The position numbers and the translations under genes are program-made. This document shows, piece after piece, positions 1 through 64,000 of a DNA stretch of 64,000 nt. The notes beneath the pieces are model-generated. The model was not told the origin of the DNA and searched no databases. It saw only the letters and a program-made list of their open reading frames with translations. Source of the stretch: Woeseiaceae bacterium (GTDB lineage Bacteria > Pseudomonadota > Gammaproteobacteria > Steroidobacterales > Woeseiaceae); contig JAJFKT010000035.1 in NCBI GenBank assembly GCA_021773075.1, forward strand, positions 124,001-188,000, read 5' to 3'. Position 1 is the first letter of the stretch; every line of letters starts with the position of its first letter.

Positions 1-59
1 CGACGACCCGAAGCAGCGTCAACAGCTAAATAGATTGCGTCCTGGCGGCAGCAGGCTCA

Positions 60-188
60 TAACTCAACGACATTCAGGCGATGGGGGCCGAAGTTTGCGT
101 CGCCGTGGAACGGTCAGAATCGGGTATAGCTCTTCCAGTTGTCCAGGGAGCTCATCCTGCCATACAACCGCTATTACAGATGAGGTGA
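60..188 (+). pseudogene. Possible remnant of a SIS-domain sugar isomerase/deaminase (C-terminal scrap)
   Basis: Reading from 63 to 185 in one frame gives about 41 residues. They include GAEVCVAV and GAHPAIQPLLQM, which resemble the C-terminal SIS-domain part of NagB-II-type glucosamine-6-phosphate deaminases, where a GAHP..PLL..Q stretch precedes the last helix. A stop codon (60-62) lies immediately upstream and another (186-188) follows directly, so the usual C-terminal helix and tail are missing. I do not find them in the other two frames. The neighbourhood (GlcNAc kinase, chitobiase, TBDR) would suit a nagB-II-like gene. The similarity is short and judged by eye, so this could be chance. 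The rest of 1-264 shows no other gene I can support. Confidence 0.25.
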
Positions 189-264
189 TGCGCGAAACCG
201 CGAGGAAAAATCTATCTTGTTTGAGCAACAAGTCACCTGACGGACCCGCATACTGGTGACTGCG

Positions 265-1971
265 CTAGACGCTCCCCTGCCAATACAGCTTTCTGGTCAT
301 CACGCCCGATACTACGAGAGTAAGAAGCAGCGCGGCCGCTAATTCGTAGCGCCCGAATAGCAGTGCACCCACACAAAATAACGCCGCATACACTCCGATT
401 GTGGCGGCAAGCGTCGCCATAGCGCCCGTTCGAAGACTGCCCTTGTCCGCTCTTATCGAATTGTCGAATTTCTGCAAGGTGTCGGAGTCTGCGGGTGGTG
501 TCAACAACGTGACCACAACCCAACCAAGCGTTGTCAATGCAACCGAGTAGGTCAGCTTTTGCCATCCAGCCAAATACGAAAATGCACCAAACTCGAAATA
601 CATACTGATACTAAAAGAAAGCACCATCGCCGATATTTCACTCCAGACGTTGATCCGGTGCCAGAACCAGCGGAGCAGGAATAACAAACCGGTGCCGGCG
701 CCAATACTCATCATGAGGCGAAATGCCTGCATCGCGCTTTCCAGCTTCAAGGCCAGCAAGCCGGCGAGTAGCATCAGCAGCACCGTGAAAATACGCCCGA
801 CCGTTACCATCTGTTTATCGGTTGCGTCGGGAGCTGCGAAACGCTTGTATACGTCATTGACCAGATAAGATGCGCCCCAGTTGAGGCTTGTCGAAATCGT
901 AGAAACATACGCGGCAGCGAGTGACGCGATAACAATTCCCAATGCGCCCGCAGGGACATATGCAAGCATCGCCGAATAGGCCAAATCGTCAGCAATAATG
1001 TTGGCAGGCACGTTCGGTAACGCGGCTCGCAAACTTGCGATATCCGGGTAGATGACCAATGACGCGAGTGCCACGATGATCCATGGCCACGGTCGAATCG
1101 CGTAGTGACAAAGGTTAAAAAAGGCAGATGCTCCGACCGAATGGTTTTCATTTTTTGCTGCGAGCATGCGTTGAGCGATATACCCGCCTCCGCCTGGCTC
1201 AGCTCCCGGGTACCAAACACTCCACCACTGGACGAGTAATGGAATCAAGAGCAGAGGAACGTACTGATTCGGGTCCGAAAGGTCAGGCAGAAACGAAATC
1301 TTGCCCTGCAGTGCGGGATGCTCAAGCAGCCCCGACAGTCCGCCGACGGCCGGGTGGTCCAACGCGAAATATGCAGCCAGTATCGAACCGGTCATCGCGA
1401 GGAAAAACAACAGGAAGTCTGTGATTAACACGCCGACGAATCCTCCCGCCGCGCTGAAAACCACGGTGATCAGGCCTGCAACGACAATGACAGTCTCGGG
1501 CTCAACGGCAAAAAGCACACTGCTGATCTTGACGGCGGCCAGGGTGACATTCGCCATTATCATGACGTTAAAAAACAAACCCAGATAAACCGCTCGAAAT
1601 CCTCTTAAGAAGCCCGCTGGCTTGCCGCTGTATCGCCGTTCATAAAATTCTATGTCAGTGGTAACACCGAGCCGCCGCCATAGCCGGGCATAAACGAAGG
1701 TGGTCAACATGCCGGTTAGCAGAAAACACCACCAGATCCAGTTACCTGATACGCCCTGCGTACGCACGATCTGAGTGACCAGATTCGGCGTATCGGCGGC
1801 AAATGTCGTCGCAACCATTGAGAATCCCAGCAACCACCACGGCATATGCCGGTTACCGAGAAAAAAGGATGCACTGTCACGACCAGCGCGCTTGCTAACC
1901 CAGAGGCCAACAATCAGTGTTAGCCCAAGTGTGCCAAATACAATGCTCCAGTCGAACCACGTAAGTGTCAT
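265..1971 (-). CDS. Sodium:solute symporter (SSS family), probable GlcNAc/amino-sugar uptake
   Basis: A 568-residue, very hydrophobic inner-membrane protein with about 13-14 predicted transmembrane segments, as expected for the SSS family. It begins TWFDWSIVFGTLGLTLIVGL, followed by a GRDSASFFLGNRHMPWWLLG loop. That FFLGNR/WW pattern after the first helix is characteristic of SSS symporters. The ATG at 1971 has a GAGG ribosome-binding site six bases upstream. It lies 25 bp downstream of the kinase-like gene on the same strand, so the two are likely co-transcribed from the operator-controlled promoter near 2945. Family membership is clear. The substrate (GlcNAc or a related sugar carried into the cytoplasm by sodium symport) is inferred from the kinase and chitobiase nearby. 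Confidence 0.85.
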   Translation of the reverse strand: MTLTWFDWSIVFGTLGLTLIVGLWVSKRAGRDSASFFLGNRHMPWWLLGFSMVATTFAADTPNLVTQIVRTQGVSGNWIWWCFLLTGMLTTFVYARLWRRLGVTTDIEFYERRYSGKPAGFLRGFRAVYLGLFFNVMIMANVTLAAVKISSVLFAVEPETVIVVAGLITVVFSAAGGFVGVLITDFLLFFLAMTGSILAAYFALDHPAVGGLSGLLEHPALQGKISFLPDLSDPNQYVPLLLIPLLVQWWSVWYPGAEPGGGGYIAQRMLAAKNENHSVGASAFFNLCHYAIRPWPWIIVALASLVIYPDIASLRAALPNVPANIIADDLAYSAMLAYVPAGALGIVIASLAAAYVSTISTSLNWGASYLVNDVYKRFAAPDATDKQMVTVGRIFTVLLMLLAGLLALKLESAMQAFRLMMSIGAGTGLLFLLRWFWHRINVWSEISAMVLSFSISMYFEFGAFSYLAGWQKLTYSVALTTLGWVVVTLLTPPADSDTLQKFDNSIRADKGSLRTGAMATLAATIGVYAALFCVGALLFGRYELAAALLLTLVVSGVMTRKLYWQGSV

Positions 1972-1996
1972 GAAATTCCTCTACGCAAGCGCGTTG

Positions 1997-2899
1997 CTAT
2001 CCGTGTTCAATCCGGTCTCTCGCATAAAGAATTGCTCCCTCGAGCGGGGTGTGCAAAGCAGGGGACAACAATTCTCTTACATCGGTCGCCAGCCACGGTT
2101 CGATCGTGGCACTCAGGCCGCCGACAAAAGACAGTCGTACCGGGCTGAGTCTGCTGATTACCCGCGCCATCGCCGAAATGTGATCTGCATTATCAACGAC
2201 TATGGCACGCGCAACCTCATCGTTGTTCGCGACGGCAGTGAATACAAGAGGCGCAAGCTGTCCGAACTCGTAGGGTTGGGCATTCGCAAGCCTCTCAACG
2301 ATGCCAATACCTGTCTCCTGATAAAACAAACTGATGCTGTCTTCTAGAAGCGTTGGCGGGCCAAGGCTGTCGTGTGCGAGGAGAGCCGCGCGCAGCGCAC
2401 AAAGTCCGATCCAGGCTGAGCCACCCTTGTCACCGAACGGAAAACCGAAGCCGCCGTGAACGCGGTTTCGCCCACTGATACTGGAATATCCACTGCATCC
2501 GGTGCCAGATATGATCACCGCGCCGTCAGCAGAGCCATGAGATCCATAACACGCGATCTGCATGTCGGTTGTCAGATGAAGAGAATGGTAGGGGTGACGC
2601 CAATTTCTTATCGCCTCATAGGCAGCTGGAACATTGACCCCTGCGAGACCGATTCCGACAACGGTTCTCTGCATGTCACTATCGCTGAGGCCGGCCTCGC
2701 CAAATGCAATCTTGCTTGCTTCGGCTATCGATCGAAATGAGCGCGCGGGATCGCGCAAAGGATTGGCAGGTCCGGCCTTGCCGCGACCCAGCACCCGGTT
2801 GTCCGAGGAAACCAGCAGTGCGCGGCAAGTGGTGCCGCCACCATCGATACCAAGCAAGTATCGCTCGCTGGCGTTCGTGCTATGCGCATTGGCTCCCAA
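1997..2899 (-). CDS. N-acetylglucosamine kinase-like protein (BadF/BadG/BcrA/BcrD ATPase family)
   Basis: A 300-residue ASKHA-fold sugar kinase. Near the N-terminus it has the phosphate-binding motif LLGIDGGGTTCRALLV, then GIGLAGVN, ISGTGCSGY and GFPFGDKGGSAWIG, matching eukaryotic-type GlcNAc kinases of the BadF/BadG family. The predicted job is phosphorylation of imported GlcNAc at O6. The open frame extends to an ATG at 2989, but that would lie upstream of a TATAAT promoter element (2942-2947) and the operator (2925-2936). I therefore choose the TTG at 2899, which has GGAG seven bases upstream and leaves about 16 residues before the motif. It is the first gene of a two-gene unit with the SSS symporter. 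No nagA, and no intact deaminase gene, is visible in the window. Confidence 0.85.
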   Translation of the reverse strand: MGANAHSTNASERYLLGIDGGGTTCRALLVSSDNRVLGRGKAGPANPLRDPARSFRSIAEASKIAFGEAGLSDSDMQRTVVGIGLAGVNVPAAYEAIRNWRHPYHSLHLTTDMQIACYGSHGSADGAVIISGTGCSGYSSISGRNRVHGGFGFPFGDKGGSAWIGLCALRAALLAHDSLGPPTLLEDSISLFYQETGIGIVERLANAQPYEFGQLAPLVFTAVANNDEVARAIVVDNADHISAMARVISRLSPVRLSFVGGLSATIEPWLATDVRELLSPALHTPLEGAILYARDRIEHG

Positions 2900-2924
2900 G
2901 AAACAGCTCCAAAGATATAAGTTT

Positions 2925-2936
2925 GACAACGTTGTC
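2925..2936. promoter_or_regulatory. Palindromic operator O1 (GACAACGTTGTC) over the kinase start site
   Basis: A perfect 12-bp palindrome with a central CG, typical of LacI-family operators and like NagR-type sites described for GlcNAc regulons. It overlaps the predicted transcription start of the leftward kinase-symporter unit (about ten bases after the TATAAT at 2947-2942). Two more copies lie at 3066 and 3101. No LacI-family gene is in the window, so the cognate repressor must be elsewhere. Confidence 0.75.
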
Positions 2937-2941
2937 GTGAC

Positions 2942-2968
2942 ATTATAGCAGCGCGAGCGGTTTGTAAA
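2942..2968 (-). promoter_or_regulatory. Promoter for the kinase-symporter unit
   Basis: On the minus strand, TTTACA (2968-2963) and a perfect TATAAT (2947-2942) are separated by 15 bp. The expected start near 2935 falls inside operator O1, giving a leader of about 36 nt before the TTG start with its GGAG site. The short spacer suggests a promoter of moderate strength, but the arrangement with the operator is convincing. Confidence 0.55.
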
Positions 2969-3063
2969 GTTTCGGCTAGAGTACCGCAAACACTATATAT
3001 ATCGCTAAAATGAAGCCCTCGCTTGCTGAACTCGCAGTTCATGCCGCGTATTCGAATAAAGTC

Positions 3064-3092
3064 TTTACAACGTTGTCATAAACGACTAGTAT
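3064..3092 (+). promoter_or_regulatory. Promoter for the TBDR operon
   Basis: TTTACA (3064-3069) and TAGTAT (3087-3092) are separated by exactly 17 bp on the plus strand. Operator O2 overlaps the -35 element and operator O3 lies just after the predicted start (about 3099). This gives a classic repressible double-operator layout and an untranslated leader of about 80 nt before the TBDR. Confidence 0.55.
3066..3077. promoter_or_regulatory. Palindromic operator O2 (TACAACGTTGTC)
   Basis: Eleven of twelve bases match the O1/O3 palindrome, and the ACAACGTTGT core is perfect. It overlaps the -35 hexamer of the TBDR promoter and lies 35 bp upstream of O3, counted start to start. Repression here would block RNA polymerase binding. 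Confidence 0.7.
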
Positions 3093-3100
3093 CAGCAAAA

Positions 3101-3112
3101 GACAACGTTGTC
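3101..3112. promoter_or_regulatory. Palindromic operator O3 (GACAACGTTGTC)
   Basis: Identical to O1 and placed just downstream of the predicted TBDR transcription start. Together O1, O2 and O3 tie the leftward kinase/symporter genes and the rightward TBDR operon into one regulon. Confidence 0.75.
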
Positions 3113-3180
3113 GTTATCTTGTTCGTTGCCAGTGGTTGGTAGCGAGTCGTCGATAGACAGATTTCCGGGGGGAAATTGAA

Positions 3181-6087
3181 ATGCACTTTAAGAACAAATC
3201 CGCGAAAAAGTCATTGCGAACCACACCAGCTAATCGCTGCACACCCGAAGGAATATTGGCGCAGGCCAAGATGATGCCACTGGCGTTAGCCGTATCCAGC
3301 ATTTGTGCAGGCGGTGCGTACGGCCAGGATTCCGATGCGCGGCGACTTGACGAGATTATCGTCACGGCCCAAAAGCGGGAAGAGAACGTCCAGGATATCC
3401 CGATTACAATCAATCACGTCACCGGCGATATGATGCGTGACCAAGCCATTGAAACGCTGAAAGACGTTAAGCAGCTCATTCCCGGAATCACGATTCGGGA
3501 AAATAATGATCCAAGAAACATTGGCCTGTTTATTCGCGGTATCGGCTCCTTGCAGGCGTTCATCGGCGTGGAACCCGACGCTGCGGTAATCGTGGACGGC
3601 GAAGTTCTCGCCAGAAACTCATCGCTCTTCGGCGACGTTTCCGACATCGAAGGTGTTTCCGTTCTCAAAGGACCGCAGGGAACGCTATTCGGTAAAAACA
3701 CCGTTGCCGGCGCAATGGTCGTGACGACACGACGTCCGTCGCTGGAAGGCAATAGTGGCAATCTTCGGTTCAGCGTCGCAGAGAGTGGCGAAGAGGGCCT
3801 CGGCGAGTATCACCTGGCCGGTACCTACAATTGGGCGACCAGCGACAAATCTGCGCTTCGGTTCAATTTCTTTACGACGGAAAACGATGGTTGGGTCGAG
3901 AACGTTTTGGACGGACCCAATGGTGGTGAATCCGACGCGAGCGGTGCGAGAATTCAATTCCTGCATGAACTCAGTGATCGAACTACGATGATATTCCGCG
4001 CTGAAGCGTCTGAACGAAATCTCGGGCCCGGCACAAGAGTTTTCCTGCAGCGCGACGACTGGACGATTGGCACCAACTTCGGGCAAATCCCGCAATCAGT
4101 TGTTGACGGGCTGGGTCTCACAGGGTCAGCGCTGGATAACTTATTGATAACTAACCTACATGAAATATCACAGACGCCCGCAGGGCCGGAAAATGACAAG
4201 ACTTCAGCATTAAACAATCGTGACTATGGCTTCATCGATTCATCCGCGGCTTCATTCGAACTGAACCACGAATTCGACACAGGCCACGAGCTGACATTTA
4301 CATCGCACTACCGCAACAGTGACCTTGAAACCAATGATTCGATTCTTTCAACAGGCGTCGATGTATTTCCATTGGCATTCTCCGGTCCAGTTAAGAGTGA
4401 CACCTTTCAGAACGAAATTCGCATTGCATCGCCACTGGGAGACAAGGTTGACTATGTTGCGGGCGCTTTCTTGTTGCACTCAAAAGTGACGCGTGATCAA
4501 CGGGTGTTGGCGTGCCAGGATCCAGGTCTTGAGAACAGCACCGTAGACGCTAACTTCGAAGTCACAAGTTGTGGTGGCGAACCCTTCGGCTTCGATCCGG
4601 TAACCAATACGATGACCGGATTTACCGGCGTAAGCGACCTGATATTCAACCGGGAACTCAAGAATAATGACCTTGTAACAACAAATACGGCGCTATTCGG
4701 TCAACTGAATTTTCACTTCAACGACCAATGGACGGCAACTGTCGGAGGACGATTGCTGTACGAGCATCAGGATTTCAGCCTGGATGTGCGCGACGATGGC
4801 GCGCCAAATGTCGACGTCCGACCGACGCTCATCTGGATTCTCGATGAAAACGGCCAGCGCATCAATTTCCCCGGCGTCGGCCGTTTCAACGTCCCCAACC
4901 CGTTGTTAGGAACAGTAACCGACAACCCGGCGACCGATCTTGATGCTAGAGATCCAAGCAATCAATTCACGACGGCGTCCGCCGACAGTCGCGATACCGC
5001 CTTTATCTACAAAGCGGCGCTGCAGTTCTCGCCGATGGACGACATCATGCTGTATACGAGCTACAGCACAGGGTACAAGGGGGTCGGTTGGTTCACAGAC
5101 AGTGATGTGAGACAAGCCGACCTGGATAATAACTATCCGATTCCGCCCGAAGAGTCGACCAATTTTGAGGTGGGAATCCGCTCGGAGTGGTTCGATGGCG
5201 ACCTGCGCGTGAACCTCACCTACTTCGACGCGGATTTCGAGCACTACCAGGAGCGACTGAACAACCTCGACTTTGATCTCTTCCCCATCGTCAACGGCGG
5301 CCTGAAGAATATTCTCAATGATCCGAATGCCAGTGGCCAGCCGATACGAAAGTTCGACATCATTGATGCAGGCACACTCGAATCGACAGGATTCGACGCC
5401 GAGGTCATCTGGAGCGCAACAGATTGGTTAACCCTGGGTGCTGCATGGAATCACGTCACAGCAGAATTTGCCGAAACTGACGTACTGATCACCTGTAACG
5501 CCGCCCAAGCGAACGCCGGCGTTCCCGTCGCGACTTGTACTGCCCCGATCAATTACGGCGAGTTTTTCGACTACTCATTCGGCCGCTTCGGCCAGTTCTT
5601 TGAATTGGACGGCGCACAGCTCGCAAACGCCCCCGAAGATACTGTTACCGCCGATCTCCGCGTCGATTTTCCACTGGGCAACTGGAATAGCTATGTACGC
5701 TGGAACTACCGATACCAGACCGAAGAATTTACCAATCACGGCGGTACAGCGAACAATGACGCCGGGTCAACGGTTCCCCAGTTCGGGATTCACAACCTGT
5801 TTGTCGGTACCTCGTCCGGAGACGGAAAATACAAATTCACGCTCTTCGTAAAGAATCTGTTCGACAAAAAATACTATGCGCGCAAAACAACATTTGGCGA
5901 CGGATTAGCAGAGCGTGCAGTAGGCGCCTACCCGGTTGCGGTGCCCGAGCTTATTGGAGTCGCACAAGCGTACCCGACCTACGGCGCAGTACCGGATGGA
6001 CGGTTCTTCAGACAGCGTGCAGAGCACGGCCAGGTGCCGAGGGACTTCAACCGTTATGTTGGTGCATCATTCGAAATGCGCTTCTAG
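3181..6087 (+). CDS. TonB-dependent outer-membrane receptor (GlcNAc/chitin-locus type)
   Basis: A 968-residue outer-membrane receptor for TonB-powered uptake. It has an extended signal peptide ending near GGAYGQ, a TonB-box-like segment (DEIIVTAQKRE), a plug domain with VSVLKGPQGTLFGKNTVAGA, a long beta-barrel region, and a C-terminal aromatic residue in the last strand (ASFEMRF). The ATG at 3181 has a G-rich ribosome-binding site eight bases upstream. It is the first gene after the double operator and is divergent from the GlcNAc kinase. A perfect 12-bp hairpin follows the stop. The substrate is probably a chito-oligosaccharide or other GlcNAc-containing glycan, because a GH20 enzyme is encoded downstream. 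The substrate is inferred; the receptor family is certain. Confidence 0.93.
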   Translation: MHFKNKSAKKSLRTTPANRCTPEGILAQAKMMPLALAVSSICAGGAYGQDSDARRLDEIIVTAQKREENVQDIPITINHVTGDMMRDQAIETLKDVKQLIPGITIRENNDPRNIGLFIRGIGSLQAFIGVEPDAAVIVDGEVLARNSSLFGDVSDIEGVSVLKGPQGTLFGKNTVAGAMVVTTRRPSLEGNSGNLRFSVAESGEEGLGEYHLAGTYNWATSDKSALRFNFFTTENDGWVENVLDGPNGGESDASGARIQFLHELSDRTTMIFRAEASERNLGPGTRVFLQRDDWTIGTNFGQIPQSVVDGLGLTGSALDNLLITNLHEISQTPAGPENDKTSALNNRDYGFIDSSAASFELNHEFDTGHELTFTSHYRNSDLETNDSILSTGVDVFPLAFSGPVKSDTFQNEIRIASPLGDKVDYVAGAFLLHSKVTRDQRVLACQDPGLENSTVDANFEVTSCGGEPFGFDPVTNTMTGFTGVSDLIFNRELKNNDLVTTNTALFGQLNFHFNDQWTATVGGRLLYEHQDFSLDVRDDGAPNVDVRPTLIWILDENGQRINFPGVGRFNVPNPLLGTVTDNPATDLDARDPSNQFTTASADSRDTAFIYKAALQFSPMDDIMLYTSYSTGYKGVGWFTDSDVRQADLDNNYPIPPEESTNFEVGIRSEWFDGDLRVNLTYFDADFEHYQERLNNLDFDLFPIVNGGLKNILNDPNASGQPIRKFDIIDAGTLESTGFDAEVIWSATDWLTLGAAWNHVTAEFAETDVLITCNAAQANAGVPVATCTAPINYGEFFDYSFGRFGQFFELDGAQLANAPEDTVTADLRVDFPLGNWNSYVRWNYRYQTEEFTNHGGTANNDAGSTVPQFGIHNLFVGTSSGDGKYKFTLFVKNLFDKKYYARKTTFGDGLAERAVGAYPVAVPELIGVAQAYPTYGAVPDGRFFRQRAEHGQVPRDFNRYVGASFEMRF

Positions 6088-6098
6088 CTTTGCAACGT

Positions 6099-6130
6099 GG
6101 CAGTTCCCGCCGTAGCATGCGGGAACTGCC
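6099..6130 (+). terminator. Hairpin after the TBDR gene (attenuating terminator)
   Basis: A perfect 12-bp inverted repeat (GGCAGTTCCCGC / GCGGGAACTGCC) with an 8-base loop begins 11 bp after the TBDR stop. Only a weak T-rich stretch follows, and the next gene starts about 10 bp later. It probably stabilises the TBDR message or reduces read-through into the modification genes. Confidence 0.6.
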
Positions 6131-6139
6131 TATTTGAAT

Positions 6140-7825
6140 ATGACAACGGTCAATCACGAAATTATGACCGAGCCGACACGTCCACCGCTCAGCGACGCCA
6201 GAGCGCACCGCCTATTACGGCGCGCCAAATCGGCGAGCACCACAGATCCCTTTTTGGCGCTCGACAATATTCACAAAATACTCGATGGCGGTTCGGCGTC
6301 AGCTGACGTGTTGCAATTGCAGGCCACTGTCTTACTGCAACTTGGTTGCGGTACGAATGCGGCGCGGGCGGCGGAGGCCGCACTGGATGCAGGTGGAGAT
6401 CGGAGGGCGATTCTCTTATTGCTGCTGACATGCTACCTGACCGCCTACCACCGCAAACCGGCCGCACGACTGATTCCGCGAATTCTGGAGATGGAGCCAC
6501 TCCCGGCGGATGCGAAGTCGGATGTTGCGCACGCGGCGCAGGAGATACATAAGTATGACCTCGCGGAAAGGCTGTACCGGGAATTGTTGGAAGATGACCC
6601 AGCAAACGCCAAGTTACTCGTGAATCTTGGCTATGCGATGCAAAAACAAGGCCGCATGCAGGAGGCGAGTGAAAATTACCGAAAGGCCATAGACTGTAAC
6701 CCCGGGTCCGCGAATGCGTACAAGCTGCTGTCCTCCGTCCGCAAACAAAGTGCGGAAACAAACCACCTCGTAATTATCCAAAACGCCATGCCTCTATTCG
6801 AGGAGGATTCAGACGAATACGTCACGGCGAAGTATGCGTTGGGCAAGACCTGTGAGGACCTGGGTGACTATCAAAGCGCCTACGAGCACTTCGCAGATGG
6901 TGCGACCGCAATGCGGCCGATGTCGCCGTACACCACAGAGTCAAGTCAACACGCGTTCAAATTAACCCGAAAATATTTCGAACACTCCCGGCGCGCGCTG
7001 ACAAGAACTGCAGATGCTGATAGCGGTACGGAATCGGCGCCTCTGTTTATCCTAGGCATGCCACGCACGGGATCAACGTTGGTAGACCGAATTCTCTCGA
7101 GTCACTCGGAAGTGGTTTCGATGGGCGAGCTAGGCTGCTTCAAGGAGTCAATGAAGGTCTTGACGGGGTTTGGTGGTGGAAGTGGTTTTCATGAGCACTT
7201 CTATCAACAGCCTGAACGCGACATTGATCTGACTCGTTTAGGCGAGCTGTATGTTAGTGCCGCCTGTCCGGATGATCGTTCTGGGCGATATTTCATAGAC
7301 AAGTACCCGATGAATTTTCTGGATCTCGGCCTAATTGCGGAAGCACTGCCAAATGCATTGTTTGTGCACTCACTTCGCGATCCAATGGACACTTGTTTTT
7401 CAAATTTCAAACAGTTGTTTACCCTGGGTTTTTATCATTACTCTTACTCAATGAAGGAGTGCGCCGAGTACTATCTCCTTTATCGGGAGCTGATGCGCTT
7501 CTGGCAACAGAGGTATCCAGATCGAATTATCAATGTGAACTATGAAGATATGGTCAGTGATACTGAGGTGCAGGTTCGACGATTGCTGGCGTTTCTGAAG
7601 CTGGATTGGCAGGAGCAGTGCCTTGAATTCCACAAGAATCGGGGACCCGTCGATACGGCCAGCCTGAGTCAGGTGCGGCAGCCGATCTATCGATCGGCTG
7701 TTAAGCACTGGACGCACTATCGTCCGTATTTGCAGGACGCTATCGATGTATTTCAACGTGCCGGCATCGACGTCGATGCGCAACAGGAAAACGCTCACGA
7801 GACAGCGGCGGGTGTCAACGCATGA
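6140..7825 (+). CDS. TPR-domain sulfotransferase family protein
   Basis: A 561-residue protein in two parts. Residues about 1-290 are helical tetratricopeptide-like repeats, for example AKLLVNLGYAMQKQGRMQEA. From about residue 303 there is a sulfotransferase domain with the PAPS 5'-phosphate loop FILGMPRTGSTLVDRILSSH, then an LFVHSLRDPMDTCFSNF segment like the 3'-phosphate-binding motif. Family members transfer sulfate from PAPS; the closest architecture is that of protein or tyrosine sulfotransferase-like enzymes. I use the ATG at 6140. A TTG at 6134 and an ATG at 6164 are possible and none has a strong ribosome-binding site. The stop overlaps the next start as ATGA, indicating translational coupling. 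The target is unknown; proteins of the same operon are candidates. Confidence 0.85.
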   Translation: MTTVNHEIMTEPTRPPLSDARAHRLLRRAKSASTTDPFLALDNIHKILDGGSASADVLQLQATVLLQLGCGTNAARAAEAALDAGGDRRAILLLLLTCYLTAYHRKPAARLIPRILEMEPLPADAKSDVAHAAQEIHKYDLAERLYRELLEDDPANAKLLVNLGYAMQKQGRMQEASENYRKAIDCNPGSANAYKLLSSVRKQSAETNHLVIIQNAMPLFEEDSDEYVTAKYALGKTCEDLGDYQSAYEHFADGATAMRPMSPYTTESSQHAFKLTRKYFEHSRRALTRTADADSGTESAPLFILGMPRTGSTLVDRILSSHSEVVSMGELGCFKESMKVLTGFGGGSGFHEHFYQQPERDIDLTRLGELYVSAACPDDRSGRYFIDKYPMNFLDLGLIAEALPNALFVHSLRDPMDTCFSNFKQLFTLGFYHYSYSMKECAEYYLLYRELMRFWQQRYPDRIINVNYEDMVSDTEVQVRRLLAFLKLDWQEQCLEFHKNRGPVDTASLSQVRQPIYRSAVKHWTHYRPYLQDAIDVFQRAGIDVDAQQENAHETAAGVNA

Positions 7826-8430
7826 ATTTTCAGGGGGATGCAATTCTTCATGGAGAGTTCGATATTGCGGATATCGTCAATTGGGTCGCAGGTCTCCCGG
7901 AGCAAATATGGGACGAGGACACGAGTCGACAAGAGATATTTGAGGCGCATACAGATACACAGACCGTGAAACTGTTGTTTGATCCAGACTATCGTCACAT
8001 AAACCCTACTTCACATCCTTTGTTACAGGAATGCTCTGCGCTGATCGAACCTTTGCAGGAGCATATTCTGGCAACGTATTCGAAAAGCCTGCGACAGAAA
8101 AAGACGATTAGAAAAAACGGCCCAGGCTACTTCATACGTATCGTTCTCACACGTCTGGCGGCAAATAGCGCGATTACGCCCCACGTAGATGATGGTGACT
8201 CGCTAAAGCGCTGTCATCGCATTCACGTCCCGATAGTTAGCAATGACAGGTGTTTCTTCCTCGTTGGCGAATCGAAGATTCAAATGCAGAGCGGTGAAAT
8301 GTGGGAGATCAATAACCGACTCACACATGCTGTTGAAAATGGCGGTAATCAATCAAGAGTTCACCTGATCATGGACTTCGTACAACCCGGTGAAGTGGTC
8401 CACGACCACGACGGACCCCTCATTGCATAG
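7822..8430 (+). CDS. Aspartyl/asparaginyl beta-hydroxylase-like 2OG-Fe(II) oxygenase
   Basis: A 202-residue protein with the AspH-type double-stranded beta-helix core. ITPHVDDGDSLKRCHRIHVPI carries the first metal-binding histidine and the conserved H..H segment. ITNRLTHA-like NRLTHAVENGG carries the second histidine, and SRVHLIMDF carries the arginine that would bind 2-oxoglutarate. There is no signal peptide, so it acts in the cytoplasm, before export of any envelope substrate. The start overlaps the sulfotransferase stop by four bases (ATGA). The predicted reaction is hydroxylation of Asp/Asn or a related side chain using 2-oxoglutarate and oxygen. The substrate is unknown, and free amino acids or peptides cannot be excluded. 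Confidence 0.8.
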   Translation: MNFQGDAILHGEFDIADIVNWVAGLPEQIWDEDTSRQEIFEAHTDTQTVKLLFDPDYRHINPTSHPLLQECSALIEPLQEHILATYSKSLRQKKTIRKNGPGYFIRIVLTRLAANSAITPHVDDGDSLKRCHRIHVPIVSNDRCFFLVGESKIQMQSGEMWEINNRLTHAVENGGNQSRVHLIMDFVQPGEVVHDHDGPLIA

Positions 8431-8442
8431 GATCGAAAACTG

Positions 8443-8895
8443 ATGACGGAAAACGCAAGTGCCGCTGAACAAATATTCATGACGAAACGGATTTTCGTCA
8501 AGGACTTTTCTTTCGAGGCGCCCGGTGGTGTCGACACGTTTACCCACCCATGGGACCCCGAAGTCACCGTCGACGTTGACGTCGCGAAGGAGGCGCTGGG
8601 CGAAGACCATTACGAAGTCGTTCTAACTCTGACGATCACGACGGCAAACGCCGGTGCTACGGCATTTATGATCGAGGTATTTCAAGGCGGTATTTTTCAA
8701 TGTCGCGGCTTCGCCGAAGATGAGCTGCATCGTGTGTTACACGCCGTGTGCCCGAATTTGCTGTTCCCGTATGCGGCAGAGGCCGTCGACGGCATGACGT
8801 TGAAGGGCAGCTTTCCGGCGCTGACTCTGCAGCCGATCAATTTTGATGCGCTGTACCAACAAAACATGCGCAACGACTCGGAGCGCAGCGATTAA
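8443..8895 (+). CDS. SecB-family export chaperone (operon-borne paralogue)
   Basis: A 150-residue protein that aligns by eye along nearly the whole length of SecB. It shows RIFVKDFSFEAPGG, then HPWDPEVTVDVDV, YEVVLTLTITT, FQGGIFQCRGF, VCPNLLFPYAAEAV and LQPINFDALYQQ, all hallmark SecB blocks. SecB keeps precursors unfolded in the cytoplasm and hands them to SecA. Housekeeping secB normally sits near grxC/gpsA or similar genes, not in a TBDR operon, so this is likely a second copy serving local clients. The ATG at 8443 lies 12 bp after the hydroxylase stop with AGGA upstream. The 3' end overlaps the next gene by about 50 bp. Confidence 0.88.
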   Translation: MTENASAAEQIFMTKRIFVKDFSFEAPGGVDTFTHPWDPEVTVDVDVAKEALGEDHYEVVLTLTITTANAGATAFMIEVFQGGIFQCRGFAEDELHRVLHAVCPNLLFPYAAEAVDGMTLKGSFPALTLQPINFDALYQQNMRNDSERSD

Positions 8896-9844
8896 CCTGC
8901 GTCTGCGAAAACGAATTCGGAAACTGACGTCTCAGGCCTCGCCCGAGGACGTTGCTGCCTGCTTCAATAACGCAGTCTTCATCGTGTCGGCACCCCGTGC
9001 CGGCAGTACTCTGCTGTTCAGTCTGTTGTCGCAGAGTCCCGAAATTTGGACCATCGGCGGCGAAAGCCATGGCATCTACGCGCAATTTCCACAATTGGCC
9101 GCGGAAGATAAAGAATTTTCATCGGGTCGACTATTCGATTCGCACGCCGACACAAAGACGCGCGAACATTTCCTGCGTTTCTACCTGGCGTTGGTCAAGA
9201 AGAATAATGGAGAGACATTGATAGACGATATGCCGCATTCACTGCGGCAGAGAGTCGTGTTCCTTGAAAAAACGCCGCGCAACTCACTGAATATCGATTT
9301 TCTACGGGCCGTTTTTCCGTCGGCACGATTTATCTACCTGCACCGCGATCCGCGTGAAAACATCAGCAGTATCATCGAGGGATGGCGGCTCGGTGCGAAG
9401 TCGGGCGAGTTTGTCACGTTTCGAAAACTGCCGGACTGGCCATTGGGGTATTGGTGTTTTCTGTTACCTCCCGGATGGCACGGCATGAGCGGCCGACCGA
9501 TATCAGATATCGCCGCGTTTCAATGGCAAGCCTGCAACGAGATTATTCTGCAGGACTTGTCCAATTTGCCAGCGGATCACTGGACCAGCGTTTCCTATTC
9601 CGATCTCGTCAGCCAGCCCGCCGATGAGCTTTTGAGATTGTGCGAATTTTGCGGCGCTGAAGGTGGGGGCTATCTAAGTTCGAGATCGACCGGCAATCTG
9701 CCGCTGTCGGCATCAACTATCACGCCACCAAGAAAAGACAAGTGGAAGCGTCACGAGACAGAAATTCAAGCAGTGATGCCGGGTTTGAAGCAAACGATGA
9801 AGCTAATCGACGAGGCACACAAGCAGAAGGGAGCGGGTTTATGA
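8846..9844 (+). CDS. Sulfotransferase family protein
   Basis: A 332-residue single-domain sulfotransferase. The PAPS loop is FIVSAPRAGSTLLFSLLSQS (about residues 46-65). It is followed by VFLEKTPRNSLNIDFLRAVF and then FIYLHRDPRENISSIIEGW, the 3'-phosphate-binding motif. It lacks the TPR half found in the first sulfotransferase of this unit. The start is uncertain: an ATG at 8846 and a TTG at 8843 both overlap the secB end by about 50 bp, and no clear ribosome-binding site is seen, so translational coupling is likely. The stop overlaps the GH20 lipoprotein start as ATGA. It could sulfate a protein or a glycan; the sequence does not say which. Confidence 0.83.
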   Translation: MRCTNKTCATTRSAAINLRLRKRIRKLTSQASPEDVAACFNNAVFIVSAPRAGSTLLFSLLSQSPEIWTIGGESHGIYAQFPQLAAEDKEFSSGRLFDSHADTKTREHFLRFYLALVKKNNGETLIDDMPHSLRQRVVFLEKTPRNSLNIDFLRAVFPSARFIYLHRDPRENISSIIEGWRLGAKSGEFVTFRKLPDWPLGYWCFLLPPGWHGMSGRPISDIAAFQWQACNEIILQDLSNLPADHWTSVSYSDLVSQPADELLRLCEFCGAEGGGYLSSRSTGNLPLSASTITPPRKDKWKRHETEIQAVMPGLKQTMKLIDEAHKQKGAGL

Positions 9845-12477
9845 ATCGATGTCATTGGTCTTTGGTATCGCGGCCCGTCGCAGCGTTGGCGCTATTGTGG
9901 TTGATGGCTTTCCTGACTGGATGTGAGTCGCGACAAGATTCCAGACTGAATGAGGCCAGTTCAGATCAAGATCAACTGAATGCTTTTGCCGAGTCATTGC
10001 AAGTCACTTACACCGTCGTCAATAATCTCGAAAAAGGACCCTGCGGCTCCGCTGGTCGATGCTTTTCGGTTCGCATAGTTCTCAGCACGACAAAGAGTGT
10101 ATCGGCCGATGATTGGCAACTCTATTTCAGTCAGCTGTTTCCGTTACACCAGGTGATAAGCGATGAATTTTCGGTGGAGACAATCAACGGTGATTTGAAT
10201 CGGATCGTGCCCAATGAAAACTATCGTGGATTCATACCGGGCGAGCCAAAAGAAATTACGCTGTATTTGGCTGGTACGCACGGAAATGAGTACGAGGCCA
10301 TGCCAAACTACTACGTCGTTCGTGATAGCTTGCAGCCACGACTCGTTCTGAGCACGGTGCCGACAACCGACCCGGAGACAGGGCTCGAGGTGTTGCCACA
10401 TCTGTCCTCGTTCACCGATCCGGATCGCCAATTCCGTATCACTGATACTGAGAAAATCGAGTGGGCAACTGCCGAAATACTGTACCAACGAAACCTCGAC
10501 ACAGTGCATACGCCGCAAGCTACATTCGGTGCAGTTATTCCTCAGCCGTTAAAGACCGAGATTGATCCGGCAAAGCGCGAGCTCGACCTTACACATGGAA
10601 TCTCGCTTGAGCTTGATGGACTCGAACGTGAAACATTGGCCGCAGCACTTGGACGATTGGCGTCCTTGGGATTTCCCGAGCGTGAGGATGGCGTGTCCGT
10701 ATCCATATCTCTCAGGGAAGTGACCAAAGACCTGGCCGATGCCGAATCCTACGTACTGCTGATTGCTGAACGCGGTGTCACCGTCGATGCGGCCGACGAG
10801 GCAGGCGCCTTCTACGCGTTGCAGTCACTCGCTGCACTGGCGCACCTAGACGATACGAAGGTTCCGTTCATAAAGATAGTGGATAGCCCACGATATGCGT
10901 TTCGAGGATTGCACGTCGATGTCGCGCGAAACTTTCATTCGAAGGAACTCATTCTCCGAATCATCGAGCAGATGTCAGCCTACAAGCTCAACAAGCTGCA
11001 CTTTCATCTTGGCGATGACGAAGGCTGGCGAATGGAGATTCCCGGGCTGCCAGAGTTGACAGACATTGGTAGCAAGCGCTGTCACGACCCATCTGAATCC
11101 AGTTGCGTATTACCGCAATTGGGATCAGGACCCTTTGGCGATACCGAAGTGGATGGCTATTACTCCTTGGCTGATTATCGAGAAATCCTTGCCGCAGCGA
11201 ATGCCCACCACGTCCAGGTTATTCCGTCGTTCGATATGCCCGGACATTCGAGGGCGGCGGTCAAATCGATGGAGGCTCGTTTCCGGACATACGAAGCTAA
11301 TGGAGATGCAACCGAGGCGAGACGATATCTGCTGAGCGACCTCGAAGACGCCAGCGAGTACAGCAGCATTCAAAACTACACTGATAATACGATAAACGTT
11401 TGTCTTGAATCGAGTTACGTCTTTGTGGAGAAGGTCATTTCCGAACTGCAGAAGGTCCACGAAGAAGCCGATCATCCACTGACGAAATACCACATAGGGG
11501 CTGATGAAACAGCCGGCGCCTGGAAGGACTCGCCGGCCTGCGAACAATTTCTCGTTGAAAACGCAGAGCGGGTGAGCAGCACCAGCAAACTTGGCGCATA
11601 CTTTATTGAAAGAGTCGCCGAAATGTTGGCTGACAAAGGCATCAATCCAGCCGGTTGGGGTGACGGAATGGGACATACAGAGGTCTCAAACATGCCAGCG
11701 GTCGTGCAGTCCAACGCCTGGGGACGCCTCATCGATCCGGCACACGTAGCCGCGCACCGGCAAGCCAACAACGGATGGGACGTCGTGGTGTCGACCCCGG
11801 ATGCTACCTACTTCGATTTTCCTTATGAGGCCGATCCGAAAGAACGCGGTTACTACTGGGCGTCGCGGCAAACGAACTCACGCAAGGTGTTCGAATTCAT
11901 GCCTGACAATCTGCCGGCGCACGCGGAATTCTGGACCGATTCGGAGGGGCTCGATTTTGCACTACATGATCGGGAACCACTGCTAGCGGGTCGACGATTT
12001 GCTGGCGTGCAGGGCCATCTATGGTCGGAGACGATGCGATCGGATCAACAAGTTGAATACATGTTATTTCCCCGACTTCTGGCGCTGGCAGAGCGTGCGT
12101 GGCATCGCGCGTCGTGGGAGGTTCCCTATGATCGGAGTGGTGCAAGCTACAGTAAGGCGAGCGGACACTTCAGCGCAGATCAACGCGATGACAGAGATCG
12201 TGAGTGGAATCAATTCGCAAACGTTGTCGCCGGAAAGGAACTCGCGAAGCTTGACCTGGCCGATATTTTTTATCGCATTCCCACCGTCGGCGCGCAGCGC
12301 ATTGATGGGGTGCTTTTTTGTAATTTGATATTTCCAAACCTTCAGATTGAGTACCAGCTTGATGGGGGCAATTGGCAGATCTACGATGGCGCCGTCGATG
12401 TTGGGAGTAGGTCAGTTCAGGTGCGTGCGATCTCAGCCGACGGAACTCGCCGGGGCCGCAGTCTGACGGTGCAATAG
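9841..12477 (+). CDS. GH20 beta-N-acetylhexosaminidase (chitobiase-like lipoprotein)
   Basis: An 878-residue lipoprotein. A signal peptide ends at the lipobox LTGC (Cys28). An N-terminal chitobiase-type carbohydrate-binding/Ig-like region follows, then a GH20 helper domain, then the catalytic TIM barrel from about residue 350. The barrel has KLHFHLGDDEGWRMEIPGLP and the catalytic dyad in YHIGADETAG (Asp555-Glu556), which supports substrate-assisted hydrolysis. A small C-terminal domain closes the protein. It releases GlcNAc from chitobiose or other beta-GlcNAc glycans in the periplasm or at the outer membrane. I place the start at the ATG at 9841, which overlaps the sulfotransferase stop (ATGA) and puts the signal peptide at the N-terminus. 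Its product would feed the GlcNAc kinase encoded divergently. Confidence 0.92.
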   Translation: MNRCHWSLVSRPVAALALLWLMAFLTGCESRQDSRLNEASSDQDQLNAFAESLQVTYTVVNNLEKGPCGSAGRCFSVRIVLSTTKSVSADDWQLYFSQLFPLHQVISDEFSVETINGDLNRIVPNENYRGFIPGEPKEITLYLAGTHGNEYEAMPNYYVVRDSLQPRLVLSTVPTTDPETGLEVLPHLSSFTDPDRQFRITDTEKIEWATAEILYQRNLDTVHTPQATFGAVIPQPLKTEIDPAKRELDLTHGISLELDGLERETLAAALGRLASLGFPEREDGVSVSISLREVTKDLADAESYVLLIAERGVTVDAADEAGAFYALQSLAALAHLDDTKVPFIKIVDSPRYAFRGLHVDVARNFHSKELILRIIEQMSAYKLNKLHFHLGDDEGWRMEIPGLPELTDIGSKRCHDPSESSCVLPQLGSGPFGDTEVDGYYSLADYREILAAANAHHVQVIPSFDMPGHSRAAVKSMEARFRTYEANGDATEARRYLLSDLEDASEYSSIQNYTDNTINVCLESSYVFVEKVISELQKVHEEADHPLTKYHIGADETAGAWKDSPACEQFLVENAERVSSTSKLGAYFIERVAEMLADKGINPAGWGDGMGHTEVSNMPAVVQSNAWGRLIDPAHVAAHRQANNGWDVVVSTPDATYFDFPYEADPKERGYYWASRQTNSRKVFEFMPDNLPAHAEFWTDSEGLDFALHDREPLLAGRRFAGVQGHLWSETMRSDQQVEYMLFPRLLALAERAWHRASWEVPYDRSGASYSKASGHFSADQRDDRDREWNQFANVVAGKELAKLDLADIFYRIPTVGAQRIDGVLFCNLIFPNLQIEYQLDGGNWQIYDGAVDVGSRSVQVRAISADGTRRGRSLTVQ

Positions 12478-12479
12478 TC

Positions 12480-14369
12480 ATGTACTGCCGCGGTCTTGGG
12501 GGCATGGGTCTGACTGCATTGGTCAGTTGCCTTCTTGTTGCCTGCGGTGGCGGAGGTGACGGCGTCGGCGCGTCAAACCCCGTAATGAACGGCGCACCGA
12601 TTGCCAACGCAGGTGTCGGTGGCAATTTTCTTGCAGGCGAATCGGTAGCACTTGATTGCAGTGCCAGTAGCGACCCGCAGGGAGACATGTTGAGTTATGA
12701 CTGGTTTCAGTTGGACGGACCGACTGTTCAGTTGAGCGACAACAATTCGTGCAATCCTGTTTTCACTGCACCGGATGCAACAACAACGATCGCATTTCGT
12801 CTCACAGTCAGTGACACGCTCAATGTGAGCACCGATAGCGTGTCGTTCTCAATTGCTGGCACTATTCCGATTCCAGACCTTGGGTTTACCGAAGCCGGTG
12901 CCGCCGCAGGCCTGTTGCCGTACTCAATGGCGATTGGGCCTCATGCCGGCGTAGCCGTTGTTGACTTTAACTCGGACGGTTTAATCGACATCTTCGCTCC
13001 GAACGGTGAGGGTGTCGCTGACCAGTTGTACGCTAACCAGGGCGATGGCAGCTTTATAGAGCTTGCCGCGAGCCTGGGTCTGGCGTCGCTTCAGAATCAC
13101 CGCAGTTCTCTGTGGGTGGACTACGATGGTGATCACGATTTGGATCTTGTTATCGGCGGAGATTGCCGAGATGACCCTGTTTCACTTGAGGAATGCAGTG
13201 ATCCAGAAAACCTCTGGCTTTATCGACAGGGAGCGACGGGTGAATTTGAAAATGTCTCCGAGTTGGCCGGACTGCATGTCGCGTGGGGTGGCATAGCGAA
13301 TTGGCATCGCGGCGGATTATCTGCCGGAGATATCAACAACGATGGCTATCTTGAATTATTGGTCATCGGCTGGCACGACCGTGCTTACCTTTTTCTCAAT
13401 AATGGAGACGGAACGTTCACCGACATCGCCGTGCCTTCAGGCGTGACAGATGACATCTACGCCTACCAACAAGCGGTGTTTCATGACTTTGACCGCGACG
13501 GCTGGATCGATATGTATTTTGCTGTTGATGGTCAGGTTGCAAATCGACTCTACATAAATCAAAGGGATAATACTTTCGTCGATGCCGCTAGCATGGCCGG
13601 GGTTGATTATGCATCAACCGACATGGGCATCGCCCTTGGAGATGTAAATAATGACGGTCGCGTCGATATGTACGTTACAGAGATTACTCAGTTCGTCGAC
13701 GGCGAGTATCGCCATAATCAACTCTATGTGAGGGACGCGTCGCTGGCGGACCCGTCCTTCACGGAAATTTCGGAGTCCGTTGGTGTACAAAACGGCTATT
13801 GGGGGTGGGGTGCAACGTTTATCGATTACGATAACGACGGTTGGCAAGATCTCGCGACGACGAACGGAAAGAACCTGCCCGGCTGGACCAACGATCACTC
13901 GAAACTTTGGAGAAATACAGGAATTAGCAATCGCGCATTTGACGACGTGTCAGTCGCAGCAGGATTCGATGATGATTACATTGCCGCAGGATTGATCGCA
14001 GCTGACCTCGATCGGGACGGTGATCTGGATTTATTGCAAACGACCAGCGAGGGAGGTCCATTACGTCTACTGCGCAATAACGCAGATAGCGGTGCGCCCT
14101 CGAACAACCACGTGTCGATAAAACCGAGAATGTCGGGCCGCAACCACTGGGCGATCGGAGCCCGGATAACGGTGGAAGTCGGTTCGAGCCGAATGGTGCG
14201 AGTCATAACAGCAGGAACCAGCACCGATTCACAGGAACCCGCGGAGGCACATTTCGGTCTTGGGCAGGCAACCTCTGTGGATCGCGTGATCATCGACTGG
14301 CCTGGCGGTCAGCAATCAATTTACAGCGGACTGGAAGTGAATCGGCAGCACATGATTTTGCTCGAATAA
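12480..14369 (+). CDS. FG-GAP/VCBS repeat lipoprotein with ASPIC/UnbV C-terminus (CRTAC1-like)
   Basis: A 629-residue exported lipoprotein (lipobox LVAC, Cys22). A PKD/Ig-like domain spans about residues 35-130 (ANAGVGG, then LDCSASSDPQGDMLSYDW). A seven-bladed-propeller type region follows with repeated calcium-binding loops such as DFNSDGLIDIF, DYDGDHDLDLV, DINNDGYLELL, DFDRDGWIDMY, DVNNDGRVDMY and DLDRDGDLDLL. The C-terminal ASPIC/UnbV motif is near AHFGLGQATSVDRVIIDWPGG. It starts two bases after the GH20 stop, so it is the last gene of the operon. Such proteins are surface or periplasmic scaffolds or binding proteins; no enzymatic activity can be assigned. It could hold glycan near the GH20 enzyme or the TBDR. 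Confidence 0.85.
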   Translation: MYCRGLGGMGLTALVSCLLVACGGGGDGVGASNPVMNGAPIANAGVGGNFLAGESVALDCSASSDPQGDMLSYDWFQLDGPTVQLSDNNSCNPVFTAPDATTTIAFRLTVSDTLNVSTDSVSFSIAGTIPIPDLGFTEAGAAAGLLPYSMAIGPHAGVAVVDFNSDGLIDIFAPNGEGVADQLYANQGDGSFIELAASLGLASLQNHRSSLWVDYDGDHDLDLVIGGDCRDDPVSLEECSDPENLWLYRQGATGEFENVSELAGLHVAWGGIANWHRGGLSAGDINNDGYLELLVIGWHDRAYLFLNNGDGTFTDIAVPSGVTDDIYAYQQAVFHDFDRDGWIDMYFAVDGQVANRLYINQRDNTFVDAASMAGVDYASTDMGIALGDVNNDGRVDMYVTEITQFVDGEYRHNQLYVRDASLADPSFTEISESVGVQNGYWGWGATFIDYDNDGWQDLATTNGKNLPGWTNDHSKLWRNTGISNRAFDDVSVAAGFDDDYIAAGLIAADLDRDGDLDLLQTTSEGGPLRLLRNNADSGAPSNNHVSIKPRMSGRNHWAIGARITVEVGSSRMVRVITAGTSTDSQEPAEAHFGLGQATSVDRVIIDWPGGQQSIYSGLEVNRQHMILLE

Positions 14370-14391
14370 ACCGAACCGATTGGGCCATCGT

Positions 14392-15180
14392 TCAAGACCG
14401 CCGGGCAGTGGCAATAAGATAGCCAGCACCGCCGCTCGCAATGAATTGTTCAAGATCTGCGAGCACTGCAGCAGGGTCACCAAAGTCGACACTCAGGCCC
14501 GTGTTTGCTGCCACATTCGCGGTTGCCAACAGTGTGAGTCGATGACGGATGCGCTGAATCATGTCGGCCAGTGTCCAGTTTACCTTCCGAATTCGAATGT
14601 ATTCAAAACCCGTCCGGGATAACACGTCGCGATAGCCGTCGACTGAGCGTGCGGCGGCAACACAAAGAACTCTACCTAGCAATCCGTCAAGACTATCTGG
14701 GACGGGTGCATTCAGGAAAAAATCGGAAATGCCAATTCGGCCGCCCGGTTTCAAGACAGCGTGGATTCCTTGAAGTGATGTATCCATATCCTCGAAGAGG
14801 CACAAGCTGCACTCGCATAAAGCGACATCGAAAGATTCTGCTGCGAACGGTAGCTGCTCGGCGTCAGCTCTTAGGAATTGCGTTTTATGGTTGAGGCCAG
14901 CAGTGTGAGACGCCTGTCTCGCACGCTCGATATTGACGCTTGAATAGTCGCAGCCGGTAACCGTTGCACCAAAATTCGCTGCAAGCAGGCGCGCCGTACT
15001 ACCGCTGCCGCAGGCTACGTCAAGCACTCGCGAGTTTGGCGAGACAAGGCTTGCTGTTGCCAGCTGCCGCGTCAATTTCGTGCCACCCGGATGAAAACTC
15101 TGGCCCAGGAGATATTCAACGATCGGTAATTCATAGAGCTCGGCACAACAGCTTGCTAGTGATTGATTCGCTGGGTTCAC
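14392..15180 (-). CDS. Class I SAM-dependent methyltransferase
   Basis: A 262-residue cytoplasmic enzyme with a Rossmann-fold methyltransferase core. Motif I is RVLDVACGSGSTARLLAANFG, then GCDYSSVNIERAR (acidic loop after beta-2) and SFDVALCECSLCLFEDM (motif IV/V). It is of the UbiE/arsenite-methyltransferase-like type, but no arsenic-binding cysteine set is evident to me. The GTG start overlaps the radical SAM gene stop (GTGA), so the two are translated as a pair. It ends convergently 22 bp from the FG-GAP gene. The substrate is likely to be shared with or produced by the radical SAM partner, which is inference. Confidence 0.8.
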   Translation of the reverse strand: MNPANQSLASCCAELYELPIVEYLLGQSFHPGGTKLTRQLATASLVSPNSRVLDVACGSGSTARLLAANFGATVTGCDYSSVNIERARQASHTAGLNHKTQFLRADAEQLPFAAESFDVALCECSLCLFEDMDTSLQGIHAVLKPGGRIGISDFFLNAPVPDSLDGLLGRVLCVAAARSVDGYRDVLSRTGFEYIRIRKVNWTLADMIQRIRHRLTLLATANVAANTGLSVDFGDPAAVLADLEQFIASGGAGYLIATARRS

Positions 15181-16658
15181 GAAGACTGGCTCTCAGAATC
15201 CCGGTAGCGGGCAAGTGATATGGGTCCGGTCAGCGGCACGAATTCTCGCTTGCGTATTGGTTCGAGAACATTCTTTTCCAATCCATCACGGTACAACAGG
15301 TTATAGGTATCAAACGGGATGACCCTCTTGCCGTCGGGATGAACAATGTGCACGCAGGTCTTGCGTATTGAACGAAGGTCAAATCCCTGCGCGTCGATAA
15401 ATTCGACAATCAGTATGCGAAATATATTTGAATAACCCAGTTGCTCCGGGGGAGAGCGGCCGAGCGTGTCGAGAAAATCACTCATCGCATCCTTCTGCGA
15501 CGTGACCGAGTGATGGGTTGAGAACAGATTAAGGAAGTGCTCACGGATGGCGGGTTCCGCTTCGTAGGTAATAGTCGCCCCGCCGGCCTCTATAAGAAAT
15601 TCCGGATCAACGAGGCCGGTGAGTGGTACCAGGCCCGAATCGAGTTTGAGCGCATAAGCCATTGCGAGATGATCCGGGTGGCACGGAACCGGGATGAGAT
15701 CTTCAGGTGCAAACACCGGACACTGCTCGAGGATCTTGCGGCGAATTTCGGTCAGGGTTAATCGGTCCCGTTCATTGTTGTAACCCGACTCATACTCTTC
15801 GAGACGGCCGGCTGCCTGCACCGGTTGGAAGGTAACGCCACGAACACAAGGTTGTTGGGTCGCGTAGTCGATTATTTCGCCCATTTCGTCGTCGTTAAGT
15901 CCGCGCCGAATTGTCGCGACAAGATTGGTGTGAATGCCGGTTTCGTTAAGGCGATTAATGGCACGGGTATGGGTGCTGCTGAGATCTGTACCCCTTAGCG
16001 TCTTCAATACGTCGCGGCGAAAGGAATCGAATTGTAAATATATTTCGAGGCCAGGAGTGAATTCGGCGAGGCGTTCGGCGAATCCCGGTTCATTTGCGAT
16101 GCGTATCCCGTTTGTGTTCACCATGAGATGTCCGATGGGCCGCTGCCGGGCCAGTTCGAGAATCTCAAAAAACTGCGGGTGTACGGTCGGCTCGCCGCCG
16201 GAGATCTGGATAATGGACGGCTCGCCTTCGTTGGCAACCGCCCGATCCAGCATGCGTTCAATCTGTTCCAGACTTCGGTGTATCTGTCGCTCTGGCCCGC
16301 TACTCGCGTAGCAGGTGGGGCAGCGCAAATTACAATTATCGGTAACTTCGATTAAAAGCGTACAGCCATGTTGTTCATGGTCCGGACAAATTCCACAGTC
16401 ATACGGGCACCCATATCGAACTGGCGTATTCGGAGCGATGACTTGCTCAGGGGTTTTGATGAAGGTTTCTCTGGCCAGCTTGTAGTAGGCAATATCGTCC
16501 GCCATTAGCACTCGTTCAGCACCGTGCTCGGGACATCGCTTCAACATCCATACACAGCCATCCTGAAATACGATTTTCGCGTCAACGCGTGTCAGGCATG
16601 TACTGCAAATCGAGATCGTGGAATCGTAATATTGGTACGGTCGCTGCTTCGCTTTCAC
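15177..16658 (-). CDS. Radical SAM protein resembling the tetraether lipid synthase (Tes/MJ0619) family
   Basis: A 493-residue protein. The N-terminal zinc-finger-like part has CSTCLTRVDAKIV and then KRCPEHG. A cysteine-rich link, GCPYDCGICPDHEQHGC, follows, and the radical SAM CX3CX2C motif is in TDNCNLRCPTCYASSG. Next come ISGGEPTVHP and a (beta/alpha) barrel, and the C-terminal part is long. This order (finger, CPYDCG.CP.H, CN.RCP.C) is that of Tes/MJ0619-like enzymes, which join or modify lipid chains in archaea and have bacterial homologues of uncertain role. The frame extends to 16748, but I choose the GTG at 16658, which has GGAG eight bases upstream. It is coupled to the methyltransferase. 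Function beyond radical chemistry is unproven. Confidence 0.8.
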   Translation of the reverse strand: MKAKQRPYQYYDSTISICSTCLTRVDAKIVFQDGCVWMLKRCPEHGAERVLMADDIAYYKLARETFIKTPEQVIAPNTPVRYGCPYDCGICPDHEQHGCTLLIEVTDNCNLRCPTCYASSGPERQIHRSLEQIERMLDRAVANEGEPSIIQISGGEPTVHPQFFEILELARQRPIGHLMVNTNGIRIANEPGFAERLAEFTPGLEIYLQFDSFRRDVLKTLRGTDLSSTHTRAINRLNETGIHTNLVATIRRGLNDDEMGEIIDYATQQPCVRGVTFQPVQAAGRLEEYESGYNNERDRLTLTEIRRKILEQCPVFAPEDLIPVPCHPDHLAMAYALKLDSGLVPLTGLVDPEFLIEAGGATITYEAEPAIREHFLNLFSTHHSVTSQKDAMSDFLDTLGRSPPEQLGYSNIFRILIVEFIDAQGFDLRSIRKTCVHIVHPDGKRVIPFDTYNLLYRDGLEKNVLEPIRKREFVPLTGPISLARYRDSESQSS

Positions 16659-16975
16659 TCGACAAACTCCGGATAATTGACGTGCGTGAATTTGACCCCA
16701 ATGTGGTAGCGGGGTCCTGAGAATGTATACCGTGACCAACTTCGCCATACGGCGATTACCGATACATAGACCGTGGCGGGTCTGGATACATTACGAACAT
16801 GAGGGTGTTTTGATTCGCTGAATGCAGCTTAAATGAATTAGGACCCGAATCGTGAGCCACATTAGCGCTTCAAGGCTTGTGACGATCATGATTCTCATAT
16901 AGCTTGATACGTTTGGCGCCATACAGTGTAGCGATCCTATTTTCTGTCTCGCGCGTTGAATTTTGGAGAGAAGTC
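16659..16975. other. 317-bp divergent intergenic region
   Basis: It separates the leftward radical SAM/methyltransferase pair from the rightward SAM-hydrolase/TBDR unit and must hold both promoters. I see only an imperfect -10-like CATATAG near 16900 and GGAGAG at 16965-16970 serving the next gene. No convincing gene, riboswitch or inverted repeat is visible. Confidence 0.4.
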
Positions 16976-17866
16976 TTGAAAAAAGCTTGGATCATATTTG
17001 CCTTCGTTCTGAGTACACGGGCGTTTGGCGGTTCTCCGTTAGTCCTGCAGTCCGATTTCGGCGAGAAAGATGGCGCTGTAGCAGCTATGCGCGGTGTCGC
17101 TATCTCGGTTTCTCCAGACATTCCGCTATACGACCTGACGCACGAAATCCCGACTTTCAATATTTGGGAAGCTTCGCTTCGCCTGGTTCAAACCGCTGAG
17201 TATTGGCCGGCGGGTACAGTTTTCGTCTCCGTGGTTGATCCCGGTGTCGGGACAAGTCGCAAGTCCGTCGTCCTCAAAACGAAATCCGGCCATTTCATCG
17301 TAACGCCGGACAACGGCACACTGACGTTCGCCGCGCAACAACTGGGCATTGCAGAGATGCGCGAGATTGATGAAGCGGTCAATCGACTAAAGAACTCCGA
17401 TGCGTCGTATACATTTCACGGTAGAGACGTCTATGCCTATACCGGCGCCCGCCTGGCGGCGGGGGAGATTACGTTTGAAGAGGTCGGTCGATTACTGCCA
17501 GCTGAGGTAGTTTCAATTCCTTTCCAAAAGGCCACTTTTGCAAACGATGAAATACGCGGAAACATTCCAATTCTGGATGTTCAGTTTGGTAATGTATGGA
17601 CCAATATTGATCGAGAGACCTTTCAAAAACTGAGGCTCGGCGACGAAACTACGCTTCGTATCCGGATCAGTCATGGTGATGAAACTGTTTTCGATGAGAC
17701 GTTGCCCTACCTTGATACGTTTGGTGCTGTCGAGATCGGTGAACCATTGGTCTACCTCAATAGTTTGAATAATGTTTCACTTGCCCTGAATCAAGGTAGT
17801 TTCGCGGCAGCGCACGGAATCGGTTCCGGTTCAGATTGGAATGTCCACATAGTTGTAGAACAATGA
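16976..17866 (+). CDS. Exported SAM hydroxide adenosyltransferase-like protein (DUF62/chlorinase-fluorinase family)
   Basis: A 296-residue protein. From about residue 20 it matches the SAM hydrolase (hydroxide adenosyltransferase) family: VLQSDFGEKDGAVAAMRGV, YDLTHEIP, VFVSVVDPGVGTSRKSV, VTPDNGTL and FHGRDVYA. Those Asp and His residues are typical of enzymes that split SAM into adenosine and methionine. The TTG at 16976 has GGAGAG five bases upstream and gives a short signal-peptide-like N-terminus (MKKAWIIFAFVLSTRAFGG). If that is correct, the enzyme works in the periplasm, which is odd because SAM is cytoplasmic. It precedes a TBDR by 23 bp, so an imported nucleoside or SAM-like compound is possible. 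An upstream extension to 16904 cannot be fully excluded. Confidence 0.8.
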   Translation: MKKAWIIFAFVLSTRAFGGSPLVLQSDFGEKDGAVAAMRGVAISVSPDIPLYDLTHEIPTFNIWEASLRLVQTAEYWPAGTVFVSVVDPGVGTSRKSVVLKTKSGHFIVTPDNGTLTFAAQQLGIAEMREIDEAVNRLKNSDASYTFHGRDVYAYTGARLAAGEITFEEVGRLLPAEVVSIPFQKATFANDEIRGNIPILDVQFGNVWTNIDRETFQKLRLGDETTLRIRISHGDETVFDETLPYLDTFGAVEIGEPLVYLNSLNNVSLALNQGSFAAAHGIGSGSDWNVHIVVEQ

Positions 17867-17889
17867 GTTTCCAGAAGGGGGATAGGACA

Positions 17890-20295
17890 ATGAAAAAACT
17901 TACGAGAAACGCAGTGCTATTTGCGTGTAGTGCCACACTATTTTCTGGTGCTGCAACAGCTCAAGATGGCGATGCAAATTTAGAGCTTGAGGAAATACTG
18001 GTGGTGGGTAGCAGGGCGCCCGGCCGTAGTGCTGAAGATAGCCCAGTTCCGGTAGACGTGCTGACCGCTGCTGACTTAGTGCAATCGGGGACCATTGGCG
18101 GCGAGATAGGCAGTCTTCTGCAGTCTAATGTCCCCTCCTTTAATATGCCCCGTCAATCAAACTCAGACCAGGCCGACATTGTTCGGGCTGCTCAGCTGCG
18201 TGGCCTGAACCCGGATCAAGTGCTCGTGTTGGTCAATGGTAAACGCCGACACGCGAACGCGGTGATCAGTGTTGAGTCCAAATTGGGTAAAGGGGCGGCT
18301 CCGGTCGATTTCAATAATATCCCGACCAGCGCTATTGAACGAATTGAAGTACTGAGAGATGGGGCTGCGGCGCAATATGGATCTGACGCCATAGCTGGCG
18401 TCATTAACATCGTGCTTAAGCAAGGTAGCGATGGCGGCAACGTTTCAGCTTCTTATGGCGGCCATATTACCAGTGTTGATCCGGTGAACGAGGACGTTAC
18501 AGACGGGCAAACCGCGACTATTTCATTCAACAAGGGTTTCTCACTTGGCGACGGTTTTCTGAACGTGAGTGGCGAATACCGTGATCGTTCGGCGACCAAT
18601 CGCTCAGGTTTCGACCAACTACCCACCATTGGTTTTGCCGAGTTTATTGTTCCGGTGCCGTCTACCGGCACGCCGGAAGCCGCTCCTAATGATGCGTTGG
18701 CGGGTCAAAGAAACTACCGGCTGGGCGATGGCGATAGTGAAGACCTCAACCTGAGCTTCACTGCCGGCATTGATCTGGACTCGGGTTTTGAACTCTATGG
18801 TTTCGCTACCTATTCCGACCGTGAGGCAGAGGGCTCCAACTTCTTCCGCTATGCAGTGTCAGACAACAACGTAGCTGCAATTCATCCCAATGGTTTTCTT
18901 CCGATTGGCGTGGCCGACGTTACGGACTTTTCGTTGGCCGGGGGTATTAAAGGTGAGCTGTCCGATTGGACAGTAGATGGCAGTTTTGTATTCGGCCAAA
19001 ATACCTTTGACGATAACCTGAAAAACAGCGTCAACTCCTCACTGGGTGCCTCAAGCCCAACGTCCTTCAATCGTGCAGAATATGAGTATTCGCAGACGGT
19101 TATTAATCTGGATGCATCAAAAGGCTTTGAGTTTGGCGGTTCGCCAGTCAACATCGCCACGGGTTTGGAATTTAGGCGTGAGGACTACCAAAGTACCGCT
19201 GGAGATCAGGCGTCTTACATCGCCGGAGCCGTTATCACCGGGGAAGCTGGAGGAGACGCCCGTATTGGTGCCCAGGGCGGCGCTGGTTTGCAGCCGGATG
19301 AAACCGTGGATGTAGATAGAGATTCATTCGCTGTTTTCGTCGATGCGGAATTCGAAATTACTGATGCGTTTCTGCTCTCGGCCGCGGTCCGTTATGAGGA
19401 CTTTGACGATTTCGGTGATACGACCAACGGGAAATTGGCCGCGCGTTGGGTAATTGCCAATGACTTCGCACTAAGGGGCTCCGTTAGCACCGGGTTTAGA
19501 GCACCATCCCTGGCTCAGGCCTACTTTTCAGGGAGCAGTAATAGTTTCGGTCCTGGCGGTGCACTTATCAGCACAGTGAATTTGCCGACTTCCAATCCTC
19601 TGGCGCGAGCCAACGGTGCCATCGACCTGGAACCCGAAGAGTCTGATAGTCGCAGCCTTGGTTTTACCTGGAGCTACGATGCGTTCAACCTTAGTTTCGA
19701 TTACTACGAAGTCGATATCGACGATCGAATCGTGCTCGGTGGAACCCTGTCTGTTGCCGGAGTTCCTGGTATCGAGGGTATACGGTTTTTTAGCAACGCA
19801 ATTGATACCGAGACAACAGGCTTCGATCTGGTCGCGTCTTACTCTCTGGAGCAGTGGAATTTCTCTGCTGCCTATAACGACTCGGAAACAGACATCGTTA
19901 GTTCGCCTGCCGGATTCAGCATAGAGGAAGTCAATACGCTGGAAACCGCCGCGCCGGAGAATAAAACTATTCTTTCTTCAACCTGGACCAATGATCGATT
20001 GTCTGTGTTGGTGCGTGGAATACGATACGGCGAAACGCAACGTATTTTCGACTTTGGCGGTGGCTTTGAGCCGACACAAAATTATTCCGAGGAATGGTCA
20101 ATTGATACTGATGTTCAGTTCAATATTACCGACGCCTGGAGTGTCGCCGTCGGGGCCAACAATTTGCTGGATGAATACCCTGACGAATCCATCTTTGACA
20201 TTAGCTTCTTTGGGAACCTGCCCTACGATGGCGGGATAAGCCCCTTAGGTGTTAATGGTCGCTATGTATACGTGAGATCTTCTTTCGATTTCTGA
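17890..20295 (+). CDS. TonB-dependent outer-membrane receptor
   Basis: An 801-residue receptor. The signal peptide ends at AATAQ, a TonB box lies near LEEILVVGSRAPGR, and the plug carries LVLVNGKRRHANAV and IEVLRDGAAAQYGSDAIAGV. The beta-barrel ends with a terminal Phe (VRSSFDF). The frame opens at 17836, but the ATG at 17890 has a strong AAGGGGG/TAGG ribosome-binding region and starts directly with the signal peptide. It belongs to the same subfamily as the receptor at 60806, which has the same VNG.RRH and DGA.AQYGSDAIAGV blocks. It is flanked by an exported SAM-hydrolase-like gene and an exported M20 peptidase on the same strand, suggesting uptake of a peptide or nucleoside-containing ligand. 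The ligand is unknown. Confidence 0.93.
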   Translation: MKKLTRNAVLFACSATLFSGAATAQDGDANLELEEILVVGSRAPGRSAEDSPVPVDVLTAADLVQSGTIGGEIGSLLQSNVPSFNMPRQSNSDQADIVRAAQLRGLNPDQVLVLVNGKRRHANAVISVESKLGKGAAPVDFNNIPTSAIERIEVLRDGAAAQYGSDAIAGVINIVLKQGSDGGNVSASYGGHITSVDPVNEDVTDGQTATISFNKGFSLGDGFLNVSGEYRDRSATNRSGFDQLPTIGFAEFIVPVPSTGTPEAAPNDALAGQRNYRLGDGDSEDLNLSFTAGIDLDSGFELYGFATYSDREAEGSNFFRYAVSDNNVAAIHPNGFLPIGVADVTDFSLAGGIKGELSDWTVDGSFVFGQNTFDDNLKNSVNSSLGASSPTSFNRAEYEYSQTVINLDASKGFEFGGSPVNIATGLEFRREDYQSTAGDQASYIAGAVITGEAGGDARIGAQGGAGLQPDETVDVDRDSFAVFVDAEFEITDAFLLSAAVRYEDFDDFGDTTNGKLAARWVIANDFALRGSVSTGFRAPSLAQAYFSGSSNSFGPGGALISTVNLPTSNPLARANGAIDLEPEESDSRSLGFTWSYDAFNLSFDYYEVDIDDRIVLGGTLSVAGVPGIEGIRFFSNAIDTETTGFDLVASYSLEQWNFSAAYNDSETDIVSSPAGFSIEEVNTLETAAPENKTILSSTWTNDRLSVLVRGIRYGETQRIFDFGGGFEPTQNYSEEWSIDTDVQFNITDAWSVAVGANNLLDEYPDESIFDISFFGNLPYDGGISPLGVNGRYVYVRSSFDF

Positions 20296-20317
20296 GTAAA
20301 GAGAAGACTGACGCGTC

Positions 20318-21733
20318 ATGAGCATGCGTTTATTATTGCTGCTTGCACTTGGGCTGACATCGCTGTTTTCCAGTGCTCGTGCGACCGAGGACGGCCATGA
20401 TCAACAAGATCAGGCCGCTCTCGATTTGCTTGCGGAGGCGATTCAATTCGAAACGGTTGCCGGACGGTCGCAGGTTTGCCCGTACGCAAGAACCCTAAAG
20501 GCGCGTTTTTTTGCGGCAGGCTTTGCCGAGACTGACACTCAAATATTCGAGCTGAAGGAAGACGACACCTGCAGTCTGGTCGTTCGTTATCCGGGCGATG
20601 ACGGCGAACGCAGCCCCGTAATTTTTCTGGCGCACATGGACGTGGTCGAGGCGTTGCCGCAAGACTGGTCATACCCTCCGTTTGAGATGACTCGGGAAGG
20701 CGGTCGCCTGTACGGTCGCGGCGTCCTGGATAACAAAGGCAGTGTGGCCGCAATTACGAGTACGTTGCTACATCTGAAGGCGAGCGGCTATCGACCTGCT
20801 CGTGATCTGTATTTTGTCGTGACCGGCGATGAGGAAACAACGGCGAAAACCACGCGACTTTTGTTTTCGCAGGTACCAGCGTTGACCACGGCCGATTACG
20901 CGCTGAATGCGGATGCCGGGCTTGGCGTATTGAATGCGGCGCGTAGGCCGATCTATTTTCAATTGCAGACGGCAGAAAAAACCTATGCGACCTTTGAGCT
21001 AACGACGACGAATCCCGGCGGACACAGTTCGCTACCGCGTGCGGACAACGCGATCTACGAGTTATCAAACGCGTTGGTGCGACTGCAAGGCTTCCGCTTT
21101 CCTGTCCGCAGTTCAGAATCGACAATCGCCTATTTTCGGGCTTCCTCCAAACTCTATTCTGGTGCGGTGGGGCAGCATATGGCCGCGTTTGCAGAAGACC
21201 CGTCGGATAAGGTCGCCATCGACTTTCTTGATCAGATGCCGGGCGAGGCAGCGATGATTCGCACGACTTGCGTTGCGACCATGTTACAAGGAGGGCACGC
21301 CGAAAACGCGCTTCCGCAAACGGCATCAGCCATGGTCAACTGCCGCATATTCCCAGGTGTAAGCCTTGCGACAGTAGAGACGCTCATCACCGCGGCGATC
21401 GCTGATTTGGATGTCTCGGTTCGAGCGTTGTTTCAGCCGTCCGAGAATCCACCTTCTGATATCAACCCGGCTGTTATCGAGGCCGTGTCGATCGCGCTCG
21501 AACGTGATTACGCGGGCATTCCAATCATCCCATACGTCGCACCGTACAGTACCGATGGCGCAATATTCAGGGCGAACGGGATACCAACCTACGGCGTATC
21601 GGGGCAGTTCATTGTGTACCCGGAGGAAAAACGAGCGCACGGTAAAGACGAGTTTCTGCCAGTTGAATCCTTTCTCAAGTCACTGCACTACTGGGAGGCA
21701 CTAATACGAGCTTTATCGGAGCAAAGAAAATGA
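20318..21733 (+). CDS. Exported M20-family zinc peptidase
   Basis: A 471-residue protein with an N-terminal signal peptide (MSMRLLLLLALGLTSLFSSARA). The M20 metal sites are IFLAHMDVVEALPQDW (first His/Asp), YGRGVLDNKGSVAA (bridging Asp), VTGDEETTAK (catalytic Glu pair) and the dimerisation-domain motif NPGGHSSLPR. A late STDGAIFRANGIP region and a final His in KRAHGKDEFL complete the sites. M20 enzymes remove single residues from peptides or cleave acylated amino acids. The export signal places this one in the periplasm, where it could process ligands brought in by the TBDR encoded 22 bp upstream. Length and motifs are normal for the family. Confidence 0.88.
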   Translation: MSMRLLLLLALGLTSLFSSARATEDGHDQQDQAALDLLAEAIQFETVAGRSQVCPYARTLKARFFAAGFAETDTQIFELKEDDTCSLVVRYPGDDGERSPVIFLAHMDVVEALPQDWSYPPFEMTREGGRLYGRGVLDNKGSVAAITSTLLHLKASGYRPARDLYFVVTGDEETTAKTTRLLFSQVPALTTADYALNADAGLGVLNAARRPIYFQLQTAEKTYATFELTTTNPGGHSSLPRADNAIYELSNALVRLQGFRFPVRSSESTIAYFRASSKLYSGAVGQHMAAFAEDPSDKVAIDFLDQMPGEAAMIRTTCVATMLQGGHAENALPQTASAMVNCRIFPGVSLATVETLITAAIADLDVSVRALFQPSENPPSDINPAVIEAVSIALERDYAGIPIIPYVAPYSTDGAIFRANGIPTYGVSGQFIVYPEEKRAHGKDEFLPVESFLKSLHYWEALIRALSEQRK

Positions 21734-21770
21734 CCCTTGATATCGATGCTTACGCAGGGATGAATGAACA

Positions 21771-23405
21771 GTGTCTGATGCGCTAACGATTGATGAAATC
21801 AACGCCCTGATTGAGCAGCATTCGGACAGAGCAAAGCAAGCGGTATCGCAGCTTGCTGACTATTGTCAGCAGGACAGTCGCTGTCGCACGCCGCTGAACA
21901 TCGCCGTTCAATCATATAATCACGATATCGTCAGCGTATTGGCTGAGTCCGAAGAGGCTATCAATTTCTCCCCGAGTATCGACGCAGACTTGCTCTCACC
22001 CGCGAAACACTCGGTGGGTTCGATTTTCCTGGGCGACAATGTCGAAGAGACAGAAGAGTATTTGCTGCAGAGCTTCGGGTCACACTCCTGCTGGCAACGA
22101 ACACCCCTACATACGGCCTGTCGGCACGGTGACGCAGACAGTATCGCTTTGCTCATTTCGAAAAACGCAGGTTTGGATACAAAGGACATCATGGGGCTTA
22201 CTCCCTTGGATCTTTGCCTCCAGTTCTGCGAAACCGAAACTATCGATAGGTTCACAAGTTGCTGCACTGAGCACAAAAGAAAACTGGGTATTACCGAACA
22301 AGCGTTAATGAGTGCGTGTGCAAACACGGGTCTATATGACCGACTCATGAAGTTTGGCGCGCTGAATATCAAAGCCAGGCGCTTCGCCTTCAGCCGGGCA
22401 TGCGCCTTGCTCGATAAAGAAGGAATCGAGGCTCTGCTAGGGCAGGGGTTGGACATTAACAAGACGATGAACGATGAGTTCAGCCCGATAATGGAAGTCT
22501 GCACGTCGCGGCTGTTGTTCTTGTATGAACACCCGGACGCGCCACGCCTCGCAGGTCAACATGCAGCGGCGCAGGAGGCCGGCGCTGGTGGAATTAGGAT
22601 AGACAACGATGCCATCCTTAATGCGGAGTCGCTTGACGACCTTGAGGCCTTGTTCAGTAATTCAATTGAAGATGCTGAGAACAAGCATGCCAAGCAAACG
22701 GCTTATGCGTTATCCGACAAGGAACGACAGTCACAATTGGCGCTGCGGATTGAGCTTATTGACTATCTCGTGGAACAAGGCCTGGACACGGGGATCGCGC
22801 AAGAGAAAGCGCCTTTCGCATTTCTGGACCATATCGCCAGCATGAATTCCCCCGAAATTCATCAGGCGTTGCTACAAAAGGGTTTCTTGTTGGCGCCGGA
22901 GCACCAGGCAGATGTGGCGCGATCGGGTGTGCCAAAACCAAGCCAGAAAAAAGTCACAAAGAGAGTAAAAGCGGTCAGGAAAACAGAATGGACCTGGGAG
23001 CTGGCAGGCGAGTCAATGCTGTTCGCGCAGACCGAGCCGAAATGCCTGGCTCACACACAAGCTGTGATCGTCAGGGTCACGCACAATAATGTCTACGGCC
23101 CGGTTGATGATGCCGAACTCTATGTGCGAATCGGAAACCCTGACATACCAACGGTATTTGATGACCTTGACGGCGGTAGCGAATGGTATCCGTTGGTGCT
23201 TGTCGAGGAACTCCTGACCGTGGATGGCGATGAGGTCGATCGTTCATCGCTTGAGGAGCCCATCTACGTCGAAACGCCCTGGGAAGCTACCTATGAGTGC
23301 GAGCTAAAATTTGCACCCGGCAAGCGCTCGATAGAGATCAGGGTCGTCAGCGAAATCGAAGGCTTGAGTGCTGTGATCTCCGACTGGATCGTAGAAGTTA
23401 AGTGA
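21771..23405 (+). CDS. Ankyrin-repeat-type protein with unassigned C-terminal beta domain
   Basis: A 544-residue cytoplasmic protein (no signal peptide or membrane segment). The N-terminal two thirds contains degenerate ankyrin-like repeats, for example CRTPLNIAVQSYNHDIVSVLAES, RTPLHTACRHGDADSIALLI and GLTPLDLCLQFCETETI. A basic linker near residues 382-395 (KPSQKKVTKRVKAVRK) follows. The last 145 residues look beta-rich and end in a VSEIEGLSAVISDWIVEVK strand; I cannot assign a family. The GTG at 21771 overlaps no neighbour and lies 37 bp after the peptidase stop. It may bind a partner protein, and its link to the TBDR unit rests only on position. Confidence 0.65.
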   Translation: MSDALTIDEINALIEQHSDRAKQAVSQLADYCQQDSRCRTPLNIAVQSYNHDIVSVLAESEEAINFSPSIDADLLSPAKHSVGSIFLGDNVEETEEYLLQSFGSHSCWQRTPLHTACRHGDADSIALLISKNAGLDTKDIMGLTPLDLCLQFCETETIDRFTSCCTEHKRKLGITEQALMSACANTGLYDRLMKFGALNIKARRFAFSRACALLDKEGIEALLGQGLDINKTMNDEFSPIMEVCTSRLLFLYEHPDAPRLAGQHAAAQEAGAGGIRIDNDAILNAESLDDLEALFSNSIEDAENKHAKQTAYALSDKERQSQLALRIELIDYLVEQGLDTGIAQEKAPFAFLDHIASMNSPEIHQALLQKGFLLAPEHQADVARSGVPKPSQKKVTKRVKAVRKTEWTWELAGESMLFAQTEPKCLAHTQAVIVRVTHNNVYGPVDDAELYVRIGNPDIPTVFDDLDGGSEWYPLVLVEELLTVDGDEVDRSSLEEPIYVETPWEATYECELKFAPGKRSIEIRVVSEIEGLSAVISDWIVEVK

Positions 23406-23415
23406 TAGTGGCGGT

Positions 23416-24096
23416 CTAATCGGTCCTGCGCAGGTGGTACTCGAAGTTTGGGCGCGACGAAATGCGGTTGTTGATCCAGAGAATCGCCAGTCCCTCAATC
23501 CAGTGTGCGGCGTCGACTCTGCCGACGTCCAACGGCTCGAGGCCCATGCCGGCAATTAACTCAGCCACGCGCTGCTTCGCCTCGTCACTGTTGCCCGCCA
23601 TGAGAATCGTAATAGCGCCACCGGGTTCCACCATCTGTCGCCAATTAAGTGTGTTGAACGCCTTGACGACATGGGCGCCCGGCGCTGTTTCCTGAATGAT
23701 TTGCGTATTCGACGAGTCGACACCGAGCTTCATACCGGTTTCCCAGTCGCCGACCAGCGGATTTGTAGGGTCGATGATGATTTTGCCTGACAGGTCGCCG
23801 AGCCCGAGCGTAATGTCCTCAACCAGCAATCCGGGAACGGCCATTACAACGATATCCGCTCCGACGACCGCATCCGCCGGCAGTACGACTTTCGCATCGC
23901 CGGATGTTGCAGCGACGAGGTCCCTTGCCTTCTCGCTATCAGGCTGCCTGGACCCGTAAACGATAGTATGGCCGAGCGCCGCGAACTCGGGACCGAGCGC
24001 CTTAGCCACGCTGCCGGTTCCGACAATTGCGATTGTGTCCGACTGTGCTGGCGTTGCAAGGAAAACCAGCAGGGCGATAAGTGTGGAGATTCTCAT
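23416..24096 (-). CDS. NADP-dependent F420-oxidoreductase-like protein with signal peptide
   Basis: A 226-residue protein. After an N-terminal hydrophobic leader (MRISTLIALLVFLATPAQS) comes a Rossmann dinucleotide-binding motif, IAIVGTGSVAKALGPEFA, then VVMAVPG and IIDPTNPL. This is the pattern of the F420H2:NADP oxidoreductase/NADP-reductase-like family (about 210-230 residues). The leader is unusual, as the family is normally cytoplasmic. I prefer the ATG at 24096 (GAGA upstream) over the one at 24108. It faces the ankyrin gene convergently with a 10-bp gap. Its electron carrier and substrate are unknown; F420 itself is not implied. Confidence 0.75.
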   Translation of the reverse strand: MRISTLIALLVFLATPAQSDTIAIVGTGSVAKALGPEFAALGHTIVYGSRQPDSEKARDLVAATSGDAKVVLPADAVVGADIVVMAVPGLLVEDITLGLGDLSGKIIIDPTNPLVGDWETGMKLGVDSSNTQIIQETAPGAHVVKAFNTLNWRQMVEPGGAITILMAGNSDEAKQRVAELIAGMGLEPLDVGRVDAAHWIEGLAILWINNRISSRPNFEYHLRRTD

Positions 24097-24198
24097 GACT
24101 TTTCTCATCTATGGCAATGAGAAATCATAGCGTATGCCGAGTGTAACAATGCAGAATTTACCGCGCTGGATTCGGGTATCGTAGCTGTGGCCTTCGAC

Positions 24199-25392
24199 CT
24201 ACCTGATATGCGACAACATACGTGTCGCGGTATCGATGTTGATGCGGTCTGGGACCGCTTGCGGGCCCGGGACCAGCTCCTCGCCCGCTTTGACAACGCA
24301 CTCCTGGCTGAGTGCCTGTAACGTGAAACCCATGTCCATACATTCGAGCGTATTGCCTTTGGGCTCACTGCCCCCCAGATTGATCATTTTTCCTCGACAT
24401 AAGAGCACTATCTTTTTCCCGGAAGGCATTGTGCAAACTTCGATGCCCTCTTCAAGTCCGTCAACTGACTTCGCGTCCTTAAGTAAGACGGGTGTATCGA
24501 TTTCCCATGCAAAATGCCCTGCGTTTCCGAGAATGACGCCGTCGTTCATTAGCTCAAAATGCTCCGGACCAATGACCCCTTTGCGACCGGTTGCCGTCAC
24601 GATTACGTCCGCCCATTCCGCGGCCTCGAGTGAGTCCATCACCTGGTGACCATCAACCGCCGCTTCGAGGCAGGTAATCTGATCGATTTCGACCACTGCG
24701 ACGCGTCCACCCAGGGCCTTAAAGTACTTCGCGATTCCCCGGCCGCACCAACCGTATCCAAAGATGACAATGCGTTTGCCCTGAATCATAAGGTTCGTAA
24801 TTCGATTGAAACTCTCGACGATAGATTGACCCACACCGTGTTTATTCTCGACGATCAGTTTTAAAGGGCTGTCATTAATTACGATGATCGGAAACGGTAT
24901 GTCACCCGCCAATTCCTCGCGCATCCGAAAATCGCCTGATGTTGTTTCCTCGGTACCACCGAGGATACCTTTGGTCGTAAATCGTGAATCTCGTACGACC
25001 ATTTGAATAAGGTCAGCACCGTTATCAAGCAGCAGATTTGGTTCGTGACTCAACACTTTCGCGATATTGGCATCATGTTCTGATTGCGAATCATCGCGAC
25101 GGCCATAGACCACCACGCCGAGTTCATTCAGCGCGGCCGCGACGTCATCTTGTGTTGTGCCGAAATTTCCGGTTGCTACGATGTGTGCGCCGCCGGTCTG
25201 AAGCACCAGCAACAGCACAGCCGTCTTCTTCTCGATATGAAGTGATACCCCGATCGTGAGTTCACTGAAGGGCTTTGTTTGCGCAAAGTCGTCGGATATC
25301 TTTGCCAGCATCGGCATATTGATCTTTGCCCAATCGATTTTTTGATGTCCGCTGGCCGATGTGCCGGCTTTCTCAGTCGATTTTGCGTTCAC
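24199..25392 (-). CDS. Adenosylhomocysteinase-like protein (short, divergent)
   Basis: A 397-residue NAD-dependent enzyme of the SAH hydrolase family. It shows GGTEETTSGDFRM (substrate-contact motif), VINDSPLKLIVENKHGVGQS (Lys and Asn of the active site), the NAD-binding IFGYGWCGRGIAKYFKALGG, VVEIDQITCLEAAVDG and GNAGHFAWEID. Canonical enzymes have Asp before the active-site Asn (the FDN of FDNRYG); here it reads VENKHG, an Asp-to-Glu change. The C-terminal segment with the conserved KPDHYRY-type end is absent and the protein stops at ATRMLSHIR. The GTG start has GGAG upstream. It lies 12 bp after the aldehyde dehydrogenase gene in a three-gene unit, not in a methionine-cycle context, so it may have another substrate. 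Confidence 0.8.
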   Translation of the reverse strand: MNAKSTEKAGTSASGHQKIDWAKINMPMLAKISDDFAQTKPFSELTIGVSLHIEKKTAVLLLVLQTGGAHIVATGNFGTTQDDVAAALNELGVVVYGRRDDSQSEHDANIAKVLSHEPNLLLDNGADLIQMVVRDSRFTTKGILGGTEETTSGDFRMREELAGDIPFPIIVINDSPLKLIVENKHGVGQSIVESFNRITNLMIQGKRIVIFGYGWCGRGIAKYFKALGGRVAVVEIDQITCLEAAVDGHQVMDSLEAAEWADVIVTATGRKGVIGPEHFELMNDGVILGNAGHFAWEIDTPVLLKDAKSVDGLEEGIEVCTMPSGKKIVLLCRGKMINLGGSEPKGNTLECMDMGFTLQALSQECVVKAGEELVPGPQAVPDRINIDTATRMLSHIR

Positions 25393-25404
25393 CGTATTGC
25401 TCCG

Positions 25405-26829
25405 CTATCCGGACTTGATTACCCGCATTTTGTCAATCTGCATGTCTTCGACGGTGTACGGTATACCGCCAACGCCAAGACCGGATTGGCGCAATCCGGC
25501 GAAAGGCATAACGTCATCTCTGAATGCCGAATGATCGTTGATCATTACGGCCGATGCGTCAAGCTTGTCGCTCAGCCCGAGGGCGGTGTCGATGTGTTCG
25601 CAGAAGATGCACGACTGAAACGCGACCGGCAAAGCGTTCGCTTGCTGCACCGCGTCATCGATGTCGTCATAACTGTAGACGCATACAACGGGGCCGAAAA
25701 TCTCGAGCGTACTCACTTTCGAAGTTACCGCCGGATTGAGTAAGACAGTAGGTGCGTAGCAGCTGTCGGAAATTTTACGGCCGCCGCAGATCAGTTCGGC
25801 ACCATCGGACACGGCTTCGTCGACCCAGGTGGCGACGCGATCGACCTCCGCGTGACGAATGAGTGGGCCGACGTCGCTGCTGGCTTCTTCGGGAGCGCCG
25901 ACAGTCAGATCATCTGCAATCCTGCCTAGCTCGGCAGCAAAATCAGCGGCCTGCGATGCCGGCGCGAATACACGTTGTACGGAAACACACACCTGACCTG
26001 CGTGATAAAAGCCGCCTTTGGCGATGGCAGCCAGCGCAGCGTCCTTATTAAAAGGCTCTGCGAGTATGGCCGGAGCCGCACCGCCGTGCTCCAGAGCACA
26101 GCGGGTGCCGGGAGCCAATTTTGAACGCAGCATCCAGCCGACTTTTGCGCTGCCGATGAAGCTGAAGAAACCGACGCGCTCGTCCGTCACCAGTTTCTCT
26201 GCAGTAGCAGTGTCGCTGGCCACAAGGACCTGACTCCAAGCTTCGGGCAGTCCGGCTTCGTGAAGTATCTCGACAAATCGCAGGCACGACAACGGGGTGT
26301 CGTTGGCCGGTTTGACGATGACAGGGCAACCGCTGGCAACCGCGGGACCAACCTGATGAACAATGAGATTCAACGGGTGATTGAACGCACTGACCGCGAC
26401 CACAACACCGATCGGTTCTTTCTGCGTGAATGCGGTGCGGCCAGCCGTCGCGGCTGTCGTGCCCAGTGGTATCACCGTGCCAGCATAGGCGCGCAACGCT
26501 TCGATGCAAAGCTGTATGCCGTCGATGGCGCGAATGACTTCAACCCGAGAGTCGTTCAGGGGCTTGCCACCTTCGCTGGCCGCGAGTAGCGTGAGCTCAT
26601 CGATTTTCGACTCCATTATTTCAGCGGTGCGTGACAGGATTTCAATGCGTTGCGGTCTCGATAACCAATTCTGACGATCACGAAACAGTGAGTAAGCCGC
26701 TGCCAGTGCGTCTTCGGCGTGTTCTTCGTTAGCCGTCGCGACAAGGTCGAGCTCTCTGCCGTCGTACGGCGAGGTGACCGCAAGCTCACCCGCGGCTGGA
26801 CGATCAGTGACGATCATCAGATCGCGCAT
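25405..26829 (-). CDS. NAD(P)-dependent aldehyde dehydrogenase
   Basis: A 474-residue ALDH superfamily enzyme. It has the NAD-binding VVAVSAFNHPLNLIVHQVGPA with VIVKPANDTPLSCL, a GSAKVG loop, the general base Glu in ALEHGGAAPAIL, the catalytic Cys in FYHAGQVCVSVQRVF, and IFGPVVCVYSY. It oxidises an aldehyde to an acid; family-level similarity does not fix the substrate. The ATG at 26829 overlaps the acetolactate-synthase-like gene by 13 bp, and a second ATG at 26817 gives a TGATG junction. The C-terminal block RDDVMPFAGLRQSGLG is almost repeated in a gene scrap near 63.5 kb. Confidence 0.9.
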   Translation of the reverse strand: MRDLMIVTDRPAAGELAVTSPYDGRELDLVATANEEHAEDALAAAYSLFRDRQNWLSRPQRIEILSRTAEIMESKIDELTLLAASEGGKPLNDSRVEVIRAIDGIQLCIEALRAYAGTVIPLGTTAATAGRTAFTQKEPIGVVVAVSAFNHPLNLIVHQVGPAVASGCPVIVKPANDTPLSCLRFVEILHEAGLPEAWSQVLVASDTATAEKLVTDERVGFFSFIGSAKVGWMLRSKLAPGTRCALEHGGAAPAILAEPFNKDAALAAIAKGGFYHAGQVCVSVQRVFAPASQAADFAAELGRIADDLTVGAPEEASSDVGPLIRHAEVDRVATWVDEAVSDGAELICGGRKISDSCYAPTVLLNPAVTSKVSTLEIFGPVVCVYSYDDIDDAVQQANALPVAFQSCIFCEHIDTALGLSDKLDASAVMINDHSAFRDDVMPFAGLRQSGLGVGGIPYTVEDMQIDKMRVIKSG

Positions 26830-28469
26830 GTGATTTCACCGAGTTTCTTGGTTAGCAAGGCGTTTTCACGGTAGTCGATGGGGATGACGACGAGGCTCGG
26901 TCCGGTTTCTTCAAACGCCGCGTTCAAAGCACCCTCAAGATCGGCTGCGTTTGGAACGTAGTGTCCGTGCCAACCAAATGCGCTGGCGAGCCCCTTCCAG
27001 TCCGGGTTACCAAATGCGAGGTCAGTATGGCGGCCAAAATGTGTTTCCTGTTTCCAGGCTATGAGTCCGTACTCATGGTCCTCCCAGACCATGGCGACAA
27101 TGTTGCTGCCGAGCCGTTTCGCGGTCTCCATTTCCTGCACATTCATCAGAAATCCAGCATCGCCGCTGATCGAGATGATGCGGCGATCGGGGTGGACGAG
27201 ACTGGCAGCGATGGCGCCGGGCAGTGCGAAGCCCATCGAACAAAAGCCGTTCGGGATGAGGCAGGTGTTGGGTTCGTGGCATTGATAGTGGCGCGCTATC
27301 CACATCTTGTGGGCACCGACGTCGGAGAGTAAAACGTCGTTTGCGCCCATGGTTTCACGCACATCCCAGAGTGCTTTTTGCGGCCGAATCGTGCCCTCGG
27401 TCGTATCGTCTCTGTATTCTGCGAAGTCTTTAGCCATATCCGCTCGTATCCGGTGTTGCGTTTCCAGATCGAAGTTCGGCAGACCGTGTTTATCGATGCG
27501 CTCATTCAGCATCCACAATGCGTGGGCAAGATCGCCAACGAGTTCAATTTCCGGATGATAGTGCTCATCAATTTCCGTGGGCAGAAAATCGGCATGCAAA
27601 ATACGCTTACTTTTCTGCGCATTCCAGAGTTGCGGATGGTATTCGACCATGTCGAAACCGAGGGCGATGACCAGGTCGGCATCGTCGATAGCCTGCGACA
27701 CGCGATCTTTGGCGCCGAGGCCAACGGTGTAGAGACAATAGTCGGCATCCATGTCCACGCTGCCCTTCGCCATGAAAGTGCTAATGACGCCGATACCGGT
27801 TTTTTCGCAGAGCAGGCGCAGTTGCTTGCTGGCACGCCGACGTATACAGCCGTTGCCGGCGATGATGACGGGTCGGTTGGCGGAACTGATCATGTCAAAC
27901 GCGAGATCGACGATTTTGTCATCAGGAACAGAGCGTCGGAAGCGACGCGGCGACATCGGTTTGCCGCTGACAGGCATCGATGCAATATCTTCAGGTAGTT
28001 CGAGATGCACGGCGCCGGGCTTTTCGGTGCGTGCGAGTCGCACGGCCTTGCGAACGATCTCGGGAATGGTCTCCGGGTTCAGGATAGTTGTGGCCCATTT
28101 GGTGACCGGCTTGAACATGCTGACAACGTCCATGATCTGATGCGACTCTTTGTGCAGCCGATCGGTGGAGCCTTGTCCGGTGAGCACCAGCATGGGCGCT
28201 CTGTCCATGTTGGAGTCGGCAACGCCGGTGATCAGGTTCGTGGCACCGGGGCCCAGTGTGCCCAAGGCGCCGGCCGGGTTGCCGGTAAGACGGCCGTAGA
28301 TCTCGGCCATGAAAGCGGCACCCTGTTCGTGACGGGTGAGAATGAAGCGAATCCTTGAGGACTTTTCCAGCGCCATCATGAAGTCGGCGTTTTCCTCACC
28401 GGGTACGCCGAAGATGTACTCAATGCCTTCTTCTTCAAGACATTGGACGAAAAGCTCTGATGCGTTCAT
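26817..28469 (-). CDS. Thiamine-diphosphate enzyme, acetolactate synthase large-subunit-like
   Basis: A 550-residue TPP enzyme with the full three-domain layout. The catalytic Glu is in ILTRHEQGAAFMAEIYGR, followed by GPGATNLITGVADSNMDRAP, a middle FAD/DHS-like domain (VIIAGNGCIRR), and the TPP/Mg motif ISGDAGFLMNVQEMETAKRL. It lacks a regulatory-subunit gene nearby, so it looks like a catabolic (AlsS-type) or a different carboligase/decarboxylase rather than the biosynthetic IlvB. The ATG at 28469 has AGGA six bases upstream and is better than the one at 28484. It is the first gene of the unit with ALDH and the SAH-hydrolase-like protein. The product might be an aldehyde handed to the ALDH, which is inference. 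Confidence 0.85.
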   Translation of the reverse strand: MNASELFVQCLEEEGIEYIFGVPGEENADFMMALEKSSRIRFILTRHEQGAAFMAEIYGRLTGNPAGALGTLGPGATNLITGVADSNMDRAPMLVLTGQGSTDRLHKESHQIMDVVSMFKPVTKWATTILNPETIPEIVRKAVRLARTEKPGAVHLELPEDIASMPVSGKPMSPRRFRRSVPDDKIVDLAFDMISSANRPVIIAGNGCIRRRASKQLRLLCEKTGIGVISTFMAKGSVDMDADYCLYTVGLGAKDRVSQAIDDADLVIALGFDMVEYHPQLWNAQKSKRILHADFLPTEIDEHYHPEIELVGDLAHALWMLNERIDKHGLPNFDLETQHRIRADMAKDFAEYRDDTTEGTIRPQKALWDVRETMGANDVLLSDVGAHKMWIARHYQCHEPNTCLIPNGFCSMGFALPGAIAASLVHPDRRIISISGDAGFLMNVQEMETAKRLGSNIVAMVWEDHEYGLIAWKQETHFGRHTDLAFGNPDWKGLASAFGWHGHYVPNAADLEGALNAAFEETGPSLVVIPIDYRENALLTKKLGEITCAI

Positions 28470-28677
28470 TCGGAATCCTTGCAAAGTTGTCGATACATTC
28501 AGGACCGGATCATGTTGCTGAATATTTCCGGGCGAGATTGAAGGAGCAGAACCGGTTGAAGGGTTCGGGTCCTATTGCTTTGTGAGAACTATATACCAAT
28601 GACATAAGCAATCGATAAACCGATTAGCCAGAGCACTCCATTCCCAGGCGCTTACCGAGGCGCGGTATTTATTCTGT

Positions 28678-30123
28678 TCAGATCTCATCAGCGCTGATAC
28701 CCAGTGCCGTGGCAACGCCTTGGCCGTACGCCGGATCCGCTTTGGAACAATGTCGAATATGACGTAGCTGAATTTCACGGGGTGCACCACCGACAGAGCG
28801 AGCCGTATTTTCAAACAACACCTGCTGCTGCGCTTCGTTCATTTGCCGAAACAATACGCCGGGCTGAGAGAAATAGTCCTCGTCCTCACGATGATTCCAG
28901 TGGGCGGCCGCGCCGGAAAGCTCAAGTGGCGGCTCGCTGAAGTCCGGTTGTTCAGCCCACTCACCCTGATCATTCGGTTCATACCCAATCGTGCTGCCGT
29001 GATTACCGTCGACTCGCATAGCGCCGTCACGATGATAATTATTTACAGGACAACGCGGGGCGTTAACCGGGATCAAATTGTGATTGACGCCTAAGCGGTA
29101 GCGCTGCGCATCGCCGTAAGAGAACAATCGGCCTTGCAGCATCTTGTCCGGCGAGAATCCGATACCGGGTACTACGCTGGCTGGATTGAATGCCGATTGC
29201 TCGACCTCGGCGAAAAAGTTTTCTGGATTACGATTGAGTTCGAACTCGCCCACTTCGATCAAAGGATAGTCTTCGTGTGGCCAAATTTTGGTGAGGTCAA
29301 AGGGGTTGTATGAAACCTTGCCCGCATCTGCCTCCGGCATGATTTGTACTGCGAGAGTCCACTTTGGATGGTCTCCATTCTCGATGCTGTCGTATAGGTC
29401 ACGTTGATGACTTTCTCGATCCTGGCCAACCAGGGTCTCCGCTTCGGCATCGGTCAAGTTCTTGATACCTTGCTGGGACTGGAAGTGAAACTTGACCCAA
29501 CTACGTTCGTTGTCCGCATTAATGAAGCTGAATGTATGACTACCGAAGCCGTGCATGTGTCGATAGGTCGCCGGGATGCCACGATCACTCATGACAATGG
29601 TCACCTGATGCAATGCCTCGGGTAAGGAGGTCCAGAAGTCCCAGTTGTTTTTCGCACTGCGTAGATTCGTACGTGGGTCGCGCTTGACCGCGTGGTTCAG
29701 ATCCGGAAACTTCATCGGGTCACGCAGGAAAAACACAGGCGTGTTGTTGCCAACCAGATCCCAGTTACCTTCCTCGGTGTAGAATTTCAATGCAAAGCCG
29801 CGAATGTCACGTTCTGCATCTGCGGCGCCGCGTTCACCGGCGACCGTTGTAAAACGGGCAAATAGATCGGTCTTCTTTCCGATCTCAGAGAATATTTTCG
29901 CGCGAGTGAGTTTAGTAATGTCATGGGTCACCGTGAAAGTACCGTAGGCACCGGATCCCTTGGCGTGCATGCGTCGCTCGGGGATGACTTCTCGATCGAA
30001 ATGGGCAAGTTTTTCCAGGTACCAGACGTCCTGGAGCAGCTGTGGGCCTCGCGCACCCGCCGTAATTACATTCTGGTTGTCGGCAACCGGGCAGCCGGCA
30101 TTTGTGGTTAGTTTCTTAGTCAT
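28678..30123 (-). CDS. katA: Monofunctional heme catalase
   Basis: A 481-residue clade 3-type small-subunit catalase. The active-site histidine is in [14 protein letters not shown], the substrate-channel region reads [20 protein letters not shown], and the heme-ligand tyrosine is in [15 protein letters not shown]. It begins [17 protein letters not shown], as is common in KatA proteins. The start is the ATG at 30123 with AGGA nine bases upstream. It breaks down hydrogen peroxide in the cytoplasm. It is divergent from oxyR across a 145-bp region, the classical regulator-target arrangement, so peroxide induction through OxyR is likely. Confidence 0.95.
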
Positions 30124-30236
30124 GTTCGTTAGTCCTCGCAAAATTCATGAGCCAAAACAGGGCTGAAAGCGTGCTGTTGTTGACCACTGTGCCCCAGGCT
30201 CGATTAGTCATCCAATGAATAATAATTTAGTTTATG

Positions 30237-30251
30237 ATCGAGTTATTCGAT
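30237..30251. promoter_or_regulatory. Inverted repeat in the katA-oxyR intergenic region, possible OxyR site
   Basis: A perfect ATCGA-N5-TCGAT repeat sits 18 bp before the oxyR ATG, in an AT-rich stretch (30205-30250). It only partly resembles the known ATAG-N7-CTAT half-sites of OxyR, so assignment rests on position between regulator and catalase. Confidence 0.35.
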
Positions 30252-30268
30252 AAGAGAGATTGACGACC

Positions 30269-31177
30269 ATGAACCCGACTCCGACCCTCAAGCAACTCCA
30301 GTATCTGGTCGCCTTGTCCGAGCAGCTGAATTTTACGAGAGCGGCAGAATCGTGTTTTGTAACGCAGTCAACATTGAGTGCAGGCCTAAAACAGCTGGAA
30401 AGGCTGCTCGGGACCCAGCTGTTGGAGCGGGACAGGCAAACAGTTTTGATGACACCGATCGGGGCGGAGGTCGCCGAACGCGCACGTACCATTGTGACTG
30501 CGACGATGGATCTGGCCGATCACGCGGCTGCAGCACAGGAGCCAATGACCGGTCTGCTGCGACTTGGCGTCATTCCGACTATCGCACCATTCCTGCTTCC
30601 GCAATGTGTGAGGCTCCTTCATGACCGCTATCCCGACCTTCGCCTTGCCTTGCGAGAAGATTTGACGGCCAACTTATTGTCGCGCATGGAAGATGGACAA
30701 CTCGACTTCGCACTGATCGCCTTGCCGTACGAGACCGCAAAATTGTTGGTGGAACCCCTTTTTGACGACGACTTGTGGGTCATAGGTCGAAAGGGAGATC
30801 CCGAGATGGATGGAGAAAAGATCACCGTCACTCAATCTCTCACCGACCGCTTGCTGCTACTCGAAGAAGGGCATTGCCTGCGCGATCACATACTCTACGC
30901 CTGCAAAGCATCAAACCGCGGCACGTCATCCGGGATGGAAGCCACGAGTCTTCTGACCTTGGTACAAATGATTGAGTCGGGACTGGGCGTCGGCCTGGTT
31001 CCGGAAATGGCTGTAGCAAGCGGTCTAACAAAGAGCCCTAATCTCGTCTCTCGGCCAACAGTCAAGCCCAGCCCAAAGCGAACCATCGCGCTCGTCGCGC
31101 GACGCTCCACCTCAAGGCTAACTGTCTTCCGAAGCGTGGCGGACTTGATACGAAGCACTAAGCTTGAAATCGATTAA
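30269..31177 (+). CDS. oxyR: Hydrogen-peroxide-sensing LysR regulator OxyR
   Basis: A 302-residue LysR-family protein. The N-terminal winged helix is LKQLQYLVALSEQLNFTRAA and the effector domain follows. The two redox cysteines of OxyR are present in LLLEEGHCLRDHILYACKAS, matching the GHCLRD...C arrangement of the disulfide switch, and ATSLLTLVQMIESGLGVGLVP also matches OxyR. I use the ATG at 30269, which has AGAGAG upstream, rather than a TTG at 30260. It is divergent from katA, its likely target. Confidence 0.93.
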   Translation: MNPTPTLKQLQYLVALSEQLNFTRAAESCFVTQSTLSAGLKQLERLLGTQLLERDRQTVLMTPIGAEVAERARTIVTATMDLADHAAAAQEPMTGLLRLGVIPTIAPFLLPQCVRLLHDRYPDLRLALREDLTANLLSRMEDGQLDFALIALPYETAKLLVEPLFDDDLWVIGRKGDPEMDGEKITVTQSLTDRLLLLEEGHCLRDHILYACKASNRGTSSGMEATSLLTLVQMIESGLGVGLVPEMAVASGLTKSPNLVSRPTVKPSPKRTIALVARRSTSRLTVFRSVADLIRSTKLEID

Positions 31178-31209
31178 CGGCTGCTGACGACTGCGATTGC
31201 GCGTCAACA

Positions 31210-31845
31210 TTAGTAAGCCGCAGTGAATCCGGTGCGGTGATGGCTCGGTCGATCCACTTCGTCGAGCAGCACCACGGCAAGGTCTTCCATCGAGATTCGT
31301 GACTCACCCTTGGCGTCCAGCAGGAGCTCGTCCTTGCCAAGGCGATAGTGGCCGGTGCGAGTACCCGGGAACAAGGAGGCGGCTGGACTCAGATAGGCCC
31401 AATCGACAGTTTGTTCAGTGCGACAGGCACAGTACTGCTCGAGACTGACCTCGCCAATATGACGGGCCGCCGACGGCAGGTAGCGCGAATCGTCGAGAAC
31501 CATTGTGCCTTGTGAATTCGGCACTTCCAGCCGTGCCGCGCCACCGGCAACCAAGAGCCTCGCGCCAGAGTCGACTAGCCCCTTCATGAGCTCGCGCGTC
31601 GTTCGTTTGGCTTCCTGGCGGCTCAATGGGCGCGTTGCATTGATGACGACATCCTGATTCTTGCTAAACGATGCGACGTCGATCGCGTTCGCAATGTTGC
31701 CCGAGTGCAAGGCAATTTCGTTGGGCAGCGCGCCTCGCTGAGAGGTGTCTCGGGCTACAGCCGTTACGTTATGATTTCGGTCCAGTGCCTCGGTAACAAT
31801 GCGACTCCCGACTTTGCCTGAGGCGCCAAAAACTGTGATTTTCAT
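31210..31845 (-). CDS. NAD(P)-binding oxidoreductase (NmrA/SDR-like)
   Basis: A 211-residue Rossmann protein starting MKITVFGASGKVGSRIVTEAL (GXXGXXG motif). It contains VINATRPLS and LLVAGGAARLEVP, typical of the small NAD(P)H-binding/epimerase-like proteins often annotated near stress regulators. The ATG at 31845 has AGGAG seven bases upstream and overlaps the transporter stop (ATGA). It is the second gene of a two-gene unit with the DMT exporter, controlled perhaps by the divergent LysR protein. The substrate is unknown. Confidence 0.75.
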   Translation of the reverse strand: MKITVFGASGKVGSRIVTEALDRNHNVTAVARDTSQRGALPNEIALHSGNIANAIDVASFSKNQDVVINATRPLSRQEAKRTTRELMKGLVDSGARLLVAGGAARLEVPNSQGTMVLDDSRYLPSAARHIGEVSLEQYCACRTEQTVDWAYLSPAASLFPGTRTGHYRLGKDELLLDAKGESRISMEDLAVVLLDEVDRPSHHRTGFTAAY

Positions 31846-32786
31846 TTTGCAGTACTCCTGGTTACTTGCGGCCGGCTCGTCGTTGGACCGCGAAACAATA
31901 GTGTGATGGCTGTGATGACGAGCAGGCAGCCCGGCAACCAACGCCAATGGATCTGTTGTGGCTCGTTGATAAAGAAAAGCAGCATTGCGACGAACGGCAC
32001 CATGTAGCTATAGGCTGTAACCGTTCCGGGCGTAAGTGCGGCCGTCGCCCGTTGTGACAGCCAGAAGGTGATCGCACTCGAGAACACCGCGAGGTAGATG
32101 ATGAGGGCGACATCTCGGGTCGACATGTTGAGCAGATCGGACGGGGTCTCGATTAACATTGCGATAGTGGCTGTTACGGCACTGCCGGCGATCAGATTCC
32201 AGAACGTGCGAAGTTCGGCATGGTCTGATAACCAGCCGTGCTTCAGTCCGAGTTTTGTCAACACCGGGTACAGGGCTGGACCCACACTGGCCGCCAGGAA
32301 TGCGATCTCGCCGATGCCAATTGAAAGACGGCCGACCTGGGCGATCGAGTCGGCCCAGGTCAGCGCTAATGCACCGCAAGCACCAATGACGAGTATTGCG
32401 ATAAGACGCGGGGAACGCTGTTCGACGCACAGTGCGCGACCCAATGCATAGGCAATCAGAGGCACGGCGACATAGATCGTAGCCATCGACACTGCGCTGG
32501 CATGATGTGCCGCCCAGAACATGGTTCCGAAGAAGGCGGCAAGGCACAGGCCAAGCAATCCGTATATCACCGCGCCCGCGCCACTCGGCCAGGGATTACT
32601 CAGCCTGCGAGTTAAAGGCCAGATCGCAAGAGCTGCGATTGCGAAACGAATGGCCGTCAGCAACAGCGGCGGCAGTCCTTCTGTCATGAGACCGACCGCC
32701 GGAAACGACAGGCCGACGATCAAAGCGGACAGCATCAGGCCTGCATGGGCGCTGCGTTCAGCCTTCATTGTTATGGGTGTCTGCAT
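31842..32786 (-). CDS. EamA/DMT-family exporter
   Basis: A 314-residue inner-membrane protein with ten hydrophobic segments in two EamA halves, for example GLMLSALIVGLSFPAVGLM, and in the second half VALIIYLAVFSSAITFWLSQR followed by TVTAYSYMVPFVAMLLFF. These are drug/metabolite exporter features. The frame reaches a TTG at 32834, but the ATG at 32786 gives a normal N-terminus; neither has a strong ribosome-binding site. It is divergent from a LysR gene and coupled to a downstream NAD(P)-binding protein. The exported metabolite is unknown. Confidence 0.8.
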   Translation of the reverse strand: MQTPITMKAERSAHAGLMLSALIVGLSFPAVGLMTEGLPPLLLTAIRFAIAALAIWPLTRRLSNPWPSGAGAVIYGLLGLCLAAFFGTMFWAAHHASAVSMATIYVAVPLIAYALGRALCVEQRSPRLIAILVIGACGALALTWADSIAQVGRLSIGIGEIAFLAASVGPALYPVLTKLGLKHGWLSDHAELRTFWNLIAGSAVTATIAMLIETPSDLLNMSTRDVALIIYLAVFSSAITFWLSQRATAALTPGTVTAYSYMVPFVAMLLFFINEPQQIHWRWLPGCLLVITAITLLFRGPTTSRPQVTRSTAK

Positions 32787-32897
32787 TTCGTTCTGCCGTA
32801 GGCCGGGGTTGAGTTGTACTCTACTGTGTCTCAAGAAATTGATAATCGGCTATTTTTGAACAATACTGTTCACGAATAGTGACAAATCAGAGCAATA

Positions 32898-33809
32898 ATG
32901 GACTCGCTGAACGACATCGCGGTATTCGTGCAAGTGATTGATGACGGTAGCTTCACGAATGCCGCCGAGCGGCTGAAGCTGTCCCGTTCGGTTGTCAGTA
33001 AATACGTCACCAGGCTCGAAGAGCGCCTTGGTGTGCGCTTGCTCAATCGCACAACCCGCCGACTGAGCCTCACGGAAGCGGGGCGGATTTTCTACGACCT
33101 CAGTCGTCGCGGACTTCAGGACATCGAGGATGCGCGGCTCGAAGTTTCGCGGCTGCAGGAAAAGCCCCGCGGCGTGCTACGAATCAACTCACCCATGTCG
33201 TTTGGCATCATGCACATCGCACCGCTGCTGCCAGAATTCCAGAGGCAGTACCCGGACGTGTCGGTGGACATGAATCTCGATGATCGCAAGGTGGAGGTCA
33301 TCGAAGAGGGGTTTGATATTTCGGTTCGAATCACAGAGATGCCTGACTCGTCTCTGATCGCCCGCCGCCTGGCGTCCTGTAGGCACGCAATCGTGGCGGC
33401 ACCGTCCTACCTGAAACAACACGGAACGCCAAGATCACCCGAGGACCTGCACGATCACAATGTCATCTCGTTTCGCTATCAGGCATCAGCAACCGACTGG
33501 CACTTTCTAGGGCCGGACAACAAGCCTGTATCAGTCGCAGTTGCCGGAACTATACAGATGAACAACAGCCTGGCGCTCAGAGAGGCTGTGATTGGAGGGG
33601 TCGGCATCATGCGAGCGCCGACTTTTGTTGTTGGTGATGATATTCAACAGAAGCGTCTGGTCCGCATATTGCCTGACTACACGGCACTCGAAATTTCGAT
33701 ATTTCTTGTCTATCCGCAAAGAAAGCACTTGTCACCGAAGGTACGCGCTTTCGTGGATTTCATGGCAGAAAAAATCTCAGACCCACCGGATTGGGACGGA
33801 GCTAGCTGA
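32898..33809 (+). CDS. LysR-family transcriptional regulator
   Basis: A 303-residue LysR protein. The helix-turn-helix lies in DIAVFVQVIDDGSFTNAAERLKLSRSVVSKYVTRLEE, and an effector-binding domain runs from about residue 90 (GVLRINSPMSFGIMHIAPLLPEF). It is of the DsdC/CrgA-like group with an NRTTRRLSLTEAG block after the helix-turn-helix. It is divergent from the DMT exporter unit, 111 bp apart, the usual position for a regulator of that unit. It ends one base before the convergent aminotransferase gene. The inducer is unknown. Confidence 0.85.
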   Translation: MDSLNDIAVFVQVIDDGSFTNAAERLKLSRSVVSKYVTRLEERLGVRLLNRTTRRLSLTEAGRIFYDLSRRGLQDIEDARLEVSRLQEKPRGVLRINSPMSFGIMHIAPLLPEFQRQYPDVSVDMNLDDRKVEVIEEGFDISVRITEMPDSSLIARRLASCRHAIVAAPSYLKQHGTPRSPEDLHDHNVISFRYQASATDWHFLGPDNKPVSVAVAGTIQMNNSLALREAVIGGVGIMRAPTFVVGDDIQQKRLVRILPDYTALEISIFLVYPQRKHLSPKVRAFVDFMAEKISDPPDWDGAS

Positions 33810-33810
33810 A

Positions 33811-35190
33811 TCAGGCCAATCGTTTCAGGGCGTCGACCAGCTGTGCCATATTATCCGGGGTCGTGAACACCTGCGGCGTGATGCGAACGCAATAGCCGCT
33901 TGCCAGACCCTTGCGTATGACGGTGAAGACTCCGAACTCGTGCTCCAGCCGTTGCTGCAACGCCGTCACATCCTCTGCCGAGCGCCTTCCTGCCAATCTG
34001 AAGGAACCCATTCCGCTCCAGGATTCTTCATCGCGCCCACCGAGGAGCTCGATGTGAGACATCGATTCTGCCTCAGTGGTCCACAGTTGCCGCAAGTATC
34101 GCAATCGGGCTTCCTTGTTCGCAGCGCCAATCGCCTCGTGAAAGTTGAGTGCGTGCGGAACCGCCAGAACAGCCGCAAAATTCGAGGTGCCGACGTGCAC
34201 GCGCGTCGACACCAGTGTGTCCTCGGGATCGCTTTCGCCAGGATAAGGCGCGACCTTCTCTAAGCTACCTCGCCGCATATAAAGTGCACCGACACCGACC
34301 GGTGACCCGATCCATTTGTGCAGGTTGAAGCCGGCCCAATCGACTTGTAGCGAAGGCACCTGATAGTCAAGCAGCCCCCAGGATTGGGCGGTGTCGCAGA
34401 TAACGTCGATGCCGCGCTTTCGCGCCTCTTTCGCGATACGTGCGACCGGAAGTACGAGCCCGTGCTGATTGCTTACGTGCATCAGCAACATCAACTTGAT
34501 GTCCGGGTTGTTGTCAAAGGTATCGCGATACAGAGCAAGAATCTGTGACTGACCCGCCCGTGGTGGAATGATCAGCTCGACCGACCTCGCTCCCCGAGCA
34601 CCCTCCAGCCACTGCATCGCCGTCTTGAAATGGGGGTAGTCGATATCGGCAGAGAGAACAGCATCGCCGGCCTCGAGTCCACGGTATTGTCGTATCAGAT
34701 TGTGGATAGCCTCCGTCGCGTTACGCGTCAGGACGATCTCATCATCATAGACACCAAGCGCGCGGGCCACCCGTCGAACGCTTTCTTTCTCATCTGTTTC
34801 GAATTGTTTTCTGGCATAGAAGGAGTTCTGAGCATTCACCATGCGCGTAGCGTCGATGTAGGCATCTTGCACCGGGTGAGCCATCTTGCCCCAGTAGCCG
34901 TGCTCGAGGTTTACGACACCCGTGGTGCGATCGTAAAACGTCGCCACCTCAGACCAAAAGCTCTCATCTTGGGCTAGCGCTGAAGGGCTTGTGTCTGTGG
35001 GCGGGGTTGGCAGGCGCGACACCGCGGCGCTGCCCGAAAGAGGCAGTCCGACGGCCGCAGTAGCTGCGAACGCCCCGAGAAACCTGCGTCGGCCGATGCT
35101 TGTTTTTTCTGGCGCCAAGGTCGTGTCTCGCAACTGACTGTCTTGTAGATTATGCCTTAGCGGGGAAAACGATATACTGATCTTAAACAT
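33811..35190 (-). CDS. Tat-exported class V aminotransferase-like PLP protein
   Basis: A 459-residue protein. A Tat-type leader comes first (IGRRRFLGAFAATAAVGLPL), then the fold-type I class V aminotransferase/isopenicillin-N-epimerase-like core: VNLEHGYWGKM, TRNATEAIHNLIRQY, VICDTAQSWGLLDY and the PLP lysine in FNLHKWIGSPVGVG. The twin-arginine leader implies folding with cofactor in the cytoplasm and work in the periplasm. The frame reaches 35286, but I choose the ATG at 35190. It is divergent from a HemN/HemW-like radical SAM gene. The reaction (transamination, epimerisation or beta-elimination) cannot be read from sequence. Confidence 0.82.
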   Translation of the reverse strand: MFKISISFSPLRHNLQDSQLRDTTLAPEKTSIGRRRFLGAFAATAAVGLPLSGSAAVSRLPTPPTDTSPSALAQDESFWSEVATFYDRTTGVVNLEHGYWGKMAHPVQDAYIDATRMVNAQNSFYARKQFETDEKESVRRVARALGVYDDEIVLTRNATEAIHNLIRQYRGLEAGDAVLSADIDYPHFKTAMQWLEGARGARSVELIIPPRAGQSQILALYRDTFDNNPDIKLMLLMHVSNQHGLVLPVARIAKEARKRGIDVICDTAQSWGLLDYQVPSLQVDWAGFNLHKWIGSPVGVGALYMRRGSLEKVAPYPGESDPEDTLVSTRVHVGTSNFAAVLAVPHALNFHEAIGAANKEARLRYLRQLWTTEAESMSHIELLGGRDEESWSGMGSFRLAGRRSAEDVTALQQRLEHEFGVFTVIRKGLASGYCVRITPQVFTTPDNMAQLVDALKRLA

Positions 35191-35257
35191 GACCGCTCGA
35201 TTCGAGTTTCCCTTTTTGCACCGGGCCAGGTTTCCTGGCGGTTGAGCTGACAATGCG

Positions 35258-36526
35258 GTGATCACTGACTCACTTATCGACCACATGGCTCAGCGTATCG
35301 GTGGACGCCACCTGACATTTGGCGATTCTTCGGCCGATGTGGGTCTTCCAGCGCCCGAGCCAAACAAGCTCTTTCTGCTGTATCTACACGTTCCATTCTG
35401 CGTTGTGCTGTGTCCTTTTTGCTCGTTTCACCGCGTCGAATTCCAACGTGATCGCGCCAAGAAGTACTTCCATGCGTTGCGCTTGGAAATTCGTAAAGTG
35501 ACAGAAGCCGGGTATCGCTTTGATGAAATGTATATCGGTGGTGGCACACCGACGGTCATGCCCGACGAATTGATAGCAACGGTCAGACTGGTCCGTGACC
35601 TCCACCCAATGTCACGAATATCAGCCGAGACAAATCCGGATGACATCGACGACAGCAAGTTGCCACAACTTCATGATGTAGGGGTTAGCCGACTCTCTGT
35701 CGGTGTACAAAGTTTCGACGATAAACTCCTGCAGGAAATGCAACGTTACGATAAATACGGCAGTGGCGATGACATACGCCGGCGTCTGAAACGCGTGCAA
35801 GGTACGTTTGAAACGCTTAACGTCGATATGATTTTTAACTTCCCTCATCAGACGGAGGAATCTCTTCGCAATGATTTGGAAATACTCACCAATGACATAA
35901 ACGCCAGCCAGGTTTCCTATTATCCGCTGATGGCAACCAACAGTACGCGTCGGTCCATGCTTCGCACTATGGGGGCTGTAGATTTTCGCCGCGAACGCGG
36001 TATGTATCAACAAATAGTCCAGCACATGTTGGCGGCTGGCTATACACGCTCGTCAGCTTGGTGTTTTTCTCGTGATAACAACATGATTGATGAGTACATC
36101 ACAGACCGGCAAGAGTATCTGGGTCTGGGCAGTGGTGCGTTCAGTTATCTCAACGGCAACTTCTTCGCAACTACGTTTTCAATTAATCACTACTTGCGCT
36201 TGGTTGAGGCAGGGCGGACTGGCATCGTCAGAAAACGAACTATGAGTCGTCGTGAGCAAATGCGTTACTACCTGTTGATTCAAATGTTCGGCGGGTCGCT
36301 GGATCTGGGAGCGGCGGAGAGGAAATTCGATGGCGGCTTTCGCCGCGGGATCCGAAGTGACTTAATCGCTCTGCGATTGCTCGGTGTAATAATAAATCGT
36401 GACGGGCGATTGCAGCTTACCGAACACGGCTACTACATCTGGGTAATTATGATGCGGGAGCTCTTCACCGGCGTGAATAAACTGCGCGAAGAAATGCGGC
36501 ACAATATTTCGCAGGAGAACGTGTGA
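35258..36526 (+). CDS. HemN/HemW-like radical SAM protein
   Basis: A 422-residue radical SAM enzyme of the coproporphyrinogen III oxidase-like family. The cluster motif is in YLHVPFCVVLCPFCSFHRVEF (CX3CX2C then F). MYIGGGTPTVMPDEL, SAETNPDD, RLSVGVQSFDD and VDMIFNFPHQTEESLRND all match HemN/HemW. The C-terminal region has LGLGSGAFSYLNG and a winged-helix-like end (LRLLGVIINRDGRLQLTEHG). The GTG at 35258 is used. True HemN also has an N-terminal segment and residues that I do not see, so a heme-chaperone or heme-degradation-like role, or another substrate, is possible. Confidence 0.8.
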   Translation: MITDSLIDHMAQRIGGRHLTFGDSSADVGLPAPEPNKLFLLYLHVPFCVVLCPFCSFHRVEFQRDRAKKYFHALRLEIRKVTEAGYRFDEMYIGGGTPTVMPDELIATVRLVRDLHPMSRISAETNPDDIDDSKLPQLHDVGVSRLSVGVQSFDDKLLQEMQRYDKYGSGDDIRRRLKRVQGTFETLNVDMIFNFPHQTEESLRNDLEILTNDINASQVSYYPLMATNSTRRSMLRTMGAVDFRRERGMYQQIVQHMLAAGYTRSSAWCFSRDNNMIDEYITDRQEYLGLGSGAFSYLNGNFFATTFSINHYLRLVEAGRTGIVRKRTMSRREQMRYYLLIQMFGGSLDLGAAERKFDGGFRRGIRSDLIALRLLGVIINRDGRLQLTEHGYYIWVIMMRELFTGVNKLREEMRHNISQENV

Positions 36527-36540
36527 TCATTTCGATCTCA

Positions 36541-36557
36541 CCGATCCGCCGGATCGG
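36541..36557. terminator. Possible bidirectional terminator hairpin
   Basis: CCGATCC-GCC-GGATCGG forms a 7-bp stem in the 43-bp gap between two convergent genes. There is no T tract on either side, so its effect is uncertain. Confidence 0.3.
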
Positions 36558-36569
36558 CCATCTGGTTCG

Positions 36570-37202
36570 CTAACCCAGCGTTGCCCCAACAGGAAGCGCC
36601 ATACCACGTGCCACTGCGGGTCGTGCACCGACGTTTCGATGCCAGGTATCCAGGTTCGGAAAATCCTTAATATCGAGTGTTGTCCAATGGCTAACGTCGA
36701 TCCAGGGATAGGCAGCAATGTCGGCAATCGAATAGTCACCAGCGAGATAGGGCTGGTTTTCGAGTCGATCGTCTAGCAAACGATAATCACGCTTCACCAG
36801 ATCGCGATGGTGAGCGAGCGCTGACTCGGAGCGTTCTGGCGCCAGCTCGCTCCAATGATGAGCTTGTGAGCTGTGCGGACCAAGCGCGGTAAGCACGATC
36901 ATCAGCCACATAAGCGTTTCGTCTCTGGCGGCCCCATCGGCTGGCAAGAAGCGACAGGCGGTTTCCGCGAAATGCAGGAGAATAGCGCCAGACTCGGGCA
37001 GCACACGCTGTGCTCCTTGATCCTGCCAGACGGCAATCGGGACCTTACCGAACGGGTTTAGCGCCAAAACGGCAGGCTCGAATTGCTGCCCGGCTCGAAT
37101 GTCGACCGGTCGAACGTCGAAGTCGAGGCCAAGCTCTTCAAACAGAATCGACACCCGGCGTGAATTCGGCGTCGCCCACATGTGAAGTGCTAAGTCTTCC
37201 AT
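36570..37202 (-). CDS. Glutathione S-transferase family protein
   Basis: A 210-residue GST. The N-terminal thioredoxin fold reads HMWATPNSRRVSILFEELGLDF, then LNPFGKVPIAV (cis-Pro) and LPESGAILLHFAE (glutathione-binding ESXXI motif). The helical C-terminal domain has YLAGDYSIADIAAYPWI (N-capping motif). It conjugates or reduces substrates with glutathione in the cytoplasm. It faces the radical SAM gene convergently and is divergent from the TBDR at 37374. No operon partner suggests a substrate. Confidence 0.87.
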   Translation of the reverse strand: MEDLALHMWATPNSRRVSILFEELGLDFDVRPVDIRAGQQFEPAVLALNPFGKVPIAVWQDQGAQRVLPESGAILLHFAETACRFLPADGAARDETLMWLMIVLTALGPHSSQAHHWSELAPERSESALAHHRDLVKRDYRLLDDRLENQPYLAGDYSIADIAAYPWIDVSHWTTLDIKDFPNLDTWHRNVGARPAVARGMALPVGATLG

Positions 37203-37373
37203 CCGCGTTATTGTGACGCGACGAGATCGTATCGAGCACTACCCGTTAGGGTGGTTTCCGTATTGCGTTGAGCGGCTATCTTTGATGCTGAACTGACATT
37301 TGTTTGCGATGTCTATTCTATAGTTGCGATATTGAATCGACTGAAACTAATTTTAAATTTCGAGGGGGCTAGC

Positions 37374-40268
37374 ATGACATCCGAATACAGACTCAAACCA
37401 CTTTCCTCGGCGATCTCAATCGCTGTTGGAATGGCTTGTATGGCGCCGGGAGTATCCTTTGCGCAAGATGAGGGGGATGCCATCGAAGAGATCGTAATAA
37501 CGGGCTCGCGCATCCGAACAGGGCGTCAGGCAGCCTCCATTCCGGTCGACACAGTATCTTCTGACGAGATAAAAGCTTCGGGTTTCCAGAACGTCGAAGA
37601 GATACTCAACAACATGCCGCAGTTTGTGCCGTCTCGAACGGCCTCAACAAACTCAACCGCCAACCCGACAGCCACTGGCGCCGCGACTCTTGACCTTCGC
37701 GGATTGGGTGCACAGCGAAGCCTGGTTCTGGTCAATGGTCGACGCTACACCTTTTTCGATTCCAGCCAGACAACGGACATCAATAGTATTCCCGCCTCGC
37801 TGATCGAGCGCGTCGAGGTTGTAACGGGTGGCGCGTCCGCTGTTTATGGCTCAGACGCAATTGGCGGTGTCGTCAACTTCATACTCCGTGATGACTTTGA
37901 AGGTGTCGAGATTCGTTCACAATTTAATCAAACCACGGAGGGCGACGGCAACATAACCGACGTTACGCTCACTCTTGGTGGCAACTTTGCGGACGGCAAA
38001 GGCAACGCCGTCGTCGCGTTCAACTATCTCGATCGTGATTCGATATTAACAACAGATCGAAATTTCTCGGCGGATGTCCTGACAGACACGACGGATGCAA
38101 ACGGCAACCGAGTTCTTGGCCAGGGCGGTAGCAGTTTCGTACCGAACGGTCGTTTCCAGGGTATTCCATCGAGCGCGGCAGATATCGCGGCTATCCCCGG
38201 GCTGGATGCAGCACTCGCCGCTGCCGGATTGACGGGTATCGGTGGTGACGGTTTCATTCCCGACAACAGCGGCCTGAATGCACGGCCTTTTTCTCGCCCA
38301 GGCGATCTTTATAATTACACGCTCGACAACTTCCTGCGTATTCCGCAGGAGCGTTACAACCTGACCATGCTGGCGAACTATGACGTTAGTGAAAGCGCAA
38401 GCGTCTACTTTGAGGGAGCGTTTTCACACAATCGAACGAGCACGGGTTTCGCTCCTGCCTTTATCAATGAAGCGATGCCGATTGACGTGAACAATCCCTT
38501 CATCAGCCCGGAACTCAGTGCTGTTCTGCAGCTGCTGGATGCAAACGAGGCGGGCACTGCCGCAAATGATGGTCTGATTTCGCTCGGTGTTCGCCGCCGT
38601 CTCGTTGAGGCCGGTGCAAGGCGCAATCAGGATACGCGCAACGCGTTTCGTGCTCTGGTCGGACTTGAAGGAACGTTCAACGACTTCGACTACAACGCTT
38701 ATTATTCCTATGCACGATCAGATAACACGCAAATTCAGCAAGGAAACGTTTCCCGATCCGCTTTTCGAGCGGGTGTCCTGTCTAGCGGAGGGGCAGATCC
38801 GGTTGTCAATCCTTTCGGACCCAATATTTCCTCGGCCGGGGTCGATTTTATCGACATCGCAGCGACCAACATTGAGGCAACTGAGCTAAATGTATTCGCG
38901 GCGACGGTCAGCGGCGAGCTTTTCGAGCTTCCTGGTGGCCCTGTGTCTGCCTTGATTGGTACGGAATGGCGCTCAAGTTCAGTTGAATTCACGCCTGATG
39001 AGGCTTTGCTGACAGGTGATGTTGCCGGCTTCAACTCGATTGATCCCGCCTCCGGGCAAATCGATGTTTGGGAGTTGTTTCTCGAGTTCCGTGTGCCCTT
39101 GATAACAGACGTTTCTGGCATAGAGGCTCTCGACGCGACTGCGGCATACCGCTTCTCAGACTACGATCTCGACCAAACCAGTGGTGTCAGTACCTTCCTC
39201 GGAGGATTGGACTGGAAGGTGAACGACAGTCTCGCATTTGGCACCCAGTTCCAGCGCGCAATTCGCGCGCCGAGTGTCGGTGAAGCATTTGGTGGCCAGC
39301 GATTGTTCCCGGTTGGCGCGTCTGACCCGTGTGCGGACCCGGTAGTCGCAGCCGACCCAACAATCAACGCGCTTTGTGTTGCTACCGGAGTTCCGACAGC
39401 GCTTGTGGGTGATCCAACCATCCAGCCAAACAATGAGATTCCCGGATTATTTGGCGGCAACCCGAACCTGTTCGAAGAAGAGTCCGATACGTTTACGGTT
39501 AGCGCGATTATTACGCCTGAGTCGCTACCAAATCTGCGTGTCTCGGTTGACTACTTCGATATCGAGGTTACCGACGCGATTGGCGTCTTCGGCGGCTCGG
39601 TGAATAACATTTTGAACGTTTGCTATACGCAGGTTCAGGATATCAACAGTACCGCCTGTCAGGCCGTTGGCCGCAATAGCGCGACCGGTGTGATTGATAC
39701 ACAAAATCCGGTCGTCGCGGCAAACGTAAACGTCGGTCGATTGGAGACCTCCGGAATCGATTTGCAAGTAGGCTATACCTTTGACCTGAACTTCGGCATC
39801 GGTGGCAGCAGTGAGCTCGGAGTTTTGTTCAACGCAACGTTTCTTGATGACTATAAGCTGACGCCGATCGCAGATTTGAACACGGTCAATGACTGCACGG
39901 GTGCATTCGGTCGAACCTGCGGAGAGCCGAAGTCCGAGACAAAAACCAATACGCAGATCAACTGGAAGAGCGGAGATCTGACATTGGGCCTGCGACATCG
40001 TTGGGGTGAAGAGACGACGCTTGACGAAGTTGTTTTCGGGCAGGATGCCGCAACCAAGGCAGTGCCGGTGCTTAAAGGCGACGGTTACGTCGATCTGTCC
40101 GCCAACTACGAATACAGCGAGGCTCTGTCAATCTGGGGCGGTATTATCAACGTGTTCGACGAGGACCCGCCATTATTGGGTTCACGCCAGACTCGAGCCA
40201 ATACCAGTCCTGACACATTCAGCCCGACGGGCGCGGAATTTTTCATAGGCGGTGCTTACCGGTTCTAG
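37374..40268 (+). CDS. TonB-dependent outer-membrane receptor
   Basis: A 964-residue receptor. It has a signal peptide to GVSFAQ, a TonB-box-like segment (IEEIVITGSRIRTGR), and a plug with DLRGLGAQRSLVLVNGRRY and VEVVTGGASAVYGSDAIGGV, then a long barrel ending AEFFIGGAYRF. The ATG at 37374 is preceded by a strong GAGGGGG site; an upstream ATG in frame at 37332 is rejected. Downstream, 47 bp away, comes a methyltransferase and then a peptide-binding lipoprotein, so a peptide or siderophore-like ligand is plausible. The plug is of the GGASAVYGSDAIGG type common in marine gammaproteobacterial receptors. Ligand unknown. Confidence 0.93.
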   Translation: MTSEYRLKPLSSAISIAVGMACMAPGVSFAQDEGDAIEEIVITGSRIRTGRQAASIPVDTVSSDEIKASGFQNVEEILNNMPQFVPSRTASTNSTANPTATGAATLDLRGLGAQRSLVLVNGRRYTFFDSSQTTDINSIPASLIERVEVVTGGASAVYGSDAIGGVVNFILRDDFEGVEIRSQFNQTTEGDGNITDVTLTLGGNFADGKGNAVVAFNYLDRDSILTTDRNFSADVLTDTTDANGNRVLGQGGSSFVPNGRFQGIPSSAADIAAIPGLDAALAAAGLTGIGGDGFIPDNSGLNARPFSRPGDLYNYTLDNFLRIPQERYNLTMLANYDVSESASVYFEGAFSHNRTSTGFAPAFINEAMPIDVNNPFISPELSAVLQLLDANEAGTAANDGLISLGVRRRLVEAGARRNQDTRNAFRALVGLEGTFNDFDYNAYYSYARSDNTQIQQGNVSRSAFRAGVLSSGGADPVVNPFGPNISSAGVDFIDIAATNIEATELNVFAATVSGELFELPGGPVSALIGTEWRSSSVEFTPDEALLTGDVAGFNSIDPASGQIDVWELFLEFRVPLITDVSGIEALDATAAYRFSDYDLDQTSGVSTFLGGLDWKVNDSLAFGTQFQRAIRAPSVGEAFGGQRLFPVGASDPCADPVVAADPTINALCVATGVPTALVGDPTIQPNNEIPGLFGGNPNLFEEESDTFTVSAIITPESLPNLRVSVDYFDIEVTDAIGVFGGSVNNILNVCYTQVQDINSTACQAVGRNSATGVIDTQNPVVAANVNVGRLETSGIDLQVGYTFDLNFGIGGSSELGVLFNATFLDDYKLTPIADLNTVNDCTGAFGRTCGEPKSETKTNTQINWKSGDLTLGLRHRWGEETTLDEVVFGQDAATKAVPVLKGDGYVDLSANYEYSEALSIWGGIINVFDEDPPLLGSRQTRANTSPDTFSPTGAEFFIGGAYRF

Positions 40269-40315
40269 AAAGCGGTCTAAGGGAAGCAAAGCGCTCATCA
40301 GTTAGACTAGCGAGC

Positions 40316-41317
40316 ATGATGCTTGATCCGAGTGATCCACTTTGGGAATGGAGCGTGTTCTGGCACTCAGATCAGCTCCAGTCCTGCCTGCCGGACACCT
40401 CCGCTGCCGGCGATCAAAGCTTGCAGGCAACCTGGCGAGCTTTTTTCGATGCGCTTCCCACCGGCGCGGAGGTGTTGGATCTGGGAACAGGCAATGGTGG
40501 GCTTGCAACTCAGGCTGTGGCCGTCTCGAAGACGAGGGCAAAGCCGTTCGTGATCCATGGCGTCGACCTTGCCGATATAGCTCCTGCGCAGTTTGTTTCG
40601 TCGGCGAAAGATCTTCTAACGGAGGTTGTCTTTCATGCCCGCACTTCGATGGAAAAGTTACCGTTTCCCGACGAGCAATTCGACGCAGTTGCCAGTCAAT
40701 ATGCGATTGAGTACACGAACACTGAAACGAGTCTGACGGAAGCACTTCGTGTTCTGAAAGCGGGCGGCCACTTCCGATTTCTCGTACATGCCGATGACGG
40801 CGTCCTCAAGCAACGCTGCCGACTTCAGGCAGGCCAGGCTGAGCAAATACTGAATAGCGATCTATTTGTCGCAACGGGTACTTTATTGCGCCGATTGATC
40901 GATGCGGAAACGATTCGTACAGCAGAGAAAATTGCTGAGGCCGAGCAAGCCATCGCCATGTCCAAAGCGGTTTTTGATGACCTTGAAAAGCGCTTTGCGC
41001 ACGATGAAGATCGCAGTTTGGTGGACAATTTGTTGACGGCGATAAGAACACTGCCGGGCATGCGCAGATCACATTCGATGCAAACTCTGGCTGCGATGCT
41101 CGAGGAGATTCGCCATTTGCTATTGGCGCAATCGAAGCGCCTTAAGGCCATGCAAAATGCGGCAGTCGACAATGCTGCAGCGAGTGAACTGGTGAATTTT
41201 CTACGGGGCCTGGGAGGCGCTCAAGTTGAGCTCGAAGCGGCGAAAACCGGGCGCGATTCTGACTGTGTTGGTCATTGGCTATCGGGCACTAAAGCCGCGA
41301 AAGCGGGGGACGTATAG
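40316..41317 (+). CDS. SAM-dependent methyltransferase
   Basis: A 333-residue protein. A class I methyltransferase core (GAEVLDLGTGNGGLATQAVA as motif I, then HGVDLAD and PFPDEQFDAVASQYAIEY as motif IV) covers residues about 45-165. A helical C-terminal half follows, with an EKIAEAEQAIAMSKAVFDDLEKRF stretch that may form a coiled coil. It starts 47 bp after the TBDR and ends two bases before the binding-protein gene, so the three probably form an operon. A methyltransferase in a receptor/peptide-transport unit suggests action on the imported ligand. The target is unknown. Confidence 0.78.
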   Translation: MMLDPSDPLWEWSVFWHSDQLQSCLPDTSAAGDQSLQATWRAFFDALPTGAEVLDLGTGNGGLATQAVAVSKTRAKPFVIHGVDLADIAPAQFVSSAKDLLTEVVFHARTSMEKLPFPDEQFDAVASQYAIEYTNTETSLTEALRVLKAGGHFRFLVHADDGVLKQRCRLQAGQAEQILNSDLFVATGTLLRRLIDAETIRTAEKIAEAEQAIAMSKAVFDDLEKRFAHDEDRSLVDNLLTAIRTLPGMRRSHSMQTLAAMLEEIRHLLLAQSKRLKAMQNAAVDNAAASELVNFLRGLGGAQVELEAAKTGRDSDCVGHWLSGTKAAKAGDV

Positions 41318-41319
41318 GA

Positions 41320-42912
41320 ATGAACAGACGAGGTTTCCTTGCGGGCGCGGCATCTTTGACGGGTTTTGCGTTGACCGGCTGCACGCCGCCCGACAACAGC
41401 AACGTGCTTCGTGCGGTGTTGCATGCAGACCTGCAGACACTCGACCCGGTCGTAACAACCATCGGTATTGTGCAGCGGCATGCGCTAATGGTTTATGACT
41501 TCTTGTTCGGCCGCGACTTGGACGGGACGCCGCAGCCACAAATGGTCGATAACTGGACAGTGAGTCCCGATCGACTGACTTGGAAATTTCAATTACGCGC
41601 TGGTCTCGCGTTTCACGATGGCGCACCGGTGACCACTCGGGATGTGATCGCATCACTCCGTCGTTGGGGCGCGCGTGATGCGTACGGCAGGCAGATATTC
41701 GCGGTAACTGAAGACTTGCGAGTGTTGAGTGACGACCGTTTCGTCTGGCAGTTGAATAAGCCCTACGGTTTGTTGCTGCATGCACTATCCAAAACAGGCG
41801 GTCCCGTCGCTGCGATCATGCCGGAACGCATTGCGAAGACAAGCCCAACAGTCTCTATTGAGGAAAGCGTTGGATCCGGGCCGTACATATTCGACGCGGC
41901 GGCCTGGGTGCCGGGCGCGAAAGTCGTCTATCGCCGCAATCCGGCCTACGTTCCTCGCGCCGAGCCTCCAAATGCGACGGCGGGTGGCAAGAACGTGTAT
42001 GTCGACACAGTTGAGTGGATTAACATTCGTGATTCCCAGTCAGCTGTGCTGGCACTTGCCAATGGTGAGATCGACTTTTTCGAAAATCCGTCGCCTGAAT
42101 TTTTGCCATTGTTGCGTGATGCGGGTGTTGTCATTCAACGCTCAGATACCCTGGGATTCCAGGGCATGTTGCGAATGAATCATCTCCATCCTCCGTTCGA
42201 CGACCCGCGGGCGCGACAGGCGTTGCTGTACCTAATTGATCAGGAGCGCTACCTACAGGCAATGTTTGGTGATCCCGAGGTCACCAACGCCTGCAATGCG
42301 TTTTTCGTTTGCGGTTCACCGTTGGGGAGCAAAGCGGGGGTGCCCGAAGGAATAGGCAAGAACCGGGACAAAGCAAAGCAGTTGATGAAAGCGTCCGGAT
42401 ACGATGGCCGCCCGTTGGTCATTCTCCATCCCACTGACATTCAATTCATGAATCTGGCGACTCTCGTTCTGGCCGATGATTTGAAATCCATCGGCGTCAA
42501 CGTTGACTTGCAAGCGATGGATTTCGGTGCGATGGGTTCGCGGCGAGTGAATAGATCGGCACCGGAAAATGGCGGATGGGACTTGGGTTTGACGTATTGG
42601 CCCGGGGGTAATGTCTCGGACCCCGTTGGCAACGTGCCCATGCAGGCGAACTGCGATTTAGCCTGGCCGGGTTGGCCGTGCGACGCAGATCATCAGGCAA
42701 TGATCGAGGCCTATCCCTTCGCACCGGACGATCAGTCCCGGCGTGAACTCGCAGACCGAATTCAGACCAGCGCTTACAAATTGGTGCCGTATGTTCCGAT
42801 CGGCCAGTGGTTCGCACCGGTCGCTTTCAGCCCTCGCATCTCAGGTGTCCTTAGTGTGCCGGGCAGTACGGTGATGTGGAACATCGAAAAGGGTCCGTAC
42901 CGGCCAACCTAG
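41320..42912 (+). CDS. Peptide/opine-type ABC transporter substrate-binding lipoprotein
   Basis: A 530-residue SBP_bac_5-family protein. The leader has a twin-arginine (NRRGFLAGAASLTG) and ends in a lipobox-like LTGC (Cys21). The mature part has HADLQTLDPV, WKFQLRAGLAFHDGAPVT, SVGSGPYIF and FEWHILQ-like CDLAWPGWPC regions typical of DppA/OppA-like proteins. It would deliver a peptide or small cationic metabolite to a Dpp permease. The permease genes dppBCDF lie on the other strand 1.15 kb away, separated by insertion-sequence debris. It is probably co-transcribed with the upstream methyltransferase and TBDR. Confidence 0.86.
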   Translation: MNRRGFLAGAASLTGFALTGCTPPDNSNVLRAVLHADLQTLDPVVTTIGIVQRHALMVYDFLFGRDLDGTPQPQMVDNWTVSPDRLTWKFQLRAGLAFHDGAPVTTRDVIASLRRWGARDAYGRQIFAVTEDLRVLSDDRFVWQLNKPYGLLLHALSKTGGPVAAIMPERIAKTSPTVSIEESVGSGPYIFDAAAWVPGAKVVYRRNPAYVPRAEPPNATAGGKNVYVDTVEWINIRDSQSAVLALANGEIDFFENPSPEFLPLLRDAGVVIQRSDTLGFQGMLRMNHLHPPFDDPRARQALLYLIDQERYLQAMFGDPEVTNACNAFFVCGSPLGSKAGVPEGIGKNRDKAKQLMKASGYDGRPLVILHPTDIQFMNLATLVLADDLKSIGVNVDLQAMDFGAMGSRRVNRSAPENGGWDLGLTYWPGGNVSDPVGNVPMQANCDLAWPGWPCDADHQAMIEAYPFAPDDQSRRELADRIQTSAYKLVPYVPIGQWFAPVAFSPRISGVLSVPGSTVMWNIEKGPYRPT

Positions 42913-43212
42913 GTGAACGGCATAGGTTAGACGCAGGGATGCTATGTGTAACCAGTAATTTTCTGCAGAACGTAATCTCAATCGCATCGCAGCCGGTCGC
43001 GAAAAATCATATAAACTTTCTGCGATTGACCCATTCCAGTCGTTTGAAAATATTGTCTTGTCACAATCGATATGATCGATTATGAGTTCCGACTTAGCAA
43101 GCGTATGAACTGAGTGAAGTGTCGTTCTTTTGTCCGGTATTTGTCGTAACCGCCACACTGCCATTTCGGACACAATAGTACTTGAAAATCACAGATCCAC
43201 TGGACGAAGCAA
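42913..43212. other. 300-bp AT-rich intergenic stretch
   Basis: No gene is visible. The base composition becomes more AT-rich than in the flanking genes, and there is a small AT-rich repeat, CGATATGATCGATTATG, near 43067-43083. It leads into the XRE gene and the transposase remnants, so it is probably part of the same foreign patch. Confidence 0.4.
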
Positions 43213-43689
43213 ATGAATATCAGAGAATTAAGAAAACAAAAGTTCTGGTCTCAAGATCAACTGGCACAAATGAGCGGCTTGAGTATTCGTACCATTCAGC
43301 GAATTGAACGCGATCAGAGGGCTGGCTTGGAGTCGCTAAAAGCTTTGTCTGCTGTTTTTGACATGGAAATTAGCGAATTGCAACGTGAAGCAGTTGATGC
43401 TGTCGGAATTGTTTCAGCTGAGCAAACTGACGAGACAAAAAAAGAAGCTTACGCGGAGGGTGTGAAGGGGCTATATAAGCTAGTGTCCCTCGCTATTTTT
43501 TCCTTGATGCTCGTTTTTGCTTTCGTAGTTGACGATAGATCTGGATGGGGGTTCATTGGGCTAATGGCTATCAGCTGGGCCGTAATTGTTGGTGTCTATT
43601 TGCTAAATACGTTCGATCTATTTGGCGATGAATGGAAGGAAAAGCTGTGGGCCAAAAAATTTGGCGATGATATCGGCAAGGACAAATAA
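43213..43689 (+). CDS. XRE-family helix-turn-helix membrane protein
   Basis: A 158-residue protein. An N-terminal helix-turn-helix of about 55 residues (IRELRKQKFWSQDQLAQMSG, then LSIRTIQRIERDQRAGLESL) comes first. After a linker there are two hydrophobic segments (LYKLVSLAIFSLMLVFAFVV and WGFIGLMAISWAVIVGVYLL). It ends in a charged tail. Such XRE-plus-membrane proteins are small membrane-anchored regulators of unknown signal. The gene is more AT-rich than its neighbours and sits beside transposase fragments, suggesting recent acquisition. Confidence 0.8.
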   Translation: MNIRELRKQKFWSQDQLAQMSGLSIRTIQRIERDQRAGLESLKALSAVFDMEISELQREAVDAVGIVSAEQTDETKKEAYAEGVKGLYKLVSLAIFSLMLVFAFVVDDRSGWGFIGLMAISWAVIVGVYLLNTFDLFGDEWKEKLWAKKFGDDIGKDK

Positions 43690-43763
43690 TAATTAGTCGA
43701 CTGCTTGTGGTCGTTCTGCGTCGGTCGCCTGTGTTGATGAAATTTACGCAGGTTAAGGATAAG

Positions 43764-43887
43764 CATTCCTACGACACGGTCTCGGACCCAAGCGCAGGTA
43801 TCGGACGGTATTTTAATCTGTACAATCGAAGACGACCACATTCCAGCTTGAAAGGAAAAACGCCGGATCAGGTCTATTACTCTCAGC
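43764..43887 (+). pseudogene. IS3-family transposase (OrfB) C-terminal remnant
   Basis: The translation contains YDTVSDPSAGIGRYFNLYN followed by RRRPHSSLKGKTPDQVYYSQ, the end of the IS3 OrfB integrase core (the final Glu-side region and the RPHSSL..TPDQ tail). The rest of the transposase is missing upstream and the fragment has no proper start. It is a decayed insertion and its 3' end abuts a second, different transposase scrap. Confidence 0.75.
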
Positions 43888-44082
43888 AGTCGCAAGGCAT
43901 TGGTGGAGCACCCGTTCGGCACCCTCAAACATTGGATGGGAGCAACGCACTTTCTGACCAAACGATTACCCAGTGTGAAGGCCGAAATTAGCCTTCACAT
44001 ACTGGCTTACAACATGAAACGGGCGATCAACGTGAGGGTGGGCAACCCAACTCACAGATACTATTCTGAGTCCGCGAAATGA
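43888..44082 (+). pseudogene. DDE transposase C-terminal remnant (IS1182-like)
   Basis: In a different frame from the IS3 scrap, the translation has RKALVEHPFGTLKHWMGATH and then AEISLHILAYNMKRAINV, the C-terminal end of an IS1182/IS4-like transposase. No N-terminal part remains. It runs into the 3' end of the dppF-like gene on the other strand, overlapping it by about 20 bp. Together with the XRE gene it marks the junction between the binding-protein operon and the permease operon. Confidence 0.7.
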
Positions 44083-45044
44083 CAAGCCGCGTCATGCCCA
44101 GCTGATTGTGATCGCAACGGAGGCTCTTCATCTGCACAGATCGCCTGGGCAATCGGGCAGCGTGAGCGAAAGCGGCATCCCGACGGCGGGTTCGCGGGGC
44201 TCGGAATATCCCCAGTTAAGACAATGCGCTTGCTCGCCGCATCCGGATCGATGCTCGGCACCGCCGACAACAAGGCTTGGGTGTACGGGTGCTGGGGATT
44301 TTCAAAGAGACTTTTCTTGTCGGCGATTTCAACTATTTTGCCGAGGTACATAACGGCGACGCGTGCAGAGATATGTTCGACGACGGCAAGGTCGTGAGCG
44401 ATGAACAAGTACGCCAATCCAAATTCTTGCTGAAGGTCGACCAGCAAATTAATTACCTGAGCTTGAACGGAAACATCGAGCGCCGATACCGGCTCGTCGA
44501 GTACGATCAATTTCGGTTTCGTCCCGAGTGCGCGAGCGATACCAATTCGCTGTCGTTGCCCTCCCGAAAATTCGTGTGGGAAACGATCGATCTGATCTGC
44601 GCGCAAGCCAACACGTTCAAAGAGAGCTTCAACCTCCGTGCGTAGTCCTTCGCCCTGAGCTAAACCAAAATTTGCGATTGGTTCTGCTACCGACTGTCCC
44701 ACCGTACGACGCGGATTCAAAGATGCAAACGGATCCTGAAATACAACTTGAACATGTTGTCTTAGCGGTCGCAAAACGCGTTGTGATGACTTCGATATCT
44801 CGTGGCCGTCCAATTCTATGGTTCCGGCAGTTGGTTCGTGCAGCCGAAGAATTGATCGGCCGACGGTCGATTTTCCGCAGCCACTTTCTCCAACCAATCC
44901 AAGCGTTTCTCCGGGTGTAATGTCGAAACTTACATCGTCTACTGCCCGAATGATCTTCGCGGATTTTCCGAATGCCCGGTCCAGAATGCCACCACCGATA
45001 GTGAAGTGCTTAACGAGTTTTCTTACGCTGAGGATATTGGTCAT
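44061..45044 (-). CDS. dppF: Dipeptide/oligopeptide ABC transporter ATPase (DppF/OppF-like)
   Basis: A 327-residue ATPase. The Walker A is in LGLVGESGCGKSTVGRSILR, the ABC signature is in FSGGQRQRIGIARALGTKP and the Walker B is in LIVLDEPVSALDV. The C-terminal cysteine-bearing segment PPSGCRFRSRCPIAQAICAD is typical of oligopeptide-transport ATPases. It is the last gene of the leftward dppBCDF unit and overlaps the previous gene by four bases. It powers import together with DppD. Confidence 0.9.
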   Translation of the reverse strand: MTNILSVRKLVKHFTIGGGILDRAFGKSAKIIRAVDDVSFDITPGETLGLVGESGCGKSTVGRSILRLHEPTAGTIELDGHEISKSSQRVLRPLRQHVQVVFQDPFASLNPRRTVGQSVAEPIANFGLAQGEGLRTEVEALFERVGLRADQIDRFPHEFSGGQRQRIGIARALGTKPKLIVLDEPVSALDVSVQAQVINLLVDLQQEFGLAYLFIAHDLAVVEHISARVAVMYLGKIVEIADKKSLFENPQHPYTQALLSAVPSIDPDAASKRIVLTGDIPSPANPPSGCRFRSRCPIAQAICADEEPPLRSQSAGHDAACHFADSE

Positions 45045-46042
45045 CGCAGCGAGCCAACGTCATCGCTGCGCCAACAGGCAGCGAAATGTTCAGAATCGCC
45101 GTATGCATTCAGCGGCGGCAATTCGGCGTGGCAACGATCTATCGCTAACGGGCAGCGCGGCGCAAATGCACAGCCGAGAATAGGCTCCAGCATGGATGGC
45201 ACTGACCCGGGAATCTCCGTCAGTCGGCTGTTCTCTCCACTTTCTCCCAGGCGTGGCATGGCACCGAGCAAGCCAATCGTATAAGGGTGCCGCGGTGAGC
45301 CGAGCAGGTCGCGCACCGATGCCTCTTCAACTTTTCTGCCGGCATAAACCACTAACACGCGATCGGCCATCTCTGCGACGACGCCGAGATCATGCGTAAT
45401 CAGCAGGATCGCTGTACCGAGTCGATGCTTCAGGTCCCGCATAAGGTCCAGAATCTGCGCCTGGATGGTCACGTCCAGCGCCGTCGTTGGTTCATCGGCA
45501 ATTAATATCGAAGGTGTGCACGCTAGCGCCATCGCGATCATTACACGTTGGCACATGCCGCCCGACAGTTCGTGCGGGTATTGGTCGAGGCGTTGCTCTG
45601 GCTCGGAAATCTGAACCAGCTGCAGCATCTCCAGCGCTCGCCCGCGGGCATCGTCTCTGGACAAGCCCTGGTGCAGTCGCACCGCTTCAGCTATCTGTTC
45701 AGCAACCGTGAGAACCGGGTTCAGGCTGGTCATTGGCTCTTGAAAGATCATCGCAATGTCGTTGCCGCGAATTTTCTGCATTTCGCTTTCTTTCAGCGAG
45801 AGGATGCTCTGACCGTCAAAGTGCATGTCGCCATCGGTGATGCGACCCGGCGGATTCGGTATGAGGCGCATAACGGCCAGCGCGCCGACACTTTTTCCGG
45901 AGCCGGATTCGCCGACGATAGCGAGAGTCTCTCCGGCGCTCAATGCGTATGAGAAGTCCCGTAAAGCTGGCACTTCCCCATGATCCGTTCGAAACGTAAC
46001 GCTGAGATTGTCGACCTTTAACAACTCTTTTTGCGTACTCAT
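45041..46042 (-). CDS. dppD: Dipeptide/oligopeptide ABC transporter ATPase (DppD/OppD-like)
   Basis: A 333-residue ATPase. The Walker A is in [20 protein letters not shown], the Q-loop in [13 protein letters not shown], the signature in [19 protein letters not shown] and the Walker B in [15 protein letters not shown]. The signature reads SGGMCQR instead of the usual SGGMRQR or SGGQRQR, a small departure. It overlaps both neighbours by four bases, as in a tightly coupled operon. Confidence 0.9.
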
Positions 46043-46902
46043 TTCCGGCTCACATAGCGTGGGTCAAAAACATCTCGCAGGCCGTCGCCCAGTAGATTTA
46101 CGCCCAACACGGTGAAAGAAAGGGCGAGGCCAGGAAACAGGACAATGTGCGGCGCAATCGAAAAGACGGTTCGACCTTCAGCGATAATATTGCCCCAGCT
46201 AGGGGTCGATGGCGGAGTTCCAGCACCGATGAAACTCAAAATAGCTTCCGTCAAAACAGCGGACGCAAATATATAGGTTCCCTGAATAAGCAGGGGCGCG
46301 AGCGTATTGGGCAGCACGTGCCGCCACAATATGAGAACAAACGGTGTTCCAGCCGCGATTGCGGCCTCGACGTAGGGGCGCTCCTTAAGTGACAGAACGA
46401 CGCTTCGCACGAGGCGGGCGACACGCGGTATTTCCGCGATCGTTATCGCGATAATGACGTTCTTGAGGCTGGCGCCGGTCAGGGAGATTAACGCGACGGC
46501 CAGCAAGATCGACGGTATTGCCATTAATCCGTCCATGACTCGCATCAGGATCTGATCAACCCAGCGAACAAAACCGCTGAGGAGTCCGACCAGCAGCCCG
46601 AGGGAGATTCCACAGATGGCAACGCCGAGACCGACAGCGAGTGATATGCGCGAGCCGTAAACCGTGCGGCTGAACACATCCCGTCCGACAAGGTCGCCAC
46701 CGAACCAAAACTCAGCGCCAGGTGCTTCGAGACGATTGAAGGGCGCGATAGCCTGCGGGTCGGCGCCGGCCAACCAGGGCGCAGCAATCGCAACGAACAG
46801 GGCAAAACCCACCATAGCCGTTCCGATGACAATATTGGGATGACGTTGCCAAACGCGCAGCAACCCAGTCGGTGCTGGCAAACTTGCTGCGGCCGCGCTC
46901 AA
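46039..46902 (-). CDS. dppC: Peptide ABC transporter permease (DppC/OppC-like)
   Basis: A 287-residue membrane protein with about six transmembrane segments. It has the N-terminal DppC/OppC domain and the typical FWFGGDLVGRDVFSRTVYGS segment, plus the EAA-type cytoplasmic loop around YVEAAIAAGTPFVLILWRHV. It forms the channel with DppB. The 5' end overlaps dppB by four bases. Confidence 0.9.
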   Translation of the reverse strand: MSAAAASLPAPTGLLRVWQRHPNIVIGTAMVGFALFVAIAAPWLAGADPQAIAPFNRLEAPGAEFWFGGDLVGRDVFSRTVYGSRISLAVGLGVAICGISLGLLVGLLSGFVRWVDQILMRVMDGLMAIPSILLAVALISLTGASLKNVIIAITIAEIPRVARLVRSVVLSLKERPYVEAAIAAGTPFVLILWRHVLPNTLAPLLIQGTYIFASAVLTEAILSFIGAGTPPSTPSWGNIIAEGRTVFSIAPHIVLFPGLALSFTVLGVNLLGDGLRDVFDPRYVSRK

Positions 46903-47840
46903 TGTTTGATCCTCGGGTCAAAAAATCCGTAGCTGAGATCGATCAGCAGATTAACCACGACATAAGTAGCGGAAAAAACCAGAATGACGCCCTGTATCAC
47001 CGGGTAATCTCTGCGCAATATCGCGTCCACGGTCAACCTGCCCAGCCCCGGAATATTGAAAACGGTTTCGGTTACCACCACGCCACTTATCAGCAGCGCA
47101 AAGCTGATGCCTATAACAGTAACGATGGGTACCGCCGCATTCTTGAGTGCATGTCGAATCAAAACTCGTTTGACCGACAAGCCTTTGGCTCGTGCAGCGC
47201 GTATGTAGTCCTGATTGAGCACCTCAAGCATCGTCGTTCGAGTGATACGTGCAATAAGTGCCGCGTTAATAATGCCGAGGGAAAATGCGGGCAAAATTAG
47301 GTGCTTGGCAAACGGTACAAATCCATAGGCTATCGGCACGTAGCCCTGCACCGGTAGCCAGTGCAACTTGACGGAAAACAACGCGATCAACAAATACGAT
47401 AAAACGAATACGGGAATCGAGAAACCGAGTACCGCGAAACTCATTGCCACTCGATCGACAATGCCGCCTGATCGCCAGGCAGCAATAACGCCAAGTGGAA
47501 TAGCGATCATTACTGCGATTAGCAGTGATGCGAGCGTAAGTGCCACCGTCGGCTCCAATCGTTGCACGATCAAATCCATGACGGGTCGCCGTGAGAATAT
47601 TGATGTGCCCAGATCACCGTGTAATACGCCCGTAATCCATTGACCGAATCGAACCAGATAAGGTTGATCGAGACCCAGCGATACTCGGAGACGCTCGATG
47701 TCTTCTGCGGTGGCTTGTTCGCCCGCAAGAACAGCCGCCGGATCTCCAGGCGTCAAGTAGAGGAGCGAAAACACAATGACCGCAACGATGGCCATGACCG
47801 GGATCGTTGCAAGTAGTCGTCTAATTACTACAGCAAGCAT
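46899..47840 (-). CDS. dppB: Peptide ABC transporter permease (DppB/OppB-like)
   Basis: A 313-residue permease, the first gene of the leftward unit. It shows IRRLLATIPVMAIVAVIVFS and LLYLTPGDPA at the N-terminus and the EAA loop DYIRAARAKGLSVKRVLIRH, as in DppB/OppB proteins. The order B-C-D-F is canonical, but the substrate-binding protein is not at the head. The one encoded at 41320, on the opposite strand, is the likely partner. Only about 110 bp separate its start from the divergent amidotransferase. Confidence 0.9.
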   Translation of the reverse strand: MLAVVIRRLLATIPVMAIVAVIVFSLLYLTPGDPAAVLAGEQATAEDIERLRVSLGLDQPYLVRFGQWITGVLHGDLGTSIFSRRPVMDLIVQRLEPTVALTLASLLIAVMIAIPLGVIAAWRSGGIVDRVAMSFAVLGFSIPVFVLSYLLIALFSVKLHWLPVQGYVPIAYGFVPFAKHLILPAFSLGIINAALIARITRTTMLEVLNQDYIRAARAKGLSVKRVLIRHALKNAAVPIVTVIGISFALLISGVVVTETVFNIPGLGRLTVDAILRRDYPVIQGVILVFSATYVVVNLLIDLSYGFFDPRIKH

Positions 47841-47950
47841 CAGGCATTGTGTCTTGCGGTCGGCAACACGGCAACTACACTTTGGGGTGGTTTGAAGGCA
47901 ATGCCGGTCGCGTAACCTCCGGGTTTACCTATCTTGGTTGGGAGATCTTA

Positions 47951-48745
47951 GTGTGCCGTTGGCTGGCCTATATCGGTGAACCGCGCCTGATCGAAGAATT
48001 CCTGTACGACGGTCCTCACTCACTGACCGAGCAAGCGCAGCATTCGCATAAAGCGAAACTGGGTGTGCACGGTGACGGCGGCGGCCTTGGTTGGTATGGA
48101 AAACCGTCGACACCAGGCTTGTATCGTGACGCCGGACCGGCGTGGGCGGACCCGAATCTGCGTGAACTGACTCGAGTCATAGAGAGTCACGTTTTCTTCG
48201 CGCACGTTCGTGCATCCACCGGGGCACCAAATCTTGACGTCAACTGTCATCCGTTTCGTTCGGGAGGTTTACTCTTTATGCACAACGGGCAGGTTGGCGG
48301 CTTTCAGCAAATGCGGCGCAAGCTGTTTGAGATGCTATCGGATACCGGATTCAACTCAATCGTTGGCGGAACCGACAGTGAAGTCCTGTTTCAGCTGATG
48401 ATTAGCAACGGACTGCACGAGGAACCGGAATTGGCCATCCGTCGCACAATAGAAGAGGTAGACGCGTTGCGCAGAGCAGAGGGCATCAAGGAAGCGTTCC
48501 GAGCGACGCTCGCAGTAACAGATGGCAAGACTATTCACGCGTTGCGCTGGGCCTCTGATAAAGCAGCACCGTCCTTGTATCTAAATCGAATGAAGAGCGG
48601 CGCCTTAGCCGTGTCTGAGCCTCTGGACGAGGACATTTCGAATTGGTGGGCAGTCCCAGCGAATAGCCTGTTACACATCACCTACGATAAAGACGGAGTC
48701 GTGAGTGAACGCCGCGACGCATTTATAATACCAAGCGCCGCCTAA
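47951..48745 (+). CDS. Class II glutamine amidotransferase domain protein
   Basis: A 264-residue Ntn-hydrolase. The frame opens at 47849, but class II glutaminases need Cys as residue 2 for the catalytic nucleophile, and the GTG at 47951 gives exactly MCRWLAYIGEP, with GGGAG upstream. Also present are HGDGGGLGWYG, FFAHVRASTG and HPFRSGGLLFMHNGQVGG, the glutamine-binding blocks, and a GGTDSEVLFQLM region. This YafJ/EgtC-like group hydrolyses glutamine or gamma-glutamyl amides. No synthase domain is attached, so it may act on a gamma-glutamyl compound. It is followed after 63 bp by a MalT-like regulator. Confidence 0.85.
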   Translation: MCRWLAYIGEPRLIEEFLYDGPHSLTEQAQHSHKAKLGVHGDGGGLGWYGKPSTPGLYRDAGPAWADPNLRELTRVIESHVFFAHVRASTGAPNLDVNCHPFRSGGLLFMHNGQVGGFQQMRRKLFEMLSDTGFNSIVGGTDSEVLFQLMISNGLHEEPELAIRRTIEEVDALRRAEGIKEAFRATLAVTDGKTIHALRWASDKAAPSLYLNRMKSGALAVSEPLDEDISNWWAVPANSLLHITYDKDGVVSERRDAFIIPSAA

Positions 48746-48808
48746 TTCGCTAATGTGCCCGGGCACTGTATTGTAGAATTACTGTCCGCGTATCAGGTAC
48801 CGCCCTGC

Positions 48809-51493
48809 ATGAAAACGAAGTTCATTGCGCCGATTGCACGTTCCAGGATGATCGGCCGTCATAACTTGTTGGAGTCGAGCCAAAGCGATCGACTTGCGAA
48901 GCTGACACTGGTGGCAGCGCCGGCCGGTTTTGGCAAGACGACGTTGCTTATTCAGTGGCGCGAATTATTGATCGCCGAGGGCGTGACGGTTGCCTGGCTA
49001 TCACTCGGAATGGAAGACCGCAGTAACGTTGCTCTCCTAAGAGATGTCGTCGAGTCCATTCAATATGCAATACCGGAGTTCGGATCGCGGACCGCTCGTA
49101 TCATCAATGGCACTGCGCGCTTTGATATTACAAGGACTTTGAACGACCTGGTCGAAGACATTGCCGATACTGCGCGCCCAGTCGTCCTGTTCCTTGACGA
49201 CTATCATTGTATTAGCAATGCGGAAACAGATGAGTTGATCGAGCTGTTATTAAATCTCGCACCCTCCAATTTTCAGATGATCGTGGCGTCCAGAACGCGA
49301 CCGCAGTTCGGACTGTCAGCTCTTCGCGTTCAAGATGAACTAAGCGAAATTACCCCTGCACAGCTAAGGTTAAACCTGTCAGAGGCGGCCGAGTTTCTCA
49401 CCGAAATTCGTCAGTTGGAATTGAGCAATGAACAGGTCGAGAGAATTCACGAACACAGTGAAGGTTGGGTCGCTGGATTGCAACTCGCGTCACTGTCATT
49501 GCGGGATCCGCATCGACGTGATGGATTCATCGATTCTTTCTCTGGCAGCCTCCAGGACATCTCAGAATACATGGCCAGTGATGTTCTGAATCAGCAACCC
49601 GAACACATTCAGGAGTTCCTGCTTCGAACTTCGGTCACCGAGCGAGTAAGCGGATCGCTAGCCGCCGAATTGACTGGTGCCGAAAATGCCGAGACCTTAC
49701 TGGAGACAGTCGAGCGAGATGGACTGTTCGTCACGCCGATGGACCAGGAGCGGGTTTGGTATCGATACCACCAGTTGTTTCATGAGTTCCTGTTAACCGA
49801 ACTGCGTCGTCGACACCCCGGTGAGCTAGTGCGTTTATATCGTATCGCATCTCGTTGGTTTGAGAGTCATGGCCTTTCCGGGGAGGCGGTCGAATGCGGT
49901 TTGTTAGCGGGCGATTTCGAAAACGTAATTGCGTTGGTGGAAAAACAATCGTGGATAGAGTTGATGGCTGGCCACATCCCGCGTGTCATCGCCTGGATTC
50001 GACGCATACCGGAGTCTGTTAGAAGCGAAAATCCGAAATTGCTCTACTTGCTCGGTACCGCCCTTTATCACTCGAACCAGCCTGACGAAAGCGAGAAGAA
50101 TCTGGCGCGACTCGCAGCGCTTCTCGAAAACCGGCCGGACACCCTGCGGCCCGACGATCTTGATTACCTCAACGAACAAATGGTCTTGCTTGCAGCCGGC
50201 ATCGCCATTGCGAGAGACGACCCAAAACGAATTCATGAGCTTCTTTCCCGCGACTTTAGTTACCTAAACGATTTCGAGCATGGTCTGGTCTGCAACTTTC
50301 GTGGCTACGCGCTCGCAGAGTTTGCGGAATTCGGTAAAGCGGCGACTGTATTGCGTGAGGCACGACGTTTCCACATTGCTGCGGGCTCAGAACTCGGTGC
50401 GATTTATGCCGAGTGTTTTCTGGCACTCACCGATTTTGCGAACGGCAATCTGGATCACTGTTTTGCCCGTTTTTCTGCCGACAGCACGAATGTTTCAGAG
50501 CAAAAGTACATCGCACCGGTGCCACAGGTAATAAGAGGTATCGTCTTGTATCAATGGAACCGAATTGATGAAGCGCTGGAATGCCTGCAACCGAACCTGC
50601 CTTTGATCGGCGAGGTTGGCTTTACAAAGCTGCTGGTTTTCGGATACACCGCGCTGGCGCGTATCAGCGGCTTGCGTGGCGATCACCGTGCGGCAATGCG
50701 TTGCTACGACTTGATCGCAGATGTGGGCGCAAGATGGGGTACGCCTTACGAGAGACATCGCTCGCTGGTTGAAGGTGGTCGCATCGCTTACCTGCTGCAG
50801 TCGGATCGAATTAATGAGGCGATAGATCACGCACTCAGTAACGAGATCGACGTTGATGCAGAGACGTGGGTGCTTCCCAATCAGTGGGAAAGAGTCTCCT
50901 GCCGTCAGGCATTGACCTGGGCGAGATTGCAGATCGCAATTGGCCGGCCGGACAATACGTTGCCCGTGCTGGCGCAGTTGCGACGCCTGGCAACGGAATC
51001 ACGACGAGGGATGCGCGTTCTGGAGTGCTATGTTCTGGAGGCGCGCGCCAGATACGATCAGGACAAGACAATCGCTCGAGGCCTGATTGACGAGGCTCTG
51101 AATGTTGCGGCGCCGAATCGTTCCGTTCGGTGTTTTATAGATGAGGGCCGTGAGATCGATTCATTGTTGCTTGATTCACGCGCGGGCGAGACCGATAAAT
51201 GGCCAAGTTCAAAGCGCAGTTTTCTGGAGGCGATCACCGTGTCGATTGCAACCGATCCCGAAAAGGGTTCATCCAACAACGTCGTTCACGGCTTGATCGA
51301 ACCCATCAGCGATCGGGAAAGAGAAATACTCGCTCTCATCGCCGCGGGCAGTACCAATAACGTCATATCGACATCGCTATTTATCAGTCAGAACACAGTC
51401 AAGTGGCACCTGAAAAATATTTTTGGAAAACTTGGCGTTAGCAATCGTACGTCCGCGGTGGCGGTTGCTCGACAGATGTCACTACTGACCTAG
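48809..51493 (+). CDS. MalT-like LuxR-family ATP-dependent regulator
   Basis: An 894-residue STAND-type activator. It has an N-terminal nucleotide-binding domain (Walker A VAAPAGFGKTTLLIQWREL, Walker B VVLFLDDYHCI), a winged-helix part, and a long helical repeat region (about residues 400-800) for inducer sensing. The C-terminal LuxR helix-turn-helix reads ISDREREILALIAAGSTNNV, then QNTVKWHLKNIFGKLGVSNR. MalT-like proteins bind ATP and an inducer, oligomerise and activate promoters. I prefer the ATG at 48809 (TKFIAPIARSRMIGR start) over 48755. It follows the amidotransferase and may control the transporter genes around it. The inducer is unknown. Confidence 0.9.
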   Translation: MKTKFIAPIARSRMIGRHNLLESSQSDRLAKLTLVAAPAGFGKTTLLIQWRELLIAEGVTVAWLSLGMEDRSNVALLRDVVESIQYAIPEFGSRTARIINGTARFDITRTLNDLVEDIADTARPVVLFLDDYHCISNAETDELIELLLNLAPSNFQMIVASRTRPQFGLSALRVQDELSEITPAQLRLNLSEAAEFLTEIRQLELSNEQVERIHEHSEGWVAGLQLASLSLRDPHRRDGFIDSFSGSLQDISEYMASDVLNQQPEHIQEFLLRTSVTERVSGSLAAELTGAENAETLLETVERDGLFVTPMDQERVWYRYHQLFHEFLLTELRRRHPGELVRLYRIASRWFESHGLSGEAVECGLLAGDFENVIALVEKQSWIELMAGHIPRVIAWIRRIPESVRSENPKLLYLLGTALYHSNQPDESEKNLARLAALLENRPDTLRPDDLDYLNEQMVLLAAGIAIARDDPKRIHELLSRDFSYLNDFEHGLVCNFRGYALAEFAEFGKAATVLREARRFHIAAGSELGAIYAECFLALTDFANGNLDHCFARFSADSTNVSEQKYIAPVPQVIRGIVLYQWNRIDEALECLQPNLPLIGEVGFTKLLVFGYTALARISGLRGDHRAAMRCYDLIADVGARWGTPYERHRSLVEGGRIAYLLQSDRINEAIDHALSNEIDVDAETWVLPNQWERVSCRQALTWARLQIAIGRPDNTLPVLAQLRRLATESRRGMRVLECYVLEARARYDQDKTIARGLIDEALNVAAPNRSVRCFIDEGREIDSLLLDSRAGETDKWPSSKRSFLEAITVSIATDPEKGSSNNVVHGLIEPISDREREILALIAAGSTNNVISTSLFISQNTVKWHLKNIFGKLGVSNRTSAVAVARQMSLLT

Positions 51494-51508
51494 CGCGAAG
51501 CTTCGTTA

Positions 51509-53161
<1,653 letters not shown>

Positions 53162-53295
53162 TGCAATGAACCTCGTTGCAGTCACAGGTGTGGTCTCTAC
53201 CCGTGACTGTTGAACATAAAAGGTATTATTAGGGAAATTGGCGCGACAAGGCCGTGATGCGGCTCACACTAATACTTAGCTTGGCACGGTCTACA

Positions 53296-54111
53296 TTAGT
53301 TACCACCACCTGCAGCGATGCGATCACGTAAGCGCATGAACTTCGCAGTCCAGTCGTGATAGCCGAGTCGCCGGTCGTCGAATAGCGTAAAGAAAACGGT
53401 TCCGGGTACGTCAAATGTTTGACCGCCCCCGTGGTCGTGTACTTTCAGGCGAGATTCGATGGTTCTGGTTAGCCCATTGAGTACCCATTTATTAAGTTGA
53501 AGAAATTCCTCACCGCGGCCGGCGTCAACTGCCATGTGCATAAACTGACCAGCGAGGCCGTATGCCGTATAAGGGCCGTCGAACTGATCGTGCGCACGAA
53601 CTTCAGCAACGATTAGATCGAGCGCATCATCAACATCACCGCGTGCAGCCAATTGATTTGCGGTATTTGTTATCGGGAACGTGATACCAAATCGGTCATC
53701 AATGCGCGGCCCAAAACGACGTCTATAAATAGGAATATCATCGTTCACTAGTTCATCGACCATTTGAAAGGCGTTGATGCGAATAGTCATCAAACGCTGA
53801 TTCGCGACACGACCCAGATCATCATCACGATCGCGAAACGCCAGGAACTCATCGCGCGACGCTTGTGGCTGAAAATGAAGAAAGTGAACTTCACCCTTCA
53901 TGAATCGCTCTATCTCACTTAGTTCGTCAGTCTGCATACGCGCAACGATGGGTGTCGTGAGCGTCTTACGCTCAACGTCGGAATTTGCTCGCATTGCGTG
54001 ATTGATGAGCACGGTGACTTCGCTCGGGAGCAGTTCACCATTGGCAGCCAGCAGCGCTGCGGGATAAACCAGGCAATAAATGAGAAAAAGTATTTTCGGA
54101 CAACGGGACAT
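53296..54111 (-). CDS. Exported protein of unknown function
   Basis: A 271-residue protein that I do not recognise. With the ATG at 54111 (GGAG nine bases upstream) it begins with a signal peptide (SRCPKILFLIYCLVYPAALLA) and a mature form starting near ANGELLPSE. It is alpha-rich, with a motif-like MTIRINAFQMVDELVNDDIP and a C-terminal KVHDHGGGQTFDVPGTVFFT segment rich in His and Gly, which could bind a metal. The open frame extends to 54387, but that part lacks a ribosome-binding site. It is divergent from the CadC-like regulator, which may control it. Confidence 0.55.
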   Translation of the reverse strand: MSRCPKILFLIYCLVYPAALLAANGELLPSEVTVLINHAMRANSDVERKTLTTPIVARMQTDELSEIERFMKGEVHFLHFQPQASRDEFLAFRDRDDDLGRVANQRLMTIRINAFQMVDELVNDDIPIYRRRFGPRIDDRFGITFPITNTANQLAARGDVDDALDLIVAEVRAHDQFDGPYTAYGLAGQFMHMAVDAGRGEEFLQLNKWVLNGLTRTIESRLKVHDHGGGQTFDVPGTVFFTLFDDRRLGYHDWTAKFMRLRDRIAAGGGN

Positions 54112-54262
54112 TGAAATCTCCGACGGCGGCAGGGCGAATACGTTTGGACAGCAATCATTGCGTAGGAGCGCCGAGCCCACTGCTGAAATACGCTGAATTG
54201 TCCTGAATCGAACCGGAACACCAGTCGGAACAGCGGGTCTCAAAATAGAAAGGGGATAAGTG

Positions 54263-55027
54263 ATGAGCGATATCTGGTACATCGGCACGTGGCGCGTTTG
54301 TTTTCGGCGGGGAAGTATCAAACGGCGCTGGCAAGCGCTTTCAACATCGAAATCGGTCGATAGCCGCCTGCTGGATGTCTTGCGCACACTTGTCGAACAC
54401 AGCGGTGAGCGGGTTTCGACAGAGACGCTGCTGGAACGAGCCTGGCCGGATCGCGTTGTAAGCCGGGACTCTGTAACGACCGCAATTTATCAGCTGCGTC
54501 AGCTGTTGGAAGACAGCGCAGAACACCCGAAATACATCCGCTCCGAGGCTCGGCGCGGCTACCGATTGGTGGCGAATACGCGGCAGGCGACAGTGCTCAG
54601 ACGCAGCCATGTCGCGGCGGCAGCCGCCCCGATAATGTTGGCAGTAATGGCCTATGCGTCAGCGCACCTCATACATACAGAGGACGTACCGAGCGTTTAT
54701 GTAGAGCCGCTGATCAATTTCGTAGAATCGCCCGTACAGGAGCCACTTTTCACGGCGGTTGAGAACACGCTGCTGAGCGAACTGATTCAAAGAGTGCCCG
54801 GGGGAATTCGTGCGACCGATGACGGCGTTCGACTAAAACTGCAGTCGATGGTCGTGGCTTGCGACCTTGGCCCGGCTCTCGTCGTGCGGCTGCTGGACAC
54901 CAAAACCGACGCCTTCGTCTGGTCCAATTCCTACAATCTGGAGGAAGCTGCCAAGAACACGGAGGGCCCGACGCTGGTCGTAGAGGCTGCAACTGATATC
55001 GGCAGGGCAATCGCCGCCAGCCTGTGA
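54263..55027 (+). CDS. CadC-like membrane-anchored winged-helix regulator
   Basis: A 254-residue protein. An N-terminal OmpR-type winged helix (LDVLRTLVEHSGERVSTETL, then LERAWPDRVVSRDSVTTAIY and QLRQLLEDSAEHPKYIRSEA) is followed by a single transmembrane segment (AAAAPIMLAVMAYASAHLI) and a short periplasmic domain of about 120 residues. ToxR/CadC-type proteins read a periplasmic signal and bind DNA directly. The periplasmic part is much shorter than in CadC. The ATG at 54263 has a GGGG site upstream. It is divergent from an unknown exported protein and 113 bp ahead of the gene unit with LytS-like kinase. Confidence 0.8.
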   Translation: MSDIWYIGTWRVCFRRGSIKRRWQALSTSKSVDSRLLDVLRTLVEHSGERVSTETLLERAWPDRVVSRDSVTTAIYQLRQLLEDSAEHPKYIRSEARRGYRLVANTRQATVLRRSHVAAAAAPIMLAVMAYASAHLIHTEDVPSVYVEPLINFVESPVQEPLFTAVENTLLSELIQRVPGGIRATDDGVRLKLQSMVVACDLGPALVVRLLDTKTDAFVWSNSYNLEEAAKNTEGPTLVVEAATDIGRAIAASL

Positions 55028-55140
55028 GTCGAATTTCATTCAACTCGGTCGCATGAATTCACCGATCGGTATGCTTTTGCTGTTCCACGGGCCGCTAACC
55101 CCCTACTTTGTAGTAACGATTTCCGCAAAGAGGGATAACC

Positions 55141-55863
55141 ATGAAAATCCTGTTCAAATTGTGCTTGTTTGTCCTCCTGACTACGCTCGCAGGACCGCCA
55201 GCGTTGGCAAGTGGTGAAATACACTACGTTGGCTTCAATCGATTCGTTGCTGATAAGGCGACGGATAGTGGCGTTGTGTTTGACGACTACATTCGCAAAC
55301 TGCGTCCAATCATGTCGCGCTATGGCATGACAGTGGACAGCTACGACGTCCAACACGGCGGTAGCGACGAGCTCTCTGCCGATGTCGTCACGTTTGGTAC
55401 GGCAAGCGATAGTGAATCATTCCAGGCCTTCTTTCAGGACCCCGACTTTCAGCAGGTCTTTCCGCTGCTGCTCACGGCGCTGAGCGATCATCAGGTGGTA
55501 TTTACGTCGGGCCCATTCGCAGTCAGCGCAAAAAAGGGCAGACACACACTGCTTACGCTCGAATGGATCGATGGAGATCCGGCTGCAGGGCTTGCAAGGC
55601 TTCAGGCGATGGACGATGAGTTAGGTCCCGTATTTGGCACCTACGGTGTTGAACTTAAGGCGCAGAGTGCTGGCCGGATGTCGAATCGTGGGCTCGCCAC
55701 CGAGGTCACACCGACCGAGCCACCACATTTACTGGAACTGTGGTCAATTCGCGATGCGCACGGGTTTTTCGATGACGCGAAAGTTCAAAGTAGCAATGAG
55801 GCAGCGGAACAAGTCGTCTCCAGAAGTGAGTCATTCTGGCTGAGGTCACGTGAAATCCGCTAA
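55141..55863 (+). CDS. Exported protein with two dimeric alpha-beta-barrel-like halves
   Basis: A 240-residue exported protein (signal peptide KILFKLCLFVLLTTLAGPP, cleavage near ALA). The mature part appears as two similar halves, each with a YxxF.RF or LLTLEWIDGD start and an F.A.G.YGVE or MSRYGMTVDSYDVQH element. They resemble dimeric alpha-beta-barrel/DUF1330-type domains. I cannot assign a function or a bound ligand. Its stop overlaps the histidine-kinase start by 14 bp, so the two are translated together. It might be a periplasmic partner for the kinase sensor. Confidence 0.6.
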   Translation: MKILFKLCLFVLLTTLAGPPALASGEIHYVGFNRFVADKATDSGVVFDDYIRKLRPIMSRYGMTVDSYDVQHGGSDELSADVVTFGTASDSESFQAFFQDPDFQQVFPLLLTALSDHQVVFTSGPFAVSAKKGRHTLLTLEWIDGDPAAGLARLQAMDDELGPVFGTYGVELKAQSAGRMSNRGLATEVTPTEPPHLLELWSIRDAHGFFDDAKVQSSNEAAEQVVSRSESFWLRSREIR

Positions 55864-56926
55864 AGTCATAGTCCAGGTCATACGACAGCGGCTTCTGGCG
55901 CTGCCAACCCGACGACGAAAAAAGATGCTATCGAGACAAAACAAGGCGGACATACTGGCGGCATGTTCTATCGCAATAGCGCTTCCCGCTTACTACAAGA
56001 TCAAGTTTCTGCTCGATGGACAAATGACGGTCGAGCAGATGCTCGTTCCTGCCGCTGTATACGAAGTTGTGTTCGCATTCTTGCTTGCAAGCCTGTTGTT
56101 GCTCCTCTATCGCGTCGGCTCACGGCAAATTGATCGGCACGGTCGCCCGGCGTTGAGACGCTTGCTGCCTTTATTCCTTGTAGTGGCAGCAGCCAGCGTT
56201 GCAATCGCCTTCACCCGATTTTTCTTCAACGTTGTGGTCGACTGGGGATCGCCAGCATCCTTTGAATTCGACGTGGCAGTGCTGGCGGTGTTGTTACCTT
56301 TGATTGTGTCCGGCGTTGCAGACCGTATTTTCCTGGAGGGTGAGGCGAGGGCAGCGGAACAAGCTACGCTTATCGCGCGGTTCGAAACCCTAAAGGCAAG
56401 ACTTAGTCCACACTTTCTTTTCAACAGCTTGAATACGCTCGTCGACATCGTTGAAGAAGATCCGAAACTCGCGGTGCGTTTCATCGAAGAGCTGGCCAAT
56501 ATCTATCGTTACATCCTTGAACACCGTGACGAACAGCTGGTACCCCTGTCCGCCGAAATAGGGGCTATTCGTTCTTTGCTTTACCTGCTCGAATCACGTC
56601 AGCCAGGTGCGTTTGAATTTGATTTCAGTCTCGCACCCGGCGCTGAAACACATCAGATTGTGCCATTGGCGTTGCAGACCGTGGTTGAGAACGCGTTGAA
56701 ACATAACGCGTACAGCGCCGCTTCGCCGCTAAAGCTGAAGGTATTTACCGATGATGATCAATTGATCGTAGAGAACACGCTCAACCGCCGGGAAAACGTA
56801 GACTCAATGGAAAGCGGTCTTGAGAACCTGCGGACCCGGGTTGAGCATGTATGCGGAAAAACAGTACAAGTAACCGAAACGAAAACCACTTACTCGGTTC
56901 GCGTGCCGTTGATTTCGGCTGCATGA
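55850..56926 (+). CDS. LytS/AlgZ-type sensor histidine kinase
   Basis: A 358-residue membrane kinase. The N-terminal region has about four transmembrane segments (e.g. VVFAFLLASLLLLLYRVGS). The His_kinase domain carries the phosphorylated His in LKARLSPHFLFNSLNTLVDI. The ATP-binding part shows PLALQTVVENALKHNAYSAA and MESGLENLRTRVEHVCGKTV (the GXGLXN-like loop). It starts with a GTG with TGAGGT upstream. The stop overlaps the response regulator start as ATGA. It forms a two-component system with the LytTR protein. The signal is unknown, perhaps an envelope condition seen with the co-translated exported protein. Confidence 0.88.
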   Translation: MKSAKVIVQVIRQRLLALPTRRRKKMLSRQNKADILAACSIAIALPAYYKIKFLLDGQMTVEQMLVPAAVYEVVFAFLLASLLLLLYRVGSRQIDRHGRPALRRLLPLFLVVAAASVAIAFTRFFFNVVVDWGSPASFEFDVAVLAVLLPLIVSGVADRIFLEGEARAAEQATLIARFETLKARLSPHFLFNSLNTLVDIVEEDPKLAVRFIEELANIYRYILEHRDEQLVPLSAEIGAIRSLLYLLESRQPGAFEFDFSLAPGAETHQIVPLALQTVVENALKHNAYSAASPLKLKVFTDDDQLIVENTLNRRENVDSMESGLENLRTRVEHVCGKTVQVTETKTTYSVRVPLISAA

Positions 56927-57681
56927 AGGTCCTGATTGTCGAAGACGAACCACGCGCAGCGAATCGTCTGGAACGCCTTATTGAGGAGCTTCAACCCGGT
57001 ACGGAGATCATCGGCAAAACGCCGTCCGTCGCGGCAACCTTGCTGTGGCTCGACAGCAATGGGACGCCTGATCTTATTTTTATGGACATCCGACTTGAGG
57101 ACGGCGACAGCTTCGAGATCCTGGCGAAACGTCGCATAGACTCACCGATCGTATTTTGTACGGCCTATAGTGGCTATGCCCTGCAGGCATTCGCTGCTAA
57201 TAGCATCGATTACCTGCTGAAACCGATTGTTCGAAGAGATTTGATCAGGGCGCTGCGTAAATATCAGAAATTCGGCGGCTTCCGGATGTCTTCCAATGAG
57301 TGGCCAGACTTTCCTGCCGAAGATGCGGCCAAAAGCAGGCGCAATACGTATCGTCAACAGTTTCTTGTCGCTCTGGCTGGCCATTTCACACCGGTACGAA
57401 GCACCGATGTTATTGCCGTTCGCAGTTATCTGAAGGGTAGCCAACTTATTGATAAAAACGGTCGACAGTGGGTGCTGGATAACTCACTGGCAGAGATTGA
57501 AGAGGCATTAGACCCGGAAGACTTCTGTCGAATTAGCCGGCAATGGCTGATCCGACTATCAGCTGTTTCGTCACTCCTGAAGAGTGATGGCGGTTATAAA
57601 ATTATTCTGAACGGATTGGCCGAAGCAGTCAGAGTATCGCGATCGCGAGTTAAGGAAATAAAAGCGCGGCTCGCCGCTTGA
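56923..57681 (+). CDS. LytTR-family response regulator
   Basis: A 252-residue regulator. The receiver domain starts at MKVLIVEDEP, has the phospho-acceptor Asp55 in LIFMDIRLEDGDSFE and the switch Lys in SIDYLLKPIV. The C-terminal LytTR DNA-binding domain lies in about residues 150-250 (VIAVRSYLKGSQLIDKNGRQ, then EDFCRISRQWLIRLSAVSSL). It is the partner of the upstream LytS-like kinase (ATGA overlap). The frame also opens at 56851 but the receiver start fits 56923. Its target genes are unknown. Confidence 0.9.
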   Translation: MKVLIVEDEPRAANRLERLIEELQPGTEIIGKTPSVAATLLWLDSNGTPDLIFMDIRLEDGDSFEILAKRRIDSPIVFCTAYSGYALQAFAANSIDYLLKPIVRRDLIRALRKYQKFGGFRMSSNEWPDFPAEDAAKSRRNTYRQQFLVALAGHFTPVRSTDVIAVRSYLKGSQLIDKNGRQWVLDNSLAEIEEALDPEDFCRISRQWLIRLSAVSSLLKSDGGYKIILNGLAEAVRVSRSRVKEIKARLAA

Positions 57682-57757
57682 AAACACATTCGTCCGGTGC
57701 GAGACGCTTTGGCTTCGGCGACGACGTTTCATAGACACGTCATCGATCTCTAACTTG

Positions 57758-58330
57758 TCAGAGCCCAACCAAATCGTCAATAACAGCGTCGCTACTTATC
57801 TCGATACGTACATCCTCTGCTTCCAGGACGAGCCTGCGAACGTGACTCCCGGGACCGATGACAAGCAACTTCTCCACGTCGCAGCTAACATGCCAAAGCG
57901 CGCGTTTGCGAACGCGAATCTCGCCATTTATCTGAGTTCGGTTAATCGTACCGCCGCTACAGAAAAGCTCGACGTCGCCGTCAACTTGCGAGCCGTCAAA
58001 GCTAAAATCCGCATGATGCGCCACCAGCCCGTCACCAATGTGAGAGCCCGGCTGAGCAGTCAGCACTCCATCGGTAATTCGCAGCCGGCCGTAGACAGTG
58101 CTTTCGTTCATCAGCGTAACGTCACCGTCGATCATACGAACACTTGCGGCCGCGGCTTTTTGCATTATCATCAGGCTGCCGTCGATAACACGAATTGCCC
58201 CCCGCTGTTCGCCCGGGTCAACAACTATCGCTTTATCAATAGAACACGCAGCAATGCCGCTTGAGAACAGGGCCACCGCCCATACAAGTCTATTGCCGAG
58301 GAGTAAGCGGTTTTTTGAGTTGGTGTTCAC
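57758..58330 (-). CDS. Exported polymer-forming (bactofilin-like/beta-helix) protein
   Basis: A 190-residue protein with a leader ending in a lipobox-like GIAAC (Cys29). The mature part is a repeated pattern of short strands with Gly and Val, such as GSLMIMQKAAAASVRMIDGD, VTLMNESTVYGRLRITDGVL and GDVELFCSGGTINRTQINGE, which fits a right-handed beta-helix as in bactofilins or polymer-forming proteins. It is probably a periplasmic or outer-membrane-attached structural protein. It sits convergent to the response regulator, 76 bp away, and just upstream (by transcription, downstream) of the serine-hydrolase gene on the same strand. Confidence 0.6.
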   Translation of the reverse strand: MNTNSKNRLLLGNRLVWAVALFSSGIAACSIDKAIVVDPGEQRGAIRVIDGSLMIMQKAAAASVRMIDGDVTLMNESTVYGRLRITDGVLTAQPGSHIGDGLVAHHADFSFDGSQVDGDVELFCSGGTINRTQINGEIRVRKRALWHVSCDVEKLLVIGPGSHVRRLVLEAEDVRIEISSDAVIDDLVGL

Positions 58331-58332
58331 GT

Positions 58333-59436
58333 CTATAACAGTTCGGGTAGCTGCCGTCGAACCAGATCAAAGAAAGCGACCTCACCGTCCGAAGGAAATA
58401 CGTTGTAATTGGCGATACCCGCAACGATCAAACCATCTTCCGGAATGAACAGTACGTTGCAGTACGCACCATTGGTTTCCCCACCGTGGAAGTACATTAG
58501 TTTTCCCGACTCGTTGTCCATTACCTGCCATCCAAATGTGTAGCCAACCGCCTGTTGGTCAGCCGTCGTCGATTCAGTTCGCATGAGTGTCTGCCTTTCC
58601 TCATCCAGAAAATCACTCTCGAATATGGCATGTGTGAAGCTTGCGATGTCCTCCGCGGTCGACAGCAGACCGCCCGATGGGTAGTAGTCAGAACTATCCC
58701 GCCAGAACGTGTTGACAAGTTGCCCGCTCAATACAGTATAGAATCGTGTGCGACCGGGAATGATCGCCAATGGGTGATCAACCATTGTGTTCGTGAGATC
58801 AAGGGGTAGCAGCAGGTTTTCAATTAGTGCCTGAGAATATGGAAGGCCAACGACGCGCTCAACTGCCACCCCCAGCAAATTGATACCGAATCCGCTGTAG
58901 TGATGTTCCGTCCCAGGCTCACTTAACAACGGATCTTCGGCAAAGACCGGAAGCGCATCGGATAAGGCTTCATAAAACCGCATGTTGTTCGCCTCGGCCA
59001 TATTCGAAAAATCATAGTGGCGTAATCCGGACGTATGACTCGCGATCTGGCGCGCGGTGATCGTGCTGCCCTTCTCCGGGAATTCCGGGACATACTCCCG
59101 AATATCAGTATCCAGGCGGATCATTTCTTTCTGCACCAGTGCTGCGACCAAAGTCGTCGTGAACACTTTCGAAACGCTGCCAATACGCATGCGGGTCCCG
59201 GGCTCTAACGGCACGTCATTTTCCAAATCTGCATGGCCGACTGCGTAGCTGAACGCCAGATGTCCGTCTTTGATAACTGCGACCTGAATACCTGAACCAC
59301 CGTCAGCTCGGTAGGCAGAGTTAACCATTTCTATGGCCGCTGCTTGTGTCTCGTTTATCGCGTTCTCAGCGACGGCCGATTCGGCCGCTAGACAAAAAGC
59401 GAATGCTACGACTACTACTGTAAACCGATGAATCAT
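58333..59436 (-). CDS. Exported beta-lactamase-fold serine hydrolase
   Basis: A 367-residue protein with signal peptide (IHRFTVVVVAFAFCLAAESA). The class C beta-lactamase/DD-peptidase fold motifs are present: SXXK in IGSVSKVFTT (Ser87, Lys90), YXX in HHYSGFGINLLGV, and the third motif HGG in FHGGETNGAYC. Such proteins are esterases, D-aminopeptidases or peptidases, not necessarily resistance enzymes. It starts with ATG at 59436 and lies between the AraC gene and the beta-helix protein on the same strand. The 2-bp gap to the latter suggests an operon. The substrate is unknown. Confidence 0.85.
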   Translation of the reverse strand: MIHRFTVVVVAFAFCLAAESAVAENAINETQAAAIEMVNSAYRADGGSGIQVAVIKDGHLAFSYAVGHADLENDVPLEPGTRMRIGSVSKVFTTTLVAALVQKEMIRLDTDIREYVPEFPEKGSTITARQIASHTSGLRHYDFSNMAEANNMRFYEALSDALPVFAEDPLLSEPGTEHHYSGFGINLLGVAVERVVGLPYSQALIENLLLPLDLTNTMVDHPLAIIPGRTRFYTVLSGQLVNTFWRDSSDYYPSGGLLSTAEDIASFTHAIFESDFLDEERQTLMRTESTTADQQAVGYTFGWQVMDNESGKLMYFHGGETNGAYCNVLFIPEDGLIVAGIANYNVFPSDGEVAFFDLVRRQLPELL

Positions 59437-59548
59437 CGCGAAGCTCCGTATCGATGCCTTTCGAAGTATTTCCAGATGCGATCATCGTTGCGATAGATCA
59501 GTCGCTCAACAAGAATCCTGTCCGGTAGCGCGCGCTCGGACACGAAAG

Positions 59549-60544
59549 TTAGCTGGAGCGAGATCGTCGGTACTCTCCCGGTGTCTGGCCGGTTTCTCGT
59601 CGAAAGGCCTCGTAGAATGTCGAGCGGGCCCGAAAGCCCACCAACAGCCCGACGGCCTCTATTGAGGTCCGCGCTTCGGCGGCGTCACACATTAATTTCT
59701 GTGCCTCCTCAACACGATATCGATTGACATAATCGTAGAAGTTGCTTCCGCCAACCTTATTGATAATCTCGGAGAGCTGACGTGCAGACAGGTTCAACGC
59801 AATGGCCAGGGATTCAAGGCTTAGCTGTGGGTCGAGGAAGTGCTTTTCGTTGAGCATGAGCGTATTGAGTTGCTCAAGTATGCGGGTGTCATCACCCGGC
59901 CCAGGGCGAACTGGACCCAGGTAGTCTCTGAGCGCTCGCGAGTCGGTCATAATGAGAAACGTCAGACCGATGAGAAACAGTGTGCCGATGACAGGTACTG
60001 AGTCGAATATCCAGCTTACGGAAGGCCACGACAATCGCGCGAATTGGGCAACGTGGACCAACCAAGTCGCCGTCAGCAGGAAAATTAGATGCGGGGGTTT
60101 TCGGCTTTTGAACTTGCGGGCCTGCATGTACACATAGGTTGCCATGCTGGTGTAGCCAACATAGACCGCAATCACGTGCCCGATATGTACATTCTCAGCG
60201 ACGAATGAGCCGAAAAACAGGCTTGCCACCACATAGGTCGCCGCTGGCATATACGCCCATGCCGGCATGGGGCCGCGGCCCAGCGCACCCAGAAAGTAGT
60301 CCAGAAAGAGCGCGCCGGTCAGCAGTCCAATCGTGTCATCGATCAGTTGCAATTCCTTCGTCGGCTGCAACCACCCCTGATCGACTAACATGAAAGTCGT
60401 GAGCAGCCAGCCGTAACAAAACAGAAAGCCGGCAAAACGGTTTCTGGCGCGAGTACGATGGAAGCGCGAACTCCACAGCATCGCAGCAGCCAGCATGATT
60501 GCGTTGGCAGCAGCTAAAAACTCTATGAAAGCGAGTATCGGCAT
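59549..60544 (-). CDS. AraC-family regulator with membrane N-terminus
   Basis: A 331-residue protein. The N-terminal 210 residues contain about six to seven transmembrane segments (e.g. IEFLAAANAIMLAAAMLWSS, GTLFLIGLTFLIMTDSRALR). The C-terminal AraC domain of about 100 residues has LESLAIALNLSARQLSEIIN and ARTSIEAVGLLVGFRARSTF then RRETGQTPGEYRRSRS. This architecture suggests sensing of a membrane or periplasmic signal and direct DNA binding. It lies just upstream of the serine hydrolase on the same strand (112 bp) and may regulate it. Confidence 0.87.
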   Translation of the reverse strand: MPILAFIEFLAAANAIMLAAAMLWSSRFHRTRARNRFAGFLFCYGWLLTTFMLVDQGWLQPTKELQLIDDTIGLLTGALFLDYFLGALGRGPMPAWAYMPAATYVVASLFFGSFVAENVHIGHVIAVYVGYTSMATYVYMQARKFKSRKPPHLIFLLTATWLVHVAQFARLSWPSVSWIFDSVPVIGTLFLIGLTFLIMTDSRALRDYLGPVRPGPGDDTRILEQLNTLMLNEKHFLDPQLSLESLAIALNLSARQLSEIINKVGGSNFYDYVNRYRVEEAQKLMCDAAEARTSIEAVGLLVGFRARSTFYEAFRRETGQTPGEYRRSRSS

Positions 60545-60730
60545 TCGGCTCCAGGTCTGTGGGCCAGCATCCGCATCATCTTACCGCGAAGCAAAGACAG
60601 CCACATTGACTCTCCGGTCTGTCATAGTCACACGACGATATTGCATAATCCCGGGTGGCATGATGTAAGCTATCGGTCAGCTCACAAGACTAAACAAGCC
60701 CGGCCTGACCCGGGGGAGTTGTGTTGAACA

Positions 60731-60759
60731 CTGACGCAATACGAAAGTCCTACTATACT
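60731..60759 (+). promoter_or_regulatory. Possible promoter of the fourth TBDR gene
   Basis: CTGACG (60731-60736) and TATACT (60754-60759) are separated by 17 bp, 46 bp upstream of the ATG at 60806. The rest of the 260-bp gap shows no operator palindrome like those near 3.1 kb. Confidence 0.4.
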
Positions 60760-60805
60760 GATTTATTAATTCACTAATTTAGCTTGGGTACACAAGGGGG
60801 AACCT

Positions 60806-63406
60806 ATGATCCATTCAAGAAACCAGAGGCAACTCAGCCTCATCGCGACCATTGCGGCCGCACTCGCAGTCGGCAGTCCTGCGGCATTCTCACAAACCGA
60901 TGGCGCGAACGATTCGATTGAAGAGATCGTGACGACGGGTACTCGCAAACTGGGACAGTCGCCAACAGAGACTATGTCACCGATCGATGTACTCGCCGGT
61001 ACGGCACTGGCAAATCAGGCAACGTTCGACATGACTGACGGTCTGACGAAGGTTGCGCCGTCGATCAATACGCAACGTTTTCCGATCGCTGATGGAACCG
61101 CATTTATTCGGCCAGTGTCGTTACGCAATCTGTCGCCAGATCAAACTTTGGTCCTTGTGAACGGCACGCGGCGCCATCGGTCGCCGCTGGTCAATCTGCA
61201 GCTGGCTCCACTGGGCACCGTCAATCAAGGTGCACAGGCGGTCGACTTTTCTGCGCTGCCATCGCTGGCAATCAAGCGGCTCGAAGTCCTGCGCGACGGA
61301 GCGTCCGCTCAGTATGGCTCCGATGCTATCGCGGGCGTAATCAATGTCATCTTAAAAGACGCTAACGAGGGATTCTCCATATCTGCGCAGACCGGCGAAT
61401 ACTATGAGGGTGATGGTACCCGAACAACCCTGGCGGCTAACGCCGGCTTTCGTCTCGGTGACGCTGGATTCTTGAATGCGACTATCGAGCATTCAACAGC
61501 AGATACAACCTCGCGTGGCGTGCAACGCGGCGATTGCCAGCCGGTCATCGACGCGGTTGGGCCGGGCGTAGTGCCGTTGAACGATCTTTGCCAGCGCTGG
61601 GGTGACCCGGACGTTGAAGCCCTGAAATTCTTTTTGAATGCGGGGATTGACGTGAGTGAGAATACGGAGATTTACGGTAACGTCAGTTTCTCCGACAACG
61701 ACACAGTCTCTGATTTCTTCTACCGTCACCCGGTATTGGATCCTTCTGCAGGAGTAAACGGCCGTTCGACGTTGATACAAGACGGCGACGGCGACTTCAT
61801 TCCCGATCCAGCGCCTCAGGCACTGGTTGACCGCATTATCGCGGGAGGCTTCGATCCAGCTGATTATCTGACGGCCGATGCGGATCTGGTGACCAATCCA
61901 AGCGGCTTCGTAATGTTGAATCCGATCTTCACGCAATTCCCGGGTGGCTACAATCCTGACTTCGGTGCCGCTATCTCGGATATGGCATTGGTTCTCGGCG
62001 TGCGTGGTGAGACCGGCTCAGGCCTGAGCTGGGATATTCGTGGACGCGTTGCCGAAAGTGAGGCCGATTACATATTGTCGGAGACTATCAATCCCAGCCT
62101 TGGTCGACTGTCGCCAACCAGCTTCAATCCAGGCAAGCTGACGCAGGAGGAGACTGGCTTCAACGCAGATTTTGTGAAGACCTTTGATGTTGGCAATCTT
62201 GCTTCGCCGCTTAACTTCGCGTTCGGCTTTGAATGGCGGGAAGAAACATACAAGATTGCTGCCGGCGATGCGGCTTCTAATACCGCGGGACCAGCTTTCG
62301 AATTCGGCGTTGGCTCTGACGGGTTCCAGGGCTTTGCGGTCGAATCAGCCGGTAGCTTCGACAGCTCAAGTGTTGCGGCGTATGTGGATATTGAGGCCGA
62401 CCTGACCGATAACTTCACGCTTGGTGCCGCCGTTCGCTTCGAGGACTACGACGAGTTTGGTGACACGACGGACTTCAAACTGTCCGGGCGCCTTCAGGTT
62501 AACGAGCAGTTCGCATTGCGCGCCACGATTAGCAGCGGATTCCGCGCGCCAACACCTGGCCAGGTCAACACACTCAATACTACGACCAGTGCAGACTCAG
62601 CAGGCAACCTGATTCCGAGCGGTACATTTCCGGTCGGCAGTACCGTTGCAATGGTGCTAGGGTCGCAACCGCTTGTGCCGGAGGAATCAACCAGCTTCAC
62701 ATTGGGTGCAGTTTGGACTGCGACAGACAATATCAACGTTACGCTCGATTACTATGATATTGAGATCGACGACAGGCTCGCGTTGTTCAATACGACGATA
62801 ACCGCACAGAATGTTGCTGACCTGACAGCCGCTGGCGTCCCAAATGCCGACTTGATGCTTGGCGGTTTGGCAAACTTTTTTGCTAATTCGTTCGATTCCG
62901 ATGTGTCTGGTTTCGACGTCGCCATAACGGCGGACTTCGAGGTGGGTTCCGGCGATCTGGTCGTTGATTTGCGTCACAACCAAAACGAACAAAAGGTGGA
63001 CAAAGTAGCGCCAGGAACAATCAATGCATCACGCGTCTTCGATCTTGAAAACCAGACTCCGGAAGGCAGGACGACGTTGACCTTCGACTTCGATACCGGC
63101 AATGTTCTGAGCGGCTACGTGCGCGTCAACAATTACGGTGACTGGAAGTCAACGGGCGGCCTCTTCAGTAGCGGTCTTGCCGACGATGTTTCAAGGTATA
63201 GTTCTGAAATACTGATTGATATCGAATCAACCTTCAGGTTCAACGACATATTCAAGTTGAGCGTTGGCATTGACAATGTATTCGACATTGAGCCAGGACC
63301 TGAGCGTGATGGCACGTTGGCATTTCTCGGAGCGAATACATCAATAACGTCGCCGTTCGGGAATAACGGTAGTTTTTGGTATGCACGTCTCGCGGCAGAT
63401 TTCTAG
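60806..63406 (+). CDS. TonB-dependent outer-membrane receptor
   Basis: An 866-residue receptor. It has a signal peptide to AAFSQ, a TonB-box-like segment IEEIVTTGTRKLGQ, and a plug with DQTLVLVNGTRRHRSPLVNL and LEVLRDGASAQYGSDAIAGV. A barrel ending in SFWYARLAADF follows. It shares the VNG.RRH and RDGA.AQYGSDAIAGV blocks with the receptor at 17890, so the two are paralogues. The ATG at 60806 has AAGGGGGAA upstream. A strong terminator follows the stop. No uptake partner is adjacent; upstream lies the divergent AraC gene, which could regulate it. Confidence 0.93.
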   Translation: MIHSRNQRQLSLIATIAAALAVGSPAAFSQTDGANDSIEEIVTTGTRKLGQSPTETMSPIDVLAGTALANQATFDMTDGLTKVAPSINTQRFPIADGTAFIRPVSLRNLSPDQTLVLVNGTRRHRSPLVNLQLAPLGTVNQGAQAVDFSALPSLAIKRLEVLRDGASAQYGSDAIAGVINVILKDANEGFSISAQTGEYYEGDGTRTTLAANAGFRLGDAGFLNATIEHSTADTTSRGVQRGDCQPVIDAVGPGVVPLNDLCQRWGDPDVEALKFFLNAGIDVSENTEIYGNVSFSDNDTVSDFFYRHPVLDPSAGVNGRSTLIQDGDGDFIPDPAPQALVDRIIAGGFDPADYLTADADLVTNPSGFVMLNPIFTQFPGGYNPDFGAAISDMALVLGVRGETGSGLSWDIRGRVAESEADYILSETINPSLGRLSPTSFNPGKLTQEETGFNADFVKTFDVGNLASPLNFAFGFEWREETYKIAAGDAASNTAGPAFEFGVGSDGFQGFAVESAGSFDSSSVAAYVDIEADLTDNFTLGAAVRFEDYDEFGDTTDFKLSGRLQVNEQFALRATISSGFRAPTPGQVNTLNTTTSADSAGNLIPSGTFPVGSTVAMVLGSQPLVPEESTSFTLGAVWTATDNINVTLDYYDIEIDDRLALFNTTITAQNVADLTAAGVPNADLMLGGLANFFANSFDSDVSGFDVAITADFEVGSGDLVVDLRHNQNEQKVDKVAPGTINASRVFDLENQTPEGRTTLTFDFDTGNVLSGYVRVNNYGDWKSTGGLFSSGLADDVSRYSSEILIDIESTFRFNDIFKLSVGIDNVFDIEPGPERDGTLAFLGANTSITSPFGNNGSFWYARLAADF

Positions 63407-63430
63407 TCGCTGCTTTCGTAAAGCAACATG

Positions 63431-63460
63431 AAAAAGCCCGGCTTGCCCGGGCTTTTTTTT
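63431..63460 (+). terminator. Strong intrinsic terminator after the TBDR gene
   Basis: An 11-bp stem (AAAAAGCCCGG / CCGGGCTTTTT) with a 5-base loop runs straight into a run of eight T, the textbook pattern. It ends the TBDR message and precedes the aldehyde dehydrogenase scrap by about 20 bp. Confidence 0.9.
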
Positions 63461-63474
63461 ACACAGGAAGGCGG

Positions 63475-63609
63475 CACCATAAAGTACGGGACGACGTCAT
63501 GCCGTTCGCCGGGCTAAGGCCGTCCGGTCTTGGTACCAGCGGAATTCCTCACACTATTCATGATATGCAGATAGACAAAATGATGATCATAAAATCGGCG
63601 CTACAATAG
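63475..63609 (+). pseudogene. C-terminal fragment of an aldehyde dehydrogenase
   Basis: Residues RDDVMPFAGLRPSGLGTSGI and then DMQIDKMMIIKS match the C-terminus of the full ALDH encoded at 25405 (RDDVMPFAGLRQSGLG, DMQIDKM.VIKS). The catalytic Cys, Glu and the NAD-binding half are absent, and the fragment begins just after the terminator. It ends in a normal stop two bases before the next gene, as if a full ALDH-oxidoreductase pair had lost its 5' part. The difference in sequence shows it is not a recent copy of the 25-kb gene. Confidence 0.75.
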
Positions 63610-63611
63610 AC

Positions 63612-64000
63612 ATGCCACGGCCAAAGATAGTCATCCTCGGAGGCGGCTTCGCAGGGGCATTTACGGCCAAAAACCTGCAAAAGATGGCGGGGTCGCTGGT
63701 CGATATTGAACTCATAAACGCAGAGAACTACTTCGTTTTTCAACCGCTACTGCCGGAAGTAGCATCAGGCACCATCAGCGCGCCCGATGCAGTGACGCCA
63801 TTGCGCTACATGTTACGTAAGGTGAAAGTTCGAATGGCCGAAGTTACCGGCGTCGACTTCGACTCTCGTCGCGTACATTTTTTGCAAGGGTCTCGACGCA
63901 CGCCACAATTCGTTGAATACGATCATCTGGTTATCGCTGTCGGCCAGAAAACGAATCTCTTGCACTCACCAGGCTTTCTCGAACACAGTCTTTGCATGCG
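63612..64000 (+). CDS. Type II NADH dehydrogenase-like FAD oxidoreductase (cut by the window end)
   Basis: The reading frame from the ATG at 63612 runs off the end of the window, giving 129 complete residues. It begins PRPKIVILGGGFAGAFTAKN, the FAD-binding GXGXXG motif, and continues with NYFVFQPLLPEVASGTISAP and YDHLVIAVGQKTN, typical of NDH-2-like NAD(P)/FAD oxidoreductases that pass electrons from NADH to quinone at the membrane face. The rest is missing, so the membrane-binding C-terminus and the exact subfamily cannot be judged. Confidence 0.88.
   Translation, partial: MPRPKIVILGGGFAGAFTAKNLQKMAGSLVDIELINAENYFVFQPLLPEVASGTISAPDAVTPLRYMLRKVKVRMAEVTGVDFDSRRVHFLQGSRRTPQFVEYDHLVIAVGQKTNLLHSPGFLEHSLCM

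Follow-up and report, generated by a model that had tools for sequence, protein, structure and literature searches.

The 64,000-nucleotide stretch of Woeseiaceae DNA analysed here (the window) carries a recurring cassette that joins a TonB-dependent receptor (TBDR) to putative modifying enzymes and a private SecB, which suggests that certain surface proteins undergo chemical modification while held by SecB, just before export. On balance, we slightly favor describing it as a TBDR operon, inducible by amino sugars, with a built-in module for modifying protein before export. The best reading of this module is that SecB holds an envelope precursor, probably the TBDR, in the cytoplasm and that the enzymes act on it there, prior to its export; the substrate, the chemistry and the order of reactions are those that we infer.

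Gene families of the locus were assigned from the translations by Pfam and NCBIfam profiles. On the forward strand, the TBDR gene (3181..6087; 968 aa with a long signal peptide; PF07715, E 3.8e-15; PF00593, E 4.9e-29) is followed by genes encoding a TPR-sulfotransferase (TPR-ST; 6134..7825, likely start ATG 6140; PF13469, E 1.4e-45, plus TPRs), an AspH-like PF05118 hydroxylase (7822..8430; 202 aa; E 7.8e-15), a SecB paralogue (8443..8895; 150 aa), a second sulfotransferase (ST2; 8846..9844; PF13469, E 2.3e-28) and two likely lipoproteins, namely a GH20 beta-N-acetylhexosaminidase (9841..12477; E 2.5e-89) and an FG-GAP/UnbV_ASPIC protein (12480..14369; FG-GAP_3, E 3.2e-40; UnbV_ASPIC, E 3.8e-16). 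All seven families named in the initial annotation were thus borne out where it had placed them, as were the overlaps of at least four bases that it reported at three junctions. The TPR-ST and AspH genes share 4 bases (7822-7825) and the SecB and ST2 genes about 50 (ST2 ATG at 8846). The ST2 and GH20 genes overlap by 4 bases with ATG 9841 as the GH20 start, a choice that gives the protein a lipobox (LTGC), or by 103 with the longest ORF. Two bases separate the GH20 and FG-GAP genes. Since the same gene order was found again in other genomes, this arrangement is not due to chance.

On its profile matches (PF02556, E 2.4e-46; TIGR00809, 139.9 bits for a cut-off of 102.8) and its similarity to E. 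coli SecB (E 6.7e-38), the cassette SecB is a true member of the SecB family. Exactly two SecB matches were found in each of the 10 genomes that carry it, the cassette copy and one further copy, which in the window genome lies on contig 27. The cassette SecBs form one clade (support 100/99) against 37 other SecBs and group apart from the SecB of the host lineage; hence, they are not housekeeping orthologues. That the cassette has its own SecB, as originally proposed, is firmly supported.

The AspH-SecB pair occurs in 10 genomes of Woeseiaceae and Alphaproteobacteria, including two Asticcacaulis strains, and SecB lies immediately 3' of AspH in all ten loci (window, L033-L035, L073-L078). The Asticcacaulis loci keep the pair though their TBDR has no match to P0001 and their second sulfotransferase is unrelated. 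The smallest version, L078, consists of sulfotransferase, AspH and SecB; neither a TBDR nor a TPR-ST was found on its 9-kb contig. A lack of recurrence beside TBDRs had been named as one result that would refute the idea; it did not, since the set was found again in two classes of Proteobacteria, with a SecB clade of its own. Its constancy holds in part: AspH-SecB is fixed (10/10), whereas the second sulfotransferase is variable (missing in one locus, unrelated in three) and the FG-GAP lipoprotein turned up in no versions but the four of Woeseiaceae. Eight of the 10 genomes, perhaps including that of the window, are or may be MAGs. We rejected the idea that mis-binned contigs alone account for the occurrence in two classes, since the records of Asticcacaulis AC460 and AC466 are not labelled MAG yet hold the module; the doubt persists for the Robiginitomaculum, Emcibacter and Henriciella loci, which are MAGs. 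A plasmid search with P0003 matched one of 72,556 records, from Asticcacaulis, which at 27.5% identity is probably not the cassette.

The paralogue could be a dosage or specificity back-up chaperone for the envelope proteins of the operon, functionally unconnected to the enzymes. Outer-membrane proteins are typical SecB clients, and G002, G013 and G087, from a search of 149 genomes, also show two SecB matches, of lower identity; furthermore, PMC4257090 gives second solitary SecBs in 26 of 1631 genomes. We nevertheless consider this explanation unlikely: in the same search the paralogue was present in only four genomes, always within the cassette, no SecB profile match was found in the 12 TPR-ST/TBDR neighborhoods devoid of AspH, AspH is the neighbor in 10/10 loci, and the fusion proteins presented below carry a SEC-C tail. 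Another proposal, that the client of the SecB chaperone is one of the enzymes and not an exported protein, would fit the fixed AspH-SecB neighborhood and has a precedent in the TAC SecBs that serve antitoxins (PMC6377645, PMC4257090). We regard it as highly improbable, because cassette AspHs have no visible C-terminal extension, the SEC-C tail of the fusions would be left without a role and the window SecB keeps D20, E24 and E77. These three, together with L75 (M in the window copy), are the positions of E. coli SecB that we take to contact SecA. Across the cassette SecBs, D20, E77 and Q80 (E. coli numbering) are kept in 10/10 and E24 in 7/10.

Some features of the enzymes bear on the nature of the substrate. 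AspH carries H121xD123...H169 and R179, presumably the 2OG/Fe(II) site residues, and this HxD...H plus Arg site is identical in all 112 aligned homologues. Its closest solved relatives are proline hydroxylases (nearest PDB entry L-proline cis-4-hydroxylase, E 5e-4); its match to a non-proteinogenic amino acid hydroxylase model is far under the cut-off. The sulfotransferase half of TPR-ST has protein-tyrosine sulfotransferase 1 (TPST1) as its best PDB match (E 3.7e-8 over 213 residues) and also matches CurM (E 3.3e-6), while the best PDB match of ST2 is the sulfotransferase of this polyketide enzyme (E 1.5e-7). A Glu located between the PAPS motifs has a role in protein-tyrosine sulfotransferases, and GE is invariant in this region in the seven aligned rows. 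APS kinase, for PAPS, is present. TPR-STs adjoin TBDRs in 17/17 cases from five genomes, and both a TBDR and a sulfotransferase lie at most 8 kb away in 46 of the 51 short-AspH loci having at least 6 kb on either side. SecB is found in only three of 88 TBDR/TPR-ST/AspH loci and, as it is missing from most of them, it is not a general requirement of this enzyme class.

The relatedness of AspH to proline hydroxylases, that of ST2 to CurM and the match of TPR-ST to CurM make a small-molecule substrate possible. The enzymes would then make or alter a sulfated or hydroxylated small molecule (amino acid, sugar or ligand) for import or sensing by the TBDR, and SecB would only help to export a large and strongly induced receptor. 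The import of small ligands by TBDRs and the pairing of TBDRs with Trp-halogenase-family genes in sister loci also fit this scheme, which we hold to be possible but doubtful. Indeed, the AspH-SecB adjacency survives exchange of both the TBDR and the second sulfotransferase, L078 has SecB with no TBDR in view, the TPR domains and the similarity to tyrosine sulfotransferases favor a polypeptide, and in the fusions the enzyme itself ends in SEC-C, the tail by which SecA binds SecB.

These fusions, from other Gammaproteobacteria, are single proteins made of a sulfotransferase-like domain, AspH and a SEC-C tail; AspH and SEC-C were detected in the eight scanned (L080, L082-L088). Their N-terminus scores 16-20 bits, below the Pfam sulfotransferase cut-off of 22, and is homologous to the sulfotransferase-like protein that Asticcacaulis encodes as a separate gene (down to 2e-55 by blastp, 7e-49 by hhalign). 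The SEC-C tail of SecA binds SecB. The eight fusion tails compared share 14-19 of 20 residues with that of the window genome's own SecA, its one SEC-C protein. Hence, with a SEC-C tail instead of a SecB gene, a fusion could dock on SecB itself. These architectures suggest, at the sequence level, an independent tie between the enzymes and the SecB/SecA step. When 369 genomes of the class were searched with a SEC-C fusion, three matched: the hits were the TPR-type fusion of the window itself, an N-terminal half of 245 aa and a copy split by a stop. No intact SEC-C fusion was recognized among them; therefore, such proteins are rare in that sample. The SecA tail domain has also been reported to bind ribosomes. 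The fusion tails may recruit ribosomes and not SecB, modification being co-translational and the cassette SecB acting only later. This very unlikely scheme, against which stands the fact that the cassette encodes SecB and no ribosome factor, amounts to a version of our main reading and does not oppose it.

If SecB-held envelope precursors are the targets, the TBDR is the prime candidate. When 69 enzyme-linked TBDRs were compared with 20 control TBDRs of the window genome that do not adjoin a PF13469 gene, no modification site emerged; the best columns mostly track phylogeny, that of a single large cluster to which 47 of the 68 clustered linked TBDRs belong. Moreover, no TBDR profile match or substrate clue was found in the stretches scanned around the SEC-C fusions; as L078 likewise shows no TBDR on its 9-kb contig, the substrate need not be a TBDR.

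The surroundings of the cassette point to amino sugars. A NagK-type GlcNAc kinase (1997..2989; NF046058, 338.4 bits, below the cut-off of 370) and a sodium/solute symporter (265..1971; Pfam and NCBIfam profiles) are encoded divergently on the reverse strand, and the kinase is retained beside the cassette in L033-L035. The operator-like palindrome GACAACGTTGTC occurs as an exact 12-mer twice in the window, upstream of the likely NagK start (2925..2936) and at 3101. The latter copy and a 10-mer at 3067 belong to a forward-strand region (3064..3112) with a promoter-like site, TTTACA-17-TAGTAT (3064-3092), of a kind that the promoter scan returned at chance level (8 observed, 8.6 expected). The three-site palindrome layout is common to L033, L034 and L035; L074 has a single copy 5' of the TBDR, and there LacI genes adjoin the same palindrome. 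Downstream of the TBDR gene, an intercistronic hairpin (6099..6130, forward strand; 12-bp stem, 8-base loop, no T-run) has counterparts of mostly different sequence at the equivalent position in L033-L035, and also in L074 and L075. The initial annotation was silent on the divergent genes (265-2989), the palindromes and this hairpin. With its TBDR, GlcNAc kinase, hexosaminidase and predicted LacI-type operators, the region has the make-up of a putative GlcNAc/chitin utilization locus.

We envisage the following course for pre-export modification. An amino sugar would free a LacI-type repressor and derepress both divergent arms, as the conserved palindromes, NagK and the symporter suggest. The TBDR precursor would be made in excess over the enzymes, in a ratio that the conserved hairpin may set. 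The cassette SecB would bind the unfolded envelope precursor, probably the TBDR, in the cytoplasm. On this held precursor, the PF05118 enzyme, whose class is clear, would hydroxylate a side chain, and one or both PAPS-dependent sulfotransferases would sulfate the precursor, possibly on the new hydroxyl, the TPR domain presumably ensuring peptide recognition. Once modified, the precursor would pass from SecB to SecA and Sec. Elsewhere among bacteria, this core is a single protein, with a SEC-C tail taking the place of the SecB gene. The initial proposal of cytoplasmic modification before SecB-assisted export is thus better founded, through recurrence, the SecB clade and the fusions, than from one window, whereas modification, substrate and chemistry keep their inferred status. 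A bolder version, which we put forward tentatively and think rather unlikely, makes SecB a docking platform for protein-modifying enzymes: a 2OG hydroxylase would hydroxylate the SecB-held receptor precursor and a sulfotransferase would cap the hydroxyl, so that an outer-membrane protein would end up with sulfo-oxy side chains. Beyond this window, there would be a large class of TBDRs, so far unrecognized, whose dedicated partners are sulfotransferases, hydroxylases and halogenases. We know of no case in which SecB brings enzymes to its clients. If pre-export modification is real, some outer-membrane receptors bear sulfate or hydroxyl groups that have escaped notice, there is a rationale for SEC-C proteins, and named Asticcacaulis strains offer a way to test what the numerous TPR-sulfotransferases and small PF05118 enzymes next to TBDRs do.

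In the open-access literature searched, we found no description of the whole set (TBDR, sulfotransferases, AspH, SecB). The accessory Sec system (SecA2/Asp/Gtf) glycosylates serine-rich adhesins before translocation. Like the cassette as we read it, it combines dedicated export factors with cytosolic modification of a surface protein; it is however Gram-positive, relies on a SecA2 paralogue and not on SecB, and is not known to share a gene with the cassette, among whose genes Pfam detected no SecA2, Asp protein or serine-rich adhesin. The RaxX-RaxST system of Xanthomonas, which PMC6637879 described in 2019 as the sole documented case of tyrosine sulfation in bacteria, also uses a PAPS-dependent TPST-related sulfotransferase that modifies a protein before secretion and whose gene adjoins export genes. 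Its substrate is however a precursor of 60 residues that leaves the cell through a type I system, and AspH, SecB, TPR and TBDR are missing from the Rax cluster as described there; conversely, the cassette genes all belong to families other than the RaxX peptide and RaxAB. For a lasso-peptide-like gene set, Table 2 of PMC10040529 lists an aspartyl beta-hydroxylase together with two sulfotransferases, in a place between the lasso B2 and PqqD/asparagine-synthase families. This is the same enzyme pair, and it also hints at peptide substrates, but the table concerns co-occurring protein clusters of unstated gene order and putative function, and has no SecB or TBDR at that place.

TAC SecB systems (PMC4257090, PMC6377645) likewise have a specialized SecB paralogue in a taxon-crossing gene set, whereas here SecB lies beside modifying enzymes, Pfam profiles recognized no toxin-antitoxin genes among the cassette genes and most of the presumed SecA-contact positions are kept. 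YecA, YchJ and others (PMC8076867) carry a SecA-like metal-binding tail on a non-SecA protein, and one such protein was proposed to meet SecB in a preprint cited there; in our case, the tail is on a sulfotransferase-like/hydroxylase fusion. The NagR-regulated GlcNAc TBDRs of Xanthomonas (PMC5343134) share TBDRs and a GlcNAc kinase under a LacI-family regulator, sulfotransferase, AspH and SecB being unmentioned in that account, while PMC10932419 deals with periplasmic-type sulfotransferases, one with a TonB gene nearby.

The seven genes that the initial annotation named in this region were all found by translation and by Pfam and NCBIfam searches, with families as named. The cassette (3181-14369) has all its genes on one strand with overlapping or tight junctions: a TBDR (968 aa), a TPR-sulfotransferase (TPR-ST) 3' of it, a PF05118 hydroxylase (AspH, 202 aa), SecB (150 aa), a second sulfotransferase (ST2, PF13469), a GH20 protein and an FG-GAP/UnbV_ASPIC protein, the last two with lipobox-like starts. 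Genes for a NagK-type GlcNAc kinase and a sodium/solute symporter (Pfam, NCBIfam) lie beside it on the opposite strand. The putative active-site residues of AspH (H121, D123, H169 and R179) are kept in 112/112 aligned homologues, and the genome encodes an APS kinase, for PAPS. Just 3' of the cassette, the minus strand (14392-16748) carries two genes named by likeness, one methyltransferase-like and one radical-SAM-like (CxxxCxxC); this pair has no match in the examined stretches of three syntenic relatives.

A contig search with four AspH sequences gave 19 loci, in nine of which AspH is 52-77% identical. Three of these nine belong to Woeseiaceae MAGs (G081, G028, G014) and six bear the names of genera that we take to be alphaproteobacterial (Robiginitomaculum, Emcibacter and Henriciella MAGs, Asticcacaulis AC460 and AC466, and one Asticcacaulis MAG). 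These nine and the window's own locus make up the 10 loci counted here. The initial annotation had proposed a search for recurrence of the set, and its core does recur: SecB is directly 3' of AspH in 10/10 loci (with 11-72 bases between them in the nine loci where this was measured), TPR-ST is 5' of AspH in nine, all except L078, and a TBDR adjoins TPR-ST in eight, the contig of L073 ending first and the 9-kb contig of L078 showing none. The full gene set recurs only in part: SecB after AspH is constant, ST2 of the P0005 type occurs in 6/10 loci and the FG-GAP gene in 4/10. An unrelated 230-aa sulfotransferase-like gene is found in three loci, and one has neither sulfotransferase type. GH20 matches occur within the examined stretch in nine loci; those of two Asticcacaulis strains lie 6-8 kb off on the opposite strand and are 29-31% identical. 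The smallest locus, L078, consists of a sulfotransferase-like gene, AspH and SecB; a NagK-like gene lies downstream of these three and flhB about 2 kb upstream. In the Asticcacaulis loci L076 and L077 (about 2200-4000, minus strand), an alpha-L-fucosidase gene (PF01120 scanned in L076; L077 match 78% identical) adjoins the TBDR and GH20 genes, which suggests that in these strains the target is a fucosylated glycan and not plain chitin.

The SecB of the cassette belongs to a dedicated clade. Each of the 10 cassette genomes has exactly two SecB matches, which in the genome of the window are a copy on contig 27 and the cassette copy. A tree of 47 rows sets the cassette SecBs apart by a branch supported at 100/99, and the other SecB of six cassette hosts falls in a separate, well-supported group; since this tree is midpoint-rooted with long branches, the attachment point of the clade is uncertain. 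Relative to E. coli SecB, all the cassette copies retain D20, E77 and Q80 (10/10), 7/10 retain E24 (Q in Asticcacaulis) and 9/10 have M in place of L75; D20, E24, L75 and E77 are presumably SecA contacts. Among 149 genomes including that of the window, 134 have a SecB match, and only four (own, G081, G028 and G014) have a copy at least 67% identical to the cassette SecB. All four copies sit in the ordered set SSF-NagK-TBDR-TPR-ST-AspH-SecB-(ST2)-GH20-FG-GAP, that of G081 lacking ST2. Three further genomes (G002, G013, G087) have two SecB matches each, with lower identity. A second SecB by itself is not new, since more than one solitary SecB was reported in 26/1631 genomes (PMC4257090).

Nine other loci (L080-L088; titled Gammaproteobacteria, with one Halieaceae and one Proteobacteria), whose AspH homologues are 34-38% identical to the queries, are Gammaproteobacteria MAG loci that encode fusions about 490 aa long. 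Each of the eight complete fusions scanned combines an AspH domain with SEC-C (PF02810, E 1e-4 to 2e-10) at its C-terminus (8/8); in the ninth (L081), cut by the contig end, the tail is visible by pattern. The first 240 residues score 16-20 bits against Sulfotransfer_1, below the cut-off of 22. They are clearly homologous to the free 230-aa gene of Asticcacaulis (blastp to 2e-55; hhalign 7e-49), and a profile of both matches SULT structures (E 8e-5 over 43 residues). The SEC-C tails are identical at 14-19/20 positions to the tail of SecA of the window's genome (eight compared, L083 left out), where SecA alone gave SEC-C tail matches. PMC4257090 describes the C-terminal 22 residues of SecA as the principal site of SecB binding; SecA-like tails also occur on other proteins, one of which meets SecB according to a preprint cited in PMC8076867. 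Hence, by sequence, the three genes of L078 correspond to the sulfotransferase-like domain, the AspH domain and the putative SecB-binding tail of the fusions. This correspondence is the strongest independent support for the predicted functional link between the enzymes and SecB. No TBDR profile match was found beside these fusions within the stretches examined. L084-L088 share potassium-channel-like and small endoribonuclease-like neighbours, named by sequence appearance.

The TBDR is the more widely shared partner. TPR-ST proteins, defined by PF13469 in an open frame of at least 490 aa plus a match to the TPR-ST profile, adjoin a TBDR in 17/17 cases from five genomes picked for few contigs (own 4, G078 6, G081 5, G117 1, G104 1), 14 of them within 300 bases; in the other three the distance is 927, 1658 and about 4,700 bases. 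Of six genomes searched together, G134 and G112 had no protein of this type. The shorter PF13469 proteins of G134 (n=3; those of G081, G104 and G112 outside this scope) gave no TPR-ST profile match; a TBDR lies elsewhere in the 12.7-kb stretch for 2/3 of them. AspH matches occur in 87/149 genomes, and neighbourhoods were sampled for most matches down to about E 1e-15 plus a few weaker ones. Within 8 kb of 88 short AspH genes there is a TBDR in 69, a sulfotransferase in 73 and both in 63. Once 37 loci with less than 6 kb on a side are set aside, these numbers become 48, 47 and 46 of 51; the remaining five comprise two TBDR loci with a sulfotransferase-like/AspH/TPR fusion, one with a sulfotransferase without TBDR and two with neither. 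The rough chance expectation within 8 kb, from own-genome densities, is 20% for a TBDR and 2% for TPR-ST.

Of the 88 AspH genes, 12 have a halogenase-family gene at most 8 kb away, and L079 (AspH 44% identical) is also of this type. One subtype, seen for instance in the window's genome (C29:221-232 kb; L089, 8386-19063), encodes a TBDR, three Trp-halogenase-family proteins, AspH and a fusion; one gene of this family was Pfam-scanned in this subtype, the rest being assigned by profile. The N-terminus of the halogenase-subtype fusion shares 52-58% identity with the N-terminus of the SEC-C fusions (eight best pairs), and its C-terminal end carries TPRs, not SEC-C, in 3/3 scanned (L089, L095, L097). 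A PF05118 hydroxylase and one to several Trp_halogenase-family genes occur in L089, L094-L099, L109-L113, L079 and L123, most of which add a TBDR and either a sulfotransferase-like/AspH/TPR fusion or an ST2-like sulfotransferase, some contigs being too short for all parts. Judged by gene content, the halogenase loci form another kind of TBDR locus with linked enzymes.

Upstream of the cassette, the palindrome GACAACGTTGTC has two copies in the whole window, at 2925 and 3101, with a 10-base version at 3067. This three-site layout (2925-3112) has fixed spacing across four Woeseiaceae genomes, those of L033-L035 included. L074 has one copy upstream of its TBDR and two adjoining LacI-family genes; no copy was found in L073 or L075-L078. 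These palindromes are likely a LacI-family operator. The Woeseiaceae operon is most likely induced by an amino sugar, the ligand being inferred from the NagK/symporter arm, the conserved palindromes, the LacI genes of L074 and the precedent of Xanthomonas, in which the LacI-family regulator NagR is reported to control TBDRs together with a GlcNAc kinase (PMC5343134). Furthermore, the gap after the TBDR stop holds a hairpin with a 12-bp stem and no T-run (6099-6130). L033 has a hairpin of nearly identical sequence at this place, L034 and L035 have hairpins that differ in sequence, and L074 and L075 carry one there too; stem and position persist in relatives as the sequence changes. It could give a high receptor-to-enzyme ratio.

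PAPS and 2-oxoglutarate, the cosubstrates of sulfotransferases and PF05118-class enzymes, are cytosolic, and in the cytoplasm SecB keeps the precursors of exported proteins from folding and hands them to SecA. The sulfotransferase(s) and AspH would act on a precursor while SecB holds it. The favoured client is the TBDR, because no other partner is shared as widely by the sulfotransferases; L078 and the SEC-C fusions, with no TBDR found alongside, show that it need not be adjacent. The fusion of the two domains makes it attractive to suppose that one group is first hydroxylated and then sulfated, order and residue being hypothetical. Several observations count against modification of a SecB-held precursor. 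The solved structures nearest to AspH are proline hydroxylases and the one nearest to ST2 is CurM. Moreover, most TBDR/TPR-ST/AspH loci examined have no SecB, which occurs in 3/88 AspH loci, the three Woeseiaceae cassettes (window outside this count). No candidate modification site emerged from comparison of the TBDR sequences. Two sulfotransferases and an aspartyl beta-hydroxylase are listed among lasso-peptide families of sphingomonad-type bacteria, in a table without gene order (PMC10040529), which fits a peptide substrate and means that the pair is already in print. In that table (Table 2), the surrounding entries are lasso-peptide B2, PqqD and asparagine-synthase families, and the listed group may be a relative of the cassette's enzyme pair that tailors peptides.

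The apparently new element is the fixed place of SecB beside modifying enzymes: among the open-access titles and abstract openings listed from PMC, none described it or the TBDR-sulfotransferase-AspH set. As of 2019, RaxX was given as the sole documented bacterial tyrosine sulfation (PMC6637879). Because no compared system has its defining features, the combination, known here from genomes alone, appears new in kind relative to the systems compared. The cassette would work in the manner of accessory-Sec glycosylation, with which it has no part in common.
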